Source: Pseudomonas sp. DG56-2
GTDB lineage: Bacteria; Pseudomonadota; Gammaproteobacteria; Pseudomonadales; Pseudomonadaceae
Reading direction: 5' to 3'
Length of the DNA stretch: 64,000 nt
Assembly (NCBI RefSeq): GCF_004803755.1
Contig: NZ_CP032311.1
Location: 2,186,501-2,250,500, forward strand
The notes under the pieces are model-generated. The model was given only the letters and a program-made list of their open reading frames with translations. It was not told where the DNA came from and made no database searches. A program made the translations under genes and the position numbers. Shown piece after piece: positions 1-64,000 of the stretch (positions within the stretch are counted from its first letter, which is position 1; every line of letters starts with the position of its first letter).

Positions 1-1
1 G

Positions 2-31
2 CGTATCGAAAAACGCACCCTCAAAGCCTGA
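2..31 (+). CDS. 3-oxoacid CoA-transferase subunit A, C-terminal end (partial)
   Basis: Only the last nine codons and the TGA stop are in the window, reading RIEKRTLKA. This tail, 36 bp ahead of an unmistakable subunit B gene, fits the alpha subunit of a two-subunit ketoacid CoA-transferase (AtoD / DhcA type), whose genes normally run A then B in one operon. The frame and stop are seen directly; the identity is inferred mostly from the neighbour. Confidence 0.6.
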   Translation, partial: RIEKRTLKA

Positions 32-67
32 ACCGTCCCCGAACAGAACAACAAAGAGATACTGACC

Positions 68-724
68 ATGGCACTTACCCGCGAACAAATGGCCCAGCGC
101 GTCGCCCGCGAACTCCAGGACGGCTTCTACGTCAACCTTGGCATCGGCATCCCGACCCTGGTGGCCAACTACGTCCCAGCGGACATGGATGTAATGCTGC
201 AATCGGAAAACGGCCTGCTGGGCATGGGCGAATTCCCGACCGAAGCGCAGCTTGATGCCGACATGATCAACGCCGGCAAACAGACCGTGACTGCGCGTGT
301 CGGAGCATCGATTTTCAATTCTGCCGAATCCTTCGCCATGATCCGCGGCGGTCATGTCGACCTCACCGTGCTGGGCGCTTTCGAGGTAGATGTGGAAGGC
401 AACATCGCCTCCTGGATGATCCCCGGCAAGCTGGTCAAGGGCATGGGCGGCGCCATGGACCTGGTGGCCGGTGCCGACAACATCATCGTCACCATGACTC
501 ACGCTTCCAAGGACGGCGAGTCCAAGCTGCTACCTCGGTGCAGCTTGCCGCTGACCGGTGCAGGCTGCATCCGCAAGGTACTGACTGACCTTGCCTACCT
601 GGAAATCGAAAACGGCGCGTTCATCCTGCGCGAGACCGCTCCTGGGGTGACGGTTGAAGAAATCATCGAGAAAACCGCCGGCAAGTTGATCGTGCCGGAT
701 GATGTGAAAGAGATGACGTTCTGA
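68..724 (+). CDS. 3-oxoacid CoA-transferase subunit B (AtoA / DhcB type)
   Basis: Beta subunit, 218 aa, of a family I CoA-transferase that moves CoA between acyl-CoA and a beta-ketoacid such as acetoacetate or dehydrocarnitine. The N-terminal region carries the glycine-rich NLGIGIP stretch, followed by QSENGLLG near residues 45-52, where this family keeps its catalytic glutamate (ENG). Length is normal. The ATG at 68 follows a purine-rich AAAGAGA about ten bases upstream. It sits directly after the subunit A tail and before a short-chain fatty acid transporter. In P. aeruginosa the DhcA/DhcB locus is followed by a similar transporter, so a carnitine- or ketone-body-related role is plausible; the exact substrate cannot be read from sequence. 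Confidence 0.93.
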   Translation: MALTREQMAQRVARELQDGFYVNLGIGIPTLVANYVPADMDVMLQSENGLLGMGEFPTEAQLDADMINAGKQTVTARVGASIFNSAESFAMIRGGHVDLTVLGAFEVDVEGNIASWMIPGKLVKGMGGAMDLVAGADNIIVTMTHASKDGESKLLPRCSLPLTGAGCIRKVLTDLAYLEIENGAFILRETAPGVTVEEIIEKTAGKLIVPDDVKEMTF

Positions 725-751
725 CCTGACGTTTCACTGTTTTTGCAGGCT

Positions 752-824
752 CTATCGCCGGCAAGGCCGGCTCCGACAGACGAACCACGCATTCCTCTGT
801 CGGAGTCGGCCTTGTCGGCGATAG
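752..824. repeat. REP-type palindrome between the CoA-transferase and transporter genes
   Basis: Two 28-base arms (752-779 and 797-824) form an almost perfect inverted repeat with a 17-base loop. The arm begins CTATCGCCGGCAAGGCCGGC, which resembles the repetitive extragenic palindromes of P. putida and P. fluorescens. It may act as a transcription attenuator or mRNA stabiliser between the two genes; there is no T-run typical of a strong intrinsic terminator. Confidence 0.8.
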
Positions 825-867
825 GGCCCTTCAGTCGTTCTGATAAAACCAACAAAAGGAATACCCT

Positions 868-2298
868 GTGGCCGCTGATATTCAAGACAGCCGCTCTGCG
901 CGCTTTGCCTTGCGCTGTTCAAACTGGGCTGAACGCTGGTTCCCCGATTCCTGGGTGTTCGCCGCCCTGGCAGTGGTACTGGTTTCTGTCGCCGCCCTGG
1001 CAATGGGCGCCAAGCCCACCGATACCGCCAAGGCTTTTGGCGACGGTTTCTGGAGCTTGATTCCGTTCACCATGCAAATGGCCTTCGTGGTGATTGGCGG
1101 CTATGTGGTGGCCAGCTCGCCACCTGCGGTGAAACTCATCGACCGTCTGGCGCGCATCCCGAAAAACGGCCGCTCGGCAGTGTGCTGGGTGGCGCTGATT
1201 TCGATGCTGGCCTCGTTGCTCAACTGGGGCCTGTCGCTGGTGTTTGGTGGCTTGTTGGTGCGGGCATTGGCGCGTCGTGCCGACTTGCGCATGGACTACC
1301 GTGCTGCCGGTGCTGCCGCCTACCTGGGTTTAGGGGCGGTGTGGGCGCTGGGGCTTTCCTCTTCGGCAGCGCAGTTGCAGGCCAACCCGGCCAGCCTGCC
1401 GCCCTCGATCCTGGCAATCACCGGGGTGATCCCGTTCACCGAAACCATTTTCCTCTGGCAGTCGGGTGTGATGCTGGCGGCGCTGGTGGTGGTTTCACTG
1501 GTGGTGGCGTATGCCACGGCGCCAGGGCCGACCAGCGCTCGTAGCGCTGAAGACTGTGGCGTTGATCCAAGTTTTTCGGCGCCACCCACGCCTGAGCGTA
1601 CCCGCCCGGGTGAATGGTTGGAGTACAGCCCGATTCTGATTCTGCTATTGGTGGCGCTGGCGGCCGGGTGGCTGTACAACGAATTCAGCACCAAGCCTGC
1701 GATAACCGCCATCTCCGGGCTGAACACCTACAACCTGTTGTTCATCATGCTGGGTGCCTTGCTGCACTGGCGCCCACGCAGCTTCCTCGATGCAGTGACC
1801 CGCGCGGTACCGACCACCACCGGAGTATTGATCCAATTTCCGCTGTATGGCTCGATTGCGGCGATCCTCACCCAAGTTCAGGGCGTTGATGCGCAAACCT
1901 TGGCCCACCACATCTCGACCTTCTTCGTGCAAATCGCCTCTCACGACACCTACGCGGTGTTGATGGGCGTGTATTCGGCGGTACTGGGCTTCTTCATTCC
2001 GTCCGGTGGCGGCAAATGGATCATCGAAGCGCCGTACGTGATGCTCGTGGCCAACGACTTGCAATACCACCTGGGCTGGGCGGTGCAGATCTACAACGCC
2101 GCTGAAGCGCTGCCGAACTTGATCAACCCGTTTTACATGCTGCCGCTGCTCGGCGTACTGGGCCTGAAGGCGCGCGATCTGATCGGCTTCTCGTTCGTGC
2201 AGTTGCTGGTGCACGTACCATTGGTACTGTTCCTGTTATGGTTCCTGGGCACGACTTTGCAGTACACACCACCGGTGATGCCGACCCCGGCTGGCTAA
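868..2298 (+). CDS. atoE: Short-chain fatty acid transporter (AtoE family)
   Basis: Integral inner-membrane carrier of 476 aa with about a dozen hydrophobic segments, matching the SCFA_trans/AtoE family that imports short-chain fatty acids or ketoacids. Recognisable family stretches include an early RWFPDSWVFA region, FIPSGGGKWIIEAPY around residue 375 and an INPFYMLPLLG segment near residue 420. The start is GTG at 868 with AAAGGA eight bases upstream. It probably supplies substrate to the CoA-transferase just upstream, although a REP palindrome in the 143 bp gap may uncouple their expression. It converges with the next gene with only 16 bp between stops. Confidence 0.92.
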   Translation: MAADIQDSRSARFALRCSNWAERWFPDSWVFAALAVVLVSVAALAMGAKPTDTAKAFGDGFWSLIPFTMQMAFVVIGGYVVASSPPAVKLIDRLARIPKNGRSAVCWVALISMLASLLNWGLSLVFGGLLVRALARRADLRMDYRAAGAAAYLGLGAVWALGLSSSAAQLQANPASLPPSILAITGVIPFTETIFLWQSGVMLAALVVVSLVVAYATAPGPTSARSAEDCGVDPSFSAPPTPERTRPGEWLEYSPILILLLVALAAGWLYNEFSTKPAITAISGLNTYNLLFIMLGALLHWRPRSFLDAVTRAVPTTTGVLIQFPLYGSIAAILTQVQGVDAQTLAHHISTFFVQIASHDTYAVLMGVYSAVLGFFIPSGGGKWIIEAPYVMLVANDLQYHLGWAVQIYNAAEALPNLINPFYMLPLLGVLGLKARDLIGFSFVQLLVHVPLVLFLLWFLGTTLQYTPPVMPTPAG

Positions 2299-2314
2299 TC
2301 GCAGTCGCTGGCCG

Positions 2315-2752
2315 TCAGCCTGGAATCATTGCAAAGCCGACGCCGAAGCGGTTCCAGGCGTTGATGGTGGCGATGGCCAAGGTCAGGTTGGCCACTTCGG
2401 CTTCGCTGAAGTGTTCGAGCAAGGCATGGTACTGCTGCTCGGGTGCGCGCAGCTCGGGCAGGTGGGTCAGGCTTTCGGTCCAGGCCAGGGCGGCACGTTC
2501 GCGCGGGGTGAAGTAAGCGGTTTCTTCCCACACGCTGAGGGTTTGCAGGCGCGCCTCGGTTTCTCCAGCCTTGCGTGCATCATTGGCATGCATGTTGACG
2601 CAGTAGGCGCAGCCATTGATCTGCGAGGCACGCAGGCGAATCAGTTCCAGCAGTGAGGTTTCCAGGCCGGACTTGCCCAGGGCCATTTCCAGGCCGACCA
2701 TGGCTTTGTAGGCTTCAGGTGAATGTTTGGCCCACTCGATACGATTGCTCAC
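2315..2752 (-). CDS. Carboxymuconolactone decarboxylase-family (AhpD-like) protein
   Basis: A 145 aa alpha-helical protein of the CMD/AhpD family. Residues near 52-62 read CAYCVNMHAND, the CxxC...H thiol motif of the peroxidase-like members; true gamma-CMD enzymes lack this CxxC, so an alkylhydroperoxidase or thiol-disulfide role is more likely. It lies 102 bp downstream of, and on the same strand as, the MocR regulator, which may control it, as is common for such pairs. The physiological substrate is unknown. Confidence 0.9.
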   Translation of the reverse strand: MSNRIEWAKHSPEAYKAMVGLEMALGKSGLETSLLELIRLRASQINGCAYCVNMHANDARKAGETEARLQTLSVWEETAYFTPRERAALAWTESLTHLPELRAPEQQYHALLEHFSEAEVANLTLAIATINAWNRFGVGFAMIPG

Positions 2753-2854
2753 TGGTTCTCTCCGTTAAGGTCCGCATCAGGCGGCGATGACGTTACCTTA
2801 ACCCTGAGGCGGCGCTGCTCGAATAGCCAATCACTGCCAATCTCAGGAGGCCAA

Positions 2855-4285
2855 TCAGCCGATTGCCTGCAGGGTGTCACGCACCCGGTCCAGTGCCGGG
2901 TCGATGTCCAGCAGTTCAATGGCACCGAAACCCAACAGCAGGCCCGGACGCACCGGCGCCTGAACATGAAAGGGCGCCAATGAGTACAGGCCAACGTCGA
3001 CCTTGCGCGCCATATTGATCAAAAAGTCCACGTCCAGGTCATGCTTGGCCAGGGCGCTTAAATGATAGCCAGCGGTGGCCGGTATCACCTCGAACCAAGG
3101 TGCCAGATCGCCGTGCAGGCGATGCAGGATTCGCTGGCGGCGGGCGGTATACACCTCATGTACGCGGCGGATGTGTTTGAGCAGCGAGCCTTCGTTGATA
3201 AAACTGGCCAGGGCCCACTGGCTTAAGGTCGGGGTGTGCCAGTCGGTCAATTGCTTGGCGGTGCAGATGGCTTCGCGCAGGGCCTGCGGAACGATGGTGT
3301 AGCCCAGGCGCAGCTCGGGCAACAAGGTTTTCGAGAAGGTCCCGACGTACGCCACCAAACCGTGCCGGTCCATGCTCTGCAGGGCGTCAGTGGGGCGCCC
3401 CTCGTAGCGGAACTCACTGTCGTAGTCGTCCTCGATAATGATTGCGCCCAGTGCCGCCGCGCGCTCCAGCAAGGCTTGGCGACGTGCCAGGCTCATGGGC
3501 ATACCCAATGGAAACTGATGCGAGGGTGTGACATAAATCAGCCGCGTGCCTTCTTCGATGTGCTCGACGCACAGACCTTGTTCGTCTACTGGCACATACT
3601 GCAGTCGCGCGCCCTGGGATAGGAACAACTGGCGTGCCGGGGTGTAGCCGGGATCTTCCATGGCCACCTTGCAACCCGGTTCGATGAGTATCCGAGCAAT
3701 CAGATCCAGCGCTTGCTGGGCGCCGTTGCAAACCAACACATCGGCGCTGTCGCAACGCACACCGCGCGCAAAGGCGATGTGTCGGGCGATGGCTTCACGC
3801 AGTTCCGGCAAGCCTTGATGGGCGGCATAGCGCGCACTGCCGCGGCGTATCTGGCGTAGCGCGTACTGGTTGCAGCGGCGCCAGTCATCGAATGGAAACT
3901 GCGCCTTGCTCGACGCCCCACCGATGAAGTCGTAACGCGAAGCGCTGGGCGCAAGGTCTGCCAGCAGGTGGGCGCGTGAGCGCCATTTTTCCAACGTTGC
4001 GGCGCTGGCCAGGGGCAGGGCTGCGGGCGCTGGGGGTAAACGCGGTGCGCTGGGGGTAATGAAAGTGCCCTTGCCAACCTTGCCGCTGAGCAGGTTGTCA
4101 TAGGTAAGGCGCGAATAGGCGTCGGCCACGGTCTTGCGCGACACCCCCAATTGCTCGGCAAGCAGCCGCGTCGGCGGTAACTGCGTGCCTGCCGCCAGGC
4201 GCCCACTGTCGATACCTTCGCGCAGTTGCTGGTAGAGCTGCTCGGCCAAGCCTTTGCTGCCGTGCAGGCTGATATGGAGTTCCAT
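2855..4285 (-). CDS. MocR/PdxR-type transcriptional regulator (GntR helix-turn-helix fused to aminotransferase-like domain)
   Basis: A 476 aa fusion protein. Residues ~1-75 form a GntR winged helix (LAEQLGVSRKTVADAYSRL), and residues ~110-470 an aspartate-aminotransferase fold. The PLP-binding lysine is expected in YVGTFSKTLLPELRLGY. MocR proteins bind PLP or amino-acid adducts and switch nearby metabolic genes; the best known, PdxR, controls vitamin B6 synthesis. No pdx genes are adjacent here. Likely targets are the same-strand AhpD-like gene downstream or the divergent DUF2790 gene 165 bp away. The specific effector cannot be deduced. Confidence 0.9.
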   Translation of the reverse strand: MELHISLHGSKGLAEQLYQQLREGIDSGRLAAGTQLPPTRLLAEQLGVSRKTVADAYSRLTYDNLLSGKVGKGTFITPSAPRLPPAPAALPLASAATLEKWRSRAHLLADLAPSASRYDFIGGASSKAQFPFDDWRRCNQYALRQIRRGSARYAAHQGLPELREAIARHIAFARGVRCDSADVLVCNGAQQALDLIARILIEPGCKVAMEDPGYTPARQLFLSQGARLQYVPVDEQGLCVEHIEEGTRLIYVTPSHQFPLGMPMSLARRQALLERAAALGAIIIEDDYDSEFRYEGRPTDALQSMDRHGLVAYVGTFSKTLLPELRLGYTIVPQALREAICTAKQLTDWHTPTLSQWALASFINEGSLLKHIRRVHEVYTARRQRILHRLHGDLAPWFEVIPATAGYHLSALAKHDLDVDFLINMARKVDVGLYSLAPFHVQAPVRPGLLLGFGAIELLDIDPALDRVRDTLQAIG

Positions 4286-4450
4286 GGTGGGGGCAGTTTC
4301 GCAGGCAATTGTCAGGCGTGCAGATTAGCCGATCTGCCCAGCCTTTGCCGTTGATCCCCTGGCGCGACGTTTGGGCGTGGGCGCGCCACACTTTAAAGGT
4401 CGGGGTTCTCCGACGTGTCGGCGAACCTCTTGTCCTACAGGAGCGTCGCC

Positions 4451-4693
4451 ATGTACCTGCGAACTCTGTTGTGCCTTGCCCTGGTGCTTACTGCCAGCGC
4501 CCAGGCTACTGAATCAACTGCTGTCTACCAGTACGGGATGCCACTGGATATCGCCCGAGTAGTGAGCATGAGCGAGCCGGTCTCCGAGCTCTGCGATGTG
4601 GTGCAGGCCAGCATGGTCTATCTCGACTCCGCCGGCCAGCAACACACCTTGCGCTACCTGAAGCTGGCGCAGGCCTGTAGCGATCACGATTAG
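4451..4693 (+). CDS. Small periplasmic DUF2790-family protein
   Basis: An 80 aa protein with a cleavable signal peptide ([17 protein letters not shown]) followed by a short mature domain containing the [14 protein letters not shown] and CDVV...[13 protein letters not shown] segments typical of the Pseudomonas-specific DUF2790 family. The ATG at 4451 was preferred over an upstream GTG at 4415 because it has CAGGAG nearby and starts a clean signal peptide. Members are often induced by copper or stress and have no known biochemical activity. Its stop overlaps that of the convergent aldo/keto reductase gene by four bases. Confidence 0.8.
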
Positions 4694-5493
4694 TCCCAGG
4701 CAGGCGCCAGACTTTCAGGATTGGTCAGGCGCAGGCCGCTGTCGAGGGCGGCGATTTGCGCCATTTCATCGCTGCTGAGCTTAAGCTCGGCCGCCTTGAG
4801 ATTGCTCGCCAAGTTCTCGCGACGGGTCGAGGACGGGATTACCGCATAGCCCAACTGCATGGCCCAGGCCAGGGTGACTTGCGCCGGGGTGGCTTGGTGT
4901 TGGCTGGCAATAGCCTGGATGACCGGGTCTTGCAGGACTTTGCCATAGCCCAGGGTCATGTACGAGGTCACAGCGATGCCCTGGCTTGCCATGAACTCGA
5001 CCAGTTTGCGGTTTTGCAGATAAGGGTGCAGTTCAATCTGGTTGGTGGCGATGGCGTCTTTACCGACCACCTCAATGGCTTGGCGCAGTAGGTCGATGGT
5101 GAAGTTGGAAACGCCGATCTGGCGGGTCAGGCCCTGGGCTTTGGCCTCGGCCAACGCGCTCATGAACTCACTGACCGCCACGGCGCCCTTGGGGGAAGGC
5201 CAGTGAATCAGGGTCAGGTCCAGATAATCGGTCTTGAGCTTCTGTAGGCTTTCCTTAAGGCTCGGAATCAGCTTGTCGGCGCTGAGGTTGTCGATCCAGA
5301 TCTTACTGGTCAGGAACAGTTGTTCACGCGCTACGCCGCTGGCAGCGATGGCGGTGCCGACTTCAGCTTCGTTGCCGTAGATCTGGGCAGTGTCGATCGC
5401 TCGATAGCCGAGCTCCAGCGCCTGGGTGACCGAGTCGATAACGACCTGGTCCTTGAGACGGAACGTACCGAGGCCAAGAAGAGGAATGGACAT
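4690..5493 (-). CDS. dkgB: Aldo/keto reductase, 2,5-diketo-D-gluconate reductase B-like
   Basis: NADPH-dependent reductase of 267 aa, the same length as E. coli DkgB. The AKR signature residues are in order: [10 protein letters not shown] at the N-terminus, [14 protein letters not shown] with the catalytic Asp and Tyr (residues ~38-51), LTSKIW with the catalytic Lys, LTLIHWPSP with the active-site His, and the C-terminal [18 protein letters not shown]-binding loop. I place the start at ATG 5493, with AGGAG just upstream, rather than at an in-frame codon 105 bases further out. It probably reduces small aldehydes or methylglyoxal. It is divergent from the TetR gene, which might regulate it. Confidence 0.92.
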
Positions 5494-5535
5494 GAAAGGG
5501 CTCCTGGGGAGGGCTGGTGATAAGAGGTGTGCAGT

Positions 5536-5641
5536 ATTGCGACTGCCGACCACGAGAAAAATCCCTGCGTCGACACAACTTTTTTGCCGGTGACGCACGA
5601 ATCTGCAGTACTGATGTTAGCCTTGCAGTGTCAGTCGCAAT
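5536..5641. promoter_or_regulatory. Spaced 10-bp inverted repeat in the dkgB/TetR divergent region
   Basis: ATTGCGACTG at 5536-5545 is exactly mirrored by CAGTCGCAAT at 5632-5641, which overlaps the ATG of the TetR gene. The 146-bp intergenic region must hold both divergent promoters. The arms could be half-sites for autoregulation, but the 86-bp spacing is long and chance is not excluded. Confidence 0.3.
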
Positions 5642-6272
5642 GGATCTGGTCATGACCCGGCACAAGCTCAGCATTCGCCAACGCAATGTCGACAACATCC
5701 TTCTGGCAGCCGAGCAGGTCTTTGCCGAAAAAGGCTTCGCAGGCACCGCCATGGCCGATATCGCCGAAGCGGCGCAGTTGCCGCGCAGCAATGTGCACTA
5801 TTACTTCAGCACCAAGGCCGAGTTGTATCAGGCCGTGCTGTTCGGCCTGCTGGAAGTGTGGAAGCAGGATGCACTGTGCTTCGAACTCTATGACGACCCA
5901 CGCATCGTGCTCAGCAGCTACATTCGCGCAAAAATGAACCATTCGCGCACCCGTCCTTTTGGCTCCAAGGTCTGGGCCAACGAAATCATCCACGGCGCGC
6001 CCAACCTGGGCGCGGCGCTGGACGATCCGCTGTATGACTGGGCGAAGATGAAAGAGGCGAAGATTCGTCAGTGGATCGACGACGGTCGCATCATCGCGGT
6101 GGAGCCGTCGGGGCTGTTGTACATGATCTGGGCTTCGACCCAGCACTATGCCGACTTCAGTCACCAGGTTGGTTTGCTCAATGACCACCAGCCACTGACT
6201 GAACTGCAGTTCGAGCGGGCGGTGCAGACGGTCACCAGCGTTATTTTGCGCGGCATCGGGCTGGAACCGTAA
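5640..6272 (+). CDS. TetR-family regulator, RutR/YcdC-like, candidate pyrimidine catabolism regulator
   Basis: A 210 aa TetR protein with an N-terminal helix-turn-helix (GTAMADIAEAAQLPRSNVHYYFSTKAELY, in two pieces around residues 36-64) and a C-terminal ligand domain resembling RutR (FGSKVWANEIIHGAPNLG, then YMIWASTQHYADF). RutR senses uracil and thymine. P. aeruginosa has a similar TetR gene close to its preTA-dihydropyrimidinase locus, and the same pathway lies 1.2 kb downstream here. I infer control of that pathway. The start was set at ATG 5640; an inner ATG at 5652 is also possible. Confidence 0.82.
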   Translation: MDLVMTRHKLSIRQRNVDNILLAAEQVFAEKGFAGTAMADIAEAAQLPRSNVHYYFSTKAELYQAVLFGLLEVWKQDALCFELYDDPRIVLSSYIRAKMNHSRTRPFGSKVWANEIIHGAPNLGAALDDPLYDWAKMKEAKIRQWIDDGRIIAVEPSGLLYMIWASTQHYADFSHQVGLLNDHQPLTELQFERAVQTVTSVILRGIGLEP

Positions 6273-6282
6273 GTCGCAGTGG

Positions 6283-6657
6283 CTACGTCAGTTGGCGGCG
6301 TGGCCAGCGACGAATGACCAGCACGTAGACCACGGCATTGACCAGCACCACCACCGAGCCCAGCAAGACCTGAATGCCGGGCGTTAGCCCGGCGGGGTAA
6401 ATGACCGGCAGGATATAATGCTCGACGAACCCGCCTTCATAGCCAGCCTGGCCAGCGGCCTGACGCAGATGGTTTTCCCAGTCGGTCAGCGGGCAGTACA
6501 GGTGCAAAAACTCCACGGCGATGCCCCAGCACACGGCGGGTAAGTGCCACCACAGCACACCGCGCCATTTGAGCGCCAGCAAGCCGCCGAACAGCACGAA
6601 CAAAATGAACGACAGGTGAAACAGCACCAGACCATCGGCGCTCAGGCGGTACAGCAT
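6283..6657 (-). CDS. DUF2784-family membrane protein
   Basis: A small integral membrane protein, 124 aa, with three to four hydrophobic helices. It matches DUF2784 by its opening YRLSADGLVLFHLSFILFV, the central LHLYCPLTDWEN motif and the basic tail. The ATG at 6657 follows a GGAAG element; longer in-frame extensions upstream lack family similarity. Function is unknown. It converges with the TetR gene (10 bp gap) and is divergent from the LysE-type exporter. Confidence 0.82.
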   Translation of the reverse strand: MLYRLSADGLVLFHLSFILFVLFGGLLALKWRGVLWWHLPAVCWGIAVEFLHLYCPLTDWENHLRQAAGQAGYEGGFVEHYILPVIYPAGLTPGIQVLLGSVVVLVNAVVYVLVIRRWPRRQLT

Positions 6658-6799
6658 GACAATCACTTCCTTGGGTTGATTTTCCTTGTTCACCCCATGA
6701 TAAAGGCAAAGTGTCGAAGTCTGGTGCGGGCCGATAACAGGTATTGTCCTGACCGCATCGAACAGGCATTCTGGCGTTTTTCTGCCTGCGAAAACCGCC

Positions 6800-7429
6800 A
6801 TGGACGCTTCCACACTGTTGCTCTACGTCGTTGCCGCCAGTGCGGTGATGATTACCCCGGGTCCGGCCATGCTCCTGGCGCTCAATAATGGTGCCAGCCA
6901 TGGCATGCGCGTGGCTGGCTTCGGCATGGCCGGGGCAATGCTTTCCGACTTGATCCTGATCGCTGCCGTTGGCTGCGGCCTCGGGGCGCTGCTGCAAACA
7001 TCGGAACAGTTGTTCAGCCTGGTCAAATGGGTCGGCGCCGTGTACTTGCTGTACTTGGCCTGGGTGCTATGGCGTGCGCCAAGCAATGCGCTTGAGCGTG
7101 TGCCAATGAATGCCGGCGCCACTGGCCGTTCGGCGTTCCTGCGGGCGCTGTTCGTTGGTTTGTCCAATCCCAAGGGGCTGTTGTTCTTTTCCGCTTTCCT
7201 GCCGCAGTTCATCCGCCCGGATCAGCCGGTAGCCGAGCAATACCTGGTGCTGGCGATCACCAGTGCAGCCCTGGACGGTGTGATGATGGCGGTCTATGCC
7301 TATGGCGGCCGACACGCCATGCGGCGCTTTTCGGCCCGCACCATGCAGTGGATCAACCGCAGTTGCGCCGGAATGCTGGCGGCATTGGCGGTAGGCTTGA
7401 GCCTGTATCGGCGCAGTGACATGCATTGA
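6800..7429 (+). CDS. LysE/RhtB-family amino acid exporter
   Basis: Inner-membrane exporter of 209 aa with six hydrophobic segments and the family's N-terminal TPGPAMLLALNNGASHG motif, plus FVGLSNPKGLLFFSAFLPQF near residues 112-131. LysE/RhtB proteins expel amino acids or related compounds when intracellular levels rise. The substrate cannot be assigned. It converges with preA and is separated from it by a very strong bidirectional hairpin. Confidence 0.9.
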   Translation: MDASTLLLYVVAASAVMITPGPAMLLALNNGASHGMRVAGFGMAGAMLSDLILIAAVGCGLGALLQTSEQLFSLVKWVGAVYLLYLAWVLWRAPSNALERVPMNAGATGRSAFLRALFVGLSNPKGLLFFSAFLPQFIRPDQPVAEQYLVLAITSAALDGVMMAVYAYGGRHAMRRFSARTMQWINRSCAGMLAALAVGLSLYRRSDMH

Positions 7430-7434
7430 GTTCA

Positions 7435-7471
7435 AACAACAAGGGAGGATCACTGATCCTCCCTTGTTGTT
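7435..7471. terminator. Bidirectional terminator between the LysE-type gene and preA
   Basis: Two perfectly complementary 18-base arms (7435-7452 and 7454-7471) form one long hairpin starting AACAACAAGGGAGG. The A-rich start of one arm gives a T-rich 3' flank on either strand (CCTTGTTGTT). It sits in the gap between two convergent genes, as expected for a shared terminator. Confidence 0.88.
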
Positions 7472-7483
7472 CATGCCCCCGCC

Positions 7484-8758
7484 TCAGGAGGCTTCGCGGT
7501 AAGGGTTGCGCGGGTCATGTTGCCAGTCGAGGAACGGCTTGCCGGTGTCCTGCGCCACCATCTGGATACAGTCCTGGACCGGGCAGGTGATCTGGCACAG
7601 GTTGCAGCCCACGCATTCGGCGTCGATCACCTCGTAGCGATGACTGCCATCGGCTTGGCGCAGGCTGGCGATAGCTTGGTGCGACGTATCCTCACAAGCG
7701 ATGTGACAGCGGCCGCAGCCAATGCAGGCATCCTGATCGATCTTGGCGATGACCTGATAGTTGATATCCAGGAACTTCCAGTCGGTGGTGTGACCAACGG
7801 CACGACCGCTGAATTCTTGCAGGCTGCGATAGCCTTGACTGTCCATCCAGCGCGAGAGGCCGTCTTTCATGTCTTCGACGATGCGAAAGCCGTGCAGCAT
7901 CGCTGCCGTGCAGACTTGTACGGCGCCGCATCCCAGGGCGATGAACTCGGCCGCATCGCGCCAACTGCCAATTCCGCCGATGCCACAGATCGGCAGGCCG
8001 CGCGTCGCTGGATCACGGGCAATCTCGGCGACCATGTTCAGGGCAATCGGTTTGACCGCCGAGCCGCAGTAGCCGCCGTGGGTGCTCATGTCACCGACAA
8101 TGGGCAGGGCGACCATGCGTTCGAGGTCGACACTGGTGATCGAATTGATGGTGTTGATCAGCGACACTGCGTCGGCGCCGCCACGATGGGCTGCGCGGGC
8201 AGACTGACGGATGTCGGTGATGTTGGGCGTAAGTTTGACGATCACCGGCAGCGAACAGTGCATCTTGCACCAACGGGTGACTTGCTCGACATATTCAGGC
8301 ACTTGCCCAACTGCCGCCCCCATGCCACGTTCAGGCATGCCGTGCGGGCAGCCGAAGTTCAGTTCGATGCCGTCGGCGCCGGTGGCTTCCACCAGCGGCA
8401 GAATGGCTTTCCACGACGCTTCCTCGCAAGGCACCATCAACGACACGATCAGTGCCCGGTCAGGCCAGTCCTTTTTGACCTGGGTGATTTCCCGCAGGTT
8501 GATCTCCAGCGAGCGGTCGGTGATCAGCTCGATGTTGTTGATGCCCATGACCTCGCGGTTGACCCCATAGTGGGCCGAGTAACGCGACGACACGTTGACC
8601 GCCGCCGGGTCTTCACCCAGGGTTTTCCAGACCACGCCGCCCCAGCCGGCCTGGTAGGCACGGACCACGTTGTAGGCTTTGTCGGTAGGCGGTGCGGAGG
8701 CCAGCCAGAACGGGTTGGGCGCCTTGATGCCGGCAAATTCGATCGATAGGTCAGCCAT
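7484..8758 (-). CDS. preA: NAD-dependent dihydropyrimidine dehydrogenase subunit PreA
   Basis: Catalytic subunit, 424 aa, that reduces uracil and thymine to their dihydro forms, the first step of the reductive pyrimidine pathway. Residues ~1-310 form a DHODH-like FMN barrel with the active-site loop NFGCPHG at 134-140. The C-terminus carries two 4Fe-4S ferredoxin motifs, CIGCGRCHIAC (345-355) and CVGCNLCQITC (382-392). Length matches the family. Its ATG overlaps the TAA of preT by one base (TAATG), indicating translational coupling to its partner subunit. Confidence 0.96.
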   Translation of the reverse strand: MADLSIEFAGIKAPNPFWLASAPPTDKAYNVVRAYQAGWGGVVWKTLGEDPAAVNVSSRYSAHYGVNREVMGINNIELITDRSLEINLREITQVKKDWPDRALIVSLMVPCEEASWKAILPLVEATGADGIELNFGCPHGMPERGMGAAVGQVPEYVEQVTRWCKMHCSLPVIVKLTPNITDIRQSARAAHRGGADAVSLINTINSITSVDLERMVALPIVGDMSTHGGYCGSAVKPIALNMVAEIARDPATRGLPICGIGGIGSWRDAAEFIALGCGAVQVCTAAMLHGFRIVEDMKDGLSRWMDSQGYRSLQEFSGRAVGHTTDWKFLDINYQVIAKIDQDACIGCGRCHIACEDTSHQAIASLRQADGSHRYEVIDAECVGCNLCQITCPVQDCIQMVAQDTGKPFLDWQHDPRNPYREAS

Positions 8759-10125
8759 TATGCAGCCTCCACATTGAGCATCAGTTGCGCATGGATGGCC
8801 TCGGCGGCAACCTTGCCGTGCTGCACCGCCTGGACGGTAAGGTCCTGGCCCAGGTGGGTACAGTCGCCCCCGGCGTAAACACCGGGAAGGTTGGTACGCA
8901 TGTGCTCATCGACGCGTATGCGTTCGCCATCACGGGCCAACGCCTGGGCGCTGCTGTCGCTCAAGGCGTGGTCGTCGAACGTCTGGCCGATGGCTTTGAA
9001 AATGGCAGCGGCAGCCAATTCGAAGGTTTCCCCTGTAGTGTGCAGGCGACCCTCGCTCAAGCGGGTGCGGGCGAAGCGCATGCCACGCACTCGACCCTGA
9101 TCGTCGAGCAGCACCTGCTCGGGTTGCGCCCAGGTCAGCAGGCGTACCTGGTTCTCCTTGGCAATATGTTGCTCATGCTCCGTGGCACCCATGTCCTCAA
9201 AGCCGCGGCGGTAAACCAGGTTGACGTCACGGGCACCAAGGCGGGCCATTTGTACTGCCATGTCGATGGCGGTGTTGCCGGCGCCAAGGACGATGCAGCG
9301 GTCAGCGACGGGCAGAGTGCTCAGGTCGTCGGTCTGGCGCAGTTCCCGGATGTAGTCGGTAGCGGCCAGCACGCCGGGTGCACTTTCATCGGCCAGGCCC
9401 AATTGGCGACTGGCGGCCAGACCCAGGCCGAGGAATACCGCATCGAACTGTTGCTGCAACTCGCCCAGGCTGAGGTTTTCGCCCAGCACTTGGCCATGAC
9501 GAATCTCGATGCCGCCGATCTGCAGAACAAAATCCACCTCGCGCTGGGCGAAGTCATCGACCACTTTGTATTTGGCAATCCCGTACTCATTCAGGCCGCC
9601 GGCCTTGGGCCGTGCTTCGAATATCACCACGTCATGGCCGTGCCAGGCCAGGCGGTGTGCGCAAGACAAACCGGCAGGCCCGGCGCCGACCACGGCGATG
9701 CGCTTGCCACTGCTGGCAGCGCGCTGAAAGGGATGCTCTTTGAACTCGGCATTGTCCAGTGCATAGCGTTGCAGCAGGCCGATCAATACGGGGGCGCATT
9801 CCTGGTGATGATTACGCACGCAGGCTTGCTGGCAGAGGATTTCGGTCGGGCAGACCCGGGCGCAACTGCCGCCGAGGATATTGGCCGAGAGAATCTTTTC
9901 TGCTGCGCCCTGGACGTTTTCCTGGTGAATGTTGCGGATGAACGAGGGAATGTCGATGTCGCTTGGGCACGCATTGACGCAAGGGGCGTCGTAGCAGTAC
10001 AGGCAGCGGGAAGCCTCGACTGCGGCCTGGCGGGCATTCAGCGCAGGCGCCAGGTCACTGAAGTGCTCGGCCAGGCTGGCGTTGTCGGTAGACGGTCGGG
10101 GGAGGTGGTTGAGGGACTCGATCAC
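8758..10125 (-). CDS. preT: NAD-dependent dihydropyrimidine dehydrogenase subunit PreT
   Basis: Electron-input subunit, 455 aa, related to the glutamate synthase small chain. It oxidises NAD(P)H and passes electrons through FAD and iron-sulfur clusters to PreA. Cysteine clusters CLYCYDAPCVNAC (near residue 41) and CARVCPTEILCQQAC (near 86) precede a FAD-binding VVGAGPAGLSCAHRLA and a second nucleotide motif LGAGNTAIDMA. I chose GTG at 10125, preceded by AGAGGAAA, because it gives the usual N-terminus; an in-frame ATG 69 bases upstream would add a lysine-rich, non-conserved extension. Confidence 0.94.
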   Translation of the reverse strand: MIESLNHLPRPSTDNASLAEHFSDLAPALNARQAAVEASRCLYCYDAPCVNACPSDIDIPSFIRNIHQENVQGAAEKILSANILGGSCARVCPTEILCQQACVRNHHQECAPVLIGLLQRYALDNAEFKEHPFQRAASSGKRIAVVGAGPAGLSCAHRLAWHGHDVVIFEARPKAGGLNEYGIAKYKVVDDFAQREVDFVLQIGGIEIRHGQVLGENLSLGELQQQFDAVFLGLGLAASRQLGLADESAPGVLAATDYIRELRQTDDLSTLPVADRCIVLGAGNTAIDMAVQMARLGARDVNLVYRRGFEDMGATEHEQHIAKENQVRLLTWAQPEQVLLDDQGRVRGMRFARTRLSEGRLHTTGETFELAAAAIFKAIGQTFDDHALSDSSAQALARDGERIRVDEHMRTNLPGVYAGGDCTHLGQDLTVQAVQHGKVAAEAIHAQLMLNVEAA

Positions 10126-10162
10126 GGTGGTTTCCTCTTTTTTTTTATTTTTGCGTGCGCCG

Positions 10163-10200
10163 ATTACAGTGGGAGCGAATGCATCCGCGTCCAACAGCCC
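10163..10200. repeat. REP-like element between preT and the dihydropyrimidinase gene
   Basis: The segment beginning ACAGTGGGAGCGAATGCATC and ending CCAACAG resembles the common Pseudomonas REP theme TGTGGGAGCGAATTCATTCGCG. It lies in the 99-bp gap between two same-strand genes and may modulate read-through. Only one imperfect copy is seen here. Confidence 0.5.
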
Positions 10201-10224
10201 TCGGCGTTCAGGGAACTCAGTACT

Positions 10225-11995
<1,771 letters not shown>

Positions 11996-13483
11996 ATGCA
12001 GCAGACCAGATCGCAAGTGCGTGAACGTGATGGCTTGTATGAACTCGACGCCGGCAGCGACGTCATCGACAGCCCCCGATACAACCATGACATCGCGCCG
12101 ACCAAGGTGCAGGACCGCACTTGGAACAAATGGCACATAACCGCACTGTGGGTTGGCATGTCGATTTGCGTGCCGACCTACACCCTCGGTGGGGTGCTCA
12201 CTGCGTACTTCGGCTTGACCGTGGGCGAAGCACTACTGGCCATTTTGCTGGCCAACACCGTGGTGCTGATTCCGCTGACACTCAATGCCTTTCCCGGTAC
12301 CAAGTACGGCATTCCCTTTCCGGTGTTGCTGCGCTCCTCCTTCGGCATCATCGGCTCCAACGTGCCATGTCTGATCCGTGCCCTGGTGGCCTGTGGCTGG
12401 TTCGGCATTCAGACCATGTTCGGTGGCCTGGCTATTCACCTGTTTCTCGGTACCTTGTCGGCGGACTGGAAGGCGCTTGGCGGTACCGGCGAGGTGATCG
12501 GCTTCATGCTGTTCTGGTGCCTGAACCTGTGGGTGGTGCTGCGCGGTGCCGAGTCGATCAAATGGTTGGAAACCCTCTCGGCGCCGCTGCTGGTTCTCGT
12601 CGGTGCCGGGCTACTGGTGTGGGCCTTGCCGAACGTGTCGATCAGCGAGCTGATGGCCCAGCCACCCAAGCGTCCGGAAGGTGCCAGTGTCTACGGCTAC
12701 TTTTTTGCCGGACTCACCGCCATGGTCGGTTTCTGGGCCACCCTGTCGCTGAACATTCCAGACTTCAGCCGCTACGCAAAAAGCCAGAAGGACCAGATTC
12801 TCGGACAGATTTTCGGCCTGCCGCTGACCATGTTCCTGTTCGCTGCCCTCGGTGTGGTATTGACCGCGGCCTCGGCGTCGCTGGTCGGGCAAACGGTGTC
12901 GGATCCGGTCAGCCTGATCGGGCATATCCAGAGCCCGGTTTGGGTGGCGTTGGCCATGGCACTGATCATCATCGCCACCTTGTCGACCAACACCGCGGCG
13001 AACATTGTGTCGCCAACCAACGACTTCCAGAACCTGGCGCCGAAGTGGATCGGGCGGACCTTGGCAGTGCTCCTGACCGGCGTGGTCGGCCTGCTGCTGA
13101 TGGGGCATGAGCTGCTGAAAAAACTTGGTTGGATCGTCAGCGACGTGAGCCTGGAAAGCGTTTATTCCAACTGGTTGCTTGGCTATTCGAGCCTGCTCGG
13201 ACCGATTGCCGGCATCATGGTGGTGGACTACTTCCTGATCCGCAGGCAAACCCTGGACCTGGCGGGGCTGTACCGCGATGACGTCTATCCAGCCTGGAAC
13301 GTGAGCGGCTTTATCGCCTTTGGCGTTCCGGTCGTCTTGACCCTGTTGTCGTTGCAGAGCACGGCGTTCAGTTGGTTCTACGATTTTGGCTGGTTCACCG
13401 GCTCCGCCCTGGGCGGGCTGATCTATTACGGGCTCGGGCAACTGAAGGGCGCGCGTGCCACCCACCTCAAACCCACCGTGTAG
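11996..13483 (+). CDS. NCS1-family nucleobase:cation symporter (uracil / dihydropyrimidine / hydantoin uptake)
   Basis: Integral membrane transporter of 495 aa with about twelve helices, of the NCS1 family (Mhp1, PydP-like). Conserved segments include the early WNKWHITALWVGMSICVPTY and GLTVGEALLAILLANTVVLIP, the loop PFPVLLRSSFGIIGSNVP, FWATLSLNIPDFSRYAKSQ and, near residue 345, TNTAANIVSPTNDFQNL. The ATG at 11996 follows TGGAGCG; an in-frame TTG 54 bases earlier is unlikely. Context with dihydropyrimidinase and the carbamoyl amidohydrolase points to pyrimidine import. Confidence 0.93.
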   Translation: MQQTRSQVRERDGLYELDAGSDVIDSPRYNHDIAPTKVQDRTWNKWHITALWVGMSICVPTYTLGGVLTAYFGLTVGEALLAILLANTVVLIPLTLNAFPGTKYGIPFPVLLRSSFGIIGSNVPCLIRALVACGWFGIQTMFGGLAIHLFLGTLSADWKALGGTGEVIGFMLFWCLNLWVVLRGAESIKWLETLSAPLLVLVGAGLLVWALPNVSISELMAQPPKRPEGASVYGYFFAGLTAMVGFWATLSLNIPDFSRYAKSQKDQILGQIFGLPLTMFLFAALGVVLTAASASLVGQTVSDPVSLIGHIQSPVWVALAMALIIIATLSTNTAANIVSPTNDFQNLAPKWIGRTLAVLLTGVVGLLLMGHELLKKLGWIVSDVSLESVYSNWLLGYSSLLGPIAGIMVVDYFLIRRQTLDLAGLYRDDVYPAWNVSGFIAFGVPVVLTLLSLQSTAFSWFYDFGWFTGSALGGLIYYGLGQLKGARATHLKPTV

Positions 13484-13528
13484 TGCCGATAGCCCGCAGA
13501 GGCTCGGCAGCAGATGCAGGAGAACACC

Positions 13529-14827
13529 ATGCAAACAGCACAGGACGTTTTGCAATCAACCCATCGGCACATCAACGGCGAGCGTTTGTGGCAATCGCTG
13601 ATGGAGCTTGCCCGTCTCGGGGCTACGGTCAAAGGTGGGGTGTGCCGTCTGGCGCTGACTGACCTGGACCGTCAGGCCCGTGACCTGTTCATCAAGTGGA
13701 CCGAGGAGGCTGGCTGCACCGTCAGTATCGACGGCGTCGGCAATATTTTCGCCCGCCGTGCGGGGCGCAATCCGCACTTGCCACCGGTGATGACCGGCAG
13801 CCATATCGATACCCAGCCCACTGGCGGCAAGTTCGACGGCTGCTTTGGCGTGCTGGCTGGCCTTGAGGTGATGCGTACCCTCAATGATTTGAACATCGAA
13901 ACCGAGGCGCCGCTGGAGGTGGTGGTCTGGACCAACGAGGAGGGCTCGCGCTTTGCCCCGTGCATGATGGGGTCGGGGGTGTTCGCCGAGAAGTTCACGT
14001 TGGAAGAAACCCTGGCCAAGGTCGACGCAGAAGGCATCAGTGTCGGCCAGGCGCTCAAGGCCATTGGCTACGCTGGGCCCAGGGCGGTCAGTGGTCATCC
14101 TGTGGGAGCCTATTTTGAGGCGCATATCGAGCAAGGGCCGATTCTGGAGGACCAGCACAAGACCATTGGCGTGGTACTCGGCGCGCTGGGTCAGAAGTGG
14201 TTCGACTTGACGCTGCGTGGTGTTGAGGCGCACGCCGGGCCAACGCCCATGCACCTGCGCAAGGACGCCCTGGTCGGTGCCAGTGTGGTGGTAGCGGCAG
14301 TGAACCGAGTGGCCCTTGAGCACCAGCCGCATGCCTGCGGGACCGTCGGTTGCCTGCAGGCTTATCCGGGTTCGCGCAATGTCATTCCCGGTGAAGTGCG
14401 CATGACCCTGGATTTTCGCCACCTGGAGCCGCCACGTCTTGAGTCGATGATTGCCCAGGTTCGCGATGTGATCAGTAGTACCTGTGCGCAACATGGGTTG
14501 CAGTACACCTTGACGCCGACGGCAGATTTTCCGCCGCTGTATTTCAATCAGGAGTGTGTCGAGGCGGTACGCAGTGCGGCAAAGGGGCTGGGGCTGTCGC
14601 ACATGGAGATTGTCAGCGGCGCTGGCCACGATGCAATTTTTCTCGCTGAATTGGGACCCGCCGGTATGATTTTTGTGCCTTGTGAGGGGGGGATCAGCCA
14701 CAACGAAATTGAGAACGCTGCACCTCAGGATCTGGCTGATGGTTGTGCAGTGTTGTTGCGGGCGATGTTGGTGGCGGCTCAGGCGGTGGCACGGGGGAGG
14801 GATGCGGCCGTGCTTAAAATGGCTTGA
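13529..14827 (+). CDS. N-carbamoyl-beta-alanine amidohydrolase (Zn-dependent, HyuC/PydC/AmaB family)
   Basis: M20-family metallo-amidohydrolase, 432 aa, that hydrolyses N-carbamoyl-beta-alanine to beta-alanine, CO2 and ammonia, the last step of reductive uracil breakdown. Metal-binding residues are seen in TGSHIDTQPTGGKFDG (His92 and a following Asp) and TNEEGSRF (Glu137-Glu138), with the dimerisation domain around GVEAHAGPTPMHLRKDAL and a C-terminal GAGHDAIFLAE. The ATG at 13529 is chosen because an AGGAG lies 7 bases before it and overlaps the earlier in-frame ATG at 13514. It follows the transporter by 45 bp, probably as one operon. Confidence 0.93.
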   Translation: MQTAQDVLQSTHRHINGERLWQSLMELARLGATVKGGVCRLALTDLDRQARDLFIKWTEEAGCTVSIDGVGNIFARRAGRNPHLPPVMTGSHIDTQPTGGKFDGCFGVLAGLEVMRTLNDLNIETEAPLEVVVWTNEEGSRFAPCMMGSGVFAEKFTLEETLAKVDAEGISVGQALKAIGYAGPRAVSGHPVGAYFEAHIEQGPILEDQHKTIGVVLGALGQKWFDLTLRGVEAHAGPTPMHLRKDALVGASVVVAAVNRVALEHQPHACGTVGCLQAYPGSRNVIPGEVRMTLDFRHLEPPRLESMIAQVRDVISSTCAQHGLQYTLTPTADFPPLYFNQECVEAVRSAAKGLGLSHMEIVSGAGHDAIFLAELGPAGMIFVPCEGGISHNEIENAAPQDLADGCAVLLRAMLVAAQAVARGRDAAVLKMA

Positions 14828-14910
14828 TTCTGGAGGGCTGCGGCGTTGGGACTTGCGGGTAGATCCATTTGCGGTGGTGGCGCTTAGTCACCGTTGCGCC
14901 CTTACGGTGC

Positions 14911-15005
14911 CTTACTTTGGCCAGTCGCCCCAAAGTAAGCAAAGGGCTTGCCCCACCAGAGCAGGTTCCAACTGTTGCGGGAGCCGGCCTTGCCGGCTTG
15001 AAGAT
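14911..15005. repeat. Pseudomonas intergenic repeat module plus REP half-element
   Basis: CTTACTTTGG (14911-14920) pairs with CCAAAGTAAG (14930-14939). It continues into GCAAAGGGCTTGCCCC, a motif I recognise from many Pseudomonas intergenic regions, and then a REP-like GGGAGCCGGCCTTGCCGGC. The hairpin lies between the convergent amidohydrolase and LysR genes and could terminate transcription of either. Confidence 0.65.
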
Positions 15006-15020
15006 GTGGACGCGATGGTG

Positions 15021-15890
15021 TCAGAGGCTGTCTCGCACCATTTGCAGAAAGGTGGCCACCAGGCGTCGTGAGCTTTGTTCGCGCAAGCACACGAGGGTCT
15101 CGGTGAGGCGGCGCTGGCAATCTACGATCGGCAAGGCGCAAACCCGCGCGTCGGCACCAAATTCGGCGGCTGATACCACGCCCACGCCGATGCCCACCAC
15201 TACCGCTTCGCGCGCCGCTTCCCGGCCTTCCACCTGGATCGCCGGGCGGATGCGCAGGCCCGCGCGTTGCATTTCTTCTTCCAGGGTCTGGCGGGTCACT
15301 GATCCCGGCTCGCGCAGCACGAGTGGCGTGTCATCGAGGTCGGCCAGGCTGATCGAGCCACGGCTAGCCCAGGGATGGTTGTGTGAAACGAAAGCCACCA
15401 TCGGGTCGCTGCGCATCGGTACGCAGAGGAGGCGTTCGTCATCGACATCTCGGCCAAGCAAGGCAAGGTCGGCCTGATAATTGAATAGTCTCAGTAGCGA
15501 CTCGTCAGTGTTACCGGTCTCGATTTTGACGCTGATGCCCGGGTACTGCTCACAGAACTGCGCAATTTGCGGCAGCACATGCACCGGCGCATCAACCGCC
15601 AGGACCAGGGTTCCGGTCTGCAGGGCACGGGAGTCCTGGAGCAGTTCGTGGGCTTCGGCTTCGCAGACAAACAAGCGCTGAGTGATCGCCAACAGGCGTT
15701 CGCCCAGATCGGTCAATTGCACCGAGCGTTTGTTGCGATTGAACAGCAATACACCGAAGCGCTCCTCAAGCTTGCGCACCTGATCGGAGATCGCCGGCTG
15801 GGTGAGAAACAACCGTTCGGCGGCGCGGGTGAAGCTGCCGTGCAGGGCAACGGCATGAAACGCTTTCAACTGAGCATGGGAGACCGACAT
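15021..15890 (-). CDS. LysR-family transcriptional regulator
   Basis: A 289 aa LysR protein with the N-terminal helix-turn-helix (SFTRAAERLFLTQPAISDQVRKLEERFG, in the family position) and a C-terminal periplasmic-binding-like effector domain beginning around residue 90. It is divergent from, and 278 bp from, the OPA-type transporter gene, the standard arrangement for a LysR activator and its target. The effector is unknown. If the transporter-oxidoreductase pair handles aminophosphonates, this would be the sensor; that remains inference. Confidence 0.92.
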   Translation of the reverse strand: MSVSHAQLKAFHAVALHGSFTRAAERLFLTQPAISDQVRKLEERFGVLLFNRNKRSVQLTDLGERLLAITQRLFVCEAEAHELLQDSRALQTGTLVLAVDAPVHVLPQIAQFCEQYPGISVKIETGNTDESLLRLFNYQADLALLGRDVDDERLLCVPMRSDPMVAFVSHNHPWASRGSISLADLDDTPLVLREPGSVTRQTLEEEMQRAGLRIRPAIQVEGREAAREAVVVGIGVGVVSAAEFGADARVCALPIVDCQRRLTETLVCLREQSSRRLVATFLQMVRDSL

Positions 15891-16168
15891 CGCAGCACCT
15901 GTTACAAGCTGAGCTTATTAGTGAAATACGATAAATCGATTTTATTTATCAGTCAGTAATTGTTTTTATCTCGTTCAGCCCGCCATGTCACGTCCTGTGA
16001 CCAACGGGCCATGGACCTGGCTGAAAAGGCACAACAATACCCCTTGCTCCAGTTCCATCTGACCCTGTGATGGCCCTGACCGGTCGTCACGCAGTGCGCA
16101 ACACAACAACAAGACAGGCGTTTTTTCAAATTCTGCCGGCACACTCAAGCTTCGAGGTCAGAGTCACC

Positions 16169-17485
16169 ATGAATAAACATATTGCAGATATAAAGCGTTG
16201 GCGCGTGCAGATCTTTGCCGTCACCTGGATTGCCTACGCTGCGTTTTACTTCACCCGCAAAGCATTCTCCGTCGCCAAGTTGGGCATTGGCGAAGATCCA
16301 AGTTTTACCCTCGACAAAATGGCTATGGCCAACCTCGATGCCATCTACCTGGCTGCCTATGCAGTAGGGCAGTTCACCTGGGGCATGCTCGCCGACCGTT
16401 TCGGCCCACGTGTGGTGGTGCTCGGCGGCCTGGTGATTTCTGCGGCAGCCGCGTTGGTGATGGGCAGCTACGCAACCTTCCCGATTTTTGCCACCTGCAT
16501 GCTGGTCCAGGGCTTGGCCCAGTCCACGGGGTGGGCGGGCTTGTGCAAGAACATTGGCAGTTTTTTCCCGTCGTCGCAGCGCGGGCGCGTGCTCGGGCTG
16601 TGGAGTTCGTGCTATGCCTTCGGCGGTCTTGTCGCTTCGCCCTTTGCCGGTTGGTGGGCCTACACCCTGGTCGGCAGTTGGCACGCGGCGTTTTTCTCCA
16701 GTGCCGCCGTGGTTGCCGGGGTGGCGGTGCTGTTTTTCTTCCTGCAGCGCAACAAGCCCGAGGACGTTGGTCTGCCAGCGGTGGAGCCCGAGCCGGAAAG
16801 CATGGTGCCCGGAACCACGATTTGCAGTATCTGGACGCCGCTGCGCGAGATTCTGCGTAACCGCACTGTGCTGACCCTGGGGCTTGCGTACTTTCTGCTT
16901 AAACCTGCGCGCTACGCGATCCTGCTATGGGGACCGGTCATGGTCTTTGAACAGATGCCGTCGGTGGGCAAGGTCGGCGCCGCAATCATCCCCACGGCCT
17001 TCGAGCTGGCCGGCCTGCTGGGCCCGATCATGATCGGCCTGGCCTCGGACAAGTTGTTTGGCGCCCGGCGCATGCCGGCCTGCGTGATCAGCCTGATCGT
17101 GCTGACGGTAACGCTGGCGCTGTTCATGGGTGCGATGCAAACCGGCAGCGTGATACTGGTGGTGGCCTTGTTGTTTGTCATGGGCCTGACCTTGTACGGG
17201 CCGGATTCGATGATCAGCGGCGCGGCCGCCATCGATTTCGGTAGCGCCAAGGCGGGAGCCACGGCTGCTGGTTTCGTTAACGGTTGTGGCTCGGTGGGCG
17301 CGATTCTCGGTGGGCTGCTACCCGGCTATTTCGACGGCATCACTGTGTTCATCGTATTCGCCGCCTGCGCCCTGTTCTCGGCGTTGGTGCTGGTGCCGCA
17401 CTGGAACAGCCGTCCGGCGACAGCAGATCACATCCCGGCCGTGGCACCGAACACGGCCATGGCAATCAAGCCACTGCGTACCTGA
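16169..17485 (+). CDS. MFS transporter, organophosphate:phosphate antiporter (GlpT/PgtP/UhpT) type
   Basis: A 438 aa, 12-helix major facilitator. The N-terminal AAFYFTRKAFSVAK resembles the OPA-family opening, and MLADRFGPRVVVLGG is the cytoplasmic loop 2-3 MFS signature. OPA carriers exchange phosphate for sugar phosphates, phosphoglycerates or similar anions, and some have been linked to phosphonates. ATG 16169 fits the family N-terminus, with a weak AGGTCAGAG upstream; an in-frame ATG at 16067 would add a non-conserved 34 residues. It is followed 19 bp later by the oxidoreductase and almost certainly co-transcribed with it. Confidence 0.88.
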   Translation: MNKHIADIKRWRVQIFAVTWIAYAAFYFTRKAFSVAKLGIGEDPSFTLDKMAMANLDAIYLAAYAVGQFTWGMLADRFGPRVVVLGGLVISAAAALVMGSYATFPIFATCMLVQGLAQSTGWAGLCKNIGSFFPSSQRGRVLGLWSSCYAFGGLVASPFAGWWAYTLVGSWHAAFFSSAAVVAGVAVLFFFLQRNKPEDVGLPAVEPEPESMVPGTTICSIWTPLREILRNRTVLTLGLAYFLLKPARYAILLWGPVMVFEQMPSVGKVGAAIIPTAFELAGLLGPIMIGLASDKLFGARRMPACVISLIVLTVTLALFMGAMQTGSVILVVALLFVMGLTLYGPDSMISGAAAIDFGSAKAGATAAGFVNGCGSVGAILGGLLPGYFDGITVFIVFAACALFSALVLVPHWNSRPATADHIPAVAPNTAMAIKPLRT

Positions 17486-17504
17486 CACCTACAAGGAACC
17501 GACC

Positions 17505-18896
17505 ATGAGACCCTTTTGGCTACAGCAGGCGCTGGATCAGGAAGATGAACGCGCGTGTCCACCACTGTCCGCCGATACCCACTGCGATGTGTGCGTTGTC
17601 GGTGGGGGCTACACAGGGCTCTGGACCGCACTGATGCTCAAGGAGCAGAACCCAGCCCTGGATGTCGTGCTGATCGAGGCCGATATCTGTGGCGCCGGGG
17701 CCAGCGGGCGCAATGGCGGTTGCGCGCTGTCATGGTCGGCCAAGTATTTCACCCTGGAACGGCTGTTCGGGATGCAGGAGGCGATACGTCTTGTCAAGGC
17801 CTCCGAGCAGAGCATTTATGCTATCGGTGACTTCTGCCGTGATCACGCTATTGAGGCGGACTACCGCTTGGACGGCACCTTGTACACCGCCACCAACCGC
17901 GCCCAGATGGGTGCTACCGACGGCGTGATTGCCGCACTGGAGCGTCAGGGCATCAACTCTTTTCGGCGCTTGCCGGTGGATGAGGTGCAGCGCATGGCCG
18001 GATCGGCCAAGCATTTGGAAGGCTGGTTCTCGCCAGCCGCCGCCACGGTGCAACCGGGCAAGCTGGTGCGCGGTCTGCGCCGGGTTGCCCTGCACAAGGG
18101 CGTGCGCATTTTTGAACGCACCGCCATGACCAGCCTGCAGGAGGGGCCGCAGGCGGTGGTGGAAACCGCCACGGGCAACGTTCGTGCCGCAAGTGTGGTG
18201 CTGGGGCTCAATGCCTGGATGGCGCGCGCCTTCCCGCAGTTCGAACGCAGTGTGGCGATTGTCTCCAGCGACATGATCATTACTGAGCCGCAACCGCAGT
18301 TGCTGGGCCAGATTGGCTTGACCAGTGGCGTCAGCGTGCTGGATTCGCGGATCTTCGTGCACTACTACCACAACACCAGTGATGGCCGGCTTATGCTCGG
18401 AAAAGGTGGCAACACCTTTGCCTACGGCGGACGCATGCTGCCGGTATTCGATCAGCCATCACCTTACGAAGCACTGTTACGGCGCAGTCTCGGCGAGTTC
18501 TTCCCTGCGTTGGCGCAGGTGCCCGTGGCAGCCACCTGGAACGGTCCCTCCGATCGCTCGGTGACCGGCTTGCCGTTCTTCGGTCGCCTGGGCGCGCAGG
18601 GCAATGTGTTCTACGGTTTTGGCTATTCAGGCAGTGGTGTCGGCCCTTGTCATATGGGCGGGCAAATCCTTTCATCGCTGGCGCTGGGACTGGACAACGA
18701 ATGGACCCGTTCACCGCTAGTCAACGGCCCGCTGGGCTACTTCCCTCCCGAACCCATCCGCTATTTGGGATCGTTGATGGTGCGCAACGCCATTCGTCGC
18801 AAAGAACAGGCCGAGGATCATGGTCACCGTCCAAGGCGTCTGGATGTGCGCCTGGCACGTTTTGCTGCAGCGGCGGGCAAGGCCGACAAAGGCTGA
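17505..18896 (+). CDS. FAD-dependent amine/amino-acid oxidoreductase (DAO / PuuB-OrdL-like)
   Basis: A 463 aa flavoprotein with an N-terminal ADP-binding VVGGGYTGLWTALML (residues ~31-45) and the second FAD contact GAGASGRNGG (~63-72) typical of glycine oxidase, PuuB and related DAO enzymes that oxidise primary or secondary amines. The C-terminal FYGFGYSGSGVGPCHMGGQ region fits FAD closure. Start ATG 17505 has AAGGA eight bases upstream. The pairing with an organophosphate-type carrier is unusual for PuuB and suggests an amine that also bears a phosphate or phosphonate, such as 2-aminoethylphosphonate or its N-methyl derivative. This substrate is a hypothesis only. Confidence 0.86.
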   Translation: MRPFWLQQALDQEDERACPPLSADTHCDVCVVGGGYTGLWTALMLKEQNPALDVVLIEADICGAGASGRNGGCALSWSAKYFTLERLFGMQEAIRLVKASEQSIYAIGDFCRDHAIEADYRLDGTLYTATNRAQMGATDGVIAALERQGINSFRRLPVDEVQRMAGSAKHLEGWFSPAAATVQPGKLVRGLRRVALHKGVRIFERTAMTSLQEGPQAVVETATGNVRAASVVLGLNAWMARAFPQFERSVAIVSSDMIITEPQPQLLGQIGLTSGVSVLDSRIFVHYYHNTSDGRLMLGKGGNTFAYGGRMLPVFDQPSPYEALLRRSLGEFFPALAQVPVAATWNGPSDRSVTGLPFFGRLGAQGNVFYGFGYSGSGVGPCHMGGQILSSLALGLDNEWTRSPLVNGPLGYFPPEPIRYLGSLMVRNAIRRKEQAEDHGHRPRRLDVRLARFAAAAGKADKG

Positions 18897-18991
18897 GCAG
18901 TTTTTTTGTCGATTGCCAGAACGAGGATGTATAAACTGCACCCACTTTGCTGGTCGCTACCTGAACCGGCAGTTGAAACAAGAGAGTCGAG

Positions 18992-19699
18992 ATGGGCGCA
19001 CAGTGGAAAGCCAAGCATAGAGAAACAGCAGCCAACGCCAAGGGCAAGATCATGGGCAAGCTGTCCAAGGAAATTCAGATCGCCGCCAAGGCTGGCGCTG
19101 ACCCGGACATGAACCCACGCCTGCGTCTGGCGGTAGAGCAGGCCAAAAAGGCCTCGATGACCCGCGAAACCCTGGAGCGGGCGATCCGCAAGGGCGCAGG
19201 TCTGGATGGCGATTCCGTGCAGTACAACTCGGTCACCTACGAAGGCTATGCGCCGCATCAGGTACCGCTGATCGTCGAGTGCCTGACCGACAACGTAAAC
19301 CGTACTGTGGCGCAGATCCGCGTATTGTTCCGCAAGGGCCAATTGGGCGCTTCCGGCTCCGTCGCCTGGGACTTCAACCACGTTGGCCTGATCGAAGCCA
19401 CGCCGGCCAGCGCTGACGCCGATCCGGAAATGGCCGCAATCGAAGCGGGCGCCCAGGATTTTGCTGAAGGTGAAGAAGAGGGCGCGACCCTGTTCATTAC
19501 CGACACCACCGACCTGGATGCGGTACAGAAGGCCTTGCCGGCGCAAGGTTTTACCGTTGTTTCGGCGAAAATCGGCTACACCCCGAAGAACCCGGTCAGC
19601 GGTTTGAGCGATGAGCAAATGGCTGAAGTCGAGGCCTTCCTGCATGCCATCGATGACAATGATGACGTGCAGAACGTCTACGTAGGTTTGGCTGGCTGA
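18992..19699 (+). CDS. YebC/PmpR-family protein, YeeN subtype
   Basis: A 235 aa TACO1/YebC-family protein. The N-terminus [18 protein letters not shown] marks the YeeN-like branch rather than the MAGHSKWANIKHRK start of the PmpR/YebC protein next to ruvC. The three-domain fold is evident, with [23 protein letters not shown] and [24 protein letters not shown]. Long called transcription regulators, YebC proteins are now also linked to translation, including relief of polyproline stalling. It stands alone, followed by a hairpin, and is probably monocistronic. Confidence 0.9.
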
Positions 19700-19719
19700 T
19701 CTAAAAGTCCAGTTACCTT

Positions 19720-19758
19720 AACGCGGGGGGCAAGTCGAATAGGCTTGTCCCCCGCGTT
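19720..19758. terminator. Hairpin downstream of the YebC-family gene
   Basis: AACGCGGGGGGCAAG (19720-19734) pairs with CTTGTCCCCCGCGTT (19744-19758), one G-T mismatch, with a 9-base loop. No long T-run follows, so it may be a moderate rather than strong terminator. Confidence 0.65.
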
Positions 19759-19879
19759 GCGTTCAGGCCCTGCATTTGTGCATATCTGATGAGACTTAAG
19801 TCCGATGGCGTCCCTGCGATAGCCAGCCATAATCGATATTCGCCCTTTTAAATAACAACAAACTCAGGGTTCAGTACCG

Positions 19880-21769
19880 ATGACTTATCAGCACAGCTAT
19901 GCCCGTTCCATCGCCGATCCTGCCGCGTTCTGGGCCGAACATGCCGATGGACTGGCCTGGTATCGCAAGCCCCTGCAAACCCTCGGGGAACGTCTCGATG
20001 GCACCCACCAGTGGTTCGCCGACGGCAGCCTGAACAGTTGCTACCTGGCCCTGGATCATCAGATCGAACAGGGACGAGGGGAGCAGACTGCCCTGATCTA
20101 CGACTCACCTGTAACCGGCAGCCAGCAACAGTTCACCTATGTGCAACTGCGTGACGAAGTCGCGCGCCTGGCTGGATTGCTGCGTGAGTTGGGGGTGCAG
20201 AAGGGCGATGGCGTGATTATCTACATGCCCATGGTGCCCCAGGCGGCCATGGCCATGCTTGCCTGTGCTCGCATCGGAGCCGTGCATTCGGTGGTGTTCG
20301 GCGGTTTTGCCGCCAACGAACTGGCCCTGCGTATCGACGATGCACGCCCGACCTTGCTGCTGACCGCTTCCTGCGGGCTGGAGTTTGATCGCGTCATCGA
20401 ATACAAGCCGCTGGTTGACCGCGCCCTGCAACTGGCTAGCCATCAACCGCGCAAGGTGCTGGTGCTGCAGCGTCCGCAGGCGCCGGCAACCCTGATTGAA
20501 GGCCGCGACCTCGACTGGCAGCAAGCCGTGGCCAACGCCCGCCCGGTAGCGCCGGTAGAGCTGGCCGCCGCCGATCCGCTGTACATCATGTACACCTCCG
20601 GCACCACCGGAAAACCCAAGGGTATTGTTCGTGAGAACGGTGGTAACGCCGTGGCCCTGAGCTTCGCCATGCGTCATATCTACGGTATGCAGTCCGGTGA
20701 TGTGTGGTGGGGAATTTCCGATGTTGGCTGGGTGGTCGGCCACTCGTTGATCGTCTATGGCCCACTGATGAACGGTTGCACCACCGTGTTTTATGAGGGT
20801 AAGCCGATTCGCACGCCCGATGCGGGCGCCTACTGGCGCGTGGTCGAGCAGTATCGGGTCAACGGCCTGTTCTGCGCACCGACCGCCATGCGCGCCATCC
20901 GCAAGGAGGATCCGGAGGGCGAGCTGCTGCGCAGTTATGACCTGAGTTCCTTGCGCCAGCTGTTCCTGGCGGGGGAAAAGCTCGATTCCAGCACGCATCA
21001 GTGGCTGGAATCGATCAGCGGCAAGACGGTTCACGACCACTGGTGGCAAACCGAAACCGGCTGGCCGGTGACGGCACCTTGCGTGGGGCTCGATGGCAGT
21101 GCCGCGCGGCCAGGTTCAAGCAACCGCGCCGTGCCGGGTTACCACGTGCGGGTGCTGGACGATGACGGCCAACTGCTTGGCCCGAACCAGCAGGGCGCCA
21201 TTGTAATCGCCTTGCCATTGCCGCCCGGTTGCAGCCAGACGCTGTGGGGTGACCACCAGCGCTATCTGGATGCCTACCTCACCACCTACCCGGGTTACTA
21301 CCACACAGGTGACGGCGGGTACCTGGACGATGATGGTTTTGTCTACATCATGGGCCGTACCGACGATGTCATTAACGTTTCCGGGCACCGCCTGTCGACC
21401 GGTGAAATGGAAGACCTGGTGGCTCGCCATCCAGCGGTGGCCGAGTGCGCGGTGATTGGCGTGCATGATGAAATCAAGGGCCAGGTGCCGCTGGCTTTGG
21501 TAGTGCTCAAGGACGGCCAGGGCATCAGCGAGGCTGCCTTGCAGAGCGAGTTGATGGCCAGCGTACGTGAGCAAATCGGAGCCCTTGCCTGTTTCAATCA
21601 GGTGCGGGTGGTCAAGCGCCTGCCCAAGACACGATCAGGCAAGATCCTGCGTGCTGTGCTGCGCAAGATTGCCGATCAGCAGGCCTACACACCGCCCTCA
21701 ACCCTGGATGATCCGGCTGTGCTGGGAGAAATCGAAGCGGTGCTGGCGAGCTTCGCGCGGGTGGGTTGA
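19880..21769 (+). CDS. prpE: Propionyl-CoA synthetase
   Basis: Acyl-adenylate-forming enzyme, 629 aa, that activates propionate (and some acetate) with CoA and ATP. The ANL-superfamily signatures are all present: YTSGTTGKPKGIVR (P-loop-like motif, near residues 239-252), WWQTETGWPV, YHTGDGGYLDDDGFVYIMGR with the ribose-binding Asp, and the C-terminal catalytic lysine in KTRSGKILR. The KPKGIVRENGG sequence is typical of PrpE rather than acetyl-CoA synthetase. It stands apart from any prpBCD locus. The start ATG at 19880 matches the family N-terminus. Confidence 0.94.
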   Translation: MTYQHSYARSIADPAAFWAEHADGLAWYRKPLQTLGERLDGTHQWFADGSLNSCYLALDHQIEQGRGEQTALIYDSPVTGSQQQFTYVQLRDEVARLAGLLRELGVQKGDGVIIYMPMVPQAAMAMLACARIGAVHSVVFGGFAANELALRIDDARPTLLLTASCGLEFDRVIEYKPLVDRALQLASHQPRKVLVLQRPQAPATLIEGRDLDWQQAVANARPVAPVELAAADPLYIMYTSGTTGKPKGIVRENGGNAVALSFAMRHIYGMQSGDVWWGISDVGWVVGHSLIVYGPLMNGCTTVFYEGKPIRTPDAGAYWRVVEQYRVNGLFCAPTAMRAIRKEDPEGELLRSYDLSSLRQLFLAGEKLDSSTHQWLESISGKTVHDHWWQTETGWPVTAPCVGLDGSAARPGSSNRAVPGYHVRVLDDDGQLLGPNQQGAIVIALPLPPGCSQTLWGDHQRYLDAYLTTYPGYYHTGDGGYLDDDGFVYIMGRTDDVINVSGHRLSTGEMEDLVARHPAVAECAVIGVHDEIKGQVPLALVVLKDGQGISEAALQSELMASVREQIGALACFNQVRVVKRLPKTRSGKILRAVLRKIADQQAYTPPSTLDDPAVLGEIEAVLASFARVG

Positions 21770-21790
21770 GCCCCCGCGCATCGGTGGCTT

Positions 21791-22936
21791 TCAGCAGTCG
21801 GCCTGGCGTAACTGACCGAGCCGGCTGCGGGTTCGCGCCAGGTCGGCGGCAACGCCCTGCAGGCTCACCTGCAGCGGCGCTGCGCCAATCACCGTCAGGT
21901 GTTTGTCCTGGTCATAAAGCACATCAACCAGATTGATGAAGCGCTGTTGCTCGGCGATCGAACAGTCTTCAAGGCACGGCAACCCGTCGATAATCCAGTA
22001 ATCGAAGCGTTGAGCCAGCTGCAGATAATCAATAACGGCCGTGGGCTGCTCGCAGATCTGGGCGAAATGGAATCCTACTGTCTTGTCCTCGGCGAGCAGC
22101 GCCTTAAGTTGGCGTTTGCCCACGTGCAGCATCACAGGGTTAGTGGCTGAGAGGGCCATGCCTGAGGCAGGCAGTTGCAGTGCCTGGCGCTGCTGCGGGT
22201 TACCCGGCCAAACATAGTGGCCCTGGGTGAAGCGCTGGTGGCTTGTGGATGTACTCAAACTGCGGTAGTCCTGGTCACCGCCCACTTCCAGCACCTGCAT
22301 CTGGCTGTTGATCAAGCGTATGACCGGCTCGAAACGCTGATGGTAGAGAGGGTTGGGCAACAAACCTTCCGGCGCGTAATTGGACGTCACCACTACAAAG
22401 ATGCGCCGGGCGAACAGTGCCTGGAACAACCGGGTGATGAGCATTGCGTCGCCAATGTCGTGCACATGAAATTCATCGAAGCACAAAACCTGACAGTCTT
22501 GCAGCAGTTGGTCGAGGGTGCAGGCCAGGGCATCATCCTGATGGCGGTGCTCGAACATGCCTTGGTGCAGGCGGGCAAAAAAATCATGAAAATGCAGGCG
22601 ACGCTTGTGCGCCTGTGGCAATGCGTGAAAGAACCCATCGAGCAGCCAGCTTTTGCCTCGTCCAACCTTGCCATGCAGATACAAACTGCGAGCCTGGCCG
22701 CTGTCGATACGAGTAGCCTGTTTGGCAAAGTGTTCGATGACCTGCAATTGACCCTGACTCAAGGTGAAACCTTGGGTAGCAGCCTTGTGACGAAAATACT
22801 GACGAACGGTTGCAGGCAGGCTGGACGCGCTAGCGGATGCCGGCGTGAGGCGATGGCGTAGGGCGCGTAGCGGTGAGCGTATCCAGGAAGGTGGTTGAGC
22901 AGGCAATCTGGGCGCCTCGAGGCTGAAAGGACTCAA
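21791..22936 (-). CDS. ZapE/AFG1-family ATPase
   Basis: AFG1-like AAA ATPase of 381 aa. Walker A is LHGKVGRGKSWLLDGFF (around residue 88), and Walker B is CFDEFHVHDIGDAMLI, the motif typical of ZapE/Lhr1. ZapE binds FtsZ and aids division under stress; mitochondrial AFG1 acts in protein quality control. Pseudomonads commonly carry two copies, and this genomic setting, next to a pilus operon and prpE, looks like the secondary paralogue. The only available N-terminal start is TTG 22936, with a poorly placed GGAG; the true start may be further inside. Confidence 0.85.
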   Translation of the reverse strand: MSPFSLEAPRLPAQPPSWIRSPLRALRHRLTPASASASSLPATVRQYFRHKAATQGFTLSQGQLQVIEHFAKQATRIDSGQARSLYLHGKVGRGKSWLLDGFFHALPQAHKRRLHFHDFFARLHQGMFEHRHQDDALACTLDQLLQDCQVLCFDEFHVHDIGDAMLITRLFQALFARRIFVVVTSNYAPEGLLPNPLYHQRFEPVIRLINSQMQVLEVGGDQDYRSLSTSTSHQRFTQGHYVWPGNPQQRQALQLPASGMALSATNPVMLHVGKRQLKALLAEDKTVGFHFAQICEQPTAVIDYLQLAQRFDYWIIDGLPCLEDCSIAEQQRFINLVDVLYDQDKHLTVIGAAPLQVSLQGVAADLARTRSRLGQLRQADC

Positions 22937-22950
22937 GCTCCAGCTTGAGT
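22931..22950. promoter_or_regulatory. Perfect palindrome at the 5' end of the ZapE-like gene
   Basis: Nine-base arms starting ACTCAAGCT pair exactly around a CC centre. The palindrome overlaps the TTG start of the ZapE-like gene and could be a protein-binding site or an mRNA hairpin that hides the start codon. Confidence 0.45.
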
Positions 22951-23024
22951 GAGCGCGGCTAATTTAACCAAAATGGTCGGTGGCTGCCAACGCGCGAGAC
23001 GTTCGGTTATGCGATACCGGATCT

Positions 23025-23041
23025 TGTACATGACCTGTACA
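23025..23041. promoter_or_regulatory. Repeated TGTACA half-sites upstream of the csu operon
   Basis: TGTACA at 23025-23030 and again at 23036-23041 form the symmetric element TGTACATGACCTGTACA, about 80 bp before the first pilin gene. One helical turn (11 bp) between repeats fits a dimeric regulator. No specific factor can be named. Confidence 0.4.
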
Positions 23042-23118
23042 TTCTCCTACGGACTGGCAGCATTTTTCTTCACTGCTACCCTGAAAACCAGATGAATCCT
23101 GCGTTAAAGGATGAACGA

Positions 23119-23646
23119 GTGAAAGGACGCTCTCTGGTTGCACTGCTTGGATTGGTCATTGCCAACAGCTGCGCCGCCGCTCAATTCATGGTTGAAGTCA
23201 AGGTGCAGGTACAGCGCGGCTGCGTGCTTGTGCATGAGCCACGCGAAGCCGGTGCCCAGGCCTTGGGCGTTCTGGATTTTGGCGTTACCGCGCGATTGGA
23301 TGATCCATCTGGGCCCAGAACCAGCTATTTACACAATCAGCGTCCGCCGCGGCTTGAGTGCAATCCCGACACCAGTTATCAGTTGCAGGTTGATGCCGGC
23401 CAGCACGGCGGCAGCGGCGAAGTGCGTTACCTGAGCAGCACCCAGCCGTCGGCGCAACCGATTCCCTATCGCTTGTATCAGGATGCTGCCTGGCGCTTAC
23501 CGCTGCCGGTCAACGTGATACAGCATGCACGCGTGCCCTCCAGTGGCTCGGTGGAACTTCCGCTGTATGCACGTATCGACAGCTTGACCCAGGTGCCAGT
23601 TGTCGGTAGCTATTCTGATCTGCTCAAGGTCACCGTGACCTGGTGA
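23119..23646 (+). CDS. Csu-type pilus subunit 1 (SCPU / spore coat U domain)
   Basis: A 175 aa secreted protein with a signal peptide (GRSLVALLGLVIANSCAAA) and one SCPU domain with the paired cysteines (RGCVLV and RLECNP) and the closing GSYSDLLKVTVTW. I chose GTG 23119 because AAAGG lies 9 bases upstream and it opens the signal peptide; ATG 23092, in frame, has no ribosome site. Unlike the other subunits it lacks a clear glycine/threonine-rich donor-like strand region, so it may be a minor or adaptor subunit. It is first in a seven-gene pilus operon. Confidence 0.85.
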   Translation: MKGRSLVALLGLVIANSCAAAQFMVEVKVQVQRGCVLVHEPREAGAQALGVLDFGVTARLDDPSGPRTSYLHNQRPPRLECNPDTSYQLQVDAGQHGGSGEVRYLSSTQPSAQPIPYRLYQDAAWRLPLPVNVIQHARVPSSGSVELPLYARIDSLTQVPVVGSYSDLLKVTVTW

Positions 23647-23695
23647 AAGCCCCTGCATCGTCTGCCAAGGGGTGTCTGCTAAAGGAACTGGCAGC

Positions 23696-24226
23696 ATGAA
23701 GAAAGTCCTGTTGTTGAGTATCGGCCCGTTGCTACTGGTGAGCCCTGACGCTTTTGCGGGAATGAGTGGGCATATTCAGGCGCGCCTGGTGATCAGCGCT
23801 GCCTGCCAGATCAGTGGTGATCCCAAGGGTGGTGTCGGCAACCCTGGTGCCGGTGTCCTGGATTTCGGCAGCCAGGGCCCTAGCTGGACTGGACCGCTGC
23901 TATCGCATGTAGACGAAGATGCCTCTAACGACAGCCTGATGGTGCGCTGCAATCCTTCCGTGCGCGCCTTCAGCGTCAGTATCAATGGCGGCACTCACGG
24001 TGATGGTGACAATCGGCGCTTGAGCAATGGCCGCGAGCTGATTGCCTATCAGTTGTCGGCCGATGCTTCCGGCAATGCTCGCTATGGCATCGGCCAGCAA
24101 CGCAATTTTGCCATCAACAGCACGGCGCAGATTCCCATACCGATTTACGGCGTGCTGGTGGCTCACCCGCAATCCCTGCCGGCCGGCATTTATCGCGACA
24201 CGTTGATGGTGACCCTGGACTGGTAA
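23696..24226 (+). CDS. Csu-type pilus subunit 2 (SCPU domain)
   Basis: A 176 aa protein with signal peptide KKVLLLSIGPLLLVSPDAFA and an SCPU domain. The core shows AACQISG, VLDFGSQGP, MVRCNPSVRAFSVSINGG, ELIAYQLSADA and the terminal GIYRDTLMVTLDW. SCPU subunits of archaic chaperone-usher pili polymerise by donor-strand exchange outside the cell. ATG 23696 has AAAGGA ten bases upstream. It corresponds by position to CsuA or CsuB minor subunits of Acinetobacter. Confidence 0.87.
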   Translation: MKKVLLLSIGPLLLVSPDAFAGMSGHIQARLVISAACQISGDPKGGVGNPGAGVLDFGSQGPSWTGPLLSHVDEDASNDSLMVRCNPSVRAFSVSINGGTHGDGDNRRLSNGRELIAYQLSADASGNARYGIGQQRNFAINSTAQIPIPIYGVLVAHPQSLPAGIYRDTLMVTLDW

Positions 24227-24243
24227 CACACAAGGAGTGACTC

Positions 24244-24774
24244 ATGCAGGCGTATATTTCTCGCTTTGTTTTCGCCGGCGTTGGCCTGGCCCTGTGCGCT
24301 CAGGCCAATGCAGCGAGTATCACCGGACAGATCAATGCCACGCTTACCTTGACGGCAAGCTGTCAGGTCAACGGGAATACAGGGAGCTCCGGCGTGGATT
24401 TCGGAGCATTGAACTTTGGCACCACCGACGCGTTGTTTACCGAGGCCGCAGGGCAAGTACTGGGTGCAGGCGGGGCCATGAGTATCCTCTGCTCCAGTGG
24501 TACCGTGCCTGTGGTGAAGGTCGGCACTGGCATAAACGATGGCCAATCGGCCGGTGGTACTCGGTCCTTGGCAGATGGGGCAGGCAATTTTGTGCCCTAC
24601 GACTTCTATACCGACTCCGGTCATACCCAGCTTCTGGCGATAAACGGCACCATCACCCTGCCCACCAGCAGTGGTGCGGCACAGACGGTCAACCTCTATG
24701 GGTTGGCCAAGGGCAAGGCCGGTCTGCCGGCCGGGGCCTATACCGATACGGTGAGCGTCGAGTTGAGTTTCTGA
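24244..24774 (+). CDS. Csu-type pilus subunit 3, probable major pilin (CsuA/B-like)
   Basis: A 176 aa SCPU protein with a signal peptide ending NAA-S and a mature start SITGQINATLTLTASCQVNG. Its pattern, with LNFGTTDALFTEAAGQV, a second cysteine in MSILCSSGT, VPYDFYTDSGHTQLL and AYTDTVSVELSF, is the closest of the four to Acinetobacter CsuA/B, the shaft pilin. Low charge and high Gly/Ala/Thr content suit a major structural subunit. The AAGGAG before its ATG is the strongest ribosome site in the operon, consistent with high output. Archaic pili promote attachment to abiotic surfaces. Confidence 0.88.
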   Translation: MQAYISRFVFAGVGLALCAQANAASITGQINATLTLTASCQVNGNTGSSGVDFGALNFGTTDALFTEAAGQVLGAGGAMSILCSSGTVPVVKVGTGINDGQSAGGTRSLADGAGNFVPYDFYTDSGHTQLLAINGTITLPTSSGAAQTVNLYGLAKGKAGLPAGAYTDTVSVELSF

Positions 24775-24777
24775 GCC

Positions 24778-25281
24778 GTGCCGCGCACATTTTGCGCGTT
24801 GCTGGGGCTAGCGGCTTGGGTCGCGCCGGCAACCTTGACTGCGGCCACCACCAGCACGTTTCAGGTAAGTGCCCAAGTAGTGGCGGGGTGCTTGGTGGTC
24901 GGCGGCTCGAGCAACTATGGCGAGCTCAATTTCGGCACCTTTTCAGCACTCGCCAGCGGCACGCCCACTATCGCGCTCAGCGCCGCGTCGGTGTCCCTGC
25001 AGTGCACGCCGGGGGTCACATTGCGCATGAGCATCGATGCGGGGCGCAACCCGGGCAGCGGCGGCCGCAATCTCAAGCGCAACGCCGGCAGCCAATTGCT
25101 GGCCTATCAATTGTTCAGCGATGCCGGTTTAAGTCAGCCGCTGGGCATCGACCAGATCGTCGCAGTGAACTACAGCGACGCCAATGCCATCAAGTTACCG
25201 GTCTACGCTCGGGCACAGCTGACCGGCAAGGTGCCGGCCGGCAGTTACACCGATGTGGTGCAGGTGGTGCTGACCTGGTGA
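24778..25281 (+). CDS. Csu-type pilus subunit 4 (SCPU domain)
   Basis: A 167 aa SCPU protein starting GTG 24778, three bases after the previous stop, so probably translated by coupling. The signal peptide (TFCALLGLAAWVAPATLTAA) is followed by VSAQVVAGCLVVG, ELNFGTFSAL, SLQCTPGVTLRMSIDAG and a terminal SYTDVVQVVLTW. It is likely a minor subunit between shaft and tip. The weak start signal suggests lower output than subunit 3. Confidence 0.86.
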   Translation: MPRTFCALLGLAAWVAPATLTAATTSTFQVSAQVVAGCLVVGGSSNYGELNFGTFSALASGTPTIALSAASVSLQCTPGVTLRMSIDAGRNPGSGGRNLKRNAGSQLLAYQLFSDAGLSQPLGIDQIVAVNYSDANAIKLPVYARAQLTGKVPAGSYTDVVQVVLTW

Positions 25282-25322
25282 GAGGACTTGCCAGGTGTAT
25301 TCGACAACCAAGGAGATTGTGA

Positions 25323-26114
25323 ATGAGGGCATGCGCTGACAATTCGCACTGGATGATCAAATGGCTTGGTTGTGCGCTGGTCATGCTGGCGGGTGCGCCT
25401 TTGCAGGCGGCCACATCGGTGCTGATCTGGCCGATCGATCCTGTGCTTGAGGCCGACCAGAAGGCCGGTGCGCTGTGGCTGGAAAATCGCGGCACCACAG
25501 CGGCAAATCTGCAGGTAAGGGTGTTCGCCTGGCGCCAGGGTGATTATGACGATCAATACCAGGCCCAGCGCGAGATCATCGGCAGCCCGCCGGTGGCAAC
25601 GATCGCGCCGGGACAAAAACAGTTGATCCGTCTGACCCGCACCGGCCCCTCTGCGGTAGGCCAGGAACAAGCTTACCGGATCATCATCGACGAAATTCCT
25701 CCGGCCTGGTCCGAGAACACACCTGCGGACAAACCACAGGCGGCTATCCGCTTTCAGATGCGCTACTCGGTGCCGCTGTTCGTCTATGGGCAAGGTCTGT
25801 GGGGCAAGACGGATGCCACTGGCCAGCGCGATCCGGCAAGTGTTGGCAAACCGGCATTGAGCTGGCGTCAGGTGTCGGTCCAGGGCCGGCCCTACGTGGA
25901 AGTACGCAACACCGGGCCGGTGCATGCGCGCCTGACCGATGTGGTGTTACAGCAAGGTGGGCAGAGCCGTCCGCTGGTCGAAGGTCTGCTCGGCTATGTG
26001 TTGCCCGGGGCCAGCATGCGCTGGCCAGTGCCGCAACCGATAACAGCTGCCACGGTCCTCAAAGGGCGGGTCAATGGTCAGGAGCCGGCGCAAACCCTGA
26101 GTCAGGGCCAATGA
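25323..26114 (+). CDS. csuC: Csu-type periplasmic pilus chaperone (CsuC-like)
   Basis: Periplasmic chaperone of 263 aa, two immunoglobulin-like domains, which donates a strand to subunits and delivers them to the usher. The signal peptide ends PLQAA; conserved features are the N-terminal SVLIWPIDPVLEADQKAGALWLEN, the IAPGQKQLIRLTR strand and EQAYRIIIDEIPP, which hold the subunit-anchoring positions of archaic FGL-type chaperones. AAGGAG stands before ATG 25323. It is the fifth gene of the pilus operon. Confidence 0.91.
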   Translation: MRACADNSHWMIKWLGCALVMLAGAPLQAATSVLIWPIDPVLEADQKAGALWLENRGTTAANLQVRVFAWRQGDYDDQYQAQREIIGSPPVATIAPGQKQLIRLTRTGPSAVGQEQAYRIIIDEIPPAWSENTPADKPQAAIRFQMRYSVPLFVYGQGLWGKTDATGQRDPASVGKPALSWRQVSVQGRPYVEVRNTGPVHARLTDVVLQQGGQSRPLVEGLLGYVLPGASMRWPVPQPITAATVLKGRVNGQEPAQTLSQGQ

Positions 26115-26159
26115 GTACAAGGTAGTACCGCAGGAGCAGGGCCCAGGGAGGACCCGGTC

Positions 26160-26180
26160 ATGGTTGGATACGGTGCGTGA
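26160..26180 (+). other. Six-codon leader ORF coupled to the usher gene
   Basis: AGGGAGGA (26145-26152) sits 7 bases before ATG 26160, which opens the mini-ORF MVGYGA. Its TGA (26178-26180) overlaps the usher's GTG start (26177-26179) in a GTGA arrangement. The usher start itself has no ribosome site within range, so ribosomes probably load at the mini-ORF and re-initiate. Confidence 0.55.
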
Positions 26181-28528
26181 GTATTTCTCCGACCTTGGTG
26201 CGTCCATTGGCGCTGACGGCCTGTGCGCTGCTGACGCTGGGCAGCGCGTCGCTGCTGGCTGGCGAGCTGCCTGCTCCGCCCACCAGCCTGGAGGCGGTTG
26301 GCGATGCGCAGTTGTACCTGGAGTTGGTGGTCAACCAGATGAGCAGCCCTGAATTGGTGGTGGTGCAGCAACGTGCCGGGCGTCTGTACATGGCTTCGGC
26401 GGACCTGCAGGCGGCAGGCGTGCAAGTGCCGGAGCTGGCGGCAGGGGAGGTGGCGCTCGACAGTATCGAGGGCCTGCACGTCGACTACGACAGTCAGGCG
26501 CAGCGCCTGCTGTTGCAAGTGCCGCCTGCCTGGTTGCCGCTGCAGACCCTGGGCAACCGGCAGCTGTATCCGCCCAGCGAGGCGCGCAGCAGTTTGGGTG
26601 GTTTGTTCAACTACGACCTGTACCTGAACGACACCGATGACGGCGGCACCTACCTTGCAGCTTGGAATGAACTGCGCCTGTTCGACAGTTGGGGCACCCT
26701 GTCGACAACCGGTCAATGGCGCCAGGCACTGGGCGGCAACCAGTTCGACGACAGCCAGCAGGGCTTTCGCCGCTACGACACAACTTGGCGTTACACCGAT
26801 GAGGCGCGCTTGCTGACCCTGGAAGTGGGCGACGTCCTCAGCGGCGCGTTGCCCTGGACCAGTTCGGTACGCTTGGGGGGCGTGCAGCTGTCGCGGGACT
26901 TTGCCGTGCGCCCGGATCTGGTCACCTATCCACTGCCAGCATTCGCAGGGGAAGCCGCAGTGCCATCTTCGCTGGATCTGTTCATCAATGGCTACAAGAG
27001 CGCCAGCTCAGAATTGCAACCCGGACCCTATACGCTGACCAATATTCCCTTCATCAATGGCGCTGGCGAAGCGGTGGTGGTGACTACCGACGCCCTTGGA
27101 CGGCAGGTCTCCACGACCTTGCCGTTCTACGTCACCAGCAGCTTGTTGCAGAAGGGCCTTGCGGACTTCTCCCTGGCAGCTGGCAGCCTGCGTCGTGACT
27201 ATGCCTTGCGAGACTTCGCTTACGGCCCAGGCGTGACCGCCGCCAGCCTGCGTTATGGCCTGACGGATCGCTTCACTTTGGAAAGCCATGCCGAGGCGGC
27301 CGAGTCCCTGGCCTTGGGTGGCGTGGGCGGCAACCTGCAGGTCGGCAATTGGGGCGTGGTCAACGCTGCGCTCAGCCAGAGCCGTTTTGACAGCCGCAGT
27401 GGCCAGCAAATGAGTCTGGGCTATCAGTACAACAGCCCGCGTCTGGGCTTCAACTATCAGCGCTTGCAGCGCCGTGGCGATTACGCCGACCTGTCATTGC
27501 TCGACAGCCCTTACACCCGCCTGAGCCAGCGTAGCGAACAAGTCACCCTGAGCCTGAACCTCAATCGCTATGGCAGTCTGGGCGCAGGCTATTTCGATGT
27601 GCGCGCAGGGGACAACAGTCGCACCCGCCTGCTCAACCTGACCTGGAGTAAACCGCTGTGGGGCAACAGCAGCCTGTACCTGTCGGCGAACCGTGAGATC
27701 GGCGAGAGCCAATGGGCAGTACAGGCGCAATGGGTGATTCCGTTCGACCTCAATGGCACCTTGAGCCTGAGCGCTGAGCGTAACGACAACGGCGAGAGTC
27801 TGCAGCGGGTCAACTACAGTCGTGCAGTGCCGGGTGAGGGGGGCGTAGGGTTCAACCTTGGCTACGCCAGCGGTGACCAGGAGGCCTATCGTCAGGCCGA
27901 CCTGACCTGGCGTCTGCAGTCTGTCCAGCTGCAGGTGGGGGCTTACGGCAATGCTGCTGACACCACGCGCTGGGCCGATGCCAGCGGTTCGCTGGTGTGG
28001 ATGGACTCGGGCGTGTTTGCCGCCAATCGTATCGACGACGCATTTGTCGTGGTTAGCACCGATGGCTTTGCCGATGTGCCGGTTCGCTACGAAAACCAGT
28101 TGGTGGGGCGCACCGACAGCCAGGGGCATTTGCTCGTGCCCTGGAGCAGCGGTTATTACCGGGGCAAGTATGAAATCGACCCGATGGAGCTGCCCAGCAC
28201 CGTGCAGGTGGCCCAGGTCGAGCAACGTGTAGCGGTGCGTCGTGGAGCAGGTTACTTGCTCGAATTTCCCATGCAGCATGTAGTTGCGGCCAGTATTCAT
28301 CTGGTCGATAGCGCGCAGATTGATCTGCCTTTGGGCAGCCAGGTGCTGCACGAGCAGAGCGGTGCGCGTACGGTCGTCGGTTGGGATGGGTTGGTGTACC
28401 TGGAGGGGCTCGCCGAACATAACAGCCTGGTGGTCGAGCGCAGTGCGGGCGGTAGTTGTCGCGTTCAGTTCACGCTCGACAATGATCAGGCGCAGGTGCC
28501 GTTGATTGGGCCGCTGGTGTGTCGGTGA
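26177..28528 (+). CDS. csuD: Csu-type outer-membrane usher
   Basis: Outer-membrane usher of 783 aa of the FimD/PapC family that assembles and secretes pilus subunits. The signal peptide is followed by an N-terminal domain (LYLELVVNQ), a middle region around LYLNDTDDGGTYLAAWNE, the plug region near SLDLFINGYKSASSELQPG, many beta-strands of the 24-strand barrel, and C-terminal plug-like domains ending CRVQFTLDNDQAQVPLIGPLVCR. The GTG start overlaps the stop of a six-codon leader ORF. The last codons overlap the start of the tip-protein gene. Confidence 0.92.
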   Translation: MSISPTLVRPLALTACALLTLGSASLLAGELPAPPTSLEAVGDAQLYLELVVNQMSSPELVVVQQRAGRLYMASADLQAAGVQVPELAAGEVALDSIEGLHVDYDSQAQRLLLQVPPAWLPLQTLGNRQLYPPSEARSSLGGLFNYDLYLNDTDDGGTYLAAWNELRLFDSWGTLSTTGQWRQALGGNQFDDSQQGFRRYDTTWRYTDEARLLTLEVGDVLSGALPWTSSVRLGGVQLSRDFAVRPDLVTYPLPAFAGEAAVPSSLDLFINGYKSASSELQPGPYTLTNIPFINGAGEAVVVTTDALGRQVSTTLPFYVTSSLLQKGLADFSLAAGSLRRDYALRDFAYGPGVTAASLRYGLTDRFTLESHAEAAESLALGGVGGNLQVGNWGVVNAALSQSRFDSRSGQQMSLGYQYNSPRLGFNYQRLQRRGDYADLSLLDSPYTRLSQRSEQVTLSLNLNRYGSLGAGYFDVRAGDNSRTRLLNLTWSKPLWGNSSLYLSANREIGESQWAVQAQWVIPFDLNGTLSLSAERNDNGESLQRVNYSRAVPGEGGVGFNLGYASGDQEAYRQADLTWRLQSVQLQVGAYGNAADTTRWADASGSLVWMDSGVFAANRIDDAFVVVSTDGFADVPVRYENQLVGRTDSQGHLLVPWSSGYYRGKYEIDPMELPSTVQVAQVEQRVAVRRGAGYLLEFPMQHVVAASIHLVDSAQIDLPLGSQVLHEQSGARTVVGWDGLVYLEGLAEHNSLVVERSAGGSCRVQFTLDNDQAQVPLIGPLVCR

Positions 28529-29490
28529 GGTATCTATTGGCGACGCTGGCCTTGCTGGCCAGTGCCCAGGCGCACGCCTTGTGTTCGGTGGTAGCCACCA
28601 GCCCTGCGGACTTTGGCACGGTCAACTCGACGTTGGTGCGTGATGCGGTTCAATCGGCATCGACCCTTAATGCAGGCTTGCAGTGCACCGGTTCGTTGCT
28701 GAGTCTGTTGGCGACTAACGACCATTTTTATGCCACGTTCACCCCGACTGCCGGCACCACTGGTCTGGTGGGGCCAACGGGTGATGTCATCAGGTACACC
28801 TTGTATGCCAATAACACCACCAACTACGCCATCACCCGTGGCCAGGCCTATGATTTTGCGCGCAATGGCATTATCGATGCCCTTGGCTTGCTCAACGGTA
28901 CGGTGCCCAAGAGCGTGCCGATCTATCTGAAGACCCAGGTCGGCAGCAATGTTGCGGCAGGCCTCTATCAGGAAACTTTCACGGTGGAGTGGAGCATCAA
29001 CTATTGCTATGGCATCGGTGCGCTCGGTGCCTGCCTTGGCCGGCAGACGTTCACACAGTCAACCAGCCTGACGGTCAAACTGACGGTAAGCAACGATTGC
29101 CAGATCACTACCCCTCCTGTGAGCTTCGGCAGTGCGCCGGTGATCAGCGGCTTTTCCGCAGTCAACCAGAGCGTCAATTTGTCCTGCACCAAGGGCAGCA
29201 GTTATACCGTGGGCCTGGGGGAAGGGCAGAACGCGGCAGGTGGGCGACGGCGGATGAAGTCCGCTGCCAGTAACTTTCTGGCCTACGATATTTTCAAGAG
29301 CGCCGGCTCTCAGCGGTGGGGCTCGCTTACCACGGCACGCCGGGTCAGTAGCGACGCCGACATCAACCCTGGGGCGGGCACCGGTACGGGCAGTCAGATT
29401 TTCAACTACAACGCGAGGATCTACCCCGACCAGAGCACGCCGCCTGTAGGCACTTACCTGGATAACGTGATCCTCGATGTGCAGTTCTGA
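28525..29490 (+). CDS. csuE: Csu-type pilus tip protein (CsuE-like, two SCPU domains)
   Basis: A 321 aa secreted protein with signal peptide RYLLATLALLASAQAHA and two SCPU domains (residues ~20-165 and ~185-320). It matches the two-domain tip adhesin CsuE whose exposed hydrophobic loops bind plastics and other surfaces. The start GTG 28525 overlaps the usher's TGA as GTGA; a GTG six bases earlier is also in frame. Cysteines CSVV, LQCTG, NDCQIT and LSCTKG fit two disulfide-bonded domains. It closes the pilus operon. Confidence 0.9.
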   Translation: MRYLLATLALLASAQAHALCSVVATSPADFGTVNSTLVRDAVQSASTLNAGLQCTGSLLSLLATNDHFYATFTPTAGTTGLVGPTGDVIRYTLYANNTTNYAITRGQAYDFARNGIIDALGLLNGTVPKSVPIYLKTQVGSNVAAGLYQETFTVEWSINYCYGIGALGACLGRQTFTQSTSLTVKLTVSNDCQITTPPVSFGSAPVISGFSAVNQSVNLSCTKGSSYTVGLGEGQNAAGGRRRMKSAASNFLAYDIFKSAGSQRWGSLTTARRVSSDADINPGAGTGTGSQIFNYNARIYPDQSTPPVGTYLDNVILDVQF

Positions 29491-29585
29491 GCATCGATCT
29501 GATCCGTATAAATCCCCAAAACCTGAATCTGTAACTCAGTACACCCCAGCGGCATAGTGGCGGCCTCCGTGATGAGGTCCGAACC

Positions 29586-31268
29586 ATGTATCAATATGAC
29601 GAGTATGACCGTGCGCTGGTGTTCGAGCGCGTGGTGCAGTTTCGCGACCAGGTGCAGCGTTTCATGGGTGGCGAACTGAGTGAAGAAGAGTTCCTGCCAC
29701 TGCGCCTGCAAAATGGCTTGTATATGCAAAAGCACGCCTACATGCTGCGTGTAGCCATTCCCTATGGCACCCTCGGCGCCCGCCAACTACGCACTTTGGC
29801 GCAGATTGCCCGCGACTACGATCGTGGCTACGGGCATTTCACCACCCGCCAGAACATTCAATTCAACTGGATCGAACTGGCTCAGGTACCTGACATTCTT
29901 CAGCGCCTGGCGGAAGTCGAAATGCATGCCATTCAGACCTCCGGCAACTGCGTGCGCAATATCACTACTGAGGCGTTCGCCGGTGTCGCTGCCGATGAAT
30001 TGCTCGACCCTCGACCGTTGGCCGAAATCCTGCGCCAGTGGTCAACCATCAATCCCGAATTTCTGTTCTTGCCGCGCAAGTTCAAGATCGCCATCTGTTC
30101 GGCCCATGAAGACCGAGCAGCAATCATGATGCATGACATCGGCCTGTACCTGTACCGCGATGGTCGAGGCCAGATGAGCTTGCGTGTCATGGTCGGAGGC
30201 GGCCTGGGACGCACGCCGATTCTTAGCCTGCAAATCCGCGAAGGGCTGCCGTGGCAGCACCTGTTGTCTTATGTCGAGGCGATTCTGCGTGTCTACAACC
30301 GGCACGGCCGCCGCGACAACAAGTACAAGGCGCGGATCAAGATCCTGGTCAAGGCCCTCGGCATCGAGGCGTTCGCCAAGGAAGTGGAAGAAGAATGGCA
30401 ACACATCAAGGAAGGCCCGGCGCAGCTCACTGAAGATGAGTACCAGCGGGTAGCTGCAGCCTTCGAGCCTCCGGCCTATGCAAGCGTGGCCGATGACGAC
30501 CTCAAGTACCAGACTCACCTGGCCCAGGACAGCGCCTTCGCGCGCTGGGTTTCCTGCTGCGTCAAACCGCACAAAGTGCCGGGTTACGCCAGTGTGGTGC
30601 TGTCGACCAAGCCCGGCGCAGCGTCACCGCCGGGTGACTTGACGGCGGCGCAGATGGACGCGGTGGCCGATTGGTCCGAACAGTTCGGTTTCGGTGAAAT
30701 CCGCATCGCTCACGAACAGAACCTGATTCTGCCAGACGTGCGCAAGCAAGACCTGCACGCACTCTGGCGGCTGGCCTGCGAGCGTGAACTGGGTACTGCC
30801 AACATCGGCATGCTCACCGACATCATTGCCTGCCCCGGCGGTGACTTCTGCGCCTTGGCCAACGCCAAGTCGATCCCCATCGCGCAGTCGATTCAGCGCT
30901 GCTTCGAAGACCTGGACTACCTGCATGATCTAGGCGAGCTGAGCTTGAATATCTCTGGCTGCATCAATGCTTGCGGCCATCACCATATTGGCAACATTGG
31001 CATTCTGGGTGTCGATAAGAACGGTAGCGAGTGGTACCAGGTGACGCTGGGTGGTGCTCAGGGCAAGAACAGCACTTTAGGCAAGGTCATTGGCCCCTCG
31101 TTCAGCGCCGAAGAAATTCCCCGGGTCATCGAGCAGATCATCGCCACTTACTGCGCTTATCGTGAGCTGGATGAACCCTTTGTCGACACCGTGCGTCGGG
31201 TGGGCCTGGAGCCGTTCAAGGAACGGGTCTACGCCAAGCGTGCAGAGGAATTGATATGCGTAATGTGA
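29586..31268 (+). CDS. cysI: Sulfite reductase, hemoprotein beta-component
   Basis: Siroheme and 4Fe-4S enzyme of 560 aa that reduces sulfite to sulfide for cysteine synthesis. The duplicated ferredoxin-like and catalytic halves are visible: GHFTTRQNIQFNWIEL and TSGNCVRNITTE bind siroheme, and the Fe-S cysteines lie in CPGGDFCALANAK and ISGCINACGHHHIGNIG. It overlaps the DUF934 gene by 13 bases, a pairing conserved in pseudomonads (compare the P. aeruginosa cysI locus). ATG 29586 gives the standard N-terminus MYQYDEYDR. Confidence 0.95.
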   Translation: MYQYDEYDRALVFERVVQFRDQVQRFMGGELSEEEFLPLRLQNGLYMQKHAYMLRVAIPYGTLGARQLRTLAQIARDYDRGYGHFTTRQNIQFNWIELAQVPDILQRLAEVEMHAIQTSGNCVRNITTEAFAGVAADELLDPRPLAEILRQWSTINPEFLFLPRKFKIAICSAHEDRAAIMMHDIGLYLYRDGRGQMSLRVMVGGGLGRTPILSLQIREGLPWQHLLSYVEAILRVYNRHGRRDNKYKARIKILVKALGIEAFAKEVEEEWQHIKEGPAQLTEDEYQRVAAAFEPPAYASVADDDLKYQTHLAQDSAFARWVSCCVKPHKVPGYASVVLSTKPGAASPPGDLTAAQMDAVADWSEQFGFGEIRIAHEQNLILPDVRKQDLHALWRLACERELGTANIGMLTDIIACPGGDFCALANAKSIPIAQSIQRCFEDLDYLHDLGELSLNISGCINACGHHHIGNIGILGVDKNGSEWYQVTLGGAQGKNSTLGKVIGPSFSAEEIPRVIEQIIATYCAYRELDEPFVDTVRRVGLEPFKERVYAKRAEELICVM

Positions 31269-31750
31269 TTGCCTTGCGCAATGGCGAGCCTCAGCTTCTG
31301 GCGGACGATGACTGGCAACTGCTGCGCAGCGGTGACCAAGCTTTGCCTGAGGGCAGACTGATTCTGCCGCTTGATGCCTGGGTGGCACGTCAGGCCTTGC
31401 AAGACACTGGACAGGTCGGGCTGTGGCTGGGGCCGGATGATGAAGTCGAGCCGCTGCGCCCCTGGTTGACGCAGTTGCCCCTGATCGCCGTCGATTTTCC
31501 CAGCTTTCGTGATGGCCGTGGCTACAGCCAGGCGTACCTGTTGCGCACACGCTTGGGCTGGACGGGGGAGCTGCGGGCTATTGGCGATGTGCTGCGCGAT
31601 CAACTGAGCCACATGCGCCAGTGTGGCTTCGACAGCTTCGCGGTTCGTGAAGACAAGTGTGCCGAGGACGCACTCAAGGGCCTGGCGGGGATGAGCGTGT
31701 TGTACGGTCGCTCGGTCATCGAGCCACGGCCATTGTTCAGGCGGCGCTAG
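31256..31750 (+). CDS. DUF934-family protein, sulfite reductase partner
   Basis: A 164 aa cytoplasmic protein of the DUF934 (CysX-like) family. It contains LPLIAVDFPSFRDGRGYSQAYLLRTRLGWTGELRAIGDVLRDQLSHMRQCGFDSF, split here from one continuous conserved core at residues ~78-130. Found almost only downstream of cysI, it is thought to assist sulfite reductase, perhaps as an electron-transfer partner in organisms lacking CysJ. It overlaps cysI by 13 bp and is translationally coupled to it. Confidence 0.88.
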   Translation: MRNVIALRNGEPQLLADDDWQLLRSGDQALPEGRLILPLDAWVARQALQDTGQVGLWLGPDDEVEPLRPWLTQLPLIAVDFPSFRDGRGYSQAYLLRTRLGWTGELRAIGDVLRDQLSHMRQCGFDSFAVREDKCAEDALKGLAGMSVLYGRSVIEPRPLFRRR

Positions 31751-31804
31751 GGCTTCGCTAGAACGTGTAGCGATTGGCTTGCTTGCTGGGTTGCGCTTCA
31801 TCGC

Positions 31805-31833
31805 AGGGGCCTCTCCTTGAGGAATAGGCCCCT
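31805..31833. terminator. Hairpin between DUF934 and pit genes
   Basis: AGGGGCCT (31805-31812) pairs with AGGCCCCT (31826-31833) across a 13-base loop, between two convergent genes. Followed only by TT, so a weak to moderate bidirectional terminator. Confidence 0.55.
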
Positions 31834-31841
31834 TGAAGACG

Positions 31842-33458
31842 TCAGAAGACGTGCCGCAGCAGCCAGTACAACCCACCTGCCAGCATGATCGAGGCTGGCA
31901 ACGTCAGTACCCAGGCCATCAGCAAGTTGAAAATGGTCTTCATCTGCAGGCCGGAGCCGTTCGCAACCATGGTGCCGGCCACCCCCGAAGACAGCACATG
32001 GGTCGTCGATACTGGCAGGCCATACATGTCGGCGGCGCCAATGGTGCACATTGCCACCAACTCTGCAGAAGCGCCCTGGGCGTACGTCAGGTGCGTATTG
32101 CCGATCTTTTCGCCGACCGTGACCACAATGCGGCGCCAGCCGACCATGGTTCCCAGCCCCAGAGCAATGGCCACGGCAATCTTGACCCACAGCGGTATGT
32201 AGCGCGTAGCGTCGTCAAGCTGGTGCTTGAACGACTGCACTTTGGCCTGGGTGTCGGCGTTGAACGTCACCAATTGGTGTTTACCGATCAAACGAATGGT
32301 TTCGCTGGTCAGGTACATGTCGTTGCGCACGTTGACCATGGCCTCGGCGGGCACCCGGTTCAACGAGCCATAGCCTGCGACTTCATCACCGATAGCGCCA
32401 CTCAGAGCGGCGAGGGCAGGTACCAGCTCCGGATTGGCTGCCGGTTGGCGAATGAATTCGGTTAGCACCTCTCTCGGGTCGGCACTCAACAATTGTGGGG
32501 CCTCACGTTGCAACGCATGCTGAGTGGCCTCGGCCACCGCGGCAAACTGCAAGGACTGCTCGGCTGGCATGGTCCGGTTCAGGGCGTAGGCCATGGGCAG
32601 GGTACCGACCAGAATCAGCATGATCAGGCCCATGCCTTTCTGCCCGTCATTGGAGCCATGGGCAAAAGACACCCCGGTGCAGGTCAGGATCAACAAGCCG
32701 CGAATCCACCAAGGCGGTGGCGTGTTGCCGACCGGGGCCTGGTACAGATCGCGGCGCTTTACCAGTTGGCGCAATGCCAGCAACAACAAAGCGGCGCAGA
32801 CAAAGCCCACCAGCGGGGATAGCAGCAATGAGTAGCCCACTTTGCTGGCCTGGCTCCAGTCTACGCCGCTGGTGCCGTCGCGGCCGTGCATCAATGCATT
32901 GGCGACACCGACACCGATGATCGAGCCGATCAGGGTATGCGAGGAGGAGGCGGGCAGGCCCAGCCACCAGGTGCCCAGGTTCCAGATAATCGCCGACAGC
33001 AGCAGGGCGAAGACCATGGCGAAGCCAGCCGAGGAGCCCACCTTGAGCATCAACTCGACCGGTAGCAGGGCGATAATGCCGAAGGCGACGGCACCGCTGG
33101 ATAGCAGTACGCCGAGAAAGTTGAAAAACCCCGACCATACCACTGCAACCGAGGCGGGTAGGGAATGGGTATAGATCACCGTGGCAACGGCATTGGCGGT
33201 ATCGTGAAAGCCGTTGACGAACTCAAAGCCCAGGGCGATCAGCAGCGCTACCCCCAAGAGCAGGAAGGGTGTCCAGGTGGTGACCACTGTACCGCTAGCA
33301 TCGATATCTTGAACCAGGCTCCAAGCGGTGTAGAGCAACCCCGCCAGCAGTAGCCCGATGAACAGGGTCAGGGTGCCGCGGCTGGGTTTGTGGTTCAGGC
33401 GCGGCTTTGCATCGGGCGCGGCTGGCGATGGACGGCTGGCCAGCGTTGGGGTAGTCAT
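31842..33458 (-). CDS. pit: Low-affinity inorganic phosphate transporter (Pit family)
   Basis: Inner-membrane transporter of 538 aa with about ten to twelve helices, moving metal-phosphate with protons. The duplicated PiT signatures are present: GFEFVNGFHDTANAVATVIYT near residues 77-97 and VSTTHVLSSGVAGTMVANGSG near 490-510, together with GLPASSSHTLIGSIIGVGVANAL. A long hydrophilic loop lies around residues 285-420, as in other Pseudomonas Pit proteins. It is divergent from the DUF488 gene across a 112-bp promoter region. Confidence 0.94.
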   Translation of the reverse strand: MTTPTLASRPSPAAPDAKPRLNHKPSRGTLTLFIGLLLAGLLYTAWSLVQDIDASGTVVTTWTPFLLLGVALLIALGFEFVNGFHDTANAVATVIYTHSLPASVAVVWSGFFNFLGVLLSSGAVAFGIIALLPVELMLKVGSSAGFAMVFALLLSAIIWNLGTWWLGLPASSSHTLIGSIIGVGVANALMHGRDGTSGVDWSQASKVGYSLLLSPLVGFVCAALLLLALRQLVKRRDLYQAPVGNTPPPWWIRGLLILTCTGVSFAHGSNDGQKGMGLIMLILVGTLPMAYALNRTMPAEQSLQFAAVAEATQHALQREAPQLLSADPREVLTEFIRQPAANPELVPALAALSGAIGDEVAGYGSLNRVPAEAMVNVRNDMYLTSETIRLIGKHQLVTFNADTQAKVQSFKHQLDDATRYIPLWVKIAVAIALGLGTMVGWRRIVVTVGEKIGNTHLTYAQGASAELVAMCTIGAADMYGLPVSTTHVLSSGVAGTMVANGSGLQMKTIFNLLMAWVLTLPASIMLAGGLYWLLRHVF

Positions 33459-33570
33459 AATGACTCCGTGTTGGTTTACCTCAGGCGGCCAGCATAGAAA
33501 AACTTTCTGAAATCGAGCTGACTACGATCAATGAAAGTTCTAGGCTGAGACAAAAACTGACGAGGTGCCG

Positions 33571-33969
33571 ATGATCCGCTGTAAACGAGTTTATGATCCG
33601 ATCGGGCCTGAAGACGGCCAGCGCGTGCTGGTAGACCGATTGTGGCCGCGCAACAAGCGCAAGGACCAGTTGCAGGCACTATGGCTGCCGGATGTTGCGC
33701 CCTCGACGGCATTGCGCCAGGCCTTTCATAAAGGAGAAGTGGATTTTGCCGGGTTCACTCAGCGTTACCGTCAGGAGCTGACGGCTCGGCCGGAGCATTG
33801 GTGGTCGTTGTTGGGTATGGCGGCCAAGGCTGACCTGACCTTGCTTTATGCTGGCAAGGATACTGAGCACAACAACGCACAGGTGTTGGCGCAATGGCTG
33901 GAGGAGGAGTTGGACCGACAGGGGCCTAGCAGTTCACCGGTTTGTTATGCCGGCGAAATCAAGCCTTGA
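33571..33969 (+). CDS. DUF488-family protein
   Basis: A 132 aa protein of the DUF488/YeaO family, with IRCKRVYDPIGPEDGQRVLVDRLWPRN at the start and LTLLYAGKDTEHNNAQVLAQWLEEEL near the end. YeaO-type proteins are widespread, small and uncharacterised. ATG 33571 follows GACGAGG at five bases. It overlaps, or nearly abuts, the GNAT gene downstream and may be co-transcribed with it. Confidence 0.87.
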   Translation: MIRCKRVYDPIGPEDGQRVLVDRLWPRNKRKDQLQALWLPDVAPSTALRQAFHKGEVDFAGFTQRYRQELTARPEHWWSLLGMAAKADLTLLYAGKDTEHNNAQVLAQWLEEELDRQGPSSSPVCYAGEIKP

Positions 33970-34439
33970 CCCTCGCCAATCGCCGCCACCTCTACCGACC
34001 CGGACCCATTCCATTGCAGCTTATCCCCGCCACCGACCAGCACTGCGCTTTTGCCCGCGATCTTACCCGCCGGGCCATGCTGCGTTACTACCGTGAATTC
34101 GATCTGCTCTGGATCGAAGAAGCGTTCGATCAGGCCTGGGGCTGGCGTGAACAATGGTTGATCATGGAAAACGACGAAGTGCTGGGCTTTTGCAGTCTCA
34201 GCCAGGATCGTCACGCGCTGTACATCCGTGAATTGCATTTGCTCGAGCAGGCGCGCGGACGGGGCATCGGGGGAGAGGTGCTGGAGCAGTTGGCCGGCTG
34301 GGCTGCAGATCGGCGCTTGGGGCAGTTACGCCTGACCGTGTTCAAAAGCAACCCGGCGCAGGCATTGTACCGGCGCCGGGGCTTTGAAGTGGTGGGTGAG
34401 GATGAATGCTTTTTGCGTATGCAGCGGGTTATCGGCTAG
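33942..34439 (+). CDS. GNAT-family N-acetyltransferase
   Basis: An acetyltransferase of up to 165 aa. The acetyl-CoA binding motif is in YIRELHLLEQARGRGIGGEVLEQLAGWA (RGRGIG is the pyrophosphate loop), and the C-terminal NPAQALYRRRGFEVVGEDECF completes the GNAT fold. The substrate is unknown. The start is uncertain: ATG 33942 overlaps DUF488 by 28 bases and has no clear ribosome site, while TTG 34014 fits the beginning of the domain. Its 3' end overlaps the convergent algG-like gene by 11 bp. Confidence 0.84.
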   Translation: MLCRRNQALTLANRRHLYRPGPIPLQLIPATDQHCAFARDLTRRAMLRYYREFDLLWIEEAFDQAWGWREQWLIMENDEVLGFCSLSQDRHALYIRELHLLEQARGRGIGGEVLEQLAGWAADRRLGQLRLTVFKSNPAQALYRRRGFEVVGEDECFLRMQRVIG

Positions 34440-35931
34440 CGCTCTGTACACACGACAACGCACCTGGTGCCGCCGCCTGTGCCACCCGATTGACACGGAC
34501 AATACAGCCCTGGCGCTGGGTGGCATCAAGCAAGGGCCCCTGAACGCTCAGCAGGTCGCCGATCAACAGGTTTTGCAACAGCGGTTTTCCTTCGAAGCGA
34601 TTATGGCCGAGCACCACCTGCTGCACACCCTCGATACGTACCACCGCCTTGCCTGCTGTGCCCAGGACATTGCCGCTGAGGGTCAGCGGCCCCGGCAGCG
34701 GCGCGGAGTTGCGCAAGCTGATGGCGTATTCAGGGGTATTGCCGATGCGATTGTTAACCATGATTGCACCGCTCACTTCGCTGGCGTCCACGGCGCTGCC
34801 CTGGCTGTTGCCGATCAGGTTGTCTTCGATCAACAGCGGGGCCTGTGTGGAAGGTGCCAGGCTACGCAGTTGCACGCCGTTGCCGCGGCTGTCACCGATC
34901 AGGTTGGCACTGAGCAGTAGCGCACCTTGCTGGTCGCTGACTTCAATGGCGGCCTTGCTGGCACCAAGTATCAGGTTGCGCTCGATGCGAGCCACCGATT
35001 GTCCGCGCACACGAATGCCGCTGTTGTTGTCGATACCGCGCAGTTGGTTGTTGACCACGCTGACTCGGCTGTCGCGTACGTCGATGGCGTACTGCTGGGA
35101 CTGTTCGAAGCGGCTGTCGACGATCTGCGCCTGGCTGTGTTGCAGTTCGACGGCGCTGGACAGCTCGTTGAACTGGCTGTTGCGCACGATCACCGTGGCC
35201 TGCGCGGTGTTCGCCGACTGTTGGCTGCTCAAGGCAGTGGTCAGGCCTCTGGACAAGTTGGCGTTGTAGCCCAGGCGCTCCAGCGTCGAGCCAATCACCT
35301 GGGTATGGCTGCCTGCCCAGGCCACGACGAACGGGCGCCAGGCACGGTCGGTGCTGCTGGGTTTGTCACCGGCAACGCTGGCTAGGCGTGACTGGTTCAG
35401 GCCCAACCAGCCTTGGTTGATCAGCGCGGTACCGGAGAAGCTGTACAAATACAGGCTCGTGCCTTCGAGCACCAGGCCGCCATCGCCCGCAATCATCAGC
35501 GGGTAGCTGAGCAGGTAACCGTCCTTGTAGCGTTTGATGATGTGCGGGTTGTTCAGGTCATCATGCAGTTGCGCGAGTGTAATGCTGCCGCCACGAACGA
35601 GCACCGCTTGTGGGTGGTGTGCCTGATAACCGGCCATGGCCCGAAACAATCCATTGTTGACGAACGGCTCGAACGGCCAGCTACCGGCCTGCGAGGAGAA
35701 CATCGGTTGCAGGCTGACACTGGCACGGCCGACCGGGCGCGGGCGCTCGGTAACCTGCACGTGCACCGCTTGGCTTACCTGTCGCTGCACCTGCTGCAAC
35801 TGTGCTTGATGCTCATTCTCGCTGACGACACTCAGCGCTTGCTGCAGCGGCAGGCTTTGGCTTGCGGCCTGCGCCGTGCCTGCGCAGAGCAGGACGGCAA
35901 GACAGCAAAGGGATAGAGGGCGCATGGCCAT
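34429..35931 (-). CDS. algG: AlgG-like right-handed beta-helix protein lacking the epimerase DPHD motif
   Basis: A periplasmic protein of 500 aa with signal peptide LCCLAVLLCAGTAQA and a parallel beta-helix (repeating N-x-L/I-x-G turns) from about residue 200 to 440. Family resemblance to mannuronan C5-epimerase AlgG is clear in the run PFVVAWAGSHTQVIGSTLERLGY. However, where P. aeruginosa AlgG has YGIDPHDRSHG with its catalytic histidine, this protein reads YAIDVRDSRV (residues 281-290), so the histidine is absent. It may be a structural scaffold protein or have altered chemistry. It is last in the operon and follows the lyase gene by 17 bp. Confidence 0.75.
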   Translation of the reverse strand: MAMRPLSLCCLAVLLCAGTAQAASQSLPLQQALSVVSENEHQAQLQQVQRQVSQAVHVQVTERPRPVGRASVSLQPMFSSQAGSWPFEPFVNNGLFRAMAGYQAHHPQAVLVRGGSITLAQLHDDLNNPHIIKRYKDGYLLSYPLMIAGDGGLVLEGTSLYLYSFSGTALINQGWLGLNQSRLASVAGDKPSSTDRAWRPFVVAWAGSHTQVIGSTLERLGYNANLSRGLTTALSSQQSANTAQATVIVRNSQFNELSSAVELQHSQAQIVDSRFEQSQQYAIDVRDSRVSVVNNQLRGIDNNSGIRVRGQSVARIERNLILGASKAAIEVSDQQGALLLSANLIGDSRGNGVQLRSLAPSTQAPLLIEDNLIGNSQGSAVDASEVSGAIMVNNRIGNTPEYAISLRNSAPLPGPLTLSGNVLGTAGKAVVRIEGVQQVVLGHNRFEGKPLLQNLLIGDLLSVQGPLLDATQRQGCIVRVNRVAQAAAPGALSCVQSASR

Positions 35932-35948
35932 GGCGATTCGTCCTTGGG

Positions 35949-37064
35949 TTACGGCAATTTGGGGTAGAGCGGCTTGAGCGGGCCGCCAATCTGGCTGTAG
36001 TTGTCGACGTCGCCGTCTTCGTTTTCGTACAGCTGGCGCGCCAGGCGATGATCCGGCGTGCGTGCCAGAAAGGGGATAAGCCAGGCCAGTTTATAAGGGG
36101 CCACCGAGGTCTGTGACTTGCCCTTGAGTTCAGGCAACTCGTCGGGGTCGAGGATGCTGCGCGCGGCAAAGTTGGCCAGCAGATCCAGGGTCTGTTGATC
36201 CTCGGCGCTCCAAGGCAAGTGATTGACCCGCGCCGATTCGGCGAGCAATACCAGAGGAACCAGTGCGTACTGACTGTAGGTGGCGGCCAGCTTGCCCCGA
36301 GCGACTTCCAGTGGCAGATAGGCATAACTGCCATCACTGGCTTTGACGGCTTGCTGCAAGCCACGGCGCAGGTTGCCGTCAGCCCACTGGATGAAGTCGT
36401 CGCGCTGAATCAACATGCCGGTTGCCGCCACGGCCCAGGCAGCCCAGTAATCATGGTTGTTGAACCAGGCGAAGCTGGAGGCGCGGCGTGGTTGGTATTC
36501 AGCAATGATGCGCTCGGCCAATTGGGCGAACCATTCGCGCTGTTGTGCCGACAGTTGTAACTTGCCGTCGCTGGCGGCCTGGGTCATCAGTAAGGTCGAG
36601 GCCATTGCCGCCACCGCCCATTTGCGCGCCGCCATGCCGGTGCTGCTGGCGTCCGGGTTGAGCAGGGCGCCGGCTTGTGCCCAGTGTTGCAGCCATTGGT
36701 CCTGGCAGGCCAGTGCCATATTGGCTTCCTGTGGCGTTTTCGCCCGCTGGAAGCGCTTGCTGGCATAGATAAGCCCACCAATGAACTGCTTGACCTGCTT
36801 GCCGATTTTTTCGCTGTCGGCGTCCGGGCTGCTGCGCAACGTGGACTTGGTCGCATCACGCTGGTCGTACTTGCTCTTCATCTGCAGGCTGCCGGTGTAC
36901 GGCGCCGGAGGCTCCTTGCTGCACTGTAGGGTACGGTAGTCGGCGATCATCGCCGACTGCGTGGTTGCCCGAGGCGGCCAGATCGAATTGGCTGCCAGGC
37001 TTTGACTCAGTTGCAGGCTGGCGCAAAGGCCCAGGGCCAGTACGCTCCAGGTCTTCACAGACAT
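35949..37064 (-). CDS. algL: AlgL-like periplasmic alginate lyase
   Basis: A 371 aa protein with signal peptide VLALGLCASLQLSQSLAA and the all-alpha barrel of polysaccharide lyase family 5. AlgL landmarks are present: PPAPYTGSL, the catalytic NNHDYWAAW (Asn203-His204) and a tyrosine pair in YSQYAL (Tyr263, Tyr266). The substrate-neutralising arginine expected before YHNYAL is replaced by a lysine-leucine arrangement. AlgL normally clears polymer trapped in the periplasm. Its ATG lies inside the last codons of algX (10-bp overlap). Confidence 0.83.
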   Translation of the reverse strand: MSVKTWSVLALGLCASLQLSQSLAANSIWPPRATTQSAMIADYRTLQCSKEPPAPYTGSLQMKSKYDQRDATKSTLRSSPDADSEKIGKQVKQFIGGLIYASKRFQRAKTPQEANMALACQDQWLQHWAQAGALLNPDASSTGMAARKWAVAAMASTLLMTQAASDGKLQLSAQQREWFAQLAERIIAEYQPRRASSFAWFNNHDYWAAWAVAATGMLIQRDDFIQWADGNLRRGLQQAVKASDGSYAYLPLEVARGKLAATYSQYALVPLVLLAESARVNHLPWSAEDQQTLDLLANFAARSILDPDELPELKGKSQTSVAPYKLAWLIPFLARTPDHRLARQLYENEDGDVDNYSQIGGPLKPLYPKLP

Positions 37065-38461
37065 AGTCGAGTTTCCACCTGGGTGGCGGCAGTGCCGGGT
37101 TTGGTTGGCTCCATGAACACCGAGAGCAGGTTGGCACCGGCAAATTCCTTGGCGCGGCTCAACTCCAAGTAGTACTGGCCGCCGGTAACCACCGCTTCGC
37201 GGCGGAACCAGACCTTGTCCCGAGCACCGTTGTCGTAATAGACGATCACGTAGAAATCCTTGACGTTCTTGTCGCTGATGCGGATATCCAGGAAGCCGCC
37301 ATTGACGGTCTTGCGCGCTTCGCCTGCGTTGCTGAGCAGCTCGATACGGTCGTTGACCTTCAGCGCAGGACGCTGCAGGCGGTTGGCCATAACTTCGGTG
37401 GACACCGGGCAGCCGCCCTTGATCGCCGGAATCAGCTGGCGATACATCAGGTCGGACTCCAACTGATAGTTGGCCGGCAGCTCCCAGATAATCAGCTTGG
37501 GCGGCGCCTTGGGCTTGTAGTTCTCCGACAACAGGTATTCGAGCAACGAGCCATCCTGGCCAACGCCCGGCAGGGCGTAGTTGAGGATGTCGACGTCCAG
37601 GTATTGCTTGAGGTAGCCGTCGAAGTTGAACTGCTTGCTTTCGTCTTCTCGAGCGGCGGCGTTACTGTCACCAACGAGGATTACCTGCGGATCCGGAGCA
37701 TCGTCGAACAAGGCATCGGCGCCCTGGTCTTCGGGGATCGTCTGGAAGCCGCGCACGTACTGGAAACCGTAGTTGTTGCCACAGATGTAGCTCAGTGCCA
37801 GGTTCAAGGTGCCGTCCTTGGGCAGCATCACCCCAGGCTCGGTGCGATAGTGCTTCTTGTCCAGCGCGGCATAGAACGGCTGGCGCCGGACTTCTTCGGC
37901 CAGAAGACGTGCGGTGGCCTCGGCGCCAGCCGGTGTCCAGTGGTGATCGCGGCGAAAGAAAAACTCACCCTCAGGTGGGTTCTGCACCAGTTGCATCATC
38001 GGTGCGACCACCGCGCCGCCACTGCGCAGTTGCTGCAGGTAGTTGCCCAAGTTGCCACTGGCGCGATTGAAGTCGAAGCCATGCAGTTTGTCGGCATACA
38101 GCTTGTCGCGGTGCATCAGCCCGCGCGTTGGCTGGATGGCCATGGCCACCTGGATGCCCTGACGATGGAAGGTGTCCATCAGGCGGGCGAACTCTGGGCG
38201 CATAGGCGCCGGGATGCCGAAATCGTTGGTCAGGTCCACGGCTGAACGAAACAGCCAGCGGTCCTTGCCCGGAACGATTTCCCGCATCAACTTCATGCGG
38301 CCTTCGGCGTAGTGCTGGGGGTTGCTCAAACCGGGGCAAACCAGGCACTCCAGGCCTTTGCAGGTGGCCTGGTTACTGTCGGCGGCGACACCCTGCACGC
38401 TGAACAGGGCACCTGCGGCGGCGAGGCCAAGGGCGTATAGGCTTTTCATGGCGCCACTCAC
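37055..38461 (-). CDS. algX: AlgX-like alginate O-acetyltransferase
   Basis: A periplasmic protein, 468 aa, with an SGNH-hydrolase-like catalytic domain and C-terminal carbohydrate-binding domain. The signal peptide ends GVAA. The catalytic triad is inferred from DHHW (Asp172, His174) and the nucleophile Ser266 in LVGDSN; AlgX is known to transfer acetyl groups to mannuronate. The GTG start overlaps the algF stop (GTGA); ATG 38449 is an alternative. In the canonical operon AlgX sits between AlgG and AlgL, whereas here it is placed after algF. Confidence 0.87.
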   Translation of the reverse strand: MSGAMKSLYALGLAAAGALFSVQGVAADSNQATCKGLECLVCPGLSNPQHYAEGRMKLMREIVPGKDRWLFRSAVDLTNDFGIPAPMRPEFARLMDTFHRQGIQVAMAIQPTRGLMHRDKLYADKLHGFDFNRASGNLGNYLQQLRSGGAVVAPMMQLVQNPPEGEFFFRRDHHWTPAGAEATARLLAEEVRRQPFYAALDKKHYRTEPGVMLPKDGTLNLALSYICGNNYGFQYVRGFQTIPEDQGADALFDDAPDPQVILVGDSNAAAREDESKQFNFDGYLKQYLDVDILNYALPGVGQDGSLLEYLLSENYKPKAPPKLIIWELPANYQLESDLMYRQLIPAIKGGCPVSTEVMANRLQRPALKVNDRIELLSNAGEARKTVNGGFLDIRISDKNVKDFYVIVYYDNGARDKVWFRREAVVTGGQYYLELSRAKEFAGANLLSVFMEPTKPGTAATQVETRLCL

Positions 38462-39102
38462 TCGCTCGCGTCGATGCTGTTGGCCATGCTCATGCTCCGA
38501 TAGCCAGTACCCTGAGGCAGCAGTACGTAGCTGTAGGAGCGGCCCTTTTTCAGGAACAGCTCGTCGAACTGGGCAACTTTCTGCTGATCGTCATAGGCGG
38601 CAAAACCGATCTTGATTTCGTTGACCATACGGCTGCCGGTTTGGTCCTGGCCCAGGGTGTCGACCACGACGCTTTTGCCGTCGACGGTCTTGAGCGCCAC
38701 TTTGGTCGGGGTCAGGTTATAGAACGCGATTTGCGCTTTTTTCGGCTCGTTGACGTATTTGTCGGCGATCAGGGTCAACTTGCTGCCGTCATAGACCACG
38801 GTGCTGGCGGCGTTGGCCTTGAGCTGCGGTTCGATAGCCTTGTTCCCTACGGCGATCTTGTGGCTGCCGGCGGGCGTGAAGCGGTAGCCACTGAGTTGCC
38901 CGGCGGCAACGCGCTGAGGGGTGAGTTTGCCGCTCAGGGTCACGTCGATGTTGCTGTCGGACAAGTTGAGGACGCGCACGAAGGCCGAGTCGGCAGGGGC
39001 CACGGCGTCGTACAGGTCAGCATTGCCCTCTGCGGCGATGCCCTGGCTGCTGATCAATACGAGGGTAGTGGCGGTGAGCAATTGCTTGAGCGAACGATTC
39101 AT
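38458..39102 (-). CDS. algF: AlgF-like alginate O-acetylation protein
   Basis: A 214 aa periplasmic protein with signal peptide LLTATTLVLISSQGIAAE. It matches AlgF by ADLYDAVAPADSAFVRVLNLSDSNIDVTLSGK at its start and the C-terminal ELFLKKGRSYSYVLLP. AlgF is required for alginate acetylation together with AlgI, AlgJ and AlgX, probably relaying or holding components in the periplasm. AAGGAG precedes ATG 39102. It lies between algJ and algX, linked to algX by a four-base overlap. Confidence 0.88.
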   Translation of the reverse strand: MNRSLKQLLTATTLVLISSQGIAAEGNADLYDAVAPADSAFVRVLNLSDSNIDVTLSGKLTPQRVAAGQLSGYRFTPAGSHKIAVGNKAIEPQLKANAASTVVYDGSKLTLIADKYVNEPKKAQIAFYNLTPTKVALKTVDGKSVVVDTLGQDQTGSRMVNEIKIGFAAYDDQQKVAQFDELFLKKGRSYSYVLLPQGTGYRSMSMANSIDASE

Positions 39103-39121
39103 GATGATCTCCTTGAAAGTC

Positions 39122-40216
39122 TCAGAAATGTTGGGTCTGGCCGGGTCGGCTCAATGAGCCAAGACGGTGGGCAAGCAGGGTGCGCAGGGGGAACTCCCAG
39201 ACCACTGTGTCGATCTGTGGGTTGTTCAGGTCGTCGCTGGCCAGGAACTGGTTCATGGCTTCGAACGGCCCGCGGGCTTCCACCGCGACACTGAGCAGGT
39301 CGCGGTTGAGGGCTTCTTTGAGAAAGCCTGTGAAGTTCCAGTCGTCGATCTTGCTGTAGCTGGTGCCGACCAGCAGCAGGCTCTGTTGTTCGTCGGCGAA
39401 CAAGGCGTCACTGTCCTGTTCGGCCTTGAGGGTTTCGTACAGGGCAATCTGATTGGGACCGAACTGCGGGGCCAGTTGTGCATGATTGAACTGCACATAG
39501 TTCATCAGGTCGCCCTTGACCGCTTTCTGCGCAACCTTGTGCGACACGTAGCGCTCATCACCCAACAGCTCGGGGCGCTGACGGGCCAGCTCATAGGCGG
39601 TCAGACGCGCGCCTTCCGGGCTCCAATGGGTATCGGACTTGAGAAAAAGCTCCGGGCCACCGAGGTTGCTCAAGAACGCTGAACGCACCGGCGTGACGTC
39701 GATCTTGTTTGCCTGCAGGCCTGCGACGAAGCGGTCGTACAGACTGATCGCGCGTGGGTCGACAGCACGCTCGGCGTGGCTGGAGTAGATGTCTACTTTC
39801 ATCGGCAGGGGAAGCACGATCAGGCGCTTGTTGTGTGCCTTGAGCTTTTCTTCCACCTCGGCGATCTGCGCCAACTGACCATCAAGGTTGGCTTGCAGGT
39901 TGTTCGGCACACGGTACTCCTGGTTGGTGAACAACCAGCCGTCCTTGCCCAGCACCACACCTTTGGTGCCCTCGCCAAACAGGCGATATTGGGCGTTGGC
40001 CCACAGTTCTACCGACGGTTCGCGCAGGAAGAAGCGTTTGTCGTAGACCTGCTCGAATTTGCGCAGCAATTTGCCATCGACAAACAGGTTCCAGGCATCG
40101 CTCTGGTTCTTGGCGAAACTGAACACCGGTGGCAGGGAGTAGATGAACATCCCTGCCAGCGCCACGGCAAAAAGAATGCCGTTGACCTTGCTCGCCGAAT
40201 TCATGACCGGGTACAT
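39122..40216 (-). CDS. algJ: AlgJ-like alginate O-acetyltransferase
   Basis: A 364 aa inner-membrane-anchored periplasmic protein with an uncleaved N-terminal helix (residues 11-31) and an SGNH-like domain. The active-site residues are seen in DTHW (Asp195, His197) and GTSYS (Ser286 or Ser288), as in P. aeruginosa AlgJ. It works with the MBOAT protein AlgI to transfer acetyl groups outwards. AGGAG just before ATG 40216 supports this start; another ATG follows four codons later. Confidence 0.89.
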   Translation of the reverse strand: MYPVMNSASKVNGILFAVALAGMFIYSLPPVFSFAKNQSDAWNLFVDGKLLRKFEQVYDKRFFLREPSVELWANAQYRLFGEGTKGVVLGKDGWLFTNQEYRVPNNLQANLDGQLAQIAEVEEKLKAHNKRLIVLPLPMKVDIYSSHAERAVDPRAISLYDRFVAGLQANKIDVTPVRSAFLSNLGGPELFLKSDTHWSPEGARLTAYELARQRPELLGDERYVSHKVAQKAVKGDLMNYVQFNHAQLAPQFGPNQIALYETLKAEQDSDALFADEQQSLLLVGTSYSKIDDWNFTGFLKEALNRDLLSVAVEARGPFEAMNQFLASDDLNNPQIDTVVWEFPLRTLLAHRLGSLSRPGQTQHF

Positions 40217-40225
40217 GGCGGTCTC

Positions 40226-41653
40226 CTAAAACTGAAAATACAGGAAGGGTGAAAAGGAGTTCGCCGCCAGGCTGCTCAGGGCCAGGGCGAAGCCGGCCCA
40301 CAGCAGCACGGCCTTGAGGCCACCGACATGACGCATGAAGTAGTGCTCTTTGTTGCCGGCGTAGTAACGCACGTTGTTGCTACCGGCCAGCACCAGCCAG
40401 CAGAGCGCGACGACCGCAAATGACATGGCCATTTTCGAGGCACCAAATACATAGAGGTCCAGCGACCCCAGGCCATTGAGACCGAACAGCGCCTGGTAGA
40501 TATCCAGGCTGTGGCGCAGGTCGTTGGTGAAGAACAGCGGCATACTCAGGATGATCAGCACGAAGGTGCGCAGGTTGCGCCCCAGGTGATAAGGCGTGGT
40601 GATCTTGGTTGCCAGGTTGTACTTGCGTTCGATGACCATGCCCAGGCCAAAGAACAGACCCCAGCAGATAAAGGCAAAACTCGCACCGTGCCACAGTCCC
40701 GACAGCAACATGGTGTAGACCAGCGCTGGCAATGCGCCGGCAACGCGCTTGCGCACCAGCGGCATGTACACGTAATCGCGCAGGAAATGCGCCAGGGTCA
40801 TGTGCCAGCGTGCCCAGAACTCGGTGATGCTCTGGGACACGTACGGCTGGTTGAAGTTTTCCGGGAAGCGGAACCCCATCATCAATGCCAGGCCCAAGGC
40901 CATATGACTGTAGCCAGCGAAGTCGAAGTACAGCTGCAGGGTCGAGACCATCAGGCCGAACCAGGCGTCACTGAGCTGCAATGTGCCTTCGCTGATGAAC
41001 AGCACGTTGATCGGCGCCAGTTGGTCGGCAATCAGTACCTTCATGATAAAGCCGAGCATGAAGCGACAAACCCCGAGGGAAAACAGCTCCAGAGAGTGAG
41101 TACGTTGGCGCAGCTGCGGAGCCAGTTGGCTGTAACGCAGGATCGGGCCGGCAACCAGGTGCGGGAACAACGCCACGAAGGCGGCGAAGTCGATGAAGTT
41201 GTTCGTTGGCGTGGCATCTTTGCGGTAGATGTCGACGATGTAGCTCAGGGCGTGGAACACATAGAAGGAAATGCCCAACGGCAGGAAGATCGTTTCCAGG
41301 GTCCAGGTGTTGATGCCCAGTGGCGCGAGCAGGGCGGCAAGTACTTCAGCGCCGAAGTTGGCGTACTTGAAGTAACCCAGGGTCGACAGGTTGCCGATGA
41401 TGCCGATCCACAGCAGGCGTAATGCCCAGCGTTTGTCACCTGCGTCCAGGCGCGCCTTGATACGCAGGCCGAACCAGTAGTTCCAGTAGGTGATGGCAAC
41501 GAACAGCAGCAAAAAGTCAGGTCGCCACCAGGCATAAAAGATGTAGCTGGCAGCGACAATGACGGTCGAGCGCCACTGCGGGCGCGACAGGAAGTACACC
41601 GCCAGGAACAAAGGCAGGTACAGGAACAGAAAGACGTTGGAGGCGAAGATCAT
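40226..41653 (-). CDS. algI: AlgI-like MBOAT O-acyltransferase
   Basis: A membrane-bound O-acyltransferase of 475 aa with about ten helices that brings acetyl groups across the inner membrane for polymer acetylation. The invariant histidine is His322 in GLWHGASFAF, the same residue number as in P. aeruginosa AlgI, and the family WARWHMTLAHFLRDYVYMPL segment is at 280-299. It is preceded by algE and followed by algJ at 10 bp. It is well conserved compared with the epimerase-like protein. Confidence 0.93.
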   Translation of the reverse strand: MIFASNVFLFLYLPLFLAVYFLSRPQWRSTVIVAASYIFYAWWRPDFLLLFVAITYWNYWFGLRIKARLDAGDKRWALRLLWIGIIGNLSTLGYFKYANFGAEVLAALLAPLGINTWTLETIFLPLGISFYVFHALSYIVDIYRKDATPTNNFIDFAAFVALFPHLVAGPILRYSQLAPQLRQRTHSLELFSLGVCRFMLGFIMKVLIADQLAPINVLFISEGTLQLSDAWFGLMVSTLQLYFDFAGYSHMALGLALMMGFRFPENFNQPYVSQSITEFWARWHMTLAHFLRDYVYMPLVRKRVAGALPALVYTMLLSGLWHGASFAFICWGLFFGLGMVIERKYNLATKITTPYHLGRNLRTFVLIILSMPLFFTNDLRHSLDIYQALFGLNGLGSLDLYVFGASKMAMSFAVVALCWLVLAGSNNVRYYAGNKEHYFMRHVGGLKAVLLWAGFALALSSLAANSFSPFLYFQF

Positions 41654-41667
41654 CGAAGGGTCCGTCC

Positions 41668-43125
41668 TTAGTAGCTGACTACGACGCCGAGGCTCAACTG
41701 GTAATCGTCACCGGTTTTCAATGCACTACCGGCATTGAGGTAACTGGCGCTGACCAACGCGTTGACATCCAGGTGCTTGCCGTCGAGTGCCACCGGAAAC
41801 ATCTTCCAGTAGTAGTTGAGGTCGAGCATTTGCCCGACGTTGTCGCCCTTCCCGTACTGGCCATTGTCGAGTTGCCTCTGGCGCTTGCTGCGGCTGTCGC
41901 TGGCCATGCGGATCGGCACCACGCCATCGTCGTCGCGCATGTTCAGTTGGGTAAGACGCAGGTCCAGGGCGCTGCGCGGGGTGGGTTGGGTTTCCAGGGC
42001 GATGCCGTAGTAACTCAGGTTCTGCAGATCAATGCTGACAAAGGAGCTGGTCAGGCGCGTGCTGTACGAGCCTTGGCGCGTGATGCGGTCGGACTGGATG
42101 GTGTTGAGGCGGAAACCGTCGTTGTCGTCGCTGGGCTTGTCGGTGAGGCCGCCGCGCAGGGCCACGCGCGGGGTCCACGGCAGGGTATCGAAGCGCTTGC
42201 CGACTTCACCCAAAGCGACCCAACCCTTGCTGCTATGGCCAGTGCTGGTCACACCAGTGCCATTGGTGTTGTCCATCTTGCCATCGAGCGCGGCAAGTTC
42301 CACGTGGTAGTCGCTGATGACCGCCGACGGCAGATTGTCGCCCTTGAAGAACAGTCCGTAGCGCATGCCCTTGAAGTCGTAGCGGTCGTCGACATCATGG
42401 TCGCTGCGGTCGTTCTCGTACATCATGCGCACGCCGGCTCGGTTGTTCTCGCTCCAGCGGTAGGCGTATTCGCCCATCACATAGAGCGTGCGTTCTTCGC
42501 TGGCCGGGAGGCTGTTGACGTCGGTGTTGTAGTTATGGAATTTCTGGCCCACGGCGAGGAAGGCGTCGGAAAAGGTGTCCTTGTAGTTGAAACGCACAGA
42601 CTCAAGGCTGTCGTCCCACCACAGGCCGTAGTCATCGAAGAAACGCTGACGGCCGAATGACATCGAGTAGCGCGGATCGTCGCCGATCAGGTTGCGCTTC
42701 ACATACAGCTCGCGCAGCTCGGCATACCAGCCTTGCGGTTGCTCACGAACGTTATTGTTGTTGGTAGATTCGTTCTGCAGGTTGCCCGACTGGCTGGAGT
42801 CGTAGTTCAGCCACATGCGGCCGTAGACCATCCACTTGGCCCAGCGTTTTTCCGGCGAATACCAGGCGAACGAAGGCTCATAGCGCAGGCTGTAGAACTT
42901 CTCGCGGTCGCGGTCGACCTGTGAGTCTTCCGGACCGTAGCCGGTCTGTACCGTAAGCTTGTTGAAAAACTCCGAGGTGATGACAGGCGTGCTGCCATCG
43001 CTGGGCATCACTCGCACAGGTTCGGTGCTATCAGCTTCAGGGCCGGTGATTTCTTCTGCGGCCATGGCCGGGTATAGCGGGGTCAGGGCCAGCAGGGCAC
43101 CGAACAATGAGTGATGCGCTTTCAC
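41668..43125 (-). CDS. algE: AlgE-like outer-membrane alginate export porin
   Basis: An outer-membrane protein of 485 aa predicted to form the 18-stranded export barrel. It has a signal peptide ending AMAAEE, and the AlgE-like features RYEPSFAWYSPEKRW, SMSFGRQRFFDDYGLWWDD and LGEVGKRFDTLPWTPRVALRGGLTD, ending with an aromatic SLGVVVSY. The start is GTG 43125 with AAGGAG; it overlaps the algK stop as GTGA, indicating coupled synthesis with its periplasmic partner AlgK. Confidence 0.91.
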   Translation of the reverse strand: MKAHHSLFGALLALTPLYPAMAAEEITGPEADSTEPVRVMPSDGSTPVITSEFFNKLTVQTGYGPEDSQVDRDREKFYSLRYEPSFAWYSPEKRWAKWMVYGRMWLNYDSSQSGNLQNESTNNNNVREQPQGWYAELRELYVKRNLIGDDPRYSMSFGRQRFFDDYGLWWDDSLESVRFNYKDTFSDAFLAVGQKFHNYNTDVNSLPASEERTLYVMGEYAYRWSENNRAGVRMMYENDRSDHDVDDRYDFKGMRYGLFFKGDNLPSAVISDYHVELAALDGKMDNTNGTGVTSTGHSSKGWVALGEVGKRFDTLPWTPRVALRGGLTDKPSDDNDGFRLNTIQSDRITRQGSYSTRLTSSFVSIDLQNLSYYGIALETQPTPRSALDLRLTQLNMRDDDGVVPIRMASDSRSKRQRQLDNGQYGKGDNVGQMLDLNYYWKMFPVALDGKHLDVNALVSASYLNAGSALKTGDDYQLSLGVVVSY

Positions 43126-44573
43126 AGGGTTGTCTCCTTCAACAGATCGGCGCGCGCCGCCAGGGCGCGGTCGATGTCATCCTTTTTGAGAGTTTTTTCC
43201 AGGCGCTTGATCAAGCTGCGCGCACCGTTTTCACCGAGTTCCATCGCCACCTGGGCGTAGGCGTAGGCTTTGACCGGGTCATGACAGATGGCGCGGCCGT
43301 AAGCATGCAAGGTCGCCATGCGGTACCAGGCGGTGGTGGAACCGGCGTCGGCCTGGGCCTGGAAAATTTGCAGGGCTTTTTCTTGATCCGGTTGATCTTC
43401 CACACCTTTGCTGTAGTACTCGGCCAGCAGCAGTTGAGCGTCGGGGTAATGGCTGGCGATCAGTTCATCGATCAGCGCCCGGGCCTTCTGCGGGTCGAGT
43501 GTCAGCCAGTTGTTGACCATGTAGAAAGACGCCTGCAGGACCTTGGCGCGGGTGGGTTCGCGGGCCTGCACCTGGTCGATCAGGGCCTGGGTTTCCTCGG
43601 CGTTGTGCTCGGTGGGCGTGGAAATCATGAAGTTGGCTCTGGACACCATGGCCGGTACGAAGCCACGGTCGGCGGCGTTGTCACGCCAGCGGTGGGCTTC
43701 GGCCAGGGCCGCATCGAGGACATCGCGTTGAGCCTTTTCCGCCGCCAGTTGCGCCGCATCGGGTTGCGTACCGGCAGGGCCCATGGCAGCGCTTTGGCGC
43801 GCGTAGCGGTCTGCTTCGAAATCAGCGCGCTGCACACTGCTGATGCTTTCGAGCAGTGAGCCAATGCGCTGCACAATCTCAACTGCAAGGGTAGAGCGCT
43901 GGGGCTCAAGGCTACGGGCGAAGACCGGAAACGCGCGGTCCTGATCGTCACCCAGGAAGCGGTAATAACGATCGATTGCGCGCACGTCCACACGCGCCGC
44001 CTGCTGGTACCAATGCTCTGCGCCCTGACGATCGCCTTGGCGTTCAGCCAGCACGGCACGGAAAAGCTCCGGGCGGCAGTTGAGCAGGCACGACTGCTGG
44101 TACAGCGCCAGCAGTTGCTCGGCATCGCCGGTGGAAACCAATTGCGGGTAGACCAGGAACACCTCAAGGGTGGTACTGGCGTTGCGCGGGTCCAGGGTAG
44201 CCGGGTAGCGCGTCAGGGCCTGGGCCATCCAGTCGCGTTGTTCCTGTTGCAGGCTGGGGGTGCGGTCGAGCAGGCGTGCCAGGGAAGTCAGCGCCGGAAT
44301 CTGACCGTGGCCGTCCGCGAATGCCTCCTTGTACAGGCCGATGATTTCCATGCGGTTGGCACCATTGGTGCTGGCCAGGACATCGCCCAACAACAGCTTG
44401 GACGCCAGGTCGCCACGCTCCGACAGCAGGCGCAGATCGCCGCTGACATTAGCACTCGGGTCCTTGTACAGCGCGTAGCGGATCTGATCCAGACTCTGTC
44501 CGGCCGAGACGGCGCCGGCACAAGCCACGCACAGGCTGGCCAGCAACAGGCGGGAGGGCATCATCGCGTTCAT
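43122..44573 (-). CDS. algK: AlgK-like TPR/Sel1 scaffold protein without clear lipobox
   Basis: A 483 aa periplasmic protein made of helical Sel1/TPR-like repeats, for example GDLASKLLLGDVLA, GDRQGAEHWYQQAARV, ALIDELIASHYPDAQLLLAEYYSKG and AWYRMATLHAYGRA. By position (between alg44 and algE) it is AlgK, the scaffold linking synthase and porin. P. aeruginosa AlgK is a lipoprotein; here the signal region SLCVACAGAVSAGQS has cysteines but no good [LVI]-x-[AGS]-C lipobox, so a soluble form is possible. ATG 44573 has AAGGAAG upstream, preferred to TTG 44579. Confidence 0.84.
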   Translation of the reverse strand: MNAMMPSRLLLASLCVACAGAVSAGQSLDQIRYALYKDPSANVSGDLRLLSERGDLASKLLLGDVLASTNGANRMEIIGLYKEAFADGHGQIPALTSLARLLDRTPSLQQEQRDWMAQALTRYPATLDPRNASTTLEVFLVYPQLVSTGDAEQLLALYQQSCLLNCRPELFRAVLAERQGDRQGAEHWYQQAARVDVRAIDRYYRFLGDDQDRAFPVFARSLEPQRSTLAVEIVQRIGSLLESISSVQRADFEADRYARQSAAMGPAGTQPDAAQLAAEKAQRDVLDAALAEAHRWRDNAADRGFVPAMVSRANFMISTPTEHNAEETQALIDQVQAREPTRAKVLQASFYMVNNWLTLDPQKARALIDELIASHYPDAQLLLAEYYSKGVEDQPDQEKALQIFQAQADAGSTTAWYRMATLHAYGRAICHDPVKAYAYAQVAMELGENGARSLIKRLEKTLKKDDIDRALAARADLLKETTL

Positions 44574-44593
44574 CGCCAATTCTTCCTTTTTGC

Positions 44594-45757
44594 TCAGCGC
44601 GATGCCGTGAACGGCAGGCTCAGGAACAGATCAACAGCCACCGGCTTCTGATAAGCCTCGCGCGGCAATGGGGAGTCCGGGGCGATGGTCAGCGCCAGGT
44701 TTTTGTTGACCTCGTCGACACGGGAATCCACTACCTTGCCGGTGAAGTTTTCATCCAGACCAAACACCTTCATATCCACCGACTTCACTCGGGAGATATC
44801 GGCCAGCTTGTCGAAGGGCACGTTGGCGGTGACGAACAGGCCTTCATTGCGCGGTAGCAAGTGCATCAGCGGCGCCTGCTTGTAGCCATAACCATCGAGA
44901 GGCTTGGTGGGGAAGTAGACTTCGCAATCGCACGGGCTGTTGATCACCGTTTCGATAGTTGCGCGCCCAAGCAGGGTCTGCAGGTCGCCTGGCGACAGAT
45001 CCGCCACGGCTTTCATGTCCGCAGGGCTGGTGAAGCTGGTAGCCAACTGGGTAGAGATATTGGCCAAGGGTTGACCGGCCTTCACATCCGCCTGGCCGGG
45101 CTTGAGGAGGAACTTGACGTAGCCGTTGTCGGGCATGCTGATGACTTGCGCGTTGGCTGAAACCTGCGCCTGTACGGCAGGAATGCGGAAGAACAGCATG
45201 TAGCTCTTGTAGGCCACGAAGCCCGCTGCGGCGAGGCCGGCAGCGGCATAGAGCAGGGTACCGGCCACGGCCTTGAGGCGATCGCTGCCGTTGCGCGCAC
45301 TGGCGTGCTGTTGCTTGCGTTCCTTGATGTAGTTTTCTCGCTGCATCACGTTGAACAGACCGTTGATGTCGGCAATTTCGCCCGATAGGTAGGCACTGAT
45401 GATGTAGCGCAAGATGTCGCGCTTTTGCGCATCCAGGTCGACGAACTGCGCACCTACTTCCTCACCGCGCTGGGAAACGATGCGCACTTTACTGTCCAGG
45501 CTCAGGTTCAACTGATTCAGGCGCAGGCGAATCGAGGCGTTGTACAGGCTGCCGATGGTCAGCGGCTTGTCGTGACGCAGGCCAATGCCGCCCAGGGAGA
45601 TGTCCTGCACGTTGGTTTCGATGGTGGGCTGGCCGGCCGCTGTAAGGGTGATGTGGGCATTGATCCGGGTGCGCACGTGCTGGCGTTCGTCGATAGCTTC
45701 GTGAACGACATTGGCTGCAGCTTTAGCGGGAACTGTAGGTGTACTTGAGCTACTCAT
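44594..45757 (-). CDS. alg44: Alg44-like c-di-GMP receptor subunit of the synthase
   Basis: A 387 aa inner-membrane protein with a cytoplasmic PilZ domain (residues ~20-130), one transmembrane helix (~165-188) and a periplasmic adaptor-like domain. The c-di-GMP binding motifs are intact: RQHVR (Arg25, Arg29) and DISLGG (Asp52, Ser54, Gly57). The periplasmic SPCDCEV motif is also kept. Alg44 binding of c-di-GMP activates Alg8, so this polymer should be under second-messenger control. It lies directly downstream of the synthase gene. Confidence 0.92.
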   Translation of the reverse strand: MSSSSTPTVPAKAAANVVHEAIDERQHVRTRINAHITLTAAGQPTIETNVQDISLGGIGLRHDKPLTIGSLYNASIRLRLNQLNLSLDSKVRIVSQRGEEVGAQFVDLDAQKRDILRYIISAYLSGEIADINGLFNVMQRENYIKERKQQHASARNGSDRLKAVAGTLLYAAAGLAAAGFVAYKSYMLFFRIPAVQAQVSANAQVISMPDNGYVKFLLKPGQADVKAGQPLANISTQLATSFTSPADMKAVADLSPGDLQTLLGRATIETVINSPCDCEVYFPTKPLDGYGYKQAPLMHLLPRNEGLFVTANVPFDKLADISRVKSVDMKVFGLDENFTGKVVDSRVDEVNKNLALTIAPDSPLPREAYQKPVAVDLFLSLPFTASR

Positions 45758-45772
45758 GGCAGGCGCCTTTCC

Positions 45773-47296
45773 TTAACGTTGCGTGAGTTCGAGAAGAACC
45801 GAGATAACCCCGAAGAAAATCGCGATGGAGGAGAACAACATCGCTTTCGAGGACCAGCGGTTCAGGGCTGCATCGAAGTCGACGCTGCCGTTGCTTAAAG
45901 TGGTTTTCTGTCGGGTCCAGCGCTGCTGGTCCATGTGGAACAGCGCATAGATCTTCATCACCGAGCCGACGATCTGGTTGTAATAAAGAACAAAGGGGTA
46001 CATCGGGCTGACCGGGTGGCCGGCAAACAGGAACAGCACAGTGACAATGCTGCGCGACAACAACACCCAGAACAGGTACACCAGCAGGTACTGGATGCCA
46101 AACACGACGCCAGCCACTACCGAGGCGGTAAGGCCCATCAGGCAGGTCCACATCGATACCCGTTGATCGAGCAGTACATACAAGGTGAACAGGCCCAGGC
46201 GCGCACGACCGAGCAGGGCGGTGGCGCGAAAGTTCTGTCGCAACGAGTTGCCGTACCAGCGGAACATCAGCAGTCGCGTGGCCCGCCAGAAACTGTTGTC
46301 TGGTGGATGCTCGACGGTCAGGGTATTGCTGTCGGGCACGTAGAAGGTGTCCCAGCCGGCGCGCATCAAGCTCAGCCACGATGATTTGTCGTCACCGGTG
46401 AGGAACTGGAAGCGACCCAGGCGCCAGTGCTCGAGAAAGTCGGCCTCGACGTCGCGGATGAAGGCTGGGTCGGTCATGACGCTGGCGCGGAAGAACGACA
46501 AGCGTCCGGTCAGGGTCAGTACGCGGTGCGACAGGGCCATGGAACACATGTTGATGTGGCGCTGGACGAAACGCATCGAGTGCCACTGGCGCATCAGGTT
46601 GCTGCCTTCGACTTCGCAGAACTCGTTGGTGGTCAGGCCGCCGACCTTGGGCAAGTAGGCGAACAGTTTCACCGCACGTTCCACGCAGCCGGGCAGCATC
46701 ATGGTGTCGCCATCGACCACACCGACAACCGAGTCTTCCAGTGGCATCTGCCGCGACAAAGCACGAAACGCATGGGCCAGGCCATCACGCTTGCCGGTGC
46801 CACGGGCGCGGACGATAACCAGCTTGATATCGTCGCGGCCCTTGACCTCGTTGCGCATGATTTCCTTGATGAACTGCTCGTCACCTTTTTCGACAATCGA
46901 AGCGATCACCGTGCAGGGCACATTGAGCCGTTGTATTTCCTGGAAAACCGACTGGTAGACCTTGAAGGTGGTATGGGTTGGAATGCGAAAGCTGGTCACC
47001 ACCATGAACATATGTGCCGGCAGCGCGGCGTCACCCATGCGCTCCACAGCCTTGCGGATGCGTGGAAACTTCCAGTGCAGGAAGTACATGCCACGCAGGT
47101 AGTGCACGATGGCATTGCCATAGCGCCACATTCCCAAGGTGCCGATGATGAAGATGAAGCTGTGGTGGCTTGGGTCCAGATACGCCGGAGCGATCATTTC
47201 CGAGGCCAGGGCGATCAGGCCGAACAGGCAGGCCCAGGCGCAAAAGCTTGCGGCTCCCCGGCGTGCGCCTGAAGGCGGTTGTTGCTGTCGTTCCAT
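45773..47296 (-). CDS. alg8: Alg8-like polymannuronate synthase
   Basis: A processive glycosyltransferase family 2 enzyme of 507 aa with two N-terminal and several C-terminal membrane helices. The catalytic residues are in order: GTGKRDGLA, VVDGDTMM (Asp195, Asp197), NEFCEVEG, the catalytic-base region TGDDKSSW (Asp302-Asp303) and RWYGNSLRQN (Arg346-Trp347) in the place of the QxxRW motif. It uses GDP-mannuronate. It looks clearly Alg8-like but more divergent from P. aeruginosa Alg8 than the neighbouring AlgD is from its homologue. Confidence 0.92.
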   Translation of the reverse strand: MERQQQPPSGARRGAASFCAWACLFGLIALASEMIAPAYLDPSHHSFIFIIGTLGMWRYGNAIVHYLRGMYFLHWKFPRIRKAVERMGDAALPAHMFMVVTSFRIPTHTTFKVYQSVFQEIQRLNVPCTVIASIVEKGDEQFIKEIMRNEVKGRDDIKLVIVRARGTGKRDGLAHAFRALSRQMPLEDSVVGVVDGDTMMLPGCVERAVKLFAYLPKVGGLTTNEFCEVEGSNLMRQWHSMRFVQRHINMCSMALSHRVLTLTGRLSFFRASVMTDPAFIRDVEADFLEHWRLGRFQFLTGDDKSSWLSLMRAGWDTFYVPDSNTLTVEHPPDNSFWRATRLLMFRWYGNSLRQNFRATALLGRARLGLFTLYVLLDQRVSMWTCLMGLTASVVAGVVFGIQYLLVYLFWVLLSRSIVTVLFLFAGHPVSPMYPFVLYYNQIVGSVMKIYALFHMDQQRWTRQKTTLSNGSVDFDAALNRWSSKAMLFSSIAIFFGVISVLLELTQR

Positions 47297-47451
47297 CTAA
47301 CCGTTGCTCCGTTCTACAGGCACATGGGCCTGACTGAAATGCGCACTTACCAGGCCCGGCCGCGAGGCGGCAGGCAGAAAACGGCAGGTGTTCGGTTCAG
47401 TCAGGCGCAAACCTGGATTGCTTGCCCGTTGCTCTCTACGTAGCTTGGGCG

Positions 47452-48759
47452 TTACCAGCAGATACCCTGTTGGCTGTCGTTGCTGCCATGGGGCATGAAG
47501 CCGACCAGGTCGATGACCTGTTTGTCACTTGCAACATCCAGTGCCTGGGCGAAGCTATCGTCGTTGTTACCGAGCACAATCACGTCGGCGCCGTTGATCA
47601 CTGTGTTGAGGTCATTGCACAGCAGCGACGACACATGGGGGATCTTCGATTCGATGTAGTCGCGATTGGCACCGAAGACACGGGCGTATTCGACGTTGGC
47701 ATCGTAAATGGTCAGCTCGTAGCCTTTGCCGATGAGCATTTCTGCCAGTTCCACCAATGGGCTTTCGCGCAGGTCGTCAGTGCCGGACTTGAAACTCAAG
47801 CCGAGAAGACCGATACGACGTTTGTCCTGGCGGGCAATCAGGTCGAAAGCGTTGCGCACCTGATTGCGGTTGCTGTCCATGATCGAGGCCAGTAGAGGGT
47901 GCTCGACGTCCAGTTGTCCGGCGCGGTAGGTGAGGGCGCGTACATCTTTGGGCAAGCAAGAGCCGCCAAAGGCAAAACCTGGACGCAGGTAGTAACGCGA
48001 CAAGTTGAGTTTGTAGTCCTGGCAAACCACGTCCATTACTTCACGGCCATCGACGCCGGAGGCCTTGGCGATGTTGCCGATTTCGTTGGCAAAGCTGACC
48101 TTGGTCGCATGCCAGACGTTGCAGGTGTACTTGATCATTTCGGCGACTTCGATCGACTTGCGAATCACCGGCGCATCAAGGCCCTTGTACAACGATTCGA
48201 GAAGGTCGCCAGACTGAGCGTCCAGTTCCCCGATCACGGTCATTGCCGGGAAGTCGTAGTCTTGGATAGCGGTGCTTTCACGCAGGAACTCAGGGTTCAC
48301 CGCAACCCCGAAGTCAATCCCGGCACGTTTGCCCGAAGCGGCTTCAAGCAGCGGGATGACCACGTTCTTGGCGGTGCCTGGCAGGACAGTACTGCGCACC
48401 ACTACGGTGTGGCGACTGGCTTTGTCACGCAGCGCCATGCCAATTTCGCGGCACACCGCCTCCATGTAGACCAGATCCAGGTCACCGTTTTTCTTGCTCG
48501 GGGTGCCGACGCACAACAGCGACATTTCCGTAGCCAGTACCGCAGCTTGAACATCGGTGGTGCCACGCAGACGACCACGGTTGACGCCATCGAGCAACAG
48601 TTGCTCAAGCCCAGGCTCGACAATAGGAGACTTGCCCTGGTTGATCATGTCGATCTTGTCCTGGGAAATGTCGACCCCTAGCACCTGATGACCCCGGGAG
48701 GACAGGCATCCCGCACAGACTGCACCTACATAACCCAATCCAAAAATACTGATATTCAT
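47452..48759 (-). CDS. algD: GDP-mannose 6-dehydrogenase
   Basis: A cytosolic enzyme of 435 aa, which oxidises GDP-mannose to GDP-mannuronate, the committed step of alginate synthesis. The N-terminal Rossmann motif is FGLGYVGAVCAG (6-17), VRSTVLPGT and NPEFLRESTA follow, and the catalytic Cys268 lies in FGGSCLPKD at the same number as in P. aeruginosa AlgD. It ends GICW, as other AlgD proteins do. It heads the operon, with AGAGGGAA before its ATG and a long AT-rich leader upstream. A 155-bp gap separates it from alg8. Confidence 0.95.
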   Translation of the reverse strand: MNISIFGLGYVGAVCAGCLSSRGHQVLGVDISQDKIDMINQGKSPIVEPGLEQLLLDGVNRGRLRGTTDVQAAVLATEMSLLCVGTPSKKNGDLDLVYMEAVCREIGMALRDKASRHTVVVRSTVLPGTAKNVVIPLLEAASGKRAGIDFGVAVNPEFLRESTAIQDYDFPAMTVIGELDAQSGDLLESLYKGLDAPVIRKSIEVAEMIKYTCNVWHATKVSFANEIGNIAKASGVDGREVMDVVCQDYKLNLSRYYLRPGFAFGGSCLPKDVRALTYRAGQLDVEHPLLASIMDSNRNQVRNAFDLIARQDKRRIGLLGLSFKSGTDDLRESPLVELAEMLIGKGYELTIYDANVEYARVFGANRDYIESKIPHVSSLLCNDLNTVINGADVIVLGNNDDSFAQALDVASDKQVIDLVGFMPHGSNDSQQGICW

Positions 48760-49417
48760 AGTTCCCTCTTGCGAGCACAGCCTGGCTGTCCCGGTTACTC
48801 AGTTTATCGGTGAAATCGATGCGGCGAGCGCGCGATATCGTATCGCGCGCTGGACAGGCGAAGGCCGTGTGTTCGTTCTCTTGTTTATATCCTAAGGGGA
48901 GTTTTTTTAGTTAGGCAAGCAATCTGTTGTTTGATATTGAATTCAAACTAATATTAATTCATTGCAAATTAAAAACTGTTTAAAATCAATGACTTAAAGT
49001 TGTCAATTAGTTGCGCGTCAAAAAATAGTTTCTTGTCAGTCGTCGACTAAATGGCGTCAAGAAATGAGTTTTTTGGGGTTTTGGCCAGATTTTGACGGTT
49101 TTGTGGCGGGCCTTTTGACGGGTTTGTCAGTTGGTTTTCTGATCTTGATGTTTTGCACTTAGTTGCCTGAGATAAATAGTAGTTGGGTAATTATCGAAAT
49201 GGGCAAAGTGCCATCGCTTATGCGTGGAAAGTTCATCGGCCGGTAGTCAAGTCGAAGCAACTCAATAGAGAAGGTCATTGTTAAACCACTACTCTCGAGT
49301 ATGTTGCTCGGCTTGTGCAGCGCTTGTCCTCCCGTGCATAGTGGCGCTTGAGTGGCCTATCTGGCAGGAATGCGTGGATAGCAGGCATGGACGATGGACC
49401 AAGGACATAGAACTGCA
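48760..49417. promoter_or_regulatory. Long AT-rich control region upstream of algD
   Basis: These 658 bp between algD and the divergent Xre gene contain no convincing ORF. From about 48880 to 49300 the sequence is markedly AT-rich for this genome, with A/T tracts that could bind H-NS-like MvaT or bend DNA, as in other alginate promoters. No well-spaced AlgU or sigma-54 promoter is visible. The leader holds the hairpin listed separately. Confidence 0.7.
48827..48851. promoter_or_regulatory. Hairpin in the algD leader
   Basis: AGCGCGCGATA (48827-48837) pairs perfectly with TATCGCGCGCT (48841-48851) around a three-base loop, about 70 bases before the algD start codon. There is no T-run in the algD direction, so it is more likely a leader structure or protein-binding palindrome than a terminator. 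Confidence 0.6.
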
Positions 49418-49822
49418 ATGAACGGAATCGGACCCCGTCTACGGGAAGAAAGGGAGCGTCTGGGCCTTACCCAGCGCGTTTTCGGTGACATTGGCGGTGT
49501 CGAGCCCAACGCCCAAGGCAAATATGAGAGTGGTGAACGTACACCCAAGGCCGACTATATGGCCGCCGTGGCCGCCAGGGGCGTCGATGCCCTGTATGTA
49601 CTGAGCGGTACACGTACGCCGGTAGCCCAGGGCACCCTTAGCTCCGAAGAGGTCAGTTTGCTCGGTGCATTTCGCGCCCTGCCCACGGCCGACCAGGCCG
49701 CGGTCCAGCATTTGCTCGGTAGTCTCGCCAGCGCTCTGCCACGCACATGTGCGCTGGTTTGCGAGGCGGACCCGGTAGTCTTTGACCGCGTGGCGGCAAA
49801 GGACAAACGGGTGTCGATTTGA
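49418..49822 (+). CDS. Xre-family helix-turn-helix regulator
   Basis: A 134 aa protein with an N-terminal Cro/CI-type helix-turn-helix (IGPRLREERERLGLTQRVF, then YESGERTPKADYMAAVAARGVDALYVLSG) and a short C-terminal region of unknown role. A Xre gene lies just upstream of gacA in other pseudomonads, so it probably belongs to the ancestral block rather than the exopolysaccharide cluster, although it is divergent from algD. ATG 49418 gives the usual family start; ATG 49394 is in frame upstream. Confidence 0.84.
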   Translation: MNGIGPRLREERERLGLTQRVFGDIGGVEPNAQGKYESGERTPKADYMAAVAARGVDALYVLSGTRTPVAQGTLSSEEVSLLGAFRALPTADQAAVQHLLGSLASALPRTCALVCEADPVVFDRVAAKDKRVSI

Positions 49823-49902
49823 TGACCTGTTCCGTTAGCTCTGGCACTTGGTTTTTGCTAAGGTGGCGGCATCCAATTGCCGCCGCAGTGTGAGGTGTCT
49901 GC

Positions 49903-50541
49903 TTGATTAGGGTCCTGGTGGTCGATGATCACGATCTGGTACGTACAGGCATCACCCGTATGCTGGCCGATATCGATGGTTTGCAGGTAGTGGGCGAGGC
50001 TGACTCTGGCGAGGCATCCTTGAAGGTGGCACGTGAGCTCAAGCCTGACGTCGTCCTCATGGACGTGAAAATGCCCGGCATCGGAGGCCTTGAGGCGACG
50101 CGCAAATTGCTGCGCAGCCACCCCGATGTAAAAGTGGTGGCGGTGACTGTCTGTGAAGAAGACCCGTTTCCGACTCGGTTGCTACAGGCCGGCGCAGCTG
50201 GTTACCTGACCAAAGGGGCAGGGCTCGACGAAATGGTGCAGGCCATTCGCCTGGTCTTTGCAGGTCAGCGCTATATCAGCCCGCAAATTGCCCAGCAACT
50301 GGCACTGAAACCGTTCCAGCCGCAAGGCTCGCCATTCGATACGCTGTCAGAGCGAGAAATCCAGATCGCCCTGATGATCGTCGGTTGCCAGAAAGTACAG
50401 ATCATCTCCGATAAGCTGTGCCTGTCCCCGAAAACGGTGAATACTTACCGGTATCGAATTTTCGAAAAACTCTCGGTCACCAGCGACGTCGAGCTGACGC
50501 TGTTGGCGGTCCGCCATGGCATGGTTGACGCCAATCTCTGA
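49903..50541 (+). CDS. gacA: Response regulator GacA
   Basis: A 212 aa NarL/FixJ-type response regulator, the output half of the GacS/GacA system that drives the Rsm small RNAs and, through them, secondary metabolism and biofilm traits including alginate in several pseudomonads. Phosphoacceptor Asp54 lies in VLMDVKMPG; the LuxR-type helix-turn-helix is in [43 protein letters not shown] (two pieces at ~150-195). It uses a TTG start at 49903, known for other Pseudomonas gacA genes. It precedes uvrC by four bases. Confidence 0.96.
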
Positions 50542-50545
50542 ACTC

Positions 50546-52369
50546 ATGATTCCTGTGTTTGATGCAAGTGCCTTTCTGGCGACCTGCAGTGGTCGCCCAG
50601 GCGTTTACCGGATGTTCGACGGTGAAGCCCGGCTGCTGTATGTCGGTAAGGCAAAAAACCTCAAGAAGCGCCTGGCCAGTTATTTTCGCAAAACTGGCCT
50701 GGCGCCGAAGACGGCTGCGCTGGTGGCGCGTATTGCCCAGGTCGAAACCACCATTACCGCCAACGAGACCGAAGCGCTGCTGCTCGAGCAGACGCTGATC
50801 AAGCAGTGGCGGCCGCCGTATAACATTCTGTTGCGCGACGACAAGTCATATCCCTATGTGTTTCTCTCCGATGGTCCGTTTCCGCGCCTCGGCATTCACC
50901 GCGGAGCCAAGAAACAGAAGGGCAAGTACTTCGGCCCCTATCCAAGTGCCGGGGCAATTCGCGAAAGCTTGAGCTTGTTGCAAAAGACCTTCTTTGTTCG
51001 CCAATGTGAAGACAGCTACTACAGCAACCGCACCCGCCCATGCCTGCAGTACCAGATCAAGCGCTGCAAGGCCCCCTGTGTCGGCTTGGTCGAGCCCGAG
51101 GAATATGCCATCGATGTACGCCACTCGGTGATGTTCCTCGAGGGGCGCAGTCACCAATTGACCAATGAACTCAATGCTGAGATGGAACAGGCGGCGATGG
51201 CCTTGGAATTTGAAAAGGCCGCCGAGCTGCGCGATCAGATCGGGCTGCTGCGCAGGGTCCAGGACCAGCAGAGTATGGAGGGCGGCAGTGGCGATGTGGA
51301 TGTCGTCGCGGCGTTTACCAACCCTGGTGGCGCCTGTGTGCACTTGATCAGTGTGCGCGGTGGGCGTGTTTTGGGAAGCAAGAATTTCTTTCCGCAGGTT
51401 GGGATCGAAGAGGATGTGGCCGAGGTGATGGCCGCGTTTCTCTCGCAGTACTATATAGGTAACGCCGAGCGCGACCTGCCGGGCGAATTGATCGTTAACG
51501 TGGTGCATGAAGATTTCGCTGCGTTCACCGCGGCCATCGAAACCTTGCGCGGGCGCGAACTGACCATCAGCCATCGGGTGCGCGGTACCCGTGCGCGCTG
51601 GCAGCAGTTGGCGGTGACCAACGCCGAACAGGCCCTCGGCGCCCGCCTGGCGAACCGTCAGCACATGGCGTCACGCTTTGAAGCCTTGGCTCAGGTGCTG
51701 GCCCTCGATGAGGTGCCTCAACGCCTTGAGTGCTACGACATCAGTCACTCCAGTGGCGAGGCCACCGTAGCATCCTGCGTGGTGTTTGGGCCGGAGGGGC
51801 CGCTGAAATCGGACTACCGACGCTTCAACATCGAAGGCGTCACCCCGGGCGATGATTATGCGGCCATGCATCAGGCCCTGACTCGCCGCTTCGGGCGCAT
51901 CAAGGACGGAGAGGGCAAGTTACCAGACGTGCTGTTGGTCGACGGCGGCAAGGGCCAGTTGAACATGGCCCGCGATGTGCTGCAGGAATTGGCGGTGCCA
52001 GACCTGATTCTGCTCGGCGTGGCCAAAGGCGTAACCCGCAAGGCGGGCTTTGAAACCTTGTACCTCAACGATGCGGCCCACGAGTTCACCCTCAAGGGCG
52101 ACTCGCCAGCGTTGCACTTGATTCAGCAGATTCGTGACGAAGCGCACCGCTTTGCCATTACCGGCCACCGTGCCCGACGCGGTAAGGCCCGACGTACCTC
52201 CAGCCTTGAAGATGTAGCTGGGGTAGGACCAAAACGCCGTCGTGACCTGCTTAAACACTTCGGTGGCCTGCAGGAATTGACCCGTGCCAGCATCGAAGAA
52301 ATCGCCAAAGCACCGGGAATCAGTAAAAAGCTTGCCGAGTCGATTTATGCGACCCTGCATAGCGAGTAG
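50546..52369 (+). CDS. uvrC: Excinuclease ABC subunit C
   Basis: A 607 aa nucleotide-excision-repair endonuclease. The N-terminal GIY-YIG-type nuclease is seen in [26 protein letters not shown], the UVR domain around [20 protein letters not shown], the RNase H-like C-terminal nuclease near [21 protein letters not shown] and [15 protein letters not shown], and the tandem helix-hairpin-helix at the end ([21 protein letters not shown]). ATG 50546, four bases after the gacA stop, marks the usual start; uvrC is commonly co-transcribed with gacA. Confidence 0.97.
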
Positions 52370-52401
52370 AATGCCCCCTCACTTTGCAGCCAGTTGTGCC
52401 G

Positions 52402-52962
52402 ATGAATATCCCAAATCTACTTACAGTTCTTCGCGTCCTGCTCATTCCGATCTTCATTTTGCTGTTTTATGTTCCGTACCATTGGAGCTATATCGCAGCG
52501 AGCAGTGTCTTTGCTGTTGCAGCGGCCACCGACTGGCTTGACGGCTACCTGGCCCGCCGACTGCAGCAGAGCACACCCTTCGGAGCCTTCCTCGACCCCG
52601 TGGCGGACAAGTTGATGGTCGCTGTGGCCTTGGTGCTGTTGGTGCAGGTCCATGCAAACTTCTGGCTGACATTGCCAGCAGCGGTGATCATCGGTCGTGA
52701 GATCGTGGTATCGGCCCTGCGCGAATGGATGGCCGAGTTGGGCGCACGGGCACATGTCGCGGTGTCGAACCTGGGCAAGTGGAAAACCGCCGCACAAATG
52801 CTCGCGCTGGTGATTCTGTTGGCCAATCCGCCGGTGATGACCTTCTGGGTGATTTTGGGCTACGTCTTGCTGATGATTTCCGCAGGCCTGACCTTGTGGT
52901 CTATGGTGCACTACCTGCGCGCCGCCTGGCCGCACCTGCGCGAAGGTTCGGAACAAAAATAA
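52402..52962 (+). CDS. pgsA: CDP-diacylglycerol-glycerol-3-phosphate 3-phosphatidyltransferase
   Basis: An inner-membrane enzyme of 186 aa that makes phosphatidylglycerophosphate, the first committed step to phosphatidylglycerol and cardiolipin. The CDP-alcohol phosphotransferase motif is complete: [20 protein letters not shown], followed by VADK, giving the D-G-x2-A-R-x8-G-x3-D-x3-D pattern. Four or more hydrophobic helices are evident. It is the third gene of the conserved gacA-uvrC-pgsA block. Confidence 0.96.
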
Positions 52963-52982
52963 AGCTTTTTTGAATCAAGGGC

Positions 52983-53010
52983 TTGACGGCGTTCCGTGAA
53001 TCTATAGAAT
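52983..53010 (+). promoter_or_regulatory. tRNA-Gly promoter
   Basis: TTGACG (52983-52988) and TAGAAT (53005-53010) are separated by 16 bases and lie 15 bases before the mature tRNA, a good sigma-70 promoter. Confidence 0.75.
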
Positions 53011-53024
53011 GGCCGTCACCAAAT

Positions 53025-53100
<76 letters not shown>

Positions 53101-53140
53101 AATATAGATCTGGGAATTTCATTAATTCTGTAGATCATCG

Positions 53141-53166
53141 AAAAAAGACGCTTCGGCGTCTTTTTT
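53141..53166 (+). terminator. Intrinsic terminator after tRNA-Gly
   Basis: AAAAAAGACGC pairs with GCGTCTTTTTT around a TTCG tetraloop, ending in a six-T run. It is a textbook rho-independent terminator for the tRNA transcript. Confidence 0.92.
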
Positions 53167-53290
53167 CGTTTCTGTGCAGCCCATTTGCGCCGACGGCAAA
53201 CACTACCTGTCAGAAATGCCAGTTACTTCATTGCTCACTTCTGCGTACCTTCAAACCTATACCGCAATGGCGCATTCACGGAGGAAAGCC

Positions 53291-54382
53291 ATGAGTAGGC
53301 CAATCAGGTCGTTCGCACTTAGTGGACTGATTTTTTACCACGTCAGCGCCTATGCCGCGCCTGGTGCGGCGACTGTAGACTCTATACAGCACCATTTCGC
53401 GCCCTGTTACGCGGCAGGTCAAAAGGTCAATTGTGAAGTCTCGGGCGTCGCTCGTATCGGCGAAGCCTTGTTGCTCGCCAATGACAAGCCTTTGCCCAAC
53501 CCAGCTGATTCAGCTGTATTCACAATGGCGCTCAAGAACAACCAGATCATTGGCACTCCCAGCTACCTGGCAGTAGACGTGCTGCGCAGAGCAGACAAAT
53601 ATGAGGCGCTGACCACGACGTTGGATGGCAAGTTCGTCATCGCGAGCACTGCGTTCAACAAGGAGGGCAGCGAGCAGCAGGCTGCAGCAGATGCGCTCAG
53701 TACGCTGCTTTACTGGCCCGTCGATGCACCAGAAAAGGCGCAGGTCATTTCTCCTTCCACGCGTGGCAATGTCACAAGCTCACGCAGTTTGCGAGAACAC
53801 ATCAGCCACGCCATCGGTACTCCCTATTACCAGATCGAAGCCTTGACGACCGCTCCCGGCGACCGTCTGCTGGTAGGAATTCGTAAGCATGGACCTAGCA
53901 AAAAAGCAGCAGGTTTCTCATTCCTGCTGCTTTCTGTACCGTTCGCCATCACCGACAGCGGCTTCGTGTTGGGAGATAGTTTTGAGGTTGTCTGGAATCT
54001 CCCTGCCGACCAACTGATGCAGGCTCTTGATTTGCCTGCCGGCTCTCATCCCGAGTTAGGGATTTCCGCTATTGAATTCGATCGCTACAACCAGGACCGA
54101 TTCTATGCTGCAACGAGCTTTGAACGCGGTAATACACTGGGTGGGTTTCTGTGGGTTCTGCCGCTGGAGGGCGATAAGCCGGGTAGACCACAAGCGGTGA
54201 GGCTCAAGGATGGCTCACCGCTCCAATTCACCAATAAGCCTGAAGGGGTTGAGGTGCTCGATAACAGCCATGTTCTGGTTGTACACGACGACGATCGGGT
54301 CAGGATGAACAACCCTGATACAGGCGTTGTGCGGCAACCGCACGAGTTTGCCTACAGCGTTATAACGTTTTCGCGTGACTAG
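53291..54382 (+). CDS. Secreted protein of unknown function (possible beta-propeller)
   Basis: A 363 aa protein with signal peptide FALSGLIFYHVSAYAA and a mature part rich in short beta-strand segments such as GVARIGEALLLANDKP, DGKFVIASTAFN, GISAIEFDRYNQDRFYAATSFE and KPEGVEVLDNSHVLVVHDDD. The last pattern (identify, read value, close) resembles phytase-like or DUF3616 beta-propellers. I do not recognise a named family. ATG 53291 follows GGAGGAAA. It is the first gene of an accessory-looking stretch after tRNA-Gly. Confidence 0.75.
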   Translation: MSRPIRSFALSGLIFYHVSAYAAPGAATVDSIQHHFAPCYAAGQKVNCEVSGVARIGEALLLANDKPLPNPADSAVFTMALKNNQIIGTPSYLAVDVLRRADKYEALTTTLDGKFVIASTAFNKEGSEQQAAADALSTLLYWPVDAPEKAQVISPSTRGNVTSSRSLREHISHAIGTPYYQIEALTTAPGDRLLVGIRKHGPSKKAAGFSFLLLSVPFAITDSGFVLGDSFEVVWNLPADQLMQALDLPAGSHPELGISAIEFDRYNQDRFYAATSFERGNTLGGFLWVLPLEGDKPGRPQAVRLKDGSPLQFTNKPEGVEVLDNSHVLVVHDDDRVRMNNPDTGVVRQPHEFAYSVITFSRD

Positions 54383-54445
54383 GAGTTTGCGCGCTAACGT
54401 GCAATGTACGCCCCCGTGAGTGCATCTTTATAGACAGCAACAGAT

Positions 54446-55114
54446 TCAACCCAACGTATCGGCAATCACAATGACTTCATCCAACAAGCGTTGATGGTGC
54501 GCTTGAGAGACATCGGCAAGCCCGCTGAGTGGGTCGCTCAGCACCACGTCGCCAGTGGAGGCGCGGACCATGAAATTACTGATTTCAAGGTCGATGGCAA
54601 CGTCGGTGTTCCTGATGTACTCCGGCAGCAGGCGCTTCATGGCTTCGACAGCCTGTTGCGTGTACGGCTCGACAGGGGCGTCGTTCAGCTTCGTCAACAA
54701 GTTGCATTTGTCGGCCTGCGTACCTAACAGGTCGCCGTCGTCACAATCGGTCAGATGCACCAGCAGGTGCGCGACCGCGGCGCGCTGGGCAGGGTAGTCC
54801 TGCAGGCTCTCCAGACGTTCGAGATGGGCCAGCCACAGGTACTCGGCGCCGTAGTCACTCTCGTCGTACAGGGCGACGGCGCCGTAGTCTGCAAGCACTC
54901 CGACCACGCCAGGCAGGCCAAGCTGGCGCGCTTTTGCGGCGAAATCATGGGTGGCGTTGTCGGAAGACAAACGATGCACCGATGCCGCTGTTTCGCCCTC
55001 GAACAGCACGCTGAACGAACCTGTATTGATGATCTGTTTTCCCAAGAGGGGCGAGCGAGCGCGAACCGCTTCAAACATTGCACCCTCTAAAACCCGCTGA
55101 TGCGAAAAATCCAT
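54446..55114 (-). CDS. Protein kinase-like orphan protein
   Basis: A 222 aa cytosolic protein not assignable by name. It shows a kinase-like layout: a glycine-containing strand NTGSFSVLFEG (30-40) followed by VHRLSSD in the place of the ATP-binding lysine strand, a catalytic-loop-like IDLEISNFMVR with Asp175 and Asn180 spaced as in D-x4-N, and a DFG-like metal site in LSDP (Asp194). The lysine is not obvious. Similar short kinases occur in T7-like phages and scattered bacteria. ATG 55114 has AGGAG upstream. It is isolated on the minus strand. Confidence 0.65.
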   Translation of the reverse strand: MDFSHQRVLEGAMFEAVRARSPLLGKQIINTGSFSVLFEGETAASVHRLSSDNATHDFAAKARQLGLPGVVGVLADYGAVALYDESDYGAEYLWLAHLERLESLQDYPAQRAAVAHLLVHLTDCDDGDLLGTQADKCNLLTKLNDAPVEPYTQQAVEAMKRLLPEYIRNTDVAIDLEISNFMVRASTGDVVLSDPLSGLADVSQAHHQRLLDEVIVIADTLG

Positions 55115-55440
55115 CCTTGCCAACTCCTGTTGATTGACTACATCCGCTTGGCCTTGGACAACGTGCAAGGATCTCAAGGCAACTGCGGATCGGCTTCCAG
55201 CAAGTGGGGACTATACGAGTTGTGGCACGATTTTCGTAGGCCTTGTGTGCAGAAGAGGGCTGCTGGCGGCGCTTTCGCGCATAACAGCGACTGTGTACTA
55301 TCGCGGCAGGCCGATGCTGCCTGCCGCTCGCTCCTCATTGGAAAGGTGAAAGCATCTCTGCTCCAAACCCTCTCGAGTCACTCTTGAACGTCGAGGTTTG
55401 GCAATGCGAGCACCAACATGCTTCGACGCCAGGAGGATTT
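55115..55440. other. Intergenic region between kinase-like and glyoxalase-like genes
   Basis: The 326 bp hold both divergent promoters but no convincing gene. The only structure I see is a 9-bp-stem hairpin at 55303-55327 (GCGGCAGGC / GCCTGCCGC, 7-base loop) without a T-run. A short structured RNA cannot be excluded. Confidence 0.4.
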
Positions 55441-55971
55441 ATGCTGTCAATCGAGAAAGCCAAGCGCATGGCCAAGCGCCTGCGAAGCGCTTTGCAAGCG
55501 AGCGATCATGAAGTGTCTCACGCCAACGCGCTTGAGCTGGTCGCTCGGCAACTGGGTTACAAGGACTGGAACACCGCTGCGGCGCTGTTGCCGGCCGAGG
55601 CACCGCAACCGGTCATTACCTTTGACAAGGCCATCCCGATCTTGCGGATGTTCGACGAAACCAAGGCCCGCGAGTTCTACCTCGATTTCCTCGGTTTCAG
55701 CGTTGAATTCGAGCATCGATTCGAAGCGGATCTGCCGCTGTACCTTGGGCTCAACCGCGACGGGTTGCAGTTGCACCTGTCCGAGCACCATGGCGATGCC
55801 AGCCCTGGAACGACAATCTTTGTACCGATGCACAACATCGAGTTGCTTCGTGACGAGCTGCTTACCAAGCGCTATGGCTACGGGCGTCCAGACATCGTTG
55901 AACAGGGCTGGGGCAAACTGTTGGAGGTGTACGACCCATTCGGCAATCGGATCAGGTTCTGCGAAAGCTGA
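55441..55971 (+). CDS. Glyoxalase/bleomycin-resistance superfamily protein
   Basis: A 176 aa protein with an N-terminal helical segment (MLSIEKAKRMAKRLRSAL, then LELVARQLGYKDWNTAAALL) and a C-terminal VOC/glyoxalase domain containing VITFDKAIPILRMFDETKAREFYLDFLGFSVEFEHRF and ending VYDPFGNRIRFCE, which holds the closing metal-site glutamate of this fold. AGGAGG precedes ATG 55441. Such proteins bind drugs, or act on thiol adducts or small aromatic substrates; the substrate is unknown. An APH-type kinase follows, so a detoxification role is possible. Confidence 0.88.
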   Translation: MLSIEKAKRMAKRLRSALQASDHEVSHANALELVARQLGYKDWNTAAALLPAEAPQPVITFDKAIPILRMFDETKAREFYLDFLGFSVEFEHRFEADLPLYLGLNRDGLQLHLSEHHGDASPGTTIFVPMHNIELLRDELLTKRYGYGRPDIVEQGWGKLLEVYDPFGNRIRFCES

Positions 55972-56033
55972 TTGCACAACAGGCGTTTCACTTCAGGTGG
56001 GCGCCTTGCATCCACCGTTGCGAGTACATTTCA

Positions 56034-56816
56034 TTGCACACCCCTTACCAATTACCCAACGCCATTGCCCGATTTATTGGCGGCAATCAACTTATTGCCG
56101 ACGAGGTGGGCGAGTCGCCCTGCAACGTCTTCAGCTTCACTCGAGGCAATGAGCGTTTTTTCCTCAAGGCCTGCAATTCGATCTATTCGTCCACGACCTA
56201 CAGCGTTGTACGTGAAGCGCAGGTGCTGCAATGGCTGGATGGCCGGCTGAATGTTCCCGAGGTCGCCGTGGTTGCTCAAAGCGATGCCGGGCAGTTCATG
56301 ATCACGCGTTGCGTACCTGGCGAACCGATACAAACCCGTAGCGACGATCAGGACACAATACTGGCGTTGTTTCGCGAAGCACTTCGGCAGTTGCAGGCTG
56401 TGGAGATCAGCGATTGCCCATTCGACTCGAGTGTTTCGCTGCGGCTGAATGAACTGGAATACCTCGTCGCCCACGATTTGTGTGCGGACGATGTCGATCT
56501 GCAGCAATGGCCGAATCTTACCAGCCCCAACAGGTTTCTGGCCCACCTGTACGCTACGCGACCGCTTGAAGAAAAGGCGTTCAGTCATGGCGACCTCTGC
56601 GACACCAACGTTTTCGTCGACGCCCACGACCATTTGCATTTCATTGACTTGGGGCGCGGCGGTATCGCCGATCGTTGGCTGGACATCGCCTTTGCCCATC
56701 GAAACCTGCGCGAAGATGTTTCGGATATAGCAGCAAACAGTCTGCTTTTGGGAGTTGGCGAGCCGGACCAAGTGGCCAAGCGGGTGTTTTTCGAGCAGTT
56801 GGATGAGTTGTTTTAA
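56034..56816 (+). CDS. Aminoglycoside 3'-phosphotransferase-like kinase (APH(3') family)
   Basis: A 260 aa kinase of the APH(3') family, which phosphorylates kanamycin-type aminoglycosides. The ATP-binding lysine is in FFLKA (Lys45), the catalytic loop in SHGDLCDTN (Asp187, Asn192), the Mg-binding Asp205 in FIDLGRGGIADRWLDIA, and the C-terminus FFEQLDELF is the family ending. No part is missing, so an active enzyme is expected, although the drug cannot be specified. The start is a TTG at 56034 with no strong ribosome site. It follows the glyoxalase gene by 62 bp. Confidence 0.87.
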   Translation: MHTPYQLPNAIARFIGGNQLIADEVGESPCNVFSFTRGNERFFLKACNSIYSSTTYSVVREAQVLQWLDGRLNVPEVAVVAQSDAGQFMITRCVPGEPIQTRSDDQDTILALFREALRQLQAVEISDCPFDSSVSLRLNELEYLVAHDLCADDVDLQQWPNLTSPNRFLAHLYATRPLEEKAFSHGDLCDTNVFVDAHDHLHFIDLGRGGIADRWLDIAFAHRNLREDVSDIAANSLLLGVGEPDQVAKRVFFEQLDELF

Positions 56817-56964
56817 GTGTTGAGCGAGGGCTGCGAAATGGCGCCTCGTCAGTCCACCTGAAAGCTCGGTACTGATTACCCGTTTGTACGGGAGGTGAGT
56901 AGCGAATGACGAGCGGGGAACGGTCCGAAGCTGTCCTTACACATTGCCAATCAACCCCAAAACA

Positions 56965-56983
56965 AATAATAATGCGATCAATT
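56965..56983 (+). promoter_or_regulatory. Weak Fur-box-like sequence upstream of the ECF sigma gene
   Basis: AATAATAATGCGATCAATT partly matches the Fur consensus GATAATGATAATCATTATC and lies 20-38 bases before the sigma gene. FecI-type genes are normally Fur-controlled; the match here is low. Confidence 0.3.
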
Positions 56984-57002
56984 CCCATTTGAGATTCCCG
57001 TC

Positions 57003-57521
57003 ATGTCGGCTGAGTCCGCTCCTCTGTCCGCCGCTGTAGCTGAACTTTACGTTGAACACAGTCCGTGGCTCCGCGGCTGGTTACGCAAACGCATGGGCGA
57101 CTATAGCGATGCAGCCGACCTGGTACAGGACACCTTCGTCAAAGTCATCAAGGCAAACAGTGCACTGGAAATTCGCGAGCCTCGGGTTTACCTGACGACA
57201 ATAGCCAAGGGCCTGATGATTGACCTGTTTCGCCGCCGCTCGTTGGAACAGGCATACCTCGAAACCCTGGCAAACCTACCCGCCGCTCTAGTCCCGAGCG
57301 CCGAGGCGCAAACGGTGCTGTTTGAAACATTGATGGAGCTGGATCGAATGCTCGCAGGGCTTGGCGCGCGGGTGCGCGAGGTCTTCATCCTGTCGCAACT
57401 CGACGGCATGACGTACGCTCAAATTGCTGAGCAACTCGGTATTTCCCTGCGTACGGTCAATAGCCACATGGCCAAAGCCATGGAGCACATCTGCCTGCTG
57501 CAGTGGGAGCCCAGTGAATGA
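57003..57521 (+). CDS. FecI-type ECF sigma factor
   Basis: A 172 aa extracytoplasmic-function sigma factor. Region 2 is in WLRKRMGDYSDAADLVQDTFVKVI (residues ~25-49), with EPRVYLTTIAKGLMIDLFRRRSLE following, and region 4 is in LDGMTYAQIAEQLGISLRTVNSHMAKAM (~135-162). FecI-type factors transcribe a cognate siderophore-receptor gene when the receptor senses its ligand. It overlaps the FecR-like gene by four bases (ATGA). Confidence 0.92.
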   Translation: MSAESAPLSAAVAELYVEHSPWLRGWLRKRMGDYSDAADLVQDTFVKVIKANSALEIREPRVYLTTIAKGLMIDLFRRRSLEQAYLETLANLPAALVPSAEAQTVLFETLMELDRMLAGLGARVREVFILSQLDGMTYAQIAEQLGISLRTVNSHMAKAMEHICLLQWEPSE

Positions 57522-58471
57522 GCTTGTCGCCTTCACCTGCCCAACGTGAGGCCATACGTGACGCAGCCCGCTGGTACGTGCAGTTGTCCTCGGGCATGGC
57601 CACCGCCGATGACCGTGCAAGTTGGCAATGCTGGCATGACAGCAACCCCTTGCATCAGCAGGCGTGGCAACGCATGCAGGCGGTCACCAATCCCCTGGAG
57701 TGTCTGCCTCGATCACTGGTCTCTTCAACGCTATTGAGCGCCGGGCGCACTCGCCGACAGGTGCTCTATGGTTTGGCGATGCTGCTGGGCGGCGGCACAA
57801 TTGCGTCGCTGAGCTGGCGTAGCGATATGCGCCGGGAGCTGACCGCTGACCAGCGCACTGGCGTGGGCGAGCTGCGCACCCTGACATTGGCAGACGGCAG
57901 CCGGGTAATGCTCGACACCGACAGCGCTCTGGAGGTGCAGTTCGATGCTCAACAGCGACTGCTGGTGCTACGTCGTGGCCAGGTGTCGATCACCACTGCC
58001 GCCGACCCAGGCGCCCGGCCTTTTCTGGTCGATACCCGCTATGGCCGGATACGCGCCCTGGGCACCCGCTTCATCGTCAGTGTCGATGACCAGGGCAGCG
58101 AAGTGGCCGTTCTGGAGAAGGCTGTGCAACTGTCGTATGGCGCTACTCAGCACCTGCGCCTGGAGGCCGGTCAACGGGTGGCATTTGGAGCGTCGGGTAT
58201 CGGTACCGTGCGTGCCAACGATGCTGCGGTTGGCGCTTGGCAGGACGGCAGTCTGATCGCCATCGACCAGCCTCTGGGCGAACTGCTTGCCCAGTTGTCC
58301 CGCTATCGTCCCGGTTTGCTGTTCTGCGATCCGCAGGTGGCGGCGATGAAGATCTCCGGCGCGTTCCCGATTACCGACACAGACCTGGCGCTGGCGGCAC
58401 TGCAAAGCGCCTTTGCGCTCAACGTGCATCGCCGTAGTCGATATTGGGTAACGGTCACAGCGCGGCGCTGA
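57518..58471 (+). CDS. FecR-like transmembrane sigma regulator
   Basis: A 317 aa inner-membrane protein. The N-terminal cytosolic part (AQREAIRDAARWYVQLSSG, then CWHDSNPLHQQAWQRMQ) is a FecR-type anti-sigma segment. A single membrane segment LYGLAMLLGGGTIASLSW follows, then the periplasmic FecR domain with GELRTLTLADGSRVMLDTDSALEVQ and GRIRALGTRFIVSV. It relays the signal from the outer-membrane receptor to the ECF sigma factor. The ATGA overlap with the sigma gene indicates coupled synthesis. Confidence 0.92.
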   Translation: MSLSPSPAQREAIRDAARWYVQLSSGMATADDRASWQCWHDSNPLHQQAWQRMQAVTNPLECLPRSLVSSTLLSAGRTRRQVLYGLAMLLGGGTIASLSWRSDMRRELTADQRTGVGELRTLTLADGSRVMLDTDSALEVQFDAQQRLLVLRRGQVSITTAADPGARPFLVDTRYGRIRALGTRFIVSVDDQGSEVAVLEKAVQLSYGATQHLRLEAGQRVAFGASGIGTVRANDAAVGAWQDGSLIAIDQPLGELLAQLSRYRPGLLFCDPQVAAMKISGAFPITDTDLALAALQSAFALNVHRRSRYWVTVTARR

Positions 58472-58555
58472 TTTTTTTGTTTGATGTTGCACTTTTTCGT
58501 AGCCCCGTTCGGCTCTTCCTTCCATCTGATCAACTGAATGTTTTGGGAAGGGAAC

Positions 58556-61057
58556 ATGAGCAGCAAGCAGCGGGCACAAACGGCATCAGCCCTGGCGATG
58601 TATCTTTCACTCGGTACAGTGATCGCCTGGCCAAGTATCTCGATTGCCGAGCAGGTGAGCAGCAGCCAGGCCCGGGTCTACAATATCGCCCCCGGCACCT
58701 TGACCGAAACGTTGAGCCGCTTTGCCAGTTTCTCCAGGGTGGCATTGTCATTTGATGGGGCCAGCATCCAGGTGCGGCGCTCGCCAGGACTGCAAGGCAG
58801 TTACAATGTCGATCAGGGTTTCGCAGTATTGCTGGCCGGCAGTGGGCTGCAAGCGGTCCGCCAGGCAAATGGTGTGTACCTGCTGACAGAACACCGCCCG
58901 CGCGACGGCTCGGTGGAGTTGGGTGCGACCACCATCAACGGCCTGGGATTGGAAGAGGGCGCCCAAAGCTATACCGCCAACACCGCGACTGTTGGCAGCA
59001 AGGTGGCGACCTCGGTGCGTGAGGTGCCGCATTCGGTTTCGGTCATTACTCGTCAGCGCATAGAGGACCAGAACCTCAATAGCCTGACCGATGTGATGTC
59101 CAAAATGACCGGTGTTTCCTTGCAGAAAGGCGGTGTATCCCAGGCGGCTATGGGAAACGAAAGCAACTTTTTTTCGCGCGGTTTCGCGGTCTCCAATACC
59201 ACCATCGACGGCGGTGCGCCCTTGACCACCTCGATCGCCGGCTACGGGTCGTTGAGCCAACTCGATATGGCTCAATATGATCGTGTCGAGTTCTTGCGCG
59301 GCGTCGATGGCTTGTACTCCAGTACTGGCGATCCGGGCGGCACTGTCAACCTGGTACGCAAGCGCGCTTTGCGGGACAAGCAACTGTCGTTCTCCGCTTC
59401 GGCCGGTTCCTGGGACAACTACCGCAGCGAGCTTGACGTGACCGGCGCGCTGGTCGATAGCGGCGATATCCGCGGTCGCCTGGGGATGGCCTACCAGGAT
59501 AGCAAGTCGTTCATGGACTACGTTGACACGCAGAATTCGCTGACCTACGGCTCACTGGAATTCGACCTGGATCCCGACACCACCCTGACCTTGGGCGGCA
59601 GCTTCCAGGACAACGACGGCGTGCCGTATTACGCTGGCCTGCCGCGCTACACCAACGGCGACGACCTGGCACTGCCACGGCACACCGCGTATACCGCCGA
59701 CTGGAACACGGTACGGGAAAAAACCACCCAGCTGTACACCAAGCTCGAGCATGCCTTCAACGCCGAGTGGTCACTGACCACTGACTTGGCTTATGTCGAC
59801 ATCGATCGTGACTCTGCCGGCCTGTACTTCTTTGGTGGTGTCGATCCACTCACCGGTAGCGGTCCGACCTGGCACCAGTTCCCGAACAAAGGTGGCAGCG
59901 TGCGCAAGACCGTCAACAGCTATGTCAAAGGTGGTTTCGACGCTTTTGAACGACATCACGATGTGCTTTTCGGGGTTGACTACACCCATACCGTAGGCAC
60001 TGTCATTCAGCGCACCGGTCTAATCCAGGGCCTTCCTGTGGACCTTGAGGGGCGTAATCCGCCGCAAAACCTGGGTAGCACGGCGAACAAGAAGCAGGAC
60101 CTGCCCGAGATCCGCCGCTCGGCCTACGGCATGACCCGCCTGGCACTGAGCGAAGACCTGAAGATTATCTTCGGTGGTCGTCTTACCGACTACACCTATC
60201 AGAACAAGCAGGACTTCTACGACGGCGTCACGCCGCCATCGCGCCCGGCCACTCAGCACAAGCGGGGTGTTTTCACTCCTTATGCCGGCCTGACCTATGA
60301 CCTGAACGACCAGTGGACCGCCTACACCAGTTTTGCCGAGACCTTTACCCCGCAAGCCGGTAATACCGATACCCAAGGTGCCCAGCTCGATCCGGCGACG
60401 TCGAAGAACTACGAGATTGGCCTTAAGGGGCAACTGTTCGATGGCCGGGTCAATACCTCGTTTGCCCTTTATCGCATTGAGCAGGACGATACTGCGGTCT
60501 ACGACGATCTGGGCACCGGACCTATCGGTAGCGAAGCAACCTGCTGCTATTACAATGCGGGTAGGGTGATCAGCAAAGGCTTTGATGCCGAGATAAGCGG
60601 TGAAGTTGCCACAGGCCTGAACCTGATGGCCGGCTATACCTTCAACCGCCTCGAAGCCAAGGATGCCAACGAAGGTCGTAGCACCTTCGAAGGTGTCACG
60701 CCCAAACACCTGCTCAAGGTCTGGGGTACGTACCAACTGCCGGGCCAACTGCACGACTGGAAGGTTGGCCTGGGAGCGACCAGCCAAAGCGCAACCTCCA
60801 AGCAAGGGCAGGTGACGCCGTTCAACCCCGACACCGGCAAGTTTGACGGCACACCGGTTGAATACCAGTTCTTGCAGTCGGGTTATACCCTTTGGAGCGC
60901 GAGCCTGGACTACCAAATCGACAAGAACTGGTCAGCCACGCTCAATGCCAACAATCTCTTCGACAAGAAGTACTACTCGACAGTGGGCACCTCGGCTTAC
61001 AACAACTTCTATGGCGATCCTCGCAACTTGATGGTGACCATTCGTAGTAAGTTCTGA
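58556..61057 (+). CDS. TonB-dependent siderophore receptor with signalling domain
   Basis: An 833 aa outer-membrane receptor. After the signal peptide, an N-terminal STN signalling domain (ARVYNIAPGTLTETLSRFASFSRVALSFDG) contacts FecR. The plug follows (VREVPHSVSVITRQRIEDQN, with RVEFLRGVDGLYSSTGDPGGTVNLV), then the 22-strand barrel ending in FYGDPRNLMVTIRSKF. The family is FoxA/FhuE/ferripyoverdine-like, and the siderophore cannot be specified. ATG 58556 has GGGAAGGGA just upstream; an in-frame ATG six codons earlier does not. It is the target of the sigma/anti-sigma pair. Confidence 0.93.
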   Translation: MSSKQRAQTASALAMYLSLGTVIAWPSISIAEQVSSSQARVYNIAPGTLTETLSRFASFSRVALSFDGASIQVRRSPGLQGSYNVDQGFAVLLAGSGLQAVRQANGVYLLTEHRPRDGSVELGATTINGLGLEEGAQSYTANTATVGSKVATSVREVPHSVSVITRQRIEDQNLNSLTDVMSKMTGVSLQKGGVSQAAMGNESNFFSRGFAVSNTTIDGGAPLTTSIAGYGSLSQLDMAQYDRVEFLRGVDGLYSSTGDPGGTVNLVRKRALRDKQLSFSASAGSWDNYRSELDVTGALVDSGDIRGRLGMAYQDSKSFMDYVDTQNSLTYGSLEFDLDPDTTLTLGGSFQDNDGVPYYAGLPRYTNGDDLALPRHTAYTADWNTVREKTTQLYTKLEHAFNAEWSLTTDLAYVDIDRDSAGLYFFGGVDPLTGSGPTWHQFPNKGGSVRKTVNSYVKGGFDAFERHHDVLFGVDYTHTVGTVIQRTGLIQGLPVDLEGRNPPQNLGSTANKKQDLPEIRRSAYGMTRLALSEDLKIIFGGRLTDYTYQNKQDFYDGVTPPSRPATQHKRGVFTPYAGLTYDLNDQWTAYTSFAETFTPQAGNTDTQGAQLDPATSKNYEIGLKGQLFDGRVNTSFALYRIEQDDTAVYDDLGTGPIGSEATCCYYNAGRVISKGFDAEISGEVATGLNLMAGYTFNRLEAKDANEGRSTFEGVTPKHLLKVWGTYQLPGQLHDWKVGLGATSQSATSKQGQVTPFNPDTGKFDGTPVEYQFLQSGYTLWSASLDYQIDKNWSATLNANNLFDKKYYSTVGTSAYNNFYGDPRNLMVTIRSKF

Positions 61058-61069
61058 GCGTCCCAGCCT

Positions 61070-61087
61070 CGGCGGGCACGCCCGCCG
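61070..61087. terminator. Short hairpin between the receptor and gltS genes
   Basis: CGGCGGGC (61070-61077) pairs with GCCCGCCG (61080-61087) across two bases, between two convergent genes. There is no T-run; it may be a REP-type or weak bidirectional terminator. Confidence 0.45.
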
Positions 61088-61092
61088 TCTGC

Positions 61093-62307
61093 CTAAATCC
61101 CGCTGAACATACCAATGATCACGGCGTTGACCAGGTCGATGAAAAAGCCGCACACCAGCGGCACGATCAGAAATGCCTGGTGCGCTGCGCCGTATTTTTG
61201 CGTAACGGTTGTCATGTTGACGATGGCCGTTGCCGTGGAGCCGAGGGTAATGCCGCCGAAGCCTGAGGCAATAACGCTGGCCTCGTAGTCGCGGCCCATG
61301 CAACGGAACACCACGAAGTAGGTGTAGAGAACCGTCAGCAGTACCTGCAAGGTCAAGGTGCACATAATGAACATCAGGGCCCCGCTGAGCTGCCACAGCT
61401 GCAGGCCCATCAAGGCCATGGTCAGGAACATGCCCAGGCAGATGTCGGAAATCAACGCCAGGCCGAGGCTGGCACCGCTCCAGCTTTTCAGTCGCTGTTC
61501 ACCCAGCACCGCGAGCACCACATGGTGGATGATGATGCCCGCGAACAGGCAACTGACGAACTTCGGCAGGGTGATGCCGGCATCGACCAGCAACAGGTTG
61601 AGTCCATAGCCGAGCATCAATGTCAGGTTGAGCCACATCCATGCCCAGAGCACGTCGTAGTAGTTCACTGAATTGTTGGCTTGGTGCTCAAGAATGCCGA
61701 CCTCCAGCGCTGCATCCCGGGAAGGTTTAAGTTGATGGCGGCGTATCAATTGGTTGGCGATCGGGCCGCCGATCACGCACGCGGCGATAAGCCCTACGGT
61801 GTTACTGGCGATGCCCAGTTCATGGGCGTTATTGATCCCCAGTTTTTCAACGAACAGTGGTGCCCAGGCCAGGGTGGTGCCCACACCACCTGTGAGGGAG
61901 ATGGAACCGACCATCAAACCAGCCTTTGGATCGAGGCCGAACGCTTCGGCCATGCCCATACCCAGGGTGTTCTGCAGCACGATGAAGGCGCTGGCGAGAA
62001 ACAGCAGGATGAGCAGTGGGCGCCCGCCCTTGACGAGTTGGCGCATGTCCGATTTCAAGCCGATGCCGGCGAAGAAATACAGCAGCAAGGTGTCGCGAAC
62101 CTGCAAATCGAATTCGACCTGAACATTGAGGCCGAAATACAGAATACTGGTCACCGCCGCGCAAACGAAGCCGCCGACGACGGATTCGGGAATGCAGTAC
62201 TGACGTAGCAGGGTACTGCGCTGGACCAGGGTCTTACCCAGGAACAGCAGAAGAATGGCCAGCGTGAAGCTCACGAGGCCGTGAATCGGGAAGAGCTGGG
62301 AGGTCAT
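61093..62307 (-). CDS. gltS: Sodium/glutamate symporter GltS
   Basis: An inner-membrane carrier of 404 aa with ten to twelve helices that imports glutamate with sodium. Recognisable GltS features are ILLLFLGKTLVQRSTLLRQYCIPESVVGG near the N-terminus, KSDMRQLVKGGRPLLILL, the repeated GGVGTTLAWAPLF loop near residue 125, and GFGGITLGSTATAIVNMTTVTQKYG near the C-terminus. It stands alone, convergent with the TonB receptor and divergent from the TrmK gene. Confidence 0.94.
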   Translation of the reverse strand: MTSQLFPIHGLVSFTLAILLLFLGKTLVQRSTLLRQYCIPESVVGGFVCAAVTSILYFGLNVQVEFDLQVRDTLLLYFFAGIGLKSDMRQLVKGGRPLLILLFLASAFIVLQNTLGMGMAEAFGLDPKAGLMVGSISLTGGVGTTLAWAPLFVEKLGINNAHELGIASNTVGLIAACVIGGPIANQLIRRHQLKPSRDAALEVGILEHQANNSVNYYDVLWAWMWLNLTLMLGYGLNLLLVDAGITLPKFVSCLFAGIIIHHVVLAVLGEQRLKSWSGASLGLALISDICLGMFLTMALMGLQLWQLSGALMFIMCTLTLQVLLTVLYTYFVVFRCMGRDYEASVIASGFGGITLGSTATAIVNMTTVTQKYGAAHQAFLIVPLVCGFFIDLVNAVIIGMFSGI

Positions 62308-62517
62308 CGAGGCCTACCTAAAAATCCGGGAAAGTCATTATCAGGGCACCGCCATTTTGCGTTCTGATTGGCGTCAATGAACGGTGAAATGAGCATAGCA
62401 GCAAGGTTTGAAGCGTGGATTTGGTCGCAAAAACTTGAATTGCGCGGCCTCGCTCGACAGAATCGCGCCCCGATCCGGGCAAAGCTGCCGGGCGATTGTG
62501 GTGAAGAGAGGTTGCAG

Positions 62518-63213
62518 TTGAACGAACAGACATTGTCTGCGCGCCTGGAGCGTGTGGCGGCACATGTACCGGTGGGTGCACGCTTGGCCGATATCGGCTC
62601 GGATCATGCCTACCTACCTGTGGCACTGACGCGCCGTGGCGTCATCGCGGCAGCGGTAGCGGGGGAGGTGGCCTTGACGCCGTTTCACTCGGCCCAATGC
62701 ACGGTGCGCGAGAATGCGCTGGAGCAACTGATTTCGGTACGCCTGGCCAACGGCCTGGGTGCAATCGAGGCGCAGGACGCAATCACTGCAATCAGCATCT
62801 GTGGCATGGGTGGCGAGACGATTCGCGACATTCTTGAAGCCGGCAAGTCACGCCTGAGCGGCGAGGAGCGACTGATCCTGCAACCCAACGGCGGCGAAGG
62901 GCCGTTGCGCCAATGGTTGATGGAAAATGGCTATCGGATTCTCTGTGAGGAAGTGCTGCGGGAAAACCGCTTTGACTACGAAATCATTGTTGCCGAGCGT
63001 GCTGATCCGGTGACCTACACCGCACGGGAGCTGTATTTCGGCCCGATGCAAATGCAGGTGCGCAGCCCCGCATTCATGCAAAAGTGGCAGCGCATGCTGC
63101 GCCAGAAGCAGCGCATTCTGAGGGACTTTACCCGGGCGCGGCAGGATGTTCCCGAGCAGAAAGTCGAAGATGTCACCCGCCAGGCACGGTGGATTGCCGA
63201 GTTGTTGGCTTAA
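62518..63213 (+). CDS. TrmK-type tRNA (adenine(22)-N1)-methyltransferase
   Basis: A 231 aa SAM-dependent methyltransferase of the TrmK/DUF633 family. The SAM motif is in GARLADIGSDHAYLPVAL, with SICGMGGETI and LQPNGGEGPLRQWLMENGY as the following family motifs. B. subtilis TrmK methylates A22 in the D-loop of some tRNAs. TTG 62518, seven bases after a purine-rich AGAGAGG, gives the normal length; the upstream in-frame ATG at 62368 would add 50 non-conserved residues. Confidence 0.87.
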   Translation: MNEQTLSARLERVAAHVPVGARLADIGSDHAYLPVALTRRGVIAAAVAGEVALTPFHSAQCTVRENALEQLISVRLANGLGAIEAQDAITAISICGMGGETIRDILEAGKSRLSGEERLILQPNGGEGPLRQWLMENGYRILCEEVLRENRFDYEIIVAERADPVTYTARELYFGPMQMQVRSPAFMQKWQRMLRQKQRILRDFTRARQDVPEQKVEDVTRQARWIAELLA

Positions 63214-63260
63214 CAAAGGCTCAACCTGGTTTGAGCATGATTGGTTTGCCCATGTGCAAT

Positions 63261-63632
63261 TCAGTCAGCAGATTTTGGCTTAGCGTCTTTGGCCTTGGCG
63301 ATCATGTCACTTAGCTGGGCGAGAAACTCGTCGACATCGATCTCAACAAATTCCCCGCAGGAAGCCGCGATGATCTTTTCGGCAAATTCAGGGCTGTATT
63401 CCAGCGCTTGGTAGTCTGGACTGGTTTTATCCACGGTTTTGAAGAACCATTCACCTTGCGCTTCTTCCCCGACCAGGCACTCCAGCTCTTGAAGGCCCAG
63501 TAGCGTCGACTGGTACTGGGCTTCTTCCAGTGCTGGAAACTTGCTCGCAACGGCGCGCTTGAGGTCAATGGCACGCGTGCCCTCGGCGGCGAGTTCCACG
63601 ATCAACGCCTGCAGCGGATTGAAGTCATTCAT
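63261..63632 (-). CDS. Hypothetical cytosolic protein
   Basis: A 123 aa acidic protein with no recognised family, predominantly helical (DFNPLQALIVELAAEGTRAIDLKRAV, then VDEFLAQLSDMIAKAKDAKP). Its composition and codon use are normal for the genome, and it is preceded by a purine-rich site before ATG 63632. It is convergent with the TrmK gene. I can suggest no function. Confidence 0.7.
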   Translation of the reverse strand: MNDFNPLQALIVELAAEGTRAIDLKRAVASKFPALEEAQYQSTLLGLQELECLVGEEAQGEWFFKTVDKTSPDYQALEYSPEFAEKIIAASCGEFVEIDVDEFLAQLSDMIAKAKDAKPKSAD

Positions 63633-63668
63633 TGCTCACCTCGACTGTTCATTCAGATTGTTCAGCGA

Positions 63669-63691
63669 GCCCTCGTTGATGCTTCGAGGGC
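63669..63691. terminator. Short hairpin between the last two minus-strand genes
   Basis: GCCCTCG (63669-63675) pairs with CGAGGGC (63685-63691), loop of nine bases. There is no clear T-run, so termination strength is uncertain. Confidence 0.35.
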
Positions 63692-63705
63692 ACGTGGCGC
63701 ATTGA

Positions 63706-63996
63706 TCAGGCTGCGACAGCGGCGCGTTGATTGCCCAGGTCATAGCCAATCATGAACAGTGCAGCTTCGAGCGCACGCAAGGGGGCGTACGGGGCCGCCA
63801 CCGAGTGGAACGGACTGTCGTGTGCAGCGGGGTGGGCCAGTACCGCAGTCAACAGCCAGTTGGCGCGAAGATTCCACAGGGCGTGGTGAGATCCCGAGCG
63901 CAGGCCCTTGAACTGGAGGTTGCCAATGCCCGGGTTGCGACGTTTCGGGGCACTTGCGTTGGCTGCCTCCTTCGCACCCGCCCAGGGGAAGCTCAA
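63706..63996 (-). CDS. Hypothetical protein, possibly running off the window edge
   Basis: An open frame of at least 96 aa ending at 63706, with text such as HHALWNLRANWLLTAVLAHP and LRALEAALFMIGYDLG. The first in-window start is a TTG at 63996 and the frame stays open to the edge, so the true start may lie outside. No domain is recognised and no ribosome site is visible; it may be a small hypothetical protein or a chance frame. Confidence 0.35.
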   Translation of the reverse strand: MSFPWAGAKEAANASAPKRRNPGIGNLQFKGLRSGSHHALWNLRANWLLTAVLAHPAAHDSPFHSVAAPYAPLRALEAALFMIGYDLGNQRAAVAA

Positions 63997-64000
63997 TGCT

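Follow-up and report, generated by a model that had tools for sequence, protein, structure and literature searches.

AlgG is described as serving the alginate pathway in two ways: it epimerizes the polymer and, separately, its presence is needed for the polymer to exit the periplasm uncut (PMC3815931, PMC4444821). Catalytic mutants of AlgG made in the laboratory in P. fluorescens and P. aeruginosa (Gimmestad 2003 and Jain 2003, cited in PMC3815931 and PMC4444821) are stated to support secretion and make mannuronan, with the alginate yield kept (PMC3815931), and loss of AlgG is stated to leave AlgL-cut oligomers (PMC4444821). Tyr314 and the histidine of the DPHD motif are named as active-site residues, and an arginine is described as neutralizing the carboxylate (PMC4444821). 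In one in vivo co-immunoprecipitation, AlgK was not recovered with the AlgG of P. aeruginosa (PMC9734138); therefore, the scaffold model is debated. The epm cluster of P. alkylphenolia is held responsible for an alginate-like polysaccharide (PMC5890197, citing Lee et al. 2014, Appl Microbiol Biotechnol 98:4137), and the Pap cluster of P. fluorescens F113 likewise concerns an extra acidic Pseudomonas polysaccharide (PMC7716237).

We analyzed a window of 64,000 nucleotides from Pseudomonas sp. DG56-2 (the whole stretch of DNA under study), in which eleven minus-strand genes run from 48759 to 34429 in the order D-8-44-K-E-I-J-F-X-L-G. The epmG-like gene, whose product we call EpmG, is the last of them. 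The features are listed below; the coordinates of the two codon stretches were computed from the ORF ends.

47452..48759, minus strand: algD-like GDP-mannose dehydrogenase, 75% identical to canonical AlgD
45773..47296, minus strand: alg8-like mannuronan synthase, 52% identical to canonical Alg8
44594..45757, minus strand: alg44-like PilZ (c-di-GMP) copolymerase
43122..44579, minus strand: algK-like TPR protein, NCBIfam AlgK score 53 bits of 700, 30% identical over 142 aa
41668..43125, minus strand: algE-like outer-membrane porin, 30% identical over 128 aa to the canonical protein
40226..41653, minus strand: algI-like MBOAT, histidine kept
39122..40216, minus strand: algJ-like acetyltransferase, Asp/His/Ser kept
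38458..39102, minus strand: algF-like gene
37055..38461, minus strand: algX-like acetyltransferase, SGNH Asp/His/Ser kept
35949..37064, minus strand: algL-like polyM lyase (PL5), N201/H202/R249/Y256 equivalents kept
34429..35931, minus strand: epmG-like gene, AlgG homologue without the DPHD histidine, 500 aa with an ATG start, predicted periplasmic
35062..35091, minus strand: codons 281–290 (YAIDVRDSRV), aligned to the AlgG YGIDPHD region, with Arg286 in the place of His319
34942..35013, minus strand: codons 307–330, with the family-invariant Arg307 and Glu330 and also Lys326 (152/154)

Homologues of AlgD, Alg8, Alg44, K, E, I, J, F, X and L were all present, as in an alginate-type synthase-dependent operon, and the algE-like porin had no Pfam or NCBIfam match. 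The N-terminus of EpmG is signal-like and ends in AQA, as judged by eye. The same genome carries a separate canonical 12-gene alginate operon at approximately 989–1005 kb of the contig, the AlgG of which has DPHD. This canonical set holds homologues of all 11 genes (for K and E over 142 and 128 aa only), and protein identity between the two operons over aligned stretches was 75% for D, 52% for 8, 45% for I and 23–34% for the others. By these identities, the two alginate-type gene sets of the genome are distant paralogues. Their order also differs, as the canonical operon runs G-X-L-I-J-F-A, whereas I-J-F-X-L-G is found here without algA. In a scan of a genome collection, 44, K, E, I, J, F, X, L and G occurred together in 39/39 loci, D and 8 lying beyond the fetched flanks; one locus (L022) was listed with X before F, probably from overlapping stop-to-stop frames. 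The closest named relative found was P. arcuscaelestis P66 (L004), with 96% identity for G and 98–100% for 44 to L. In two more distant alginate-like operons with the same order (L065 and L066), the G-like gene is encoded on the other strand from the remaining genes, and past it lies an algA-like gene.

Two P. alkylphenolica genomes (L006 and L007) carry the operon, with 79–96% protein identity over the nine genes seen, and the L007 genome has two Alg8-type genes, 98% and 54% identical to the canonical Alg8 of DG56-2. Judged from these genomes, the operon is very probably the counterpart of the P. alkylphenolia epm cluster. That cluster reportedly comprises 11 ORFs, and eleven genes are present here; multicellular structures reportedly depend on its epmG and epmJ, and its polymer is said to be a substituted polymannuronic acid. 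Among the literature matches listed, none relevant to epmG, epmJ or the polymer wording was found. Pap was rejected as the identity of the operon: it has lipid-carrier, flippase and polymerase genes, and its paper contrasts Pap with alginate (PMC7716237).

The earlier note on this DNA had placed EpmG in the AlgG family, and this match is real. Pfam found a generic beta-helix domain and NosD in EpmG, nothing else, and the NCBIfam model epimerase_AlgG (NF038177) matched at E 8.9e-11 with 41 bits, below its equivalog cut-off of 700. A PDB search with the single EpmG sequence gave four matches, all AlgG chains (best E 1.6e-5). With the EpmG family profile, AlgG chains (best E 2.5e-28) were the sole matches below E 0.01, followed by 11 other chains at E 0.029 to 0.29. 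Profile-profile alignment (hhalign) of the EpmG family against 13 AlgG sequences reached E 9e-32 over residues 69–483, and identity to the canonical AlgG of the same genome was 23% over 214 aa. EpmG is therefore an AlgG-type beta-helix homologue that shares fold and register with canonical AlgG (PDB 4NK6, 4OZY and 4OZZ). In a tree of 28 rows, AlgG (support 100/100) was separate from the Pseudomonas EpmG family (87/98, an open fork), with long branches joined.

The register Y281=Y314, D284=D317, R286=H319 and D287=D320 was agreed by the PDB comparison, MAFFT, hhalign and the profile alignment to 4ozy. We take the catalytic histidine of AlgG to be His319 and its carboxylate-neutralizing arginine to be Arg345. 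The earlier note's reading that Arg286 replaces the catalytic histidine held, with YAIDVRDSRV confirmed at residues 281–290 and YAIDVRD falling on YGIDPHD in all four alignments. Following the position through orthologues, which it had also suggested, gave arginine in 26, glutamine in 13 and asparagine in one of 40 genomic copies (the window and the 39 loci), with histidine in none. We then aligned 154 distinct homologues, obtained from 160 rows (the window, the 39 loci and the best 120 of 135 database proteins), a clustered, Pseudomonas-heavy set that does not amount to 154 independent tests. The site held R in 75, Q in 27, N, A and S in 10 each, G in 9 and L in 5, and more rarely H (3), K (2) and I, E and D (1 each), so that its column ranks at the 91st percentile for variability across residues 69–475. 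Repeating the protein search with the family alignment returned 135 proteins again, with four new ids among the 120 matches listed and scoring limited to 8000 candidates. By comparison, DPHD was present in all 12 canonical AlgG proteins of the MAFFT alignment, the histidine in 13/13 sequences of the hhalign set, and the motif DPH[DE] in 0/39 EpmG loci. A sequencing error was ruled out by the Arg/Gln/Asn site common to the 40 genomic copies. Judged from these alignments, the lost catalytic site is a family-wide trait of this alginate-like operon type and not a strain-specific lesion. No report of a natural AlgG without DPHD was found among the literature matches listed, Lee et al. 2014 and Wolfram et al. 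2014 being outside the reach of that search.

The substitution is real, yet the picture of a single exchanged residue was too narrow, since most of the AlgG groove is replaced. Among 29 charged, His, Tyr or Trp residues of the helix (residues 199–436) that are invariant in AlgG, a number that is an upper estimate because it was defined on only 13 sequences, five were kept at >=90% in the EpmG family (R228, W234, Y251, Y314 and D317). Columns that were not kept include His319, Arg345, Asp368, Arg369, Tyr392, Glu393, Arg413 and Arg415. In the hhalign column of Arg345, EpmG has Gly310 (Gly in 149/154) and lacks the arginine; the adjoining Arg309 is Arg in 127/154 and is paired with Arg345 by MAFFT. 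The equivalents of Tyr314 (Tyr281, 153/154) and Asp317 (Asp284, 154/154) are retained. Thus, in the alignments the whole epimerase groove looks replaced, with one arguable survivor, Arg309. No conserved replacement His-Asp pair was found in the 160 rows over residues 69–475, where histidine reaches at least half of the rows only at 105, 106, 123, 209 and 265. The nearest candidate, H265 beside D287, was rejected, with histidine in just 112/160 rows.

We also asked what became of the other subunits. The N201, H202, R249 and Y256 equivalents of the lyase, the Asp/His/Ser of X and J and the MBOAT histidine of I were kept in 39/39 loci, and the PilZ columns of the alg44-like protein in 37–39 of 39 (the PilZ arginines in 37 and 38), the remainder being gaps. 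Counting exact matches gave fewer loci for four of the motifs (32, 34, 34 and 36 of 39) because adjacent residues vary. By these conserved residues, the AlgG-like subunit is alone among the catalytic subunits tested in lacking its site.

The reading we lean towards is that EpmG is probably a non-epimerase secretion scaffold and that the polymer of the operon is mainly (acetylated) polymannuronate. On this view, EpmG derives from AlgG and belongs to a second secretion operon, which is alginate-like, synthase-dependent and of the epm type; it has retained the AlgG beta-helix and not the epimerase site. As a periplasmic scaffold or chain guide, it would receive mannuronan at the Alg8/44-like synthase, lead it to the AlgK/E-like exit and protect it from the AlgL-like lyase. 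The operon alone would then yield (O-acetylated) polymannuronate with little or no guluronate, which would presumably gel only weakly with calcium. Homology to AlgG along most of the protein, loss of the groove residues throughout the family, purifying selection, intact partner motifs, the conserved operon and carriers without AlgG over the cut-off are what we show; the missing epimerase activity, the scaffold role and the polymer composition are what we infer. EpmG would fit the secretion role of AlgG without its epimerization, and the structural role that the earlier note had offered as an alternative is consistent with AlgG itself, in which the catalytic mutants keep the yield (PMC3815931). 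Unlike those laboratory mutants, EpmG lost the site in nature, and the loss extends across a whole family; canonical AlgG has the groove that EpmG lost. An alginate-like operon with an epimerase-site-less AlgG relative would mean that the two roles of AlgG were separated by natural evolution. Against this reading stand histidine at the site in 3/154 homologues, the invariant D284, R307 and E330 with the kept Tyr314 and Asp317 equivalents, which exceed what a mere scaffold would evidently require, the canonical AlgG of the same cell, which could epimerize the polymer, and the co-immunoprecipitation without AlgK (PMC9734138).

The product without guluronate that the earlier note considered possible would be expected for the operon alone; across the organism it is not assured because the intact canonical AlgG might act in trans. 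A further DPHD-type epimerase in the genome of DG56-2 was rejected: a YGxDPH DNA pattern, which would miss a Tyr-Ala form, found only the canonical algG there, and the backward pattern used as a control also gave one match. EpmG was detected in 46 of 398 evenly drawn Pseudomonas genomes, that of DG56-2 counted (E up to 1e-60), and 42 of these 46 carriers also had AlgG over the cut-off. The four without it (G331, G444, G655 and G716) were all rated 100% complete, and G655 and G716 are single-contig. Among the genomes of the fetched loci (38 of 39), 35 had AlgG over the cut-off and three (G017, G033 and G034, completeness not given) did not. G331 and G033 have identical coordinates; therefore, six distinct genomes are without AlgG over the cut-off. 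A DPHD-type DNA motif was found in none of the seven genome handles, one of the two scans being blind to the Tyr-Ala form. Each handle has one Alg8-type gene (E up to 1e-30), and the six AlgG-less genomes searched for an AlgD-like gene have one of 73–86% identity. In G444 and G655 this gene (73% identity) lies far from the operon (G444:C2:645960-647267 and G655:C1:3443779-3445086). With this operon type, NMR could directly address whether mannuronan is made naturally.

In these six genomes the histidine site holds R (L021), Q (L037, L038 and L104) or H (L102 and L103); of the single-contig carriers, G655 has histidine and G716 glutamine. L102 (G444) and L103 (G655), which are among the 32 loci of a second set, have DLHD in EpmG. 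At the Arg309 position both have Ala with Gly after it; therefore, the second AlgG residue is still missing. The histidine could have arisen by drift at an unconstrained site or be a base that was regained, and its presence in two AlgG-less carriers is against the simplest reading. In P. brassicae (contig C175 of G010 and G404, near 2809), the match to the canonical AlgG is split into two neighbouring pieces; the gene may be broken, or the assembly may be faulty.

The residues invariant in the EpmG family bear on a different role. Asp284, Arg307 and Glu330 were each present in 154/154 homologues and Lys326 in 152/154, and position 262 was Glu or Asp in 148/154. The strand pattern [AG]-[IVL]-x1-[VIL]-x2 recurs approximately every 23–28 residues of the alignment; D284, R307 and E330 take the outward x1 position of consecutive rungs B, C and D, and K326 is just N-terminal to strand D. 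E262 was placed one rung before D284 by spacing, by hand, as the alignment table labels this rung one residue out of phase. D284, R307 and E330 are predicted to stack on one face, where their line could serve catalysis or binding or form a salt-bridge ladder. One alternative is that EpmG is a re-tooled enzyme whose new site is built from E262/D284, R307, K326 and E330, with each rung contributing one outward residue; it would act on the polymer as a hydrolase, transglycosylase or lyase or by another epimerization. The conservation of these residues, the shared outward position and the retained Tyr314 and Asp317 equivalents speak for it, and D284, R307, K326 and E330 also occurred in 33/33 sequences of the second set (32 loci and the window), which overlaps the 39-locus set in many genomes and is not independent of it. 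However, the charge-alternating stack could be a structural salt-bridge ladder, and the set breaks up beyond the family: although L045 keeps the whole of it, L046 keeps D284 and K326 with histidine in the R307 and E330 columns, and L047–L049 keep R307 alone. None of these distant relatives (L045–L049) has histidine at the catalytic site. We regard such an enzyme as possible but unlikely. The more specific proposal, in which AlgG lost its His/Arg epimerase site and was then turned into another polymer-acting enzyme whose carboxylate-rich outward line (E262, D284, R307 and E330, with K326) in the same groove would cut, transfer or modify polymannuronate, seems doubtful to us. If true, it would imply, together with the AlgG-free carriers, a natural mannuronan-based matrix and a new type of polymer-editing enzyme.

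It is quite improbable that EpmG has remained a mannuronan C5-epimerase that works by a modified mechanism, for instance with Tyr281 as the base and Arg307 or Arg309 as the charge neutralizer. The kept Tyr314 and Asp317 equivalents and the location of R309 beside the R345 column are compatible with this mechanism, and M-specific lyases are described as using tyrosine as a base (PMC4444821, PMC8829089). However, 24/29 AlgG invariants of the helix region were not kept at 90%, and DPHD is stated to be present in all brown-algal epimerases of one survey (PMC11468063).

Finally, the dN/dS of epmG against the window was 0.12–0.47 (median 0.23, 39/39 pairs), rough values given that many dS were near or above 1. 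The epmG-like gene is under purifying selection. An open reading frame spans the match in the window as well as in 39 orthologues; together with dN/dS, these open frames in the orthologues ruled out a pseudogene. Decay of a redundant copy under relaxed selection, with its function gone, would suit the presence of canonical AlgG in most carriers, but it is largely refuted and extremely improbable in view of the open frames, these dN/dS values, the conserved operon and the six carriers without AlgG over the cut-off.

Divergent from the operon and upstream of it are a helix-turn-helix regulator (49394..49822, plus strand) and a response regulator (49903..50541, plus strand), presumably gacA-like. 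The pair adjoins epmD in 5/8 fetched upstream regions; neither was found in L108–L110, and L108 is also without epmD. The region 48760..49280 upstream of epmD is AT-rich, with several TTGAC- or TGAC-like repeats seen by eye. An AlgU-type promoter was rejected, its consensus having 0 matches in the window, and no RNA family reached the gathering score of Rfam in 48700–50000. Elsewhere in the window, at 23092..29490 (plus strand), lies a spore-coat-U-type chaperone-usher pilus cluster with SCPU subunits, a PapD-like chaperone and an usher.
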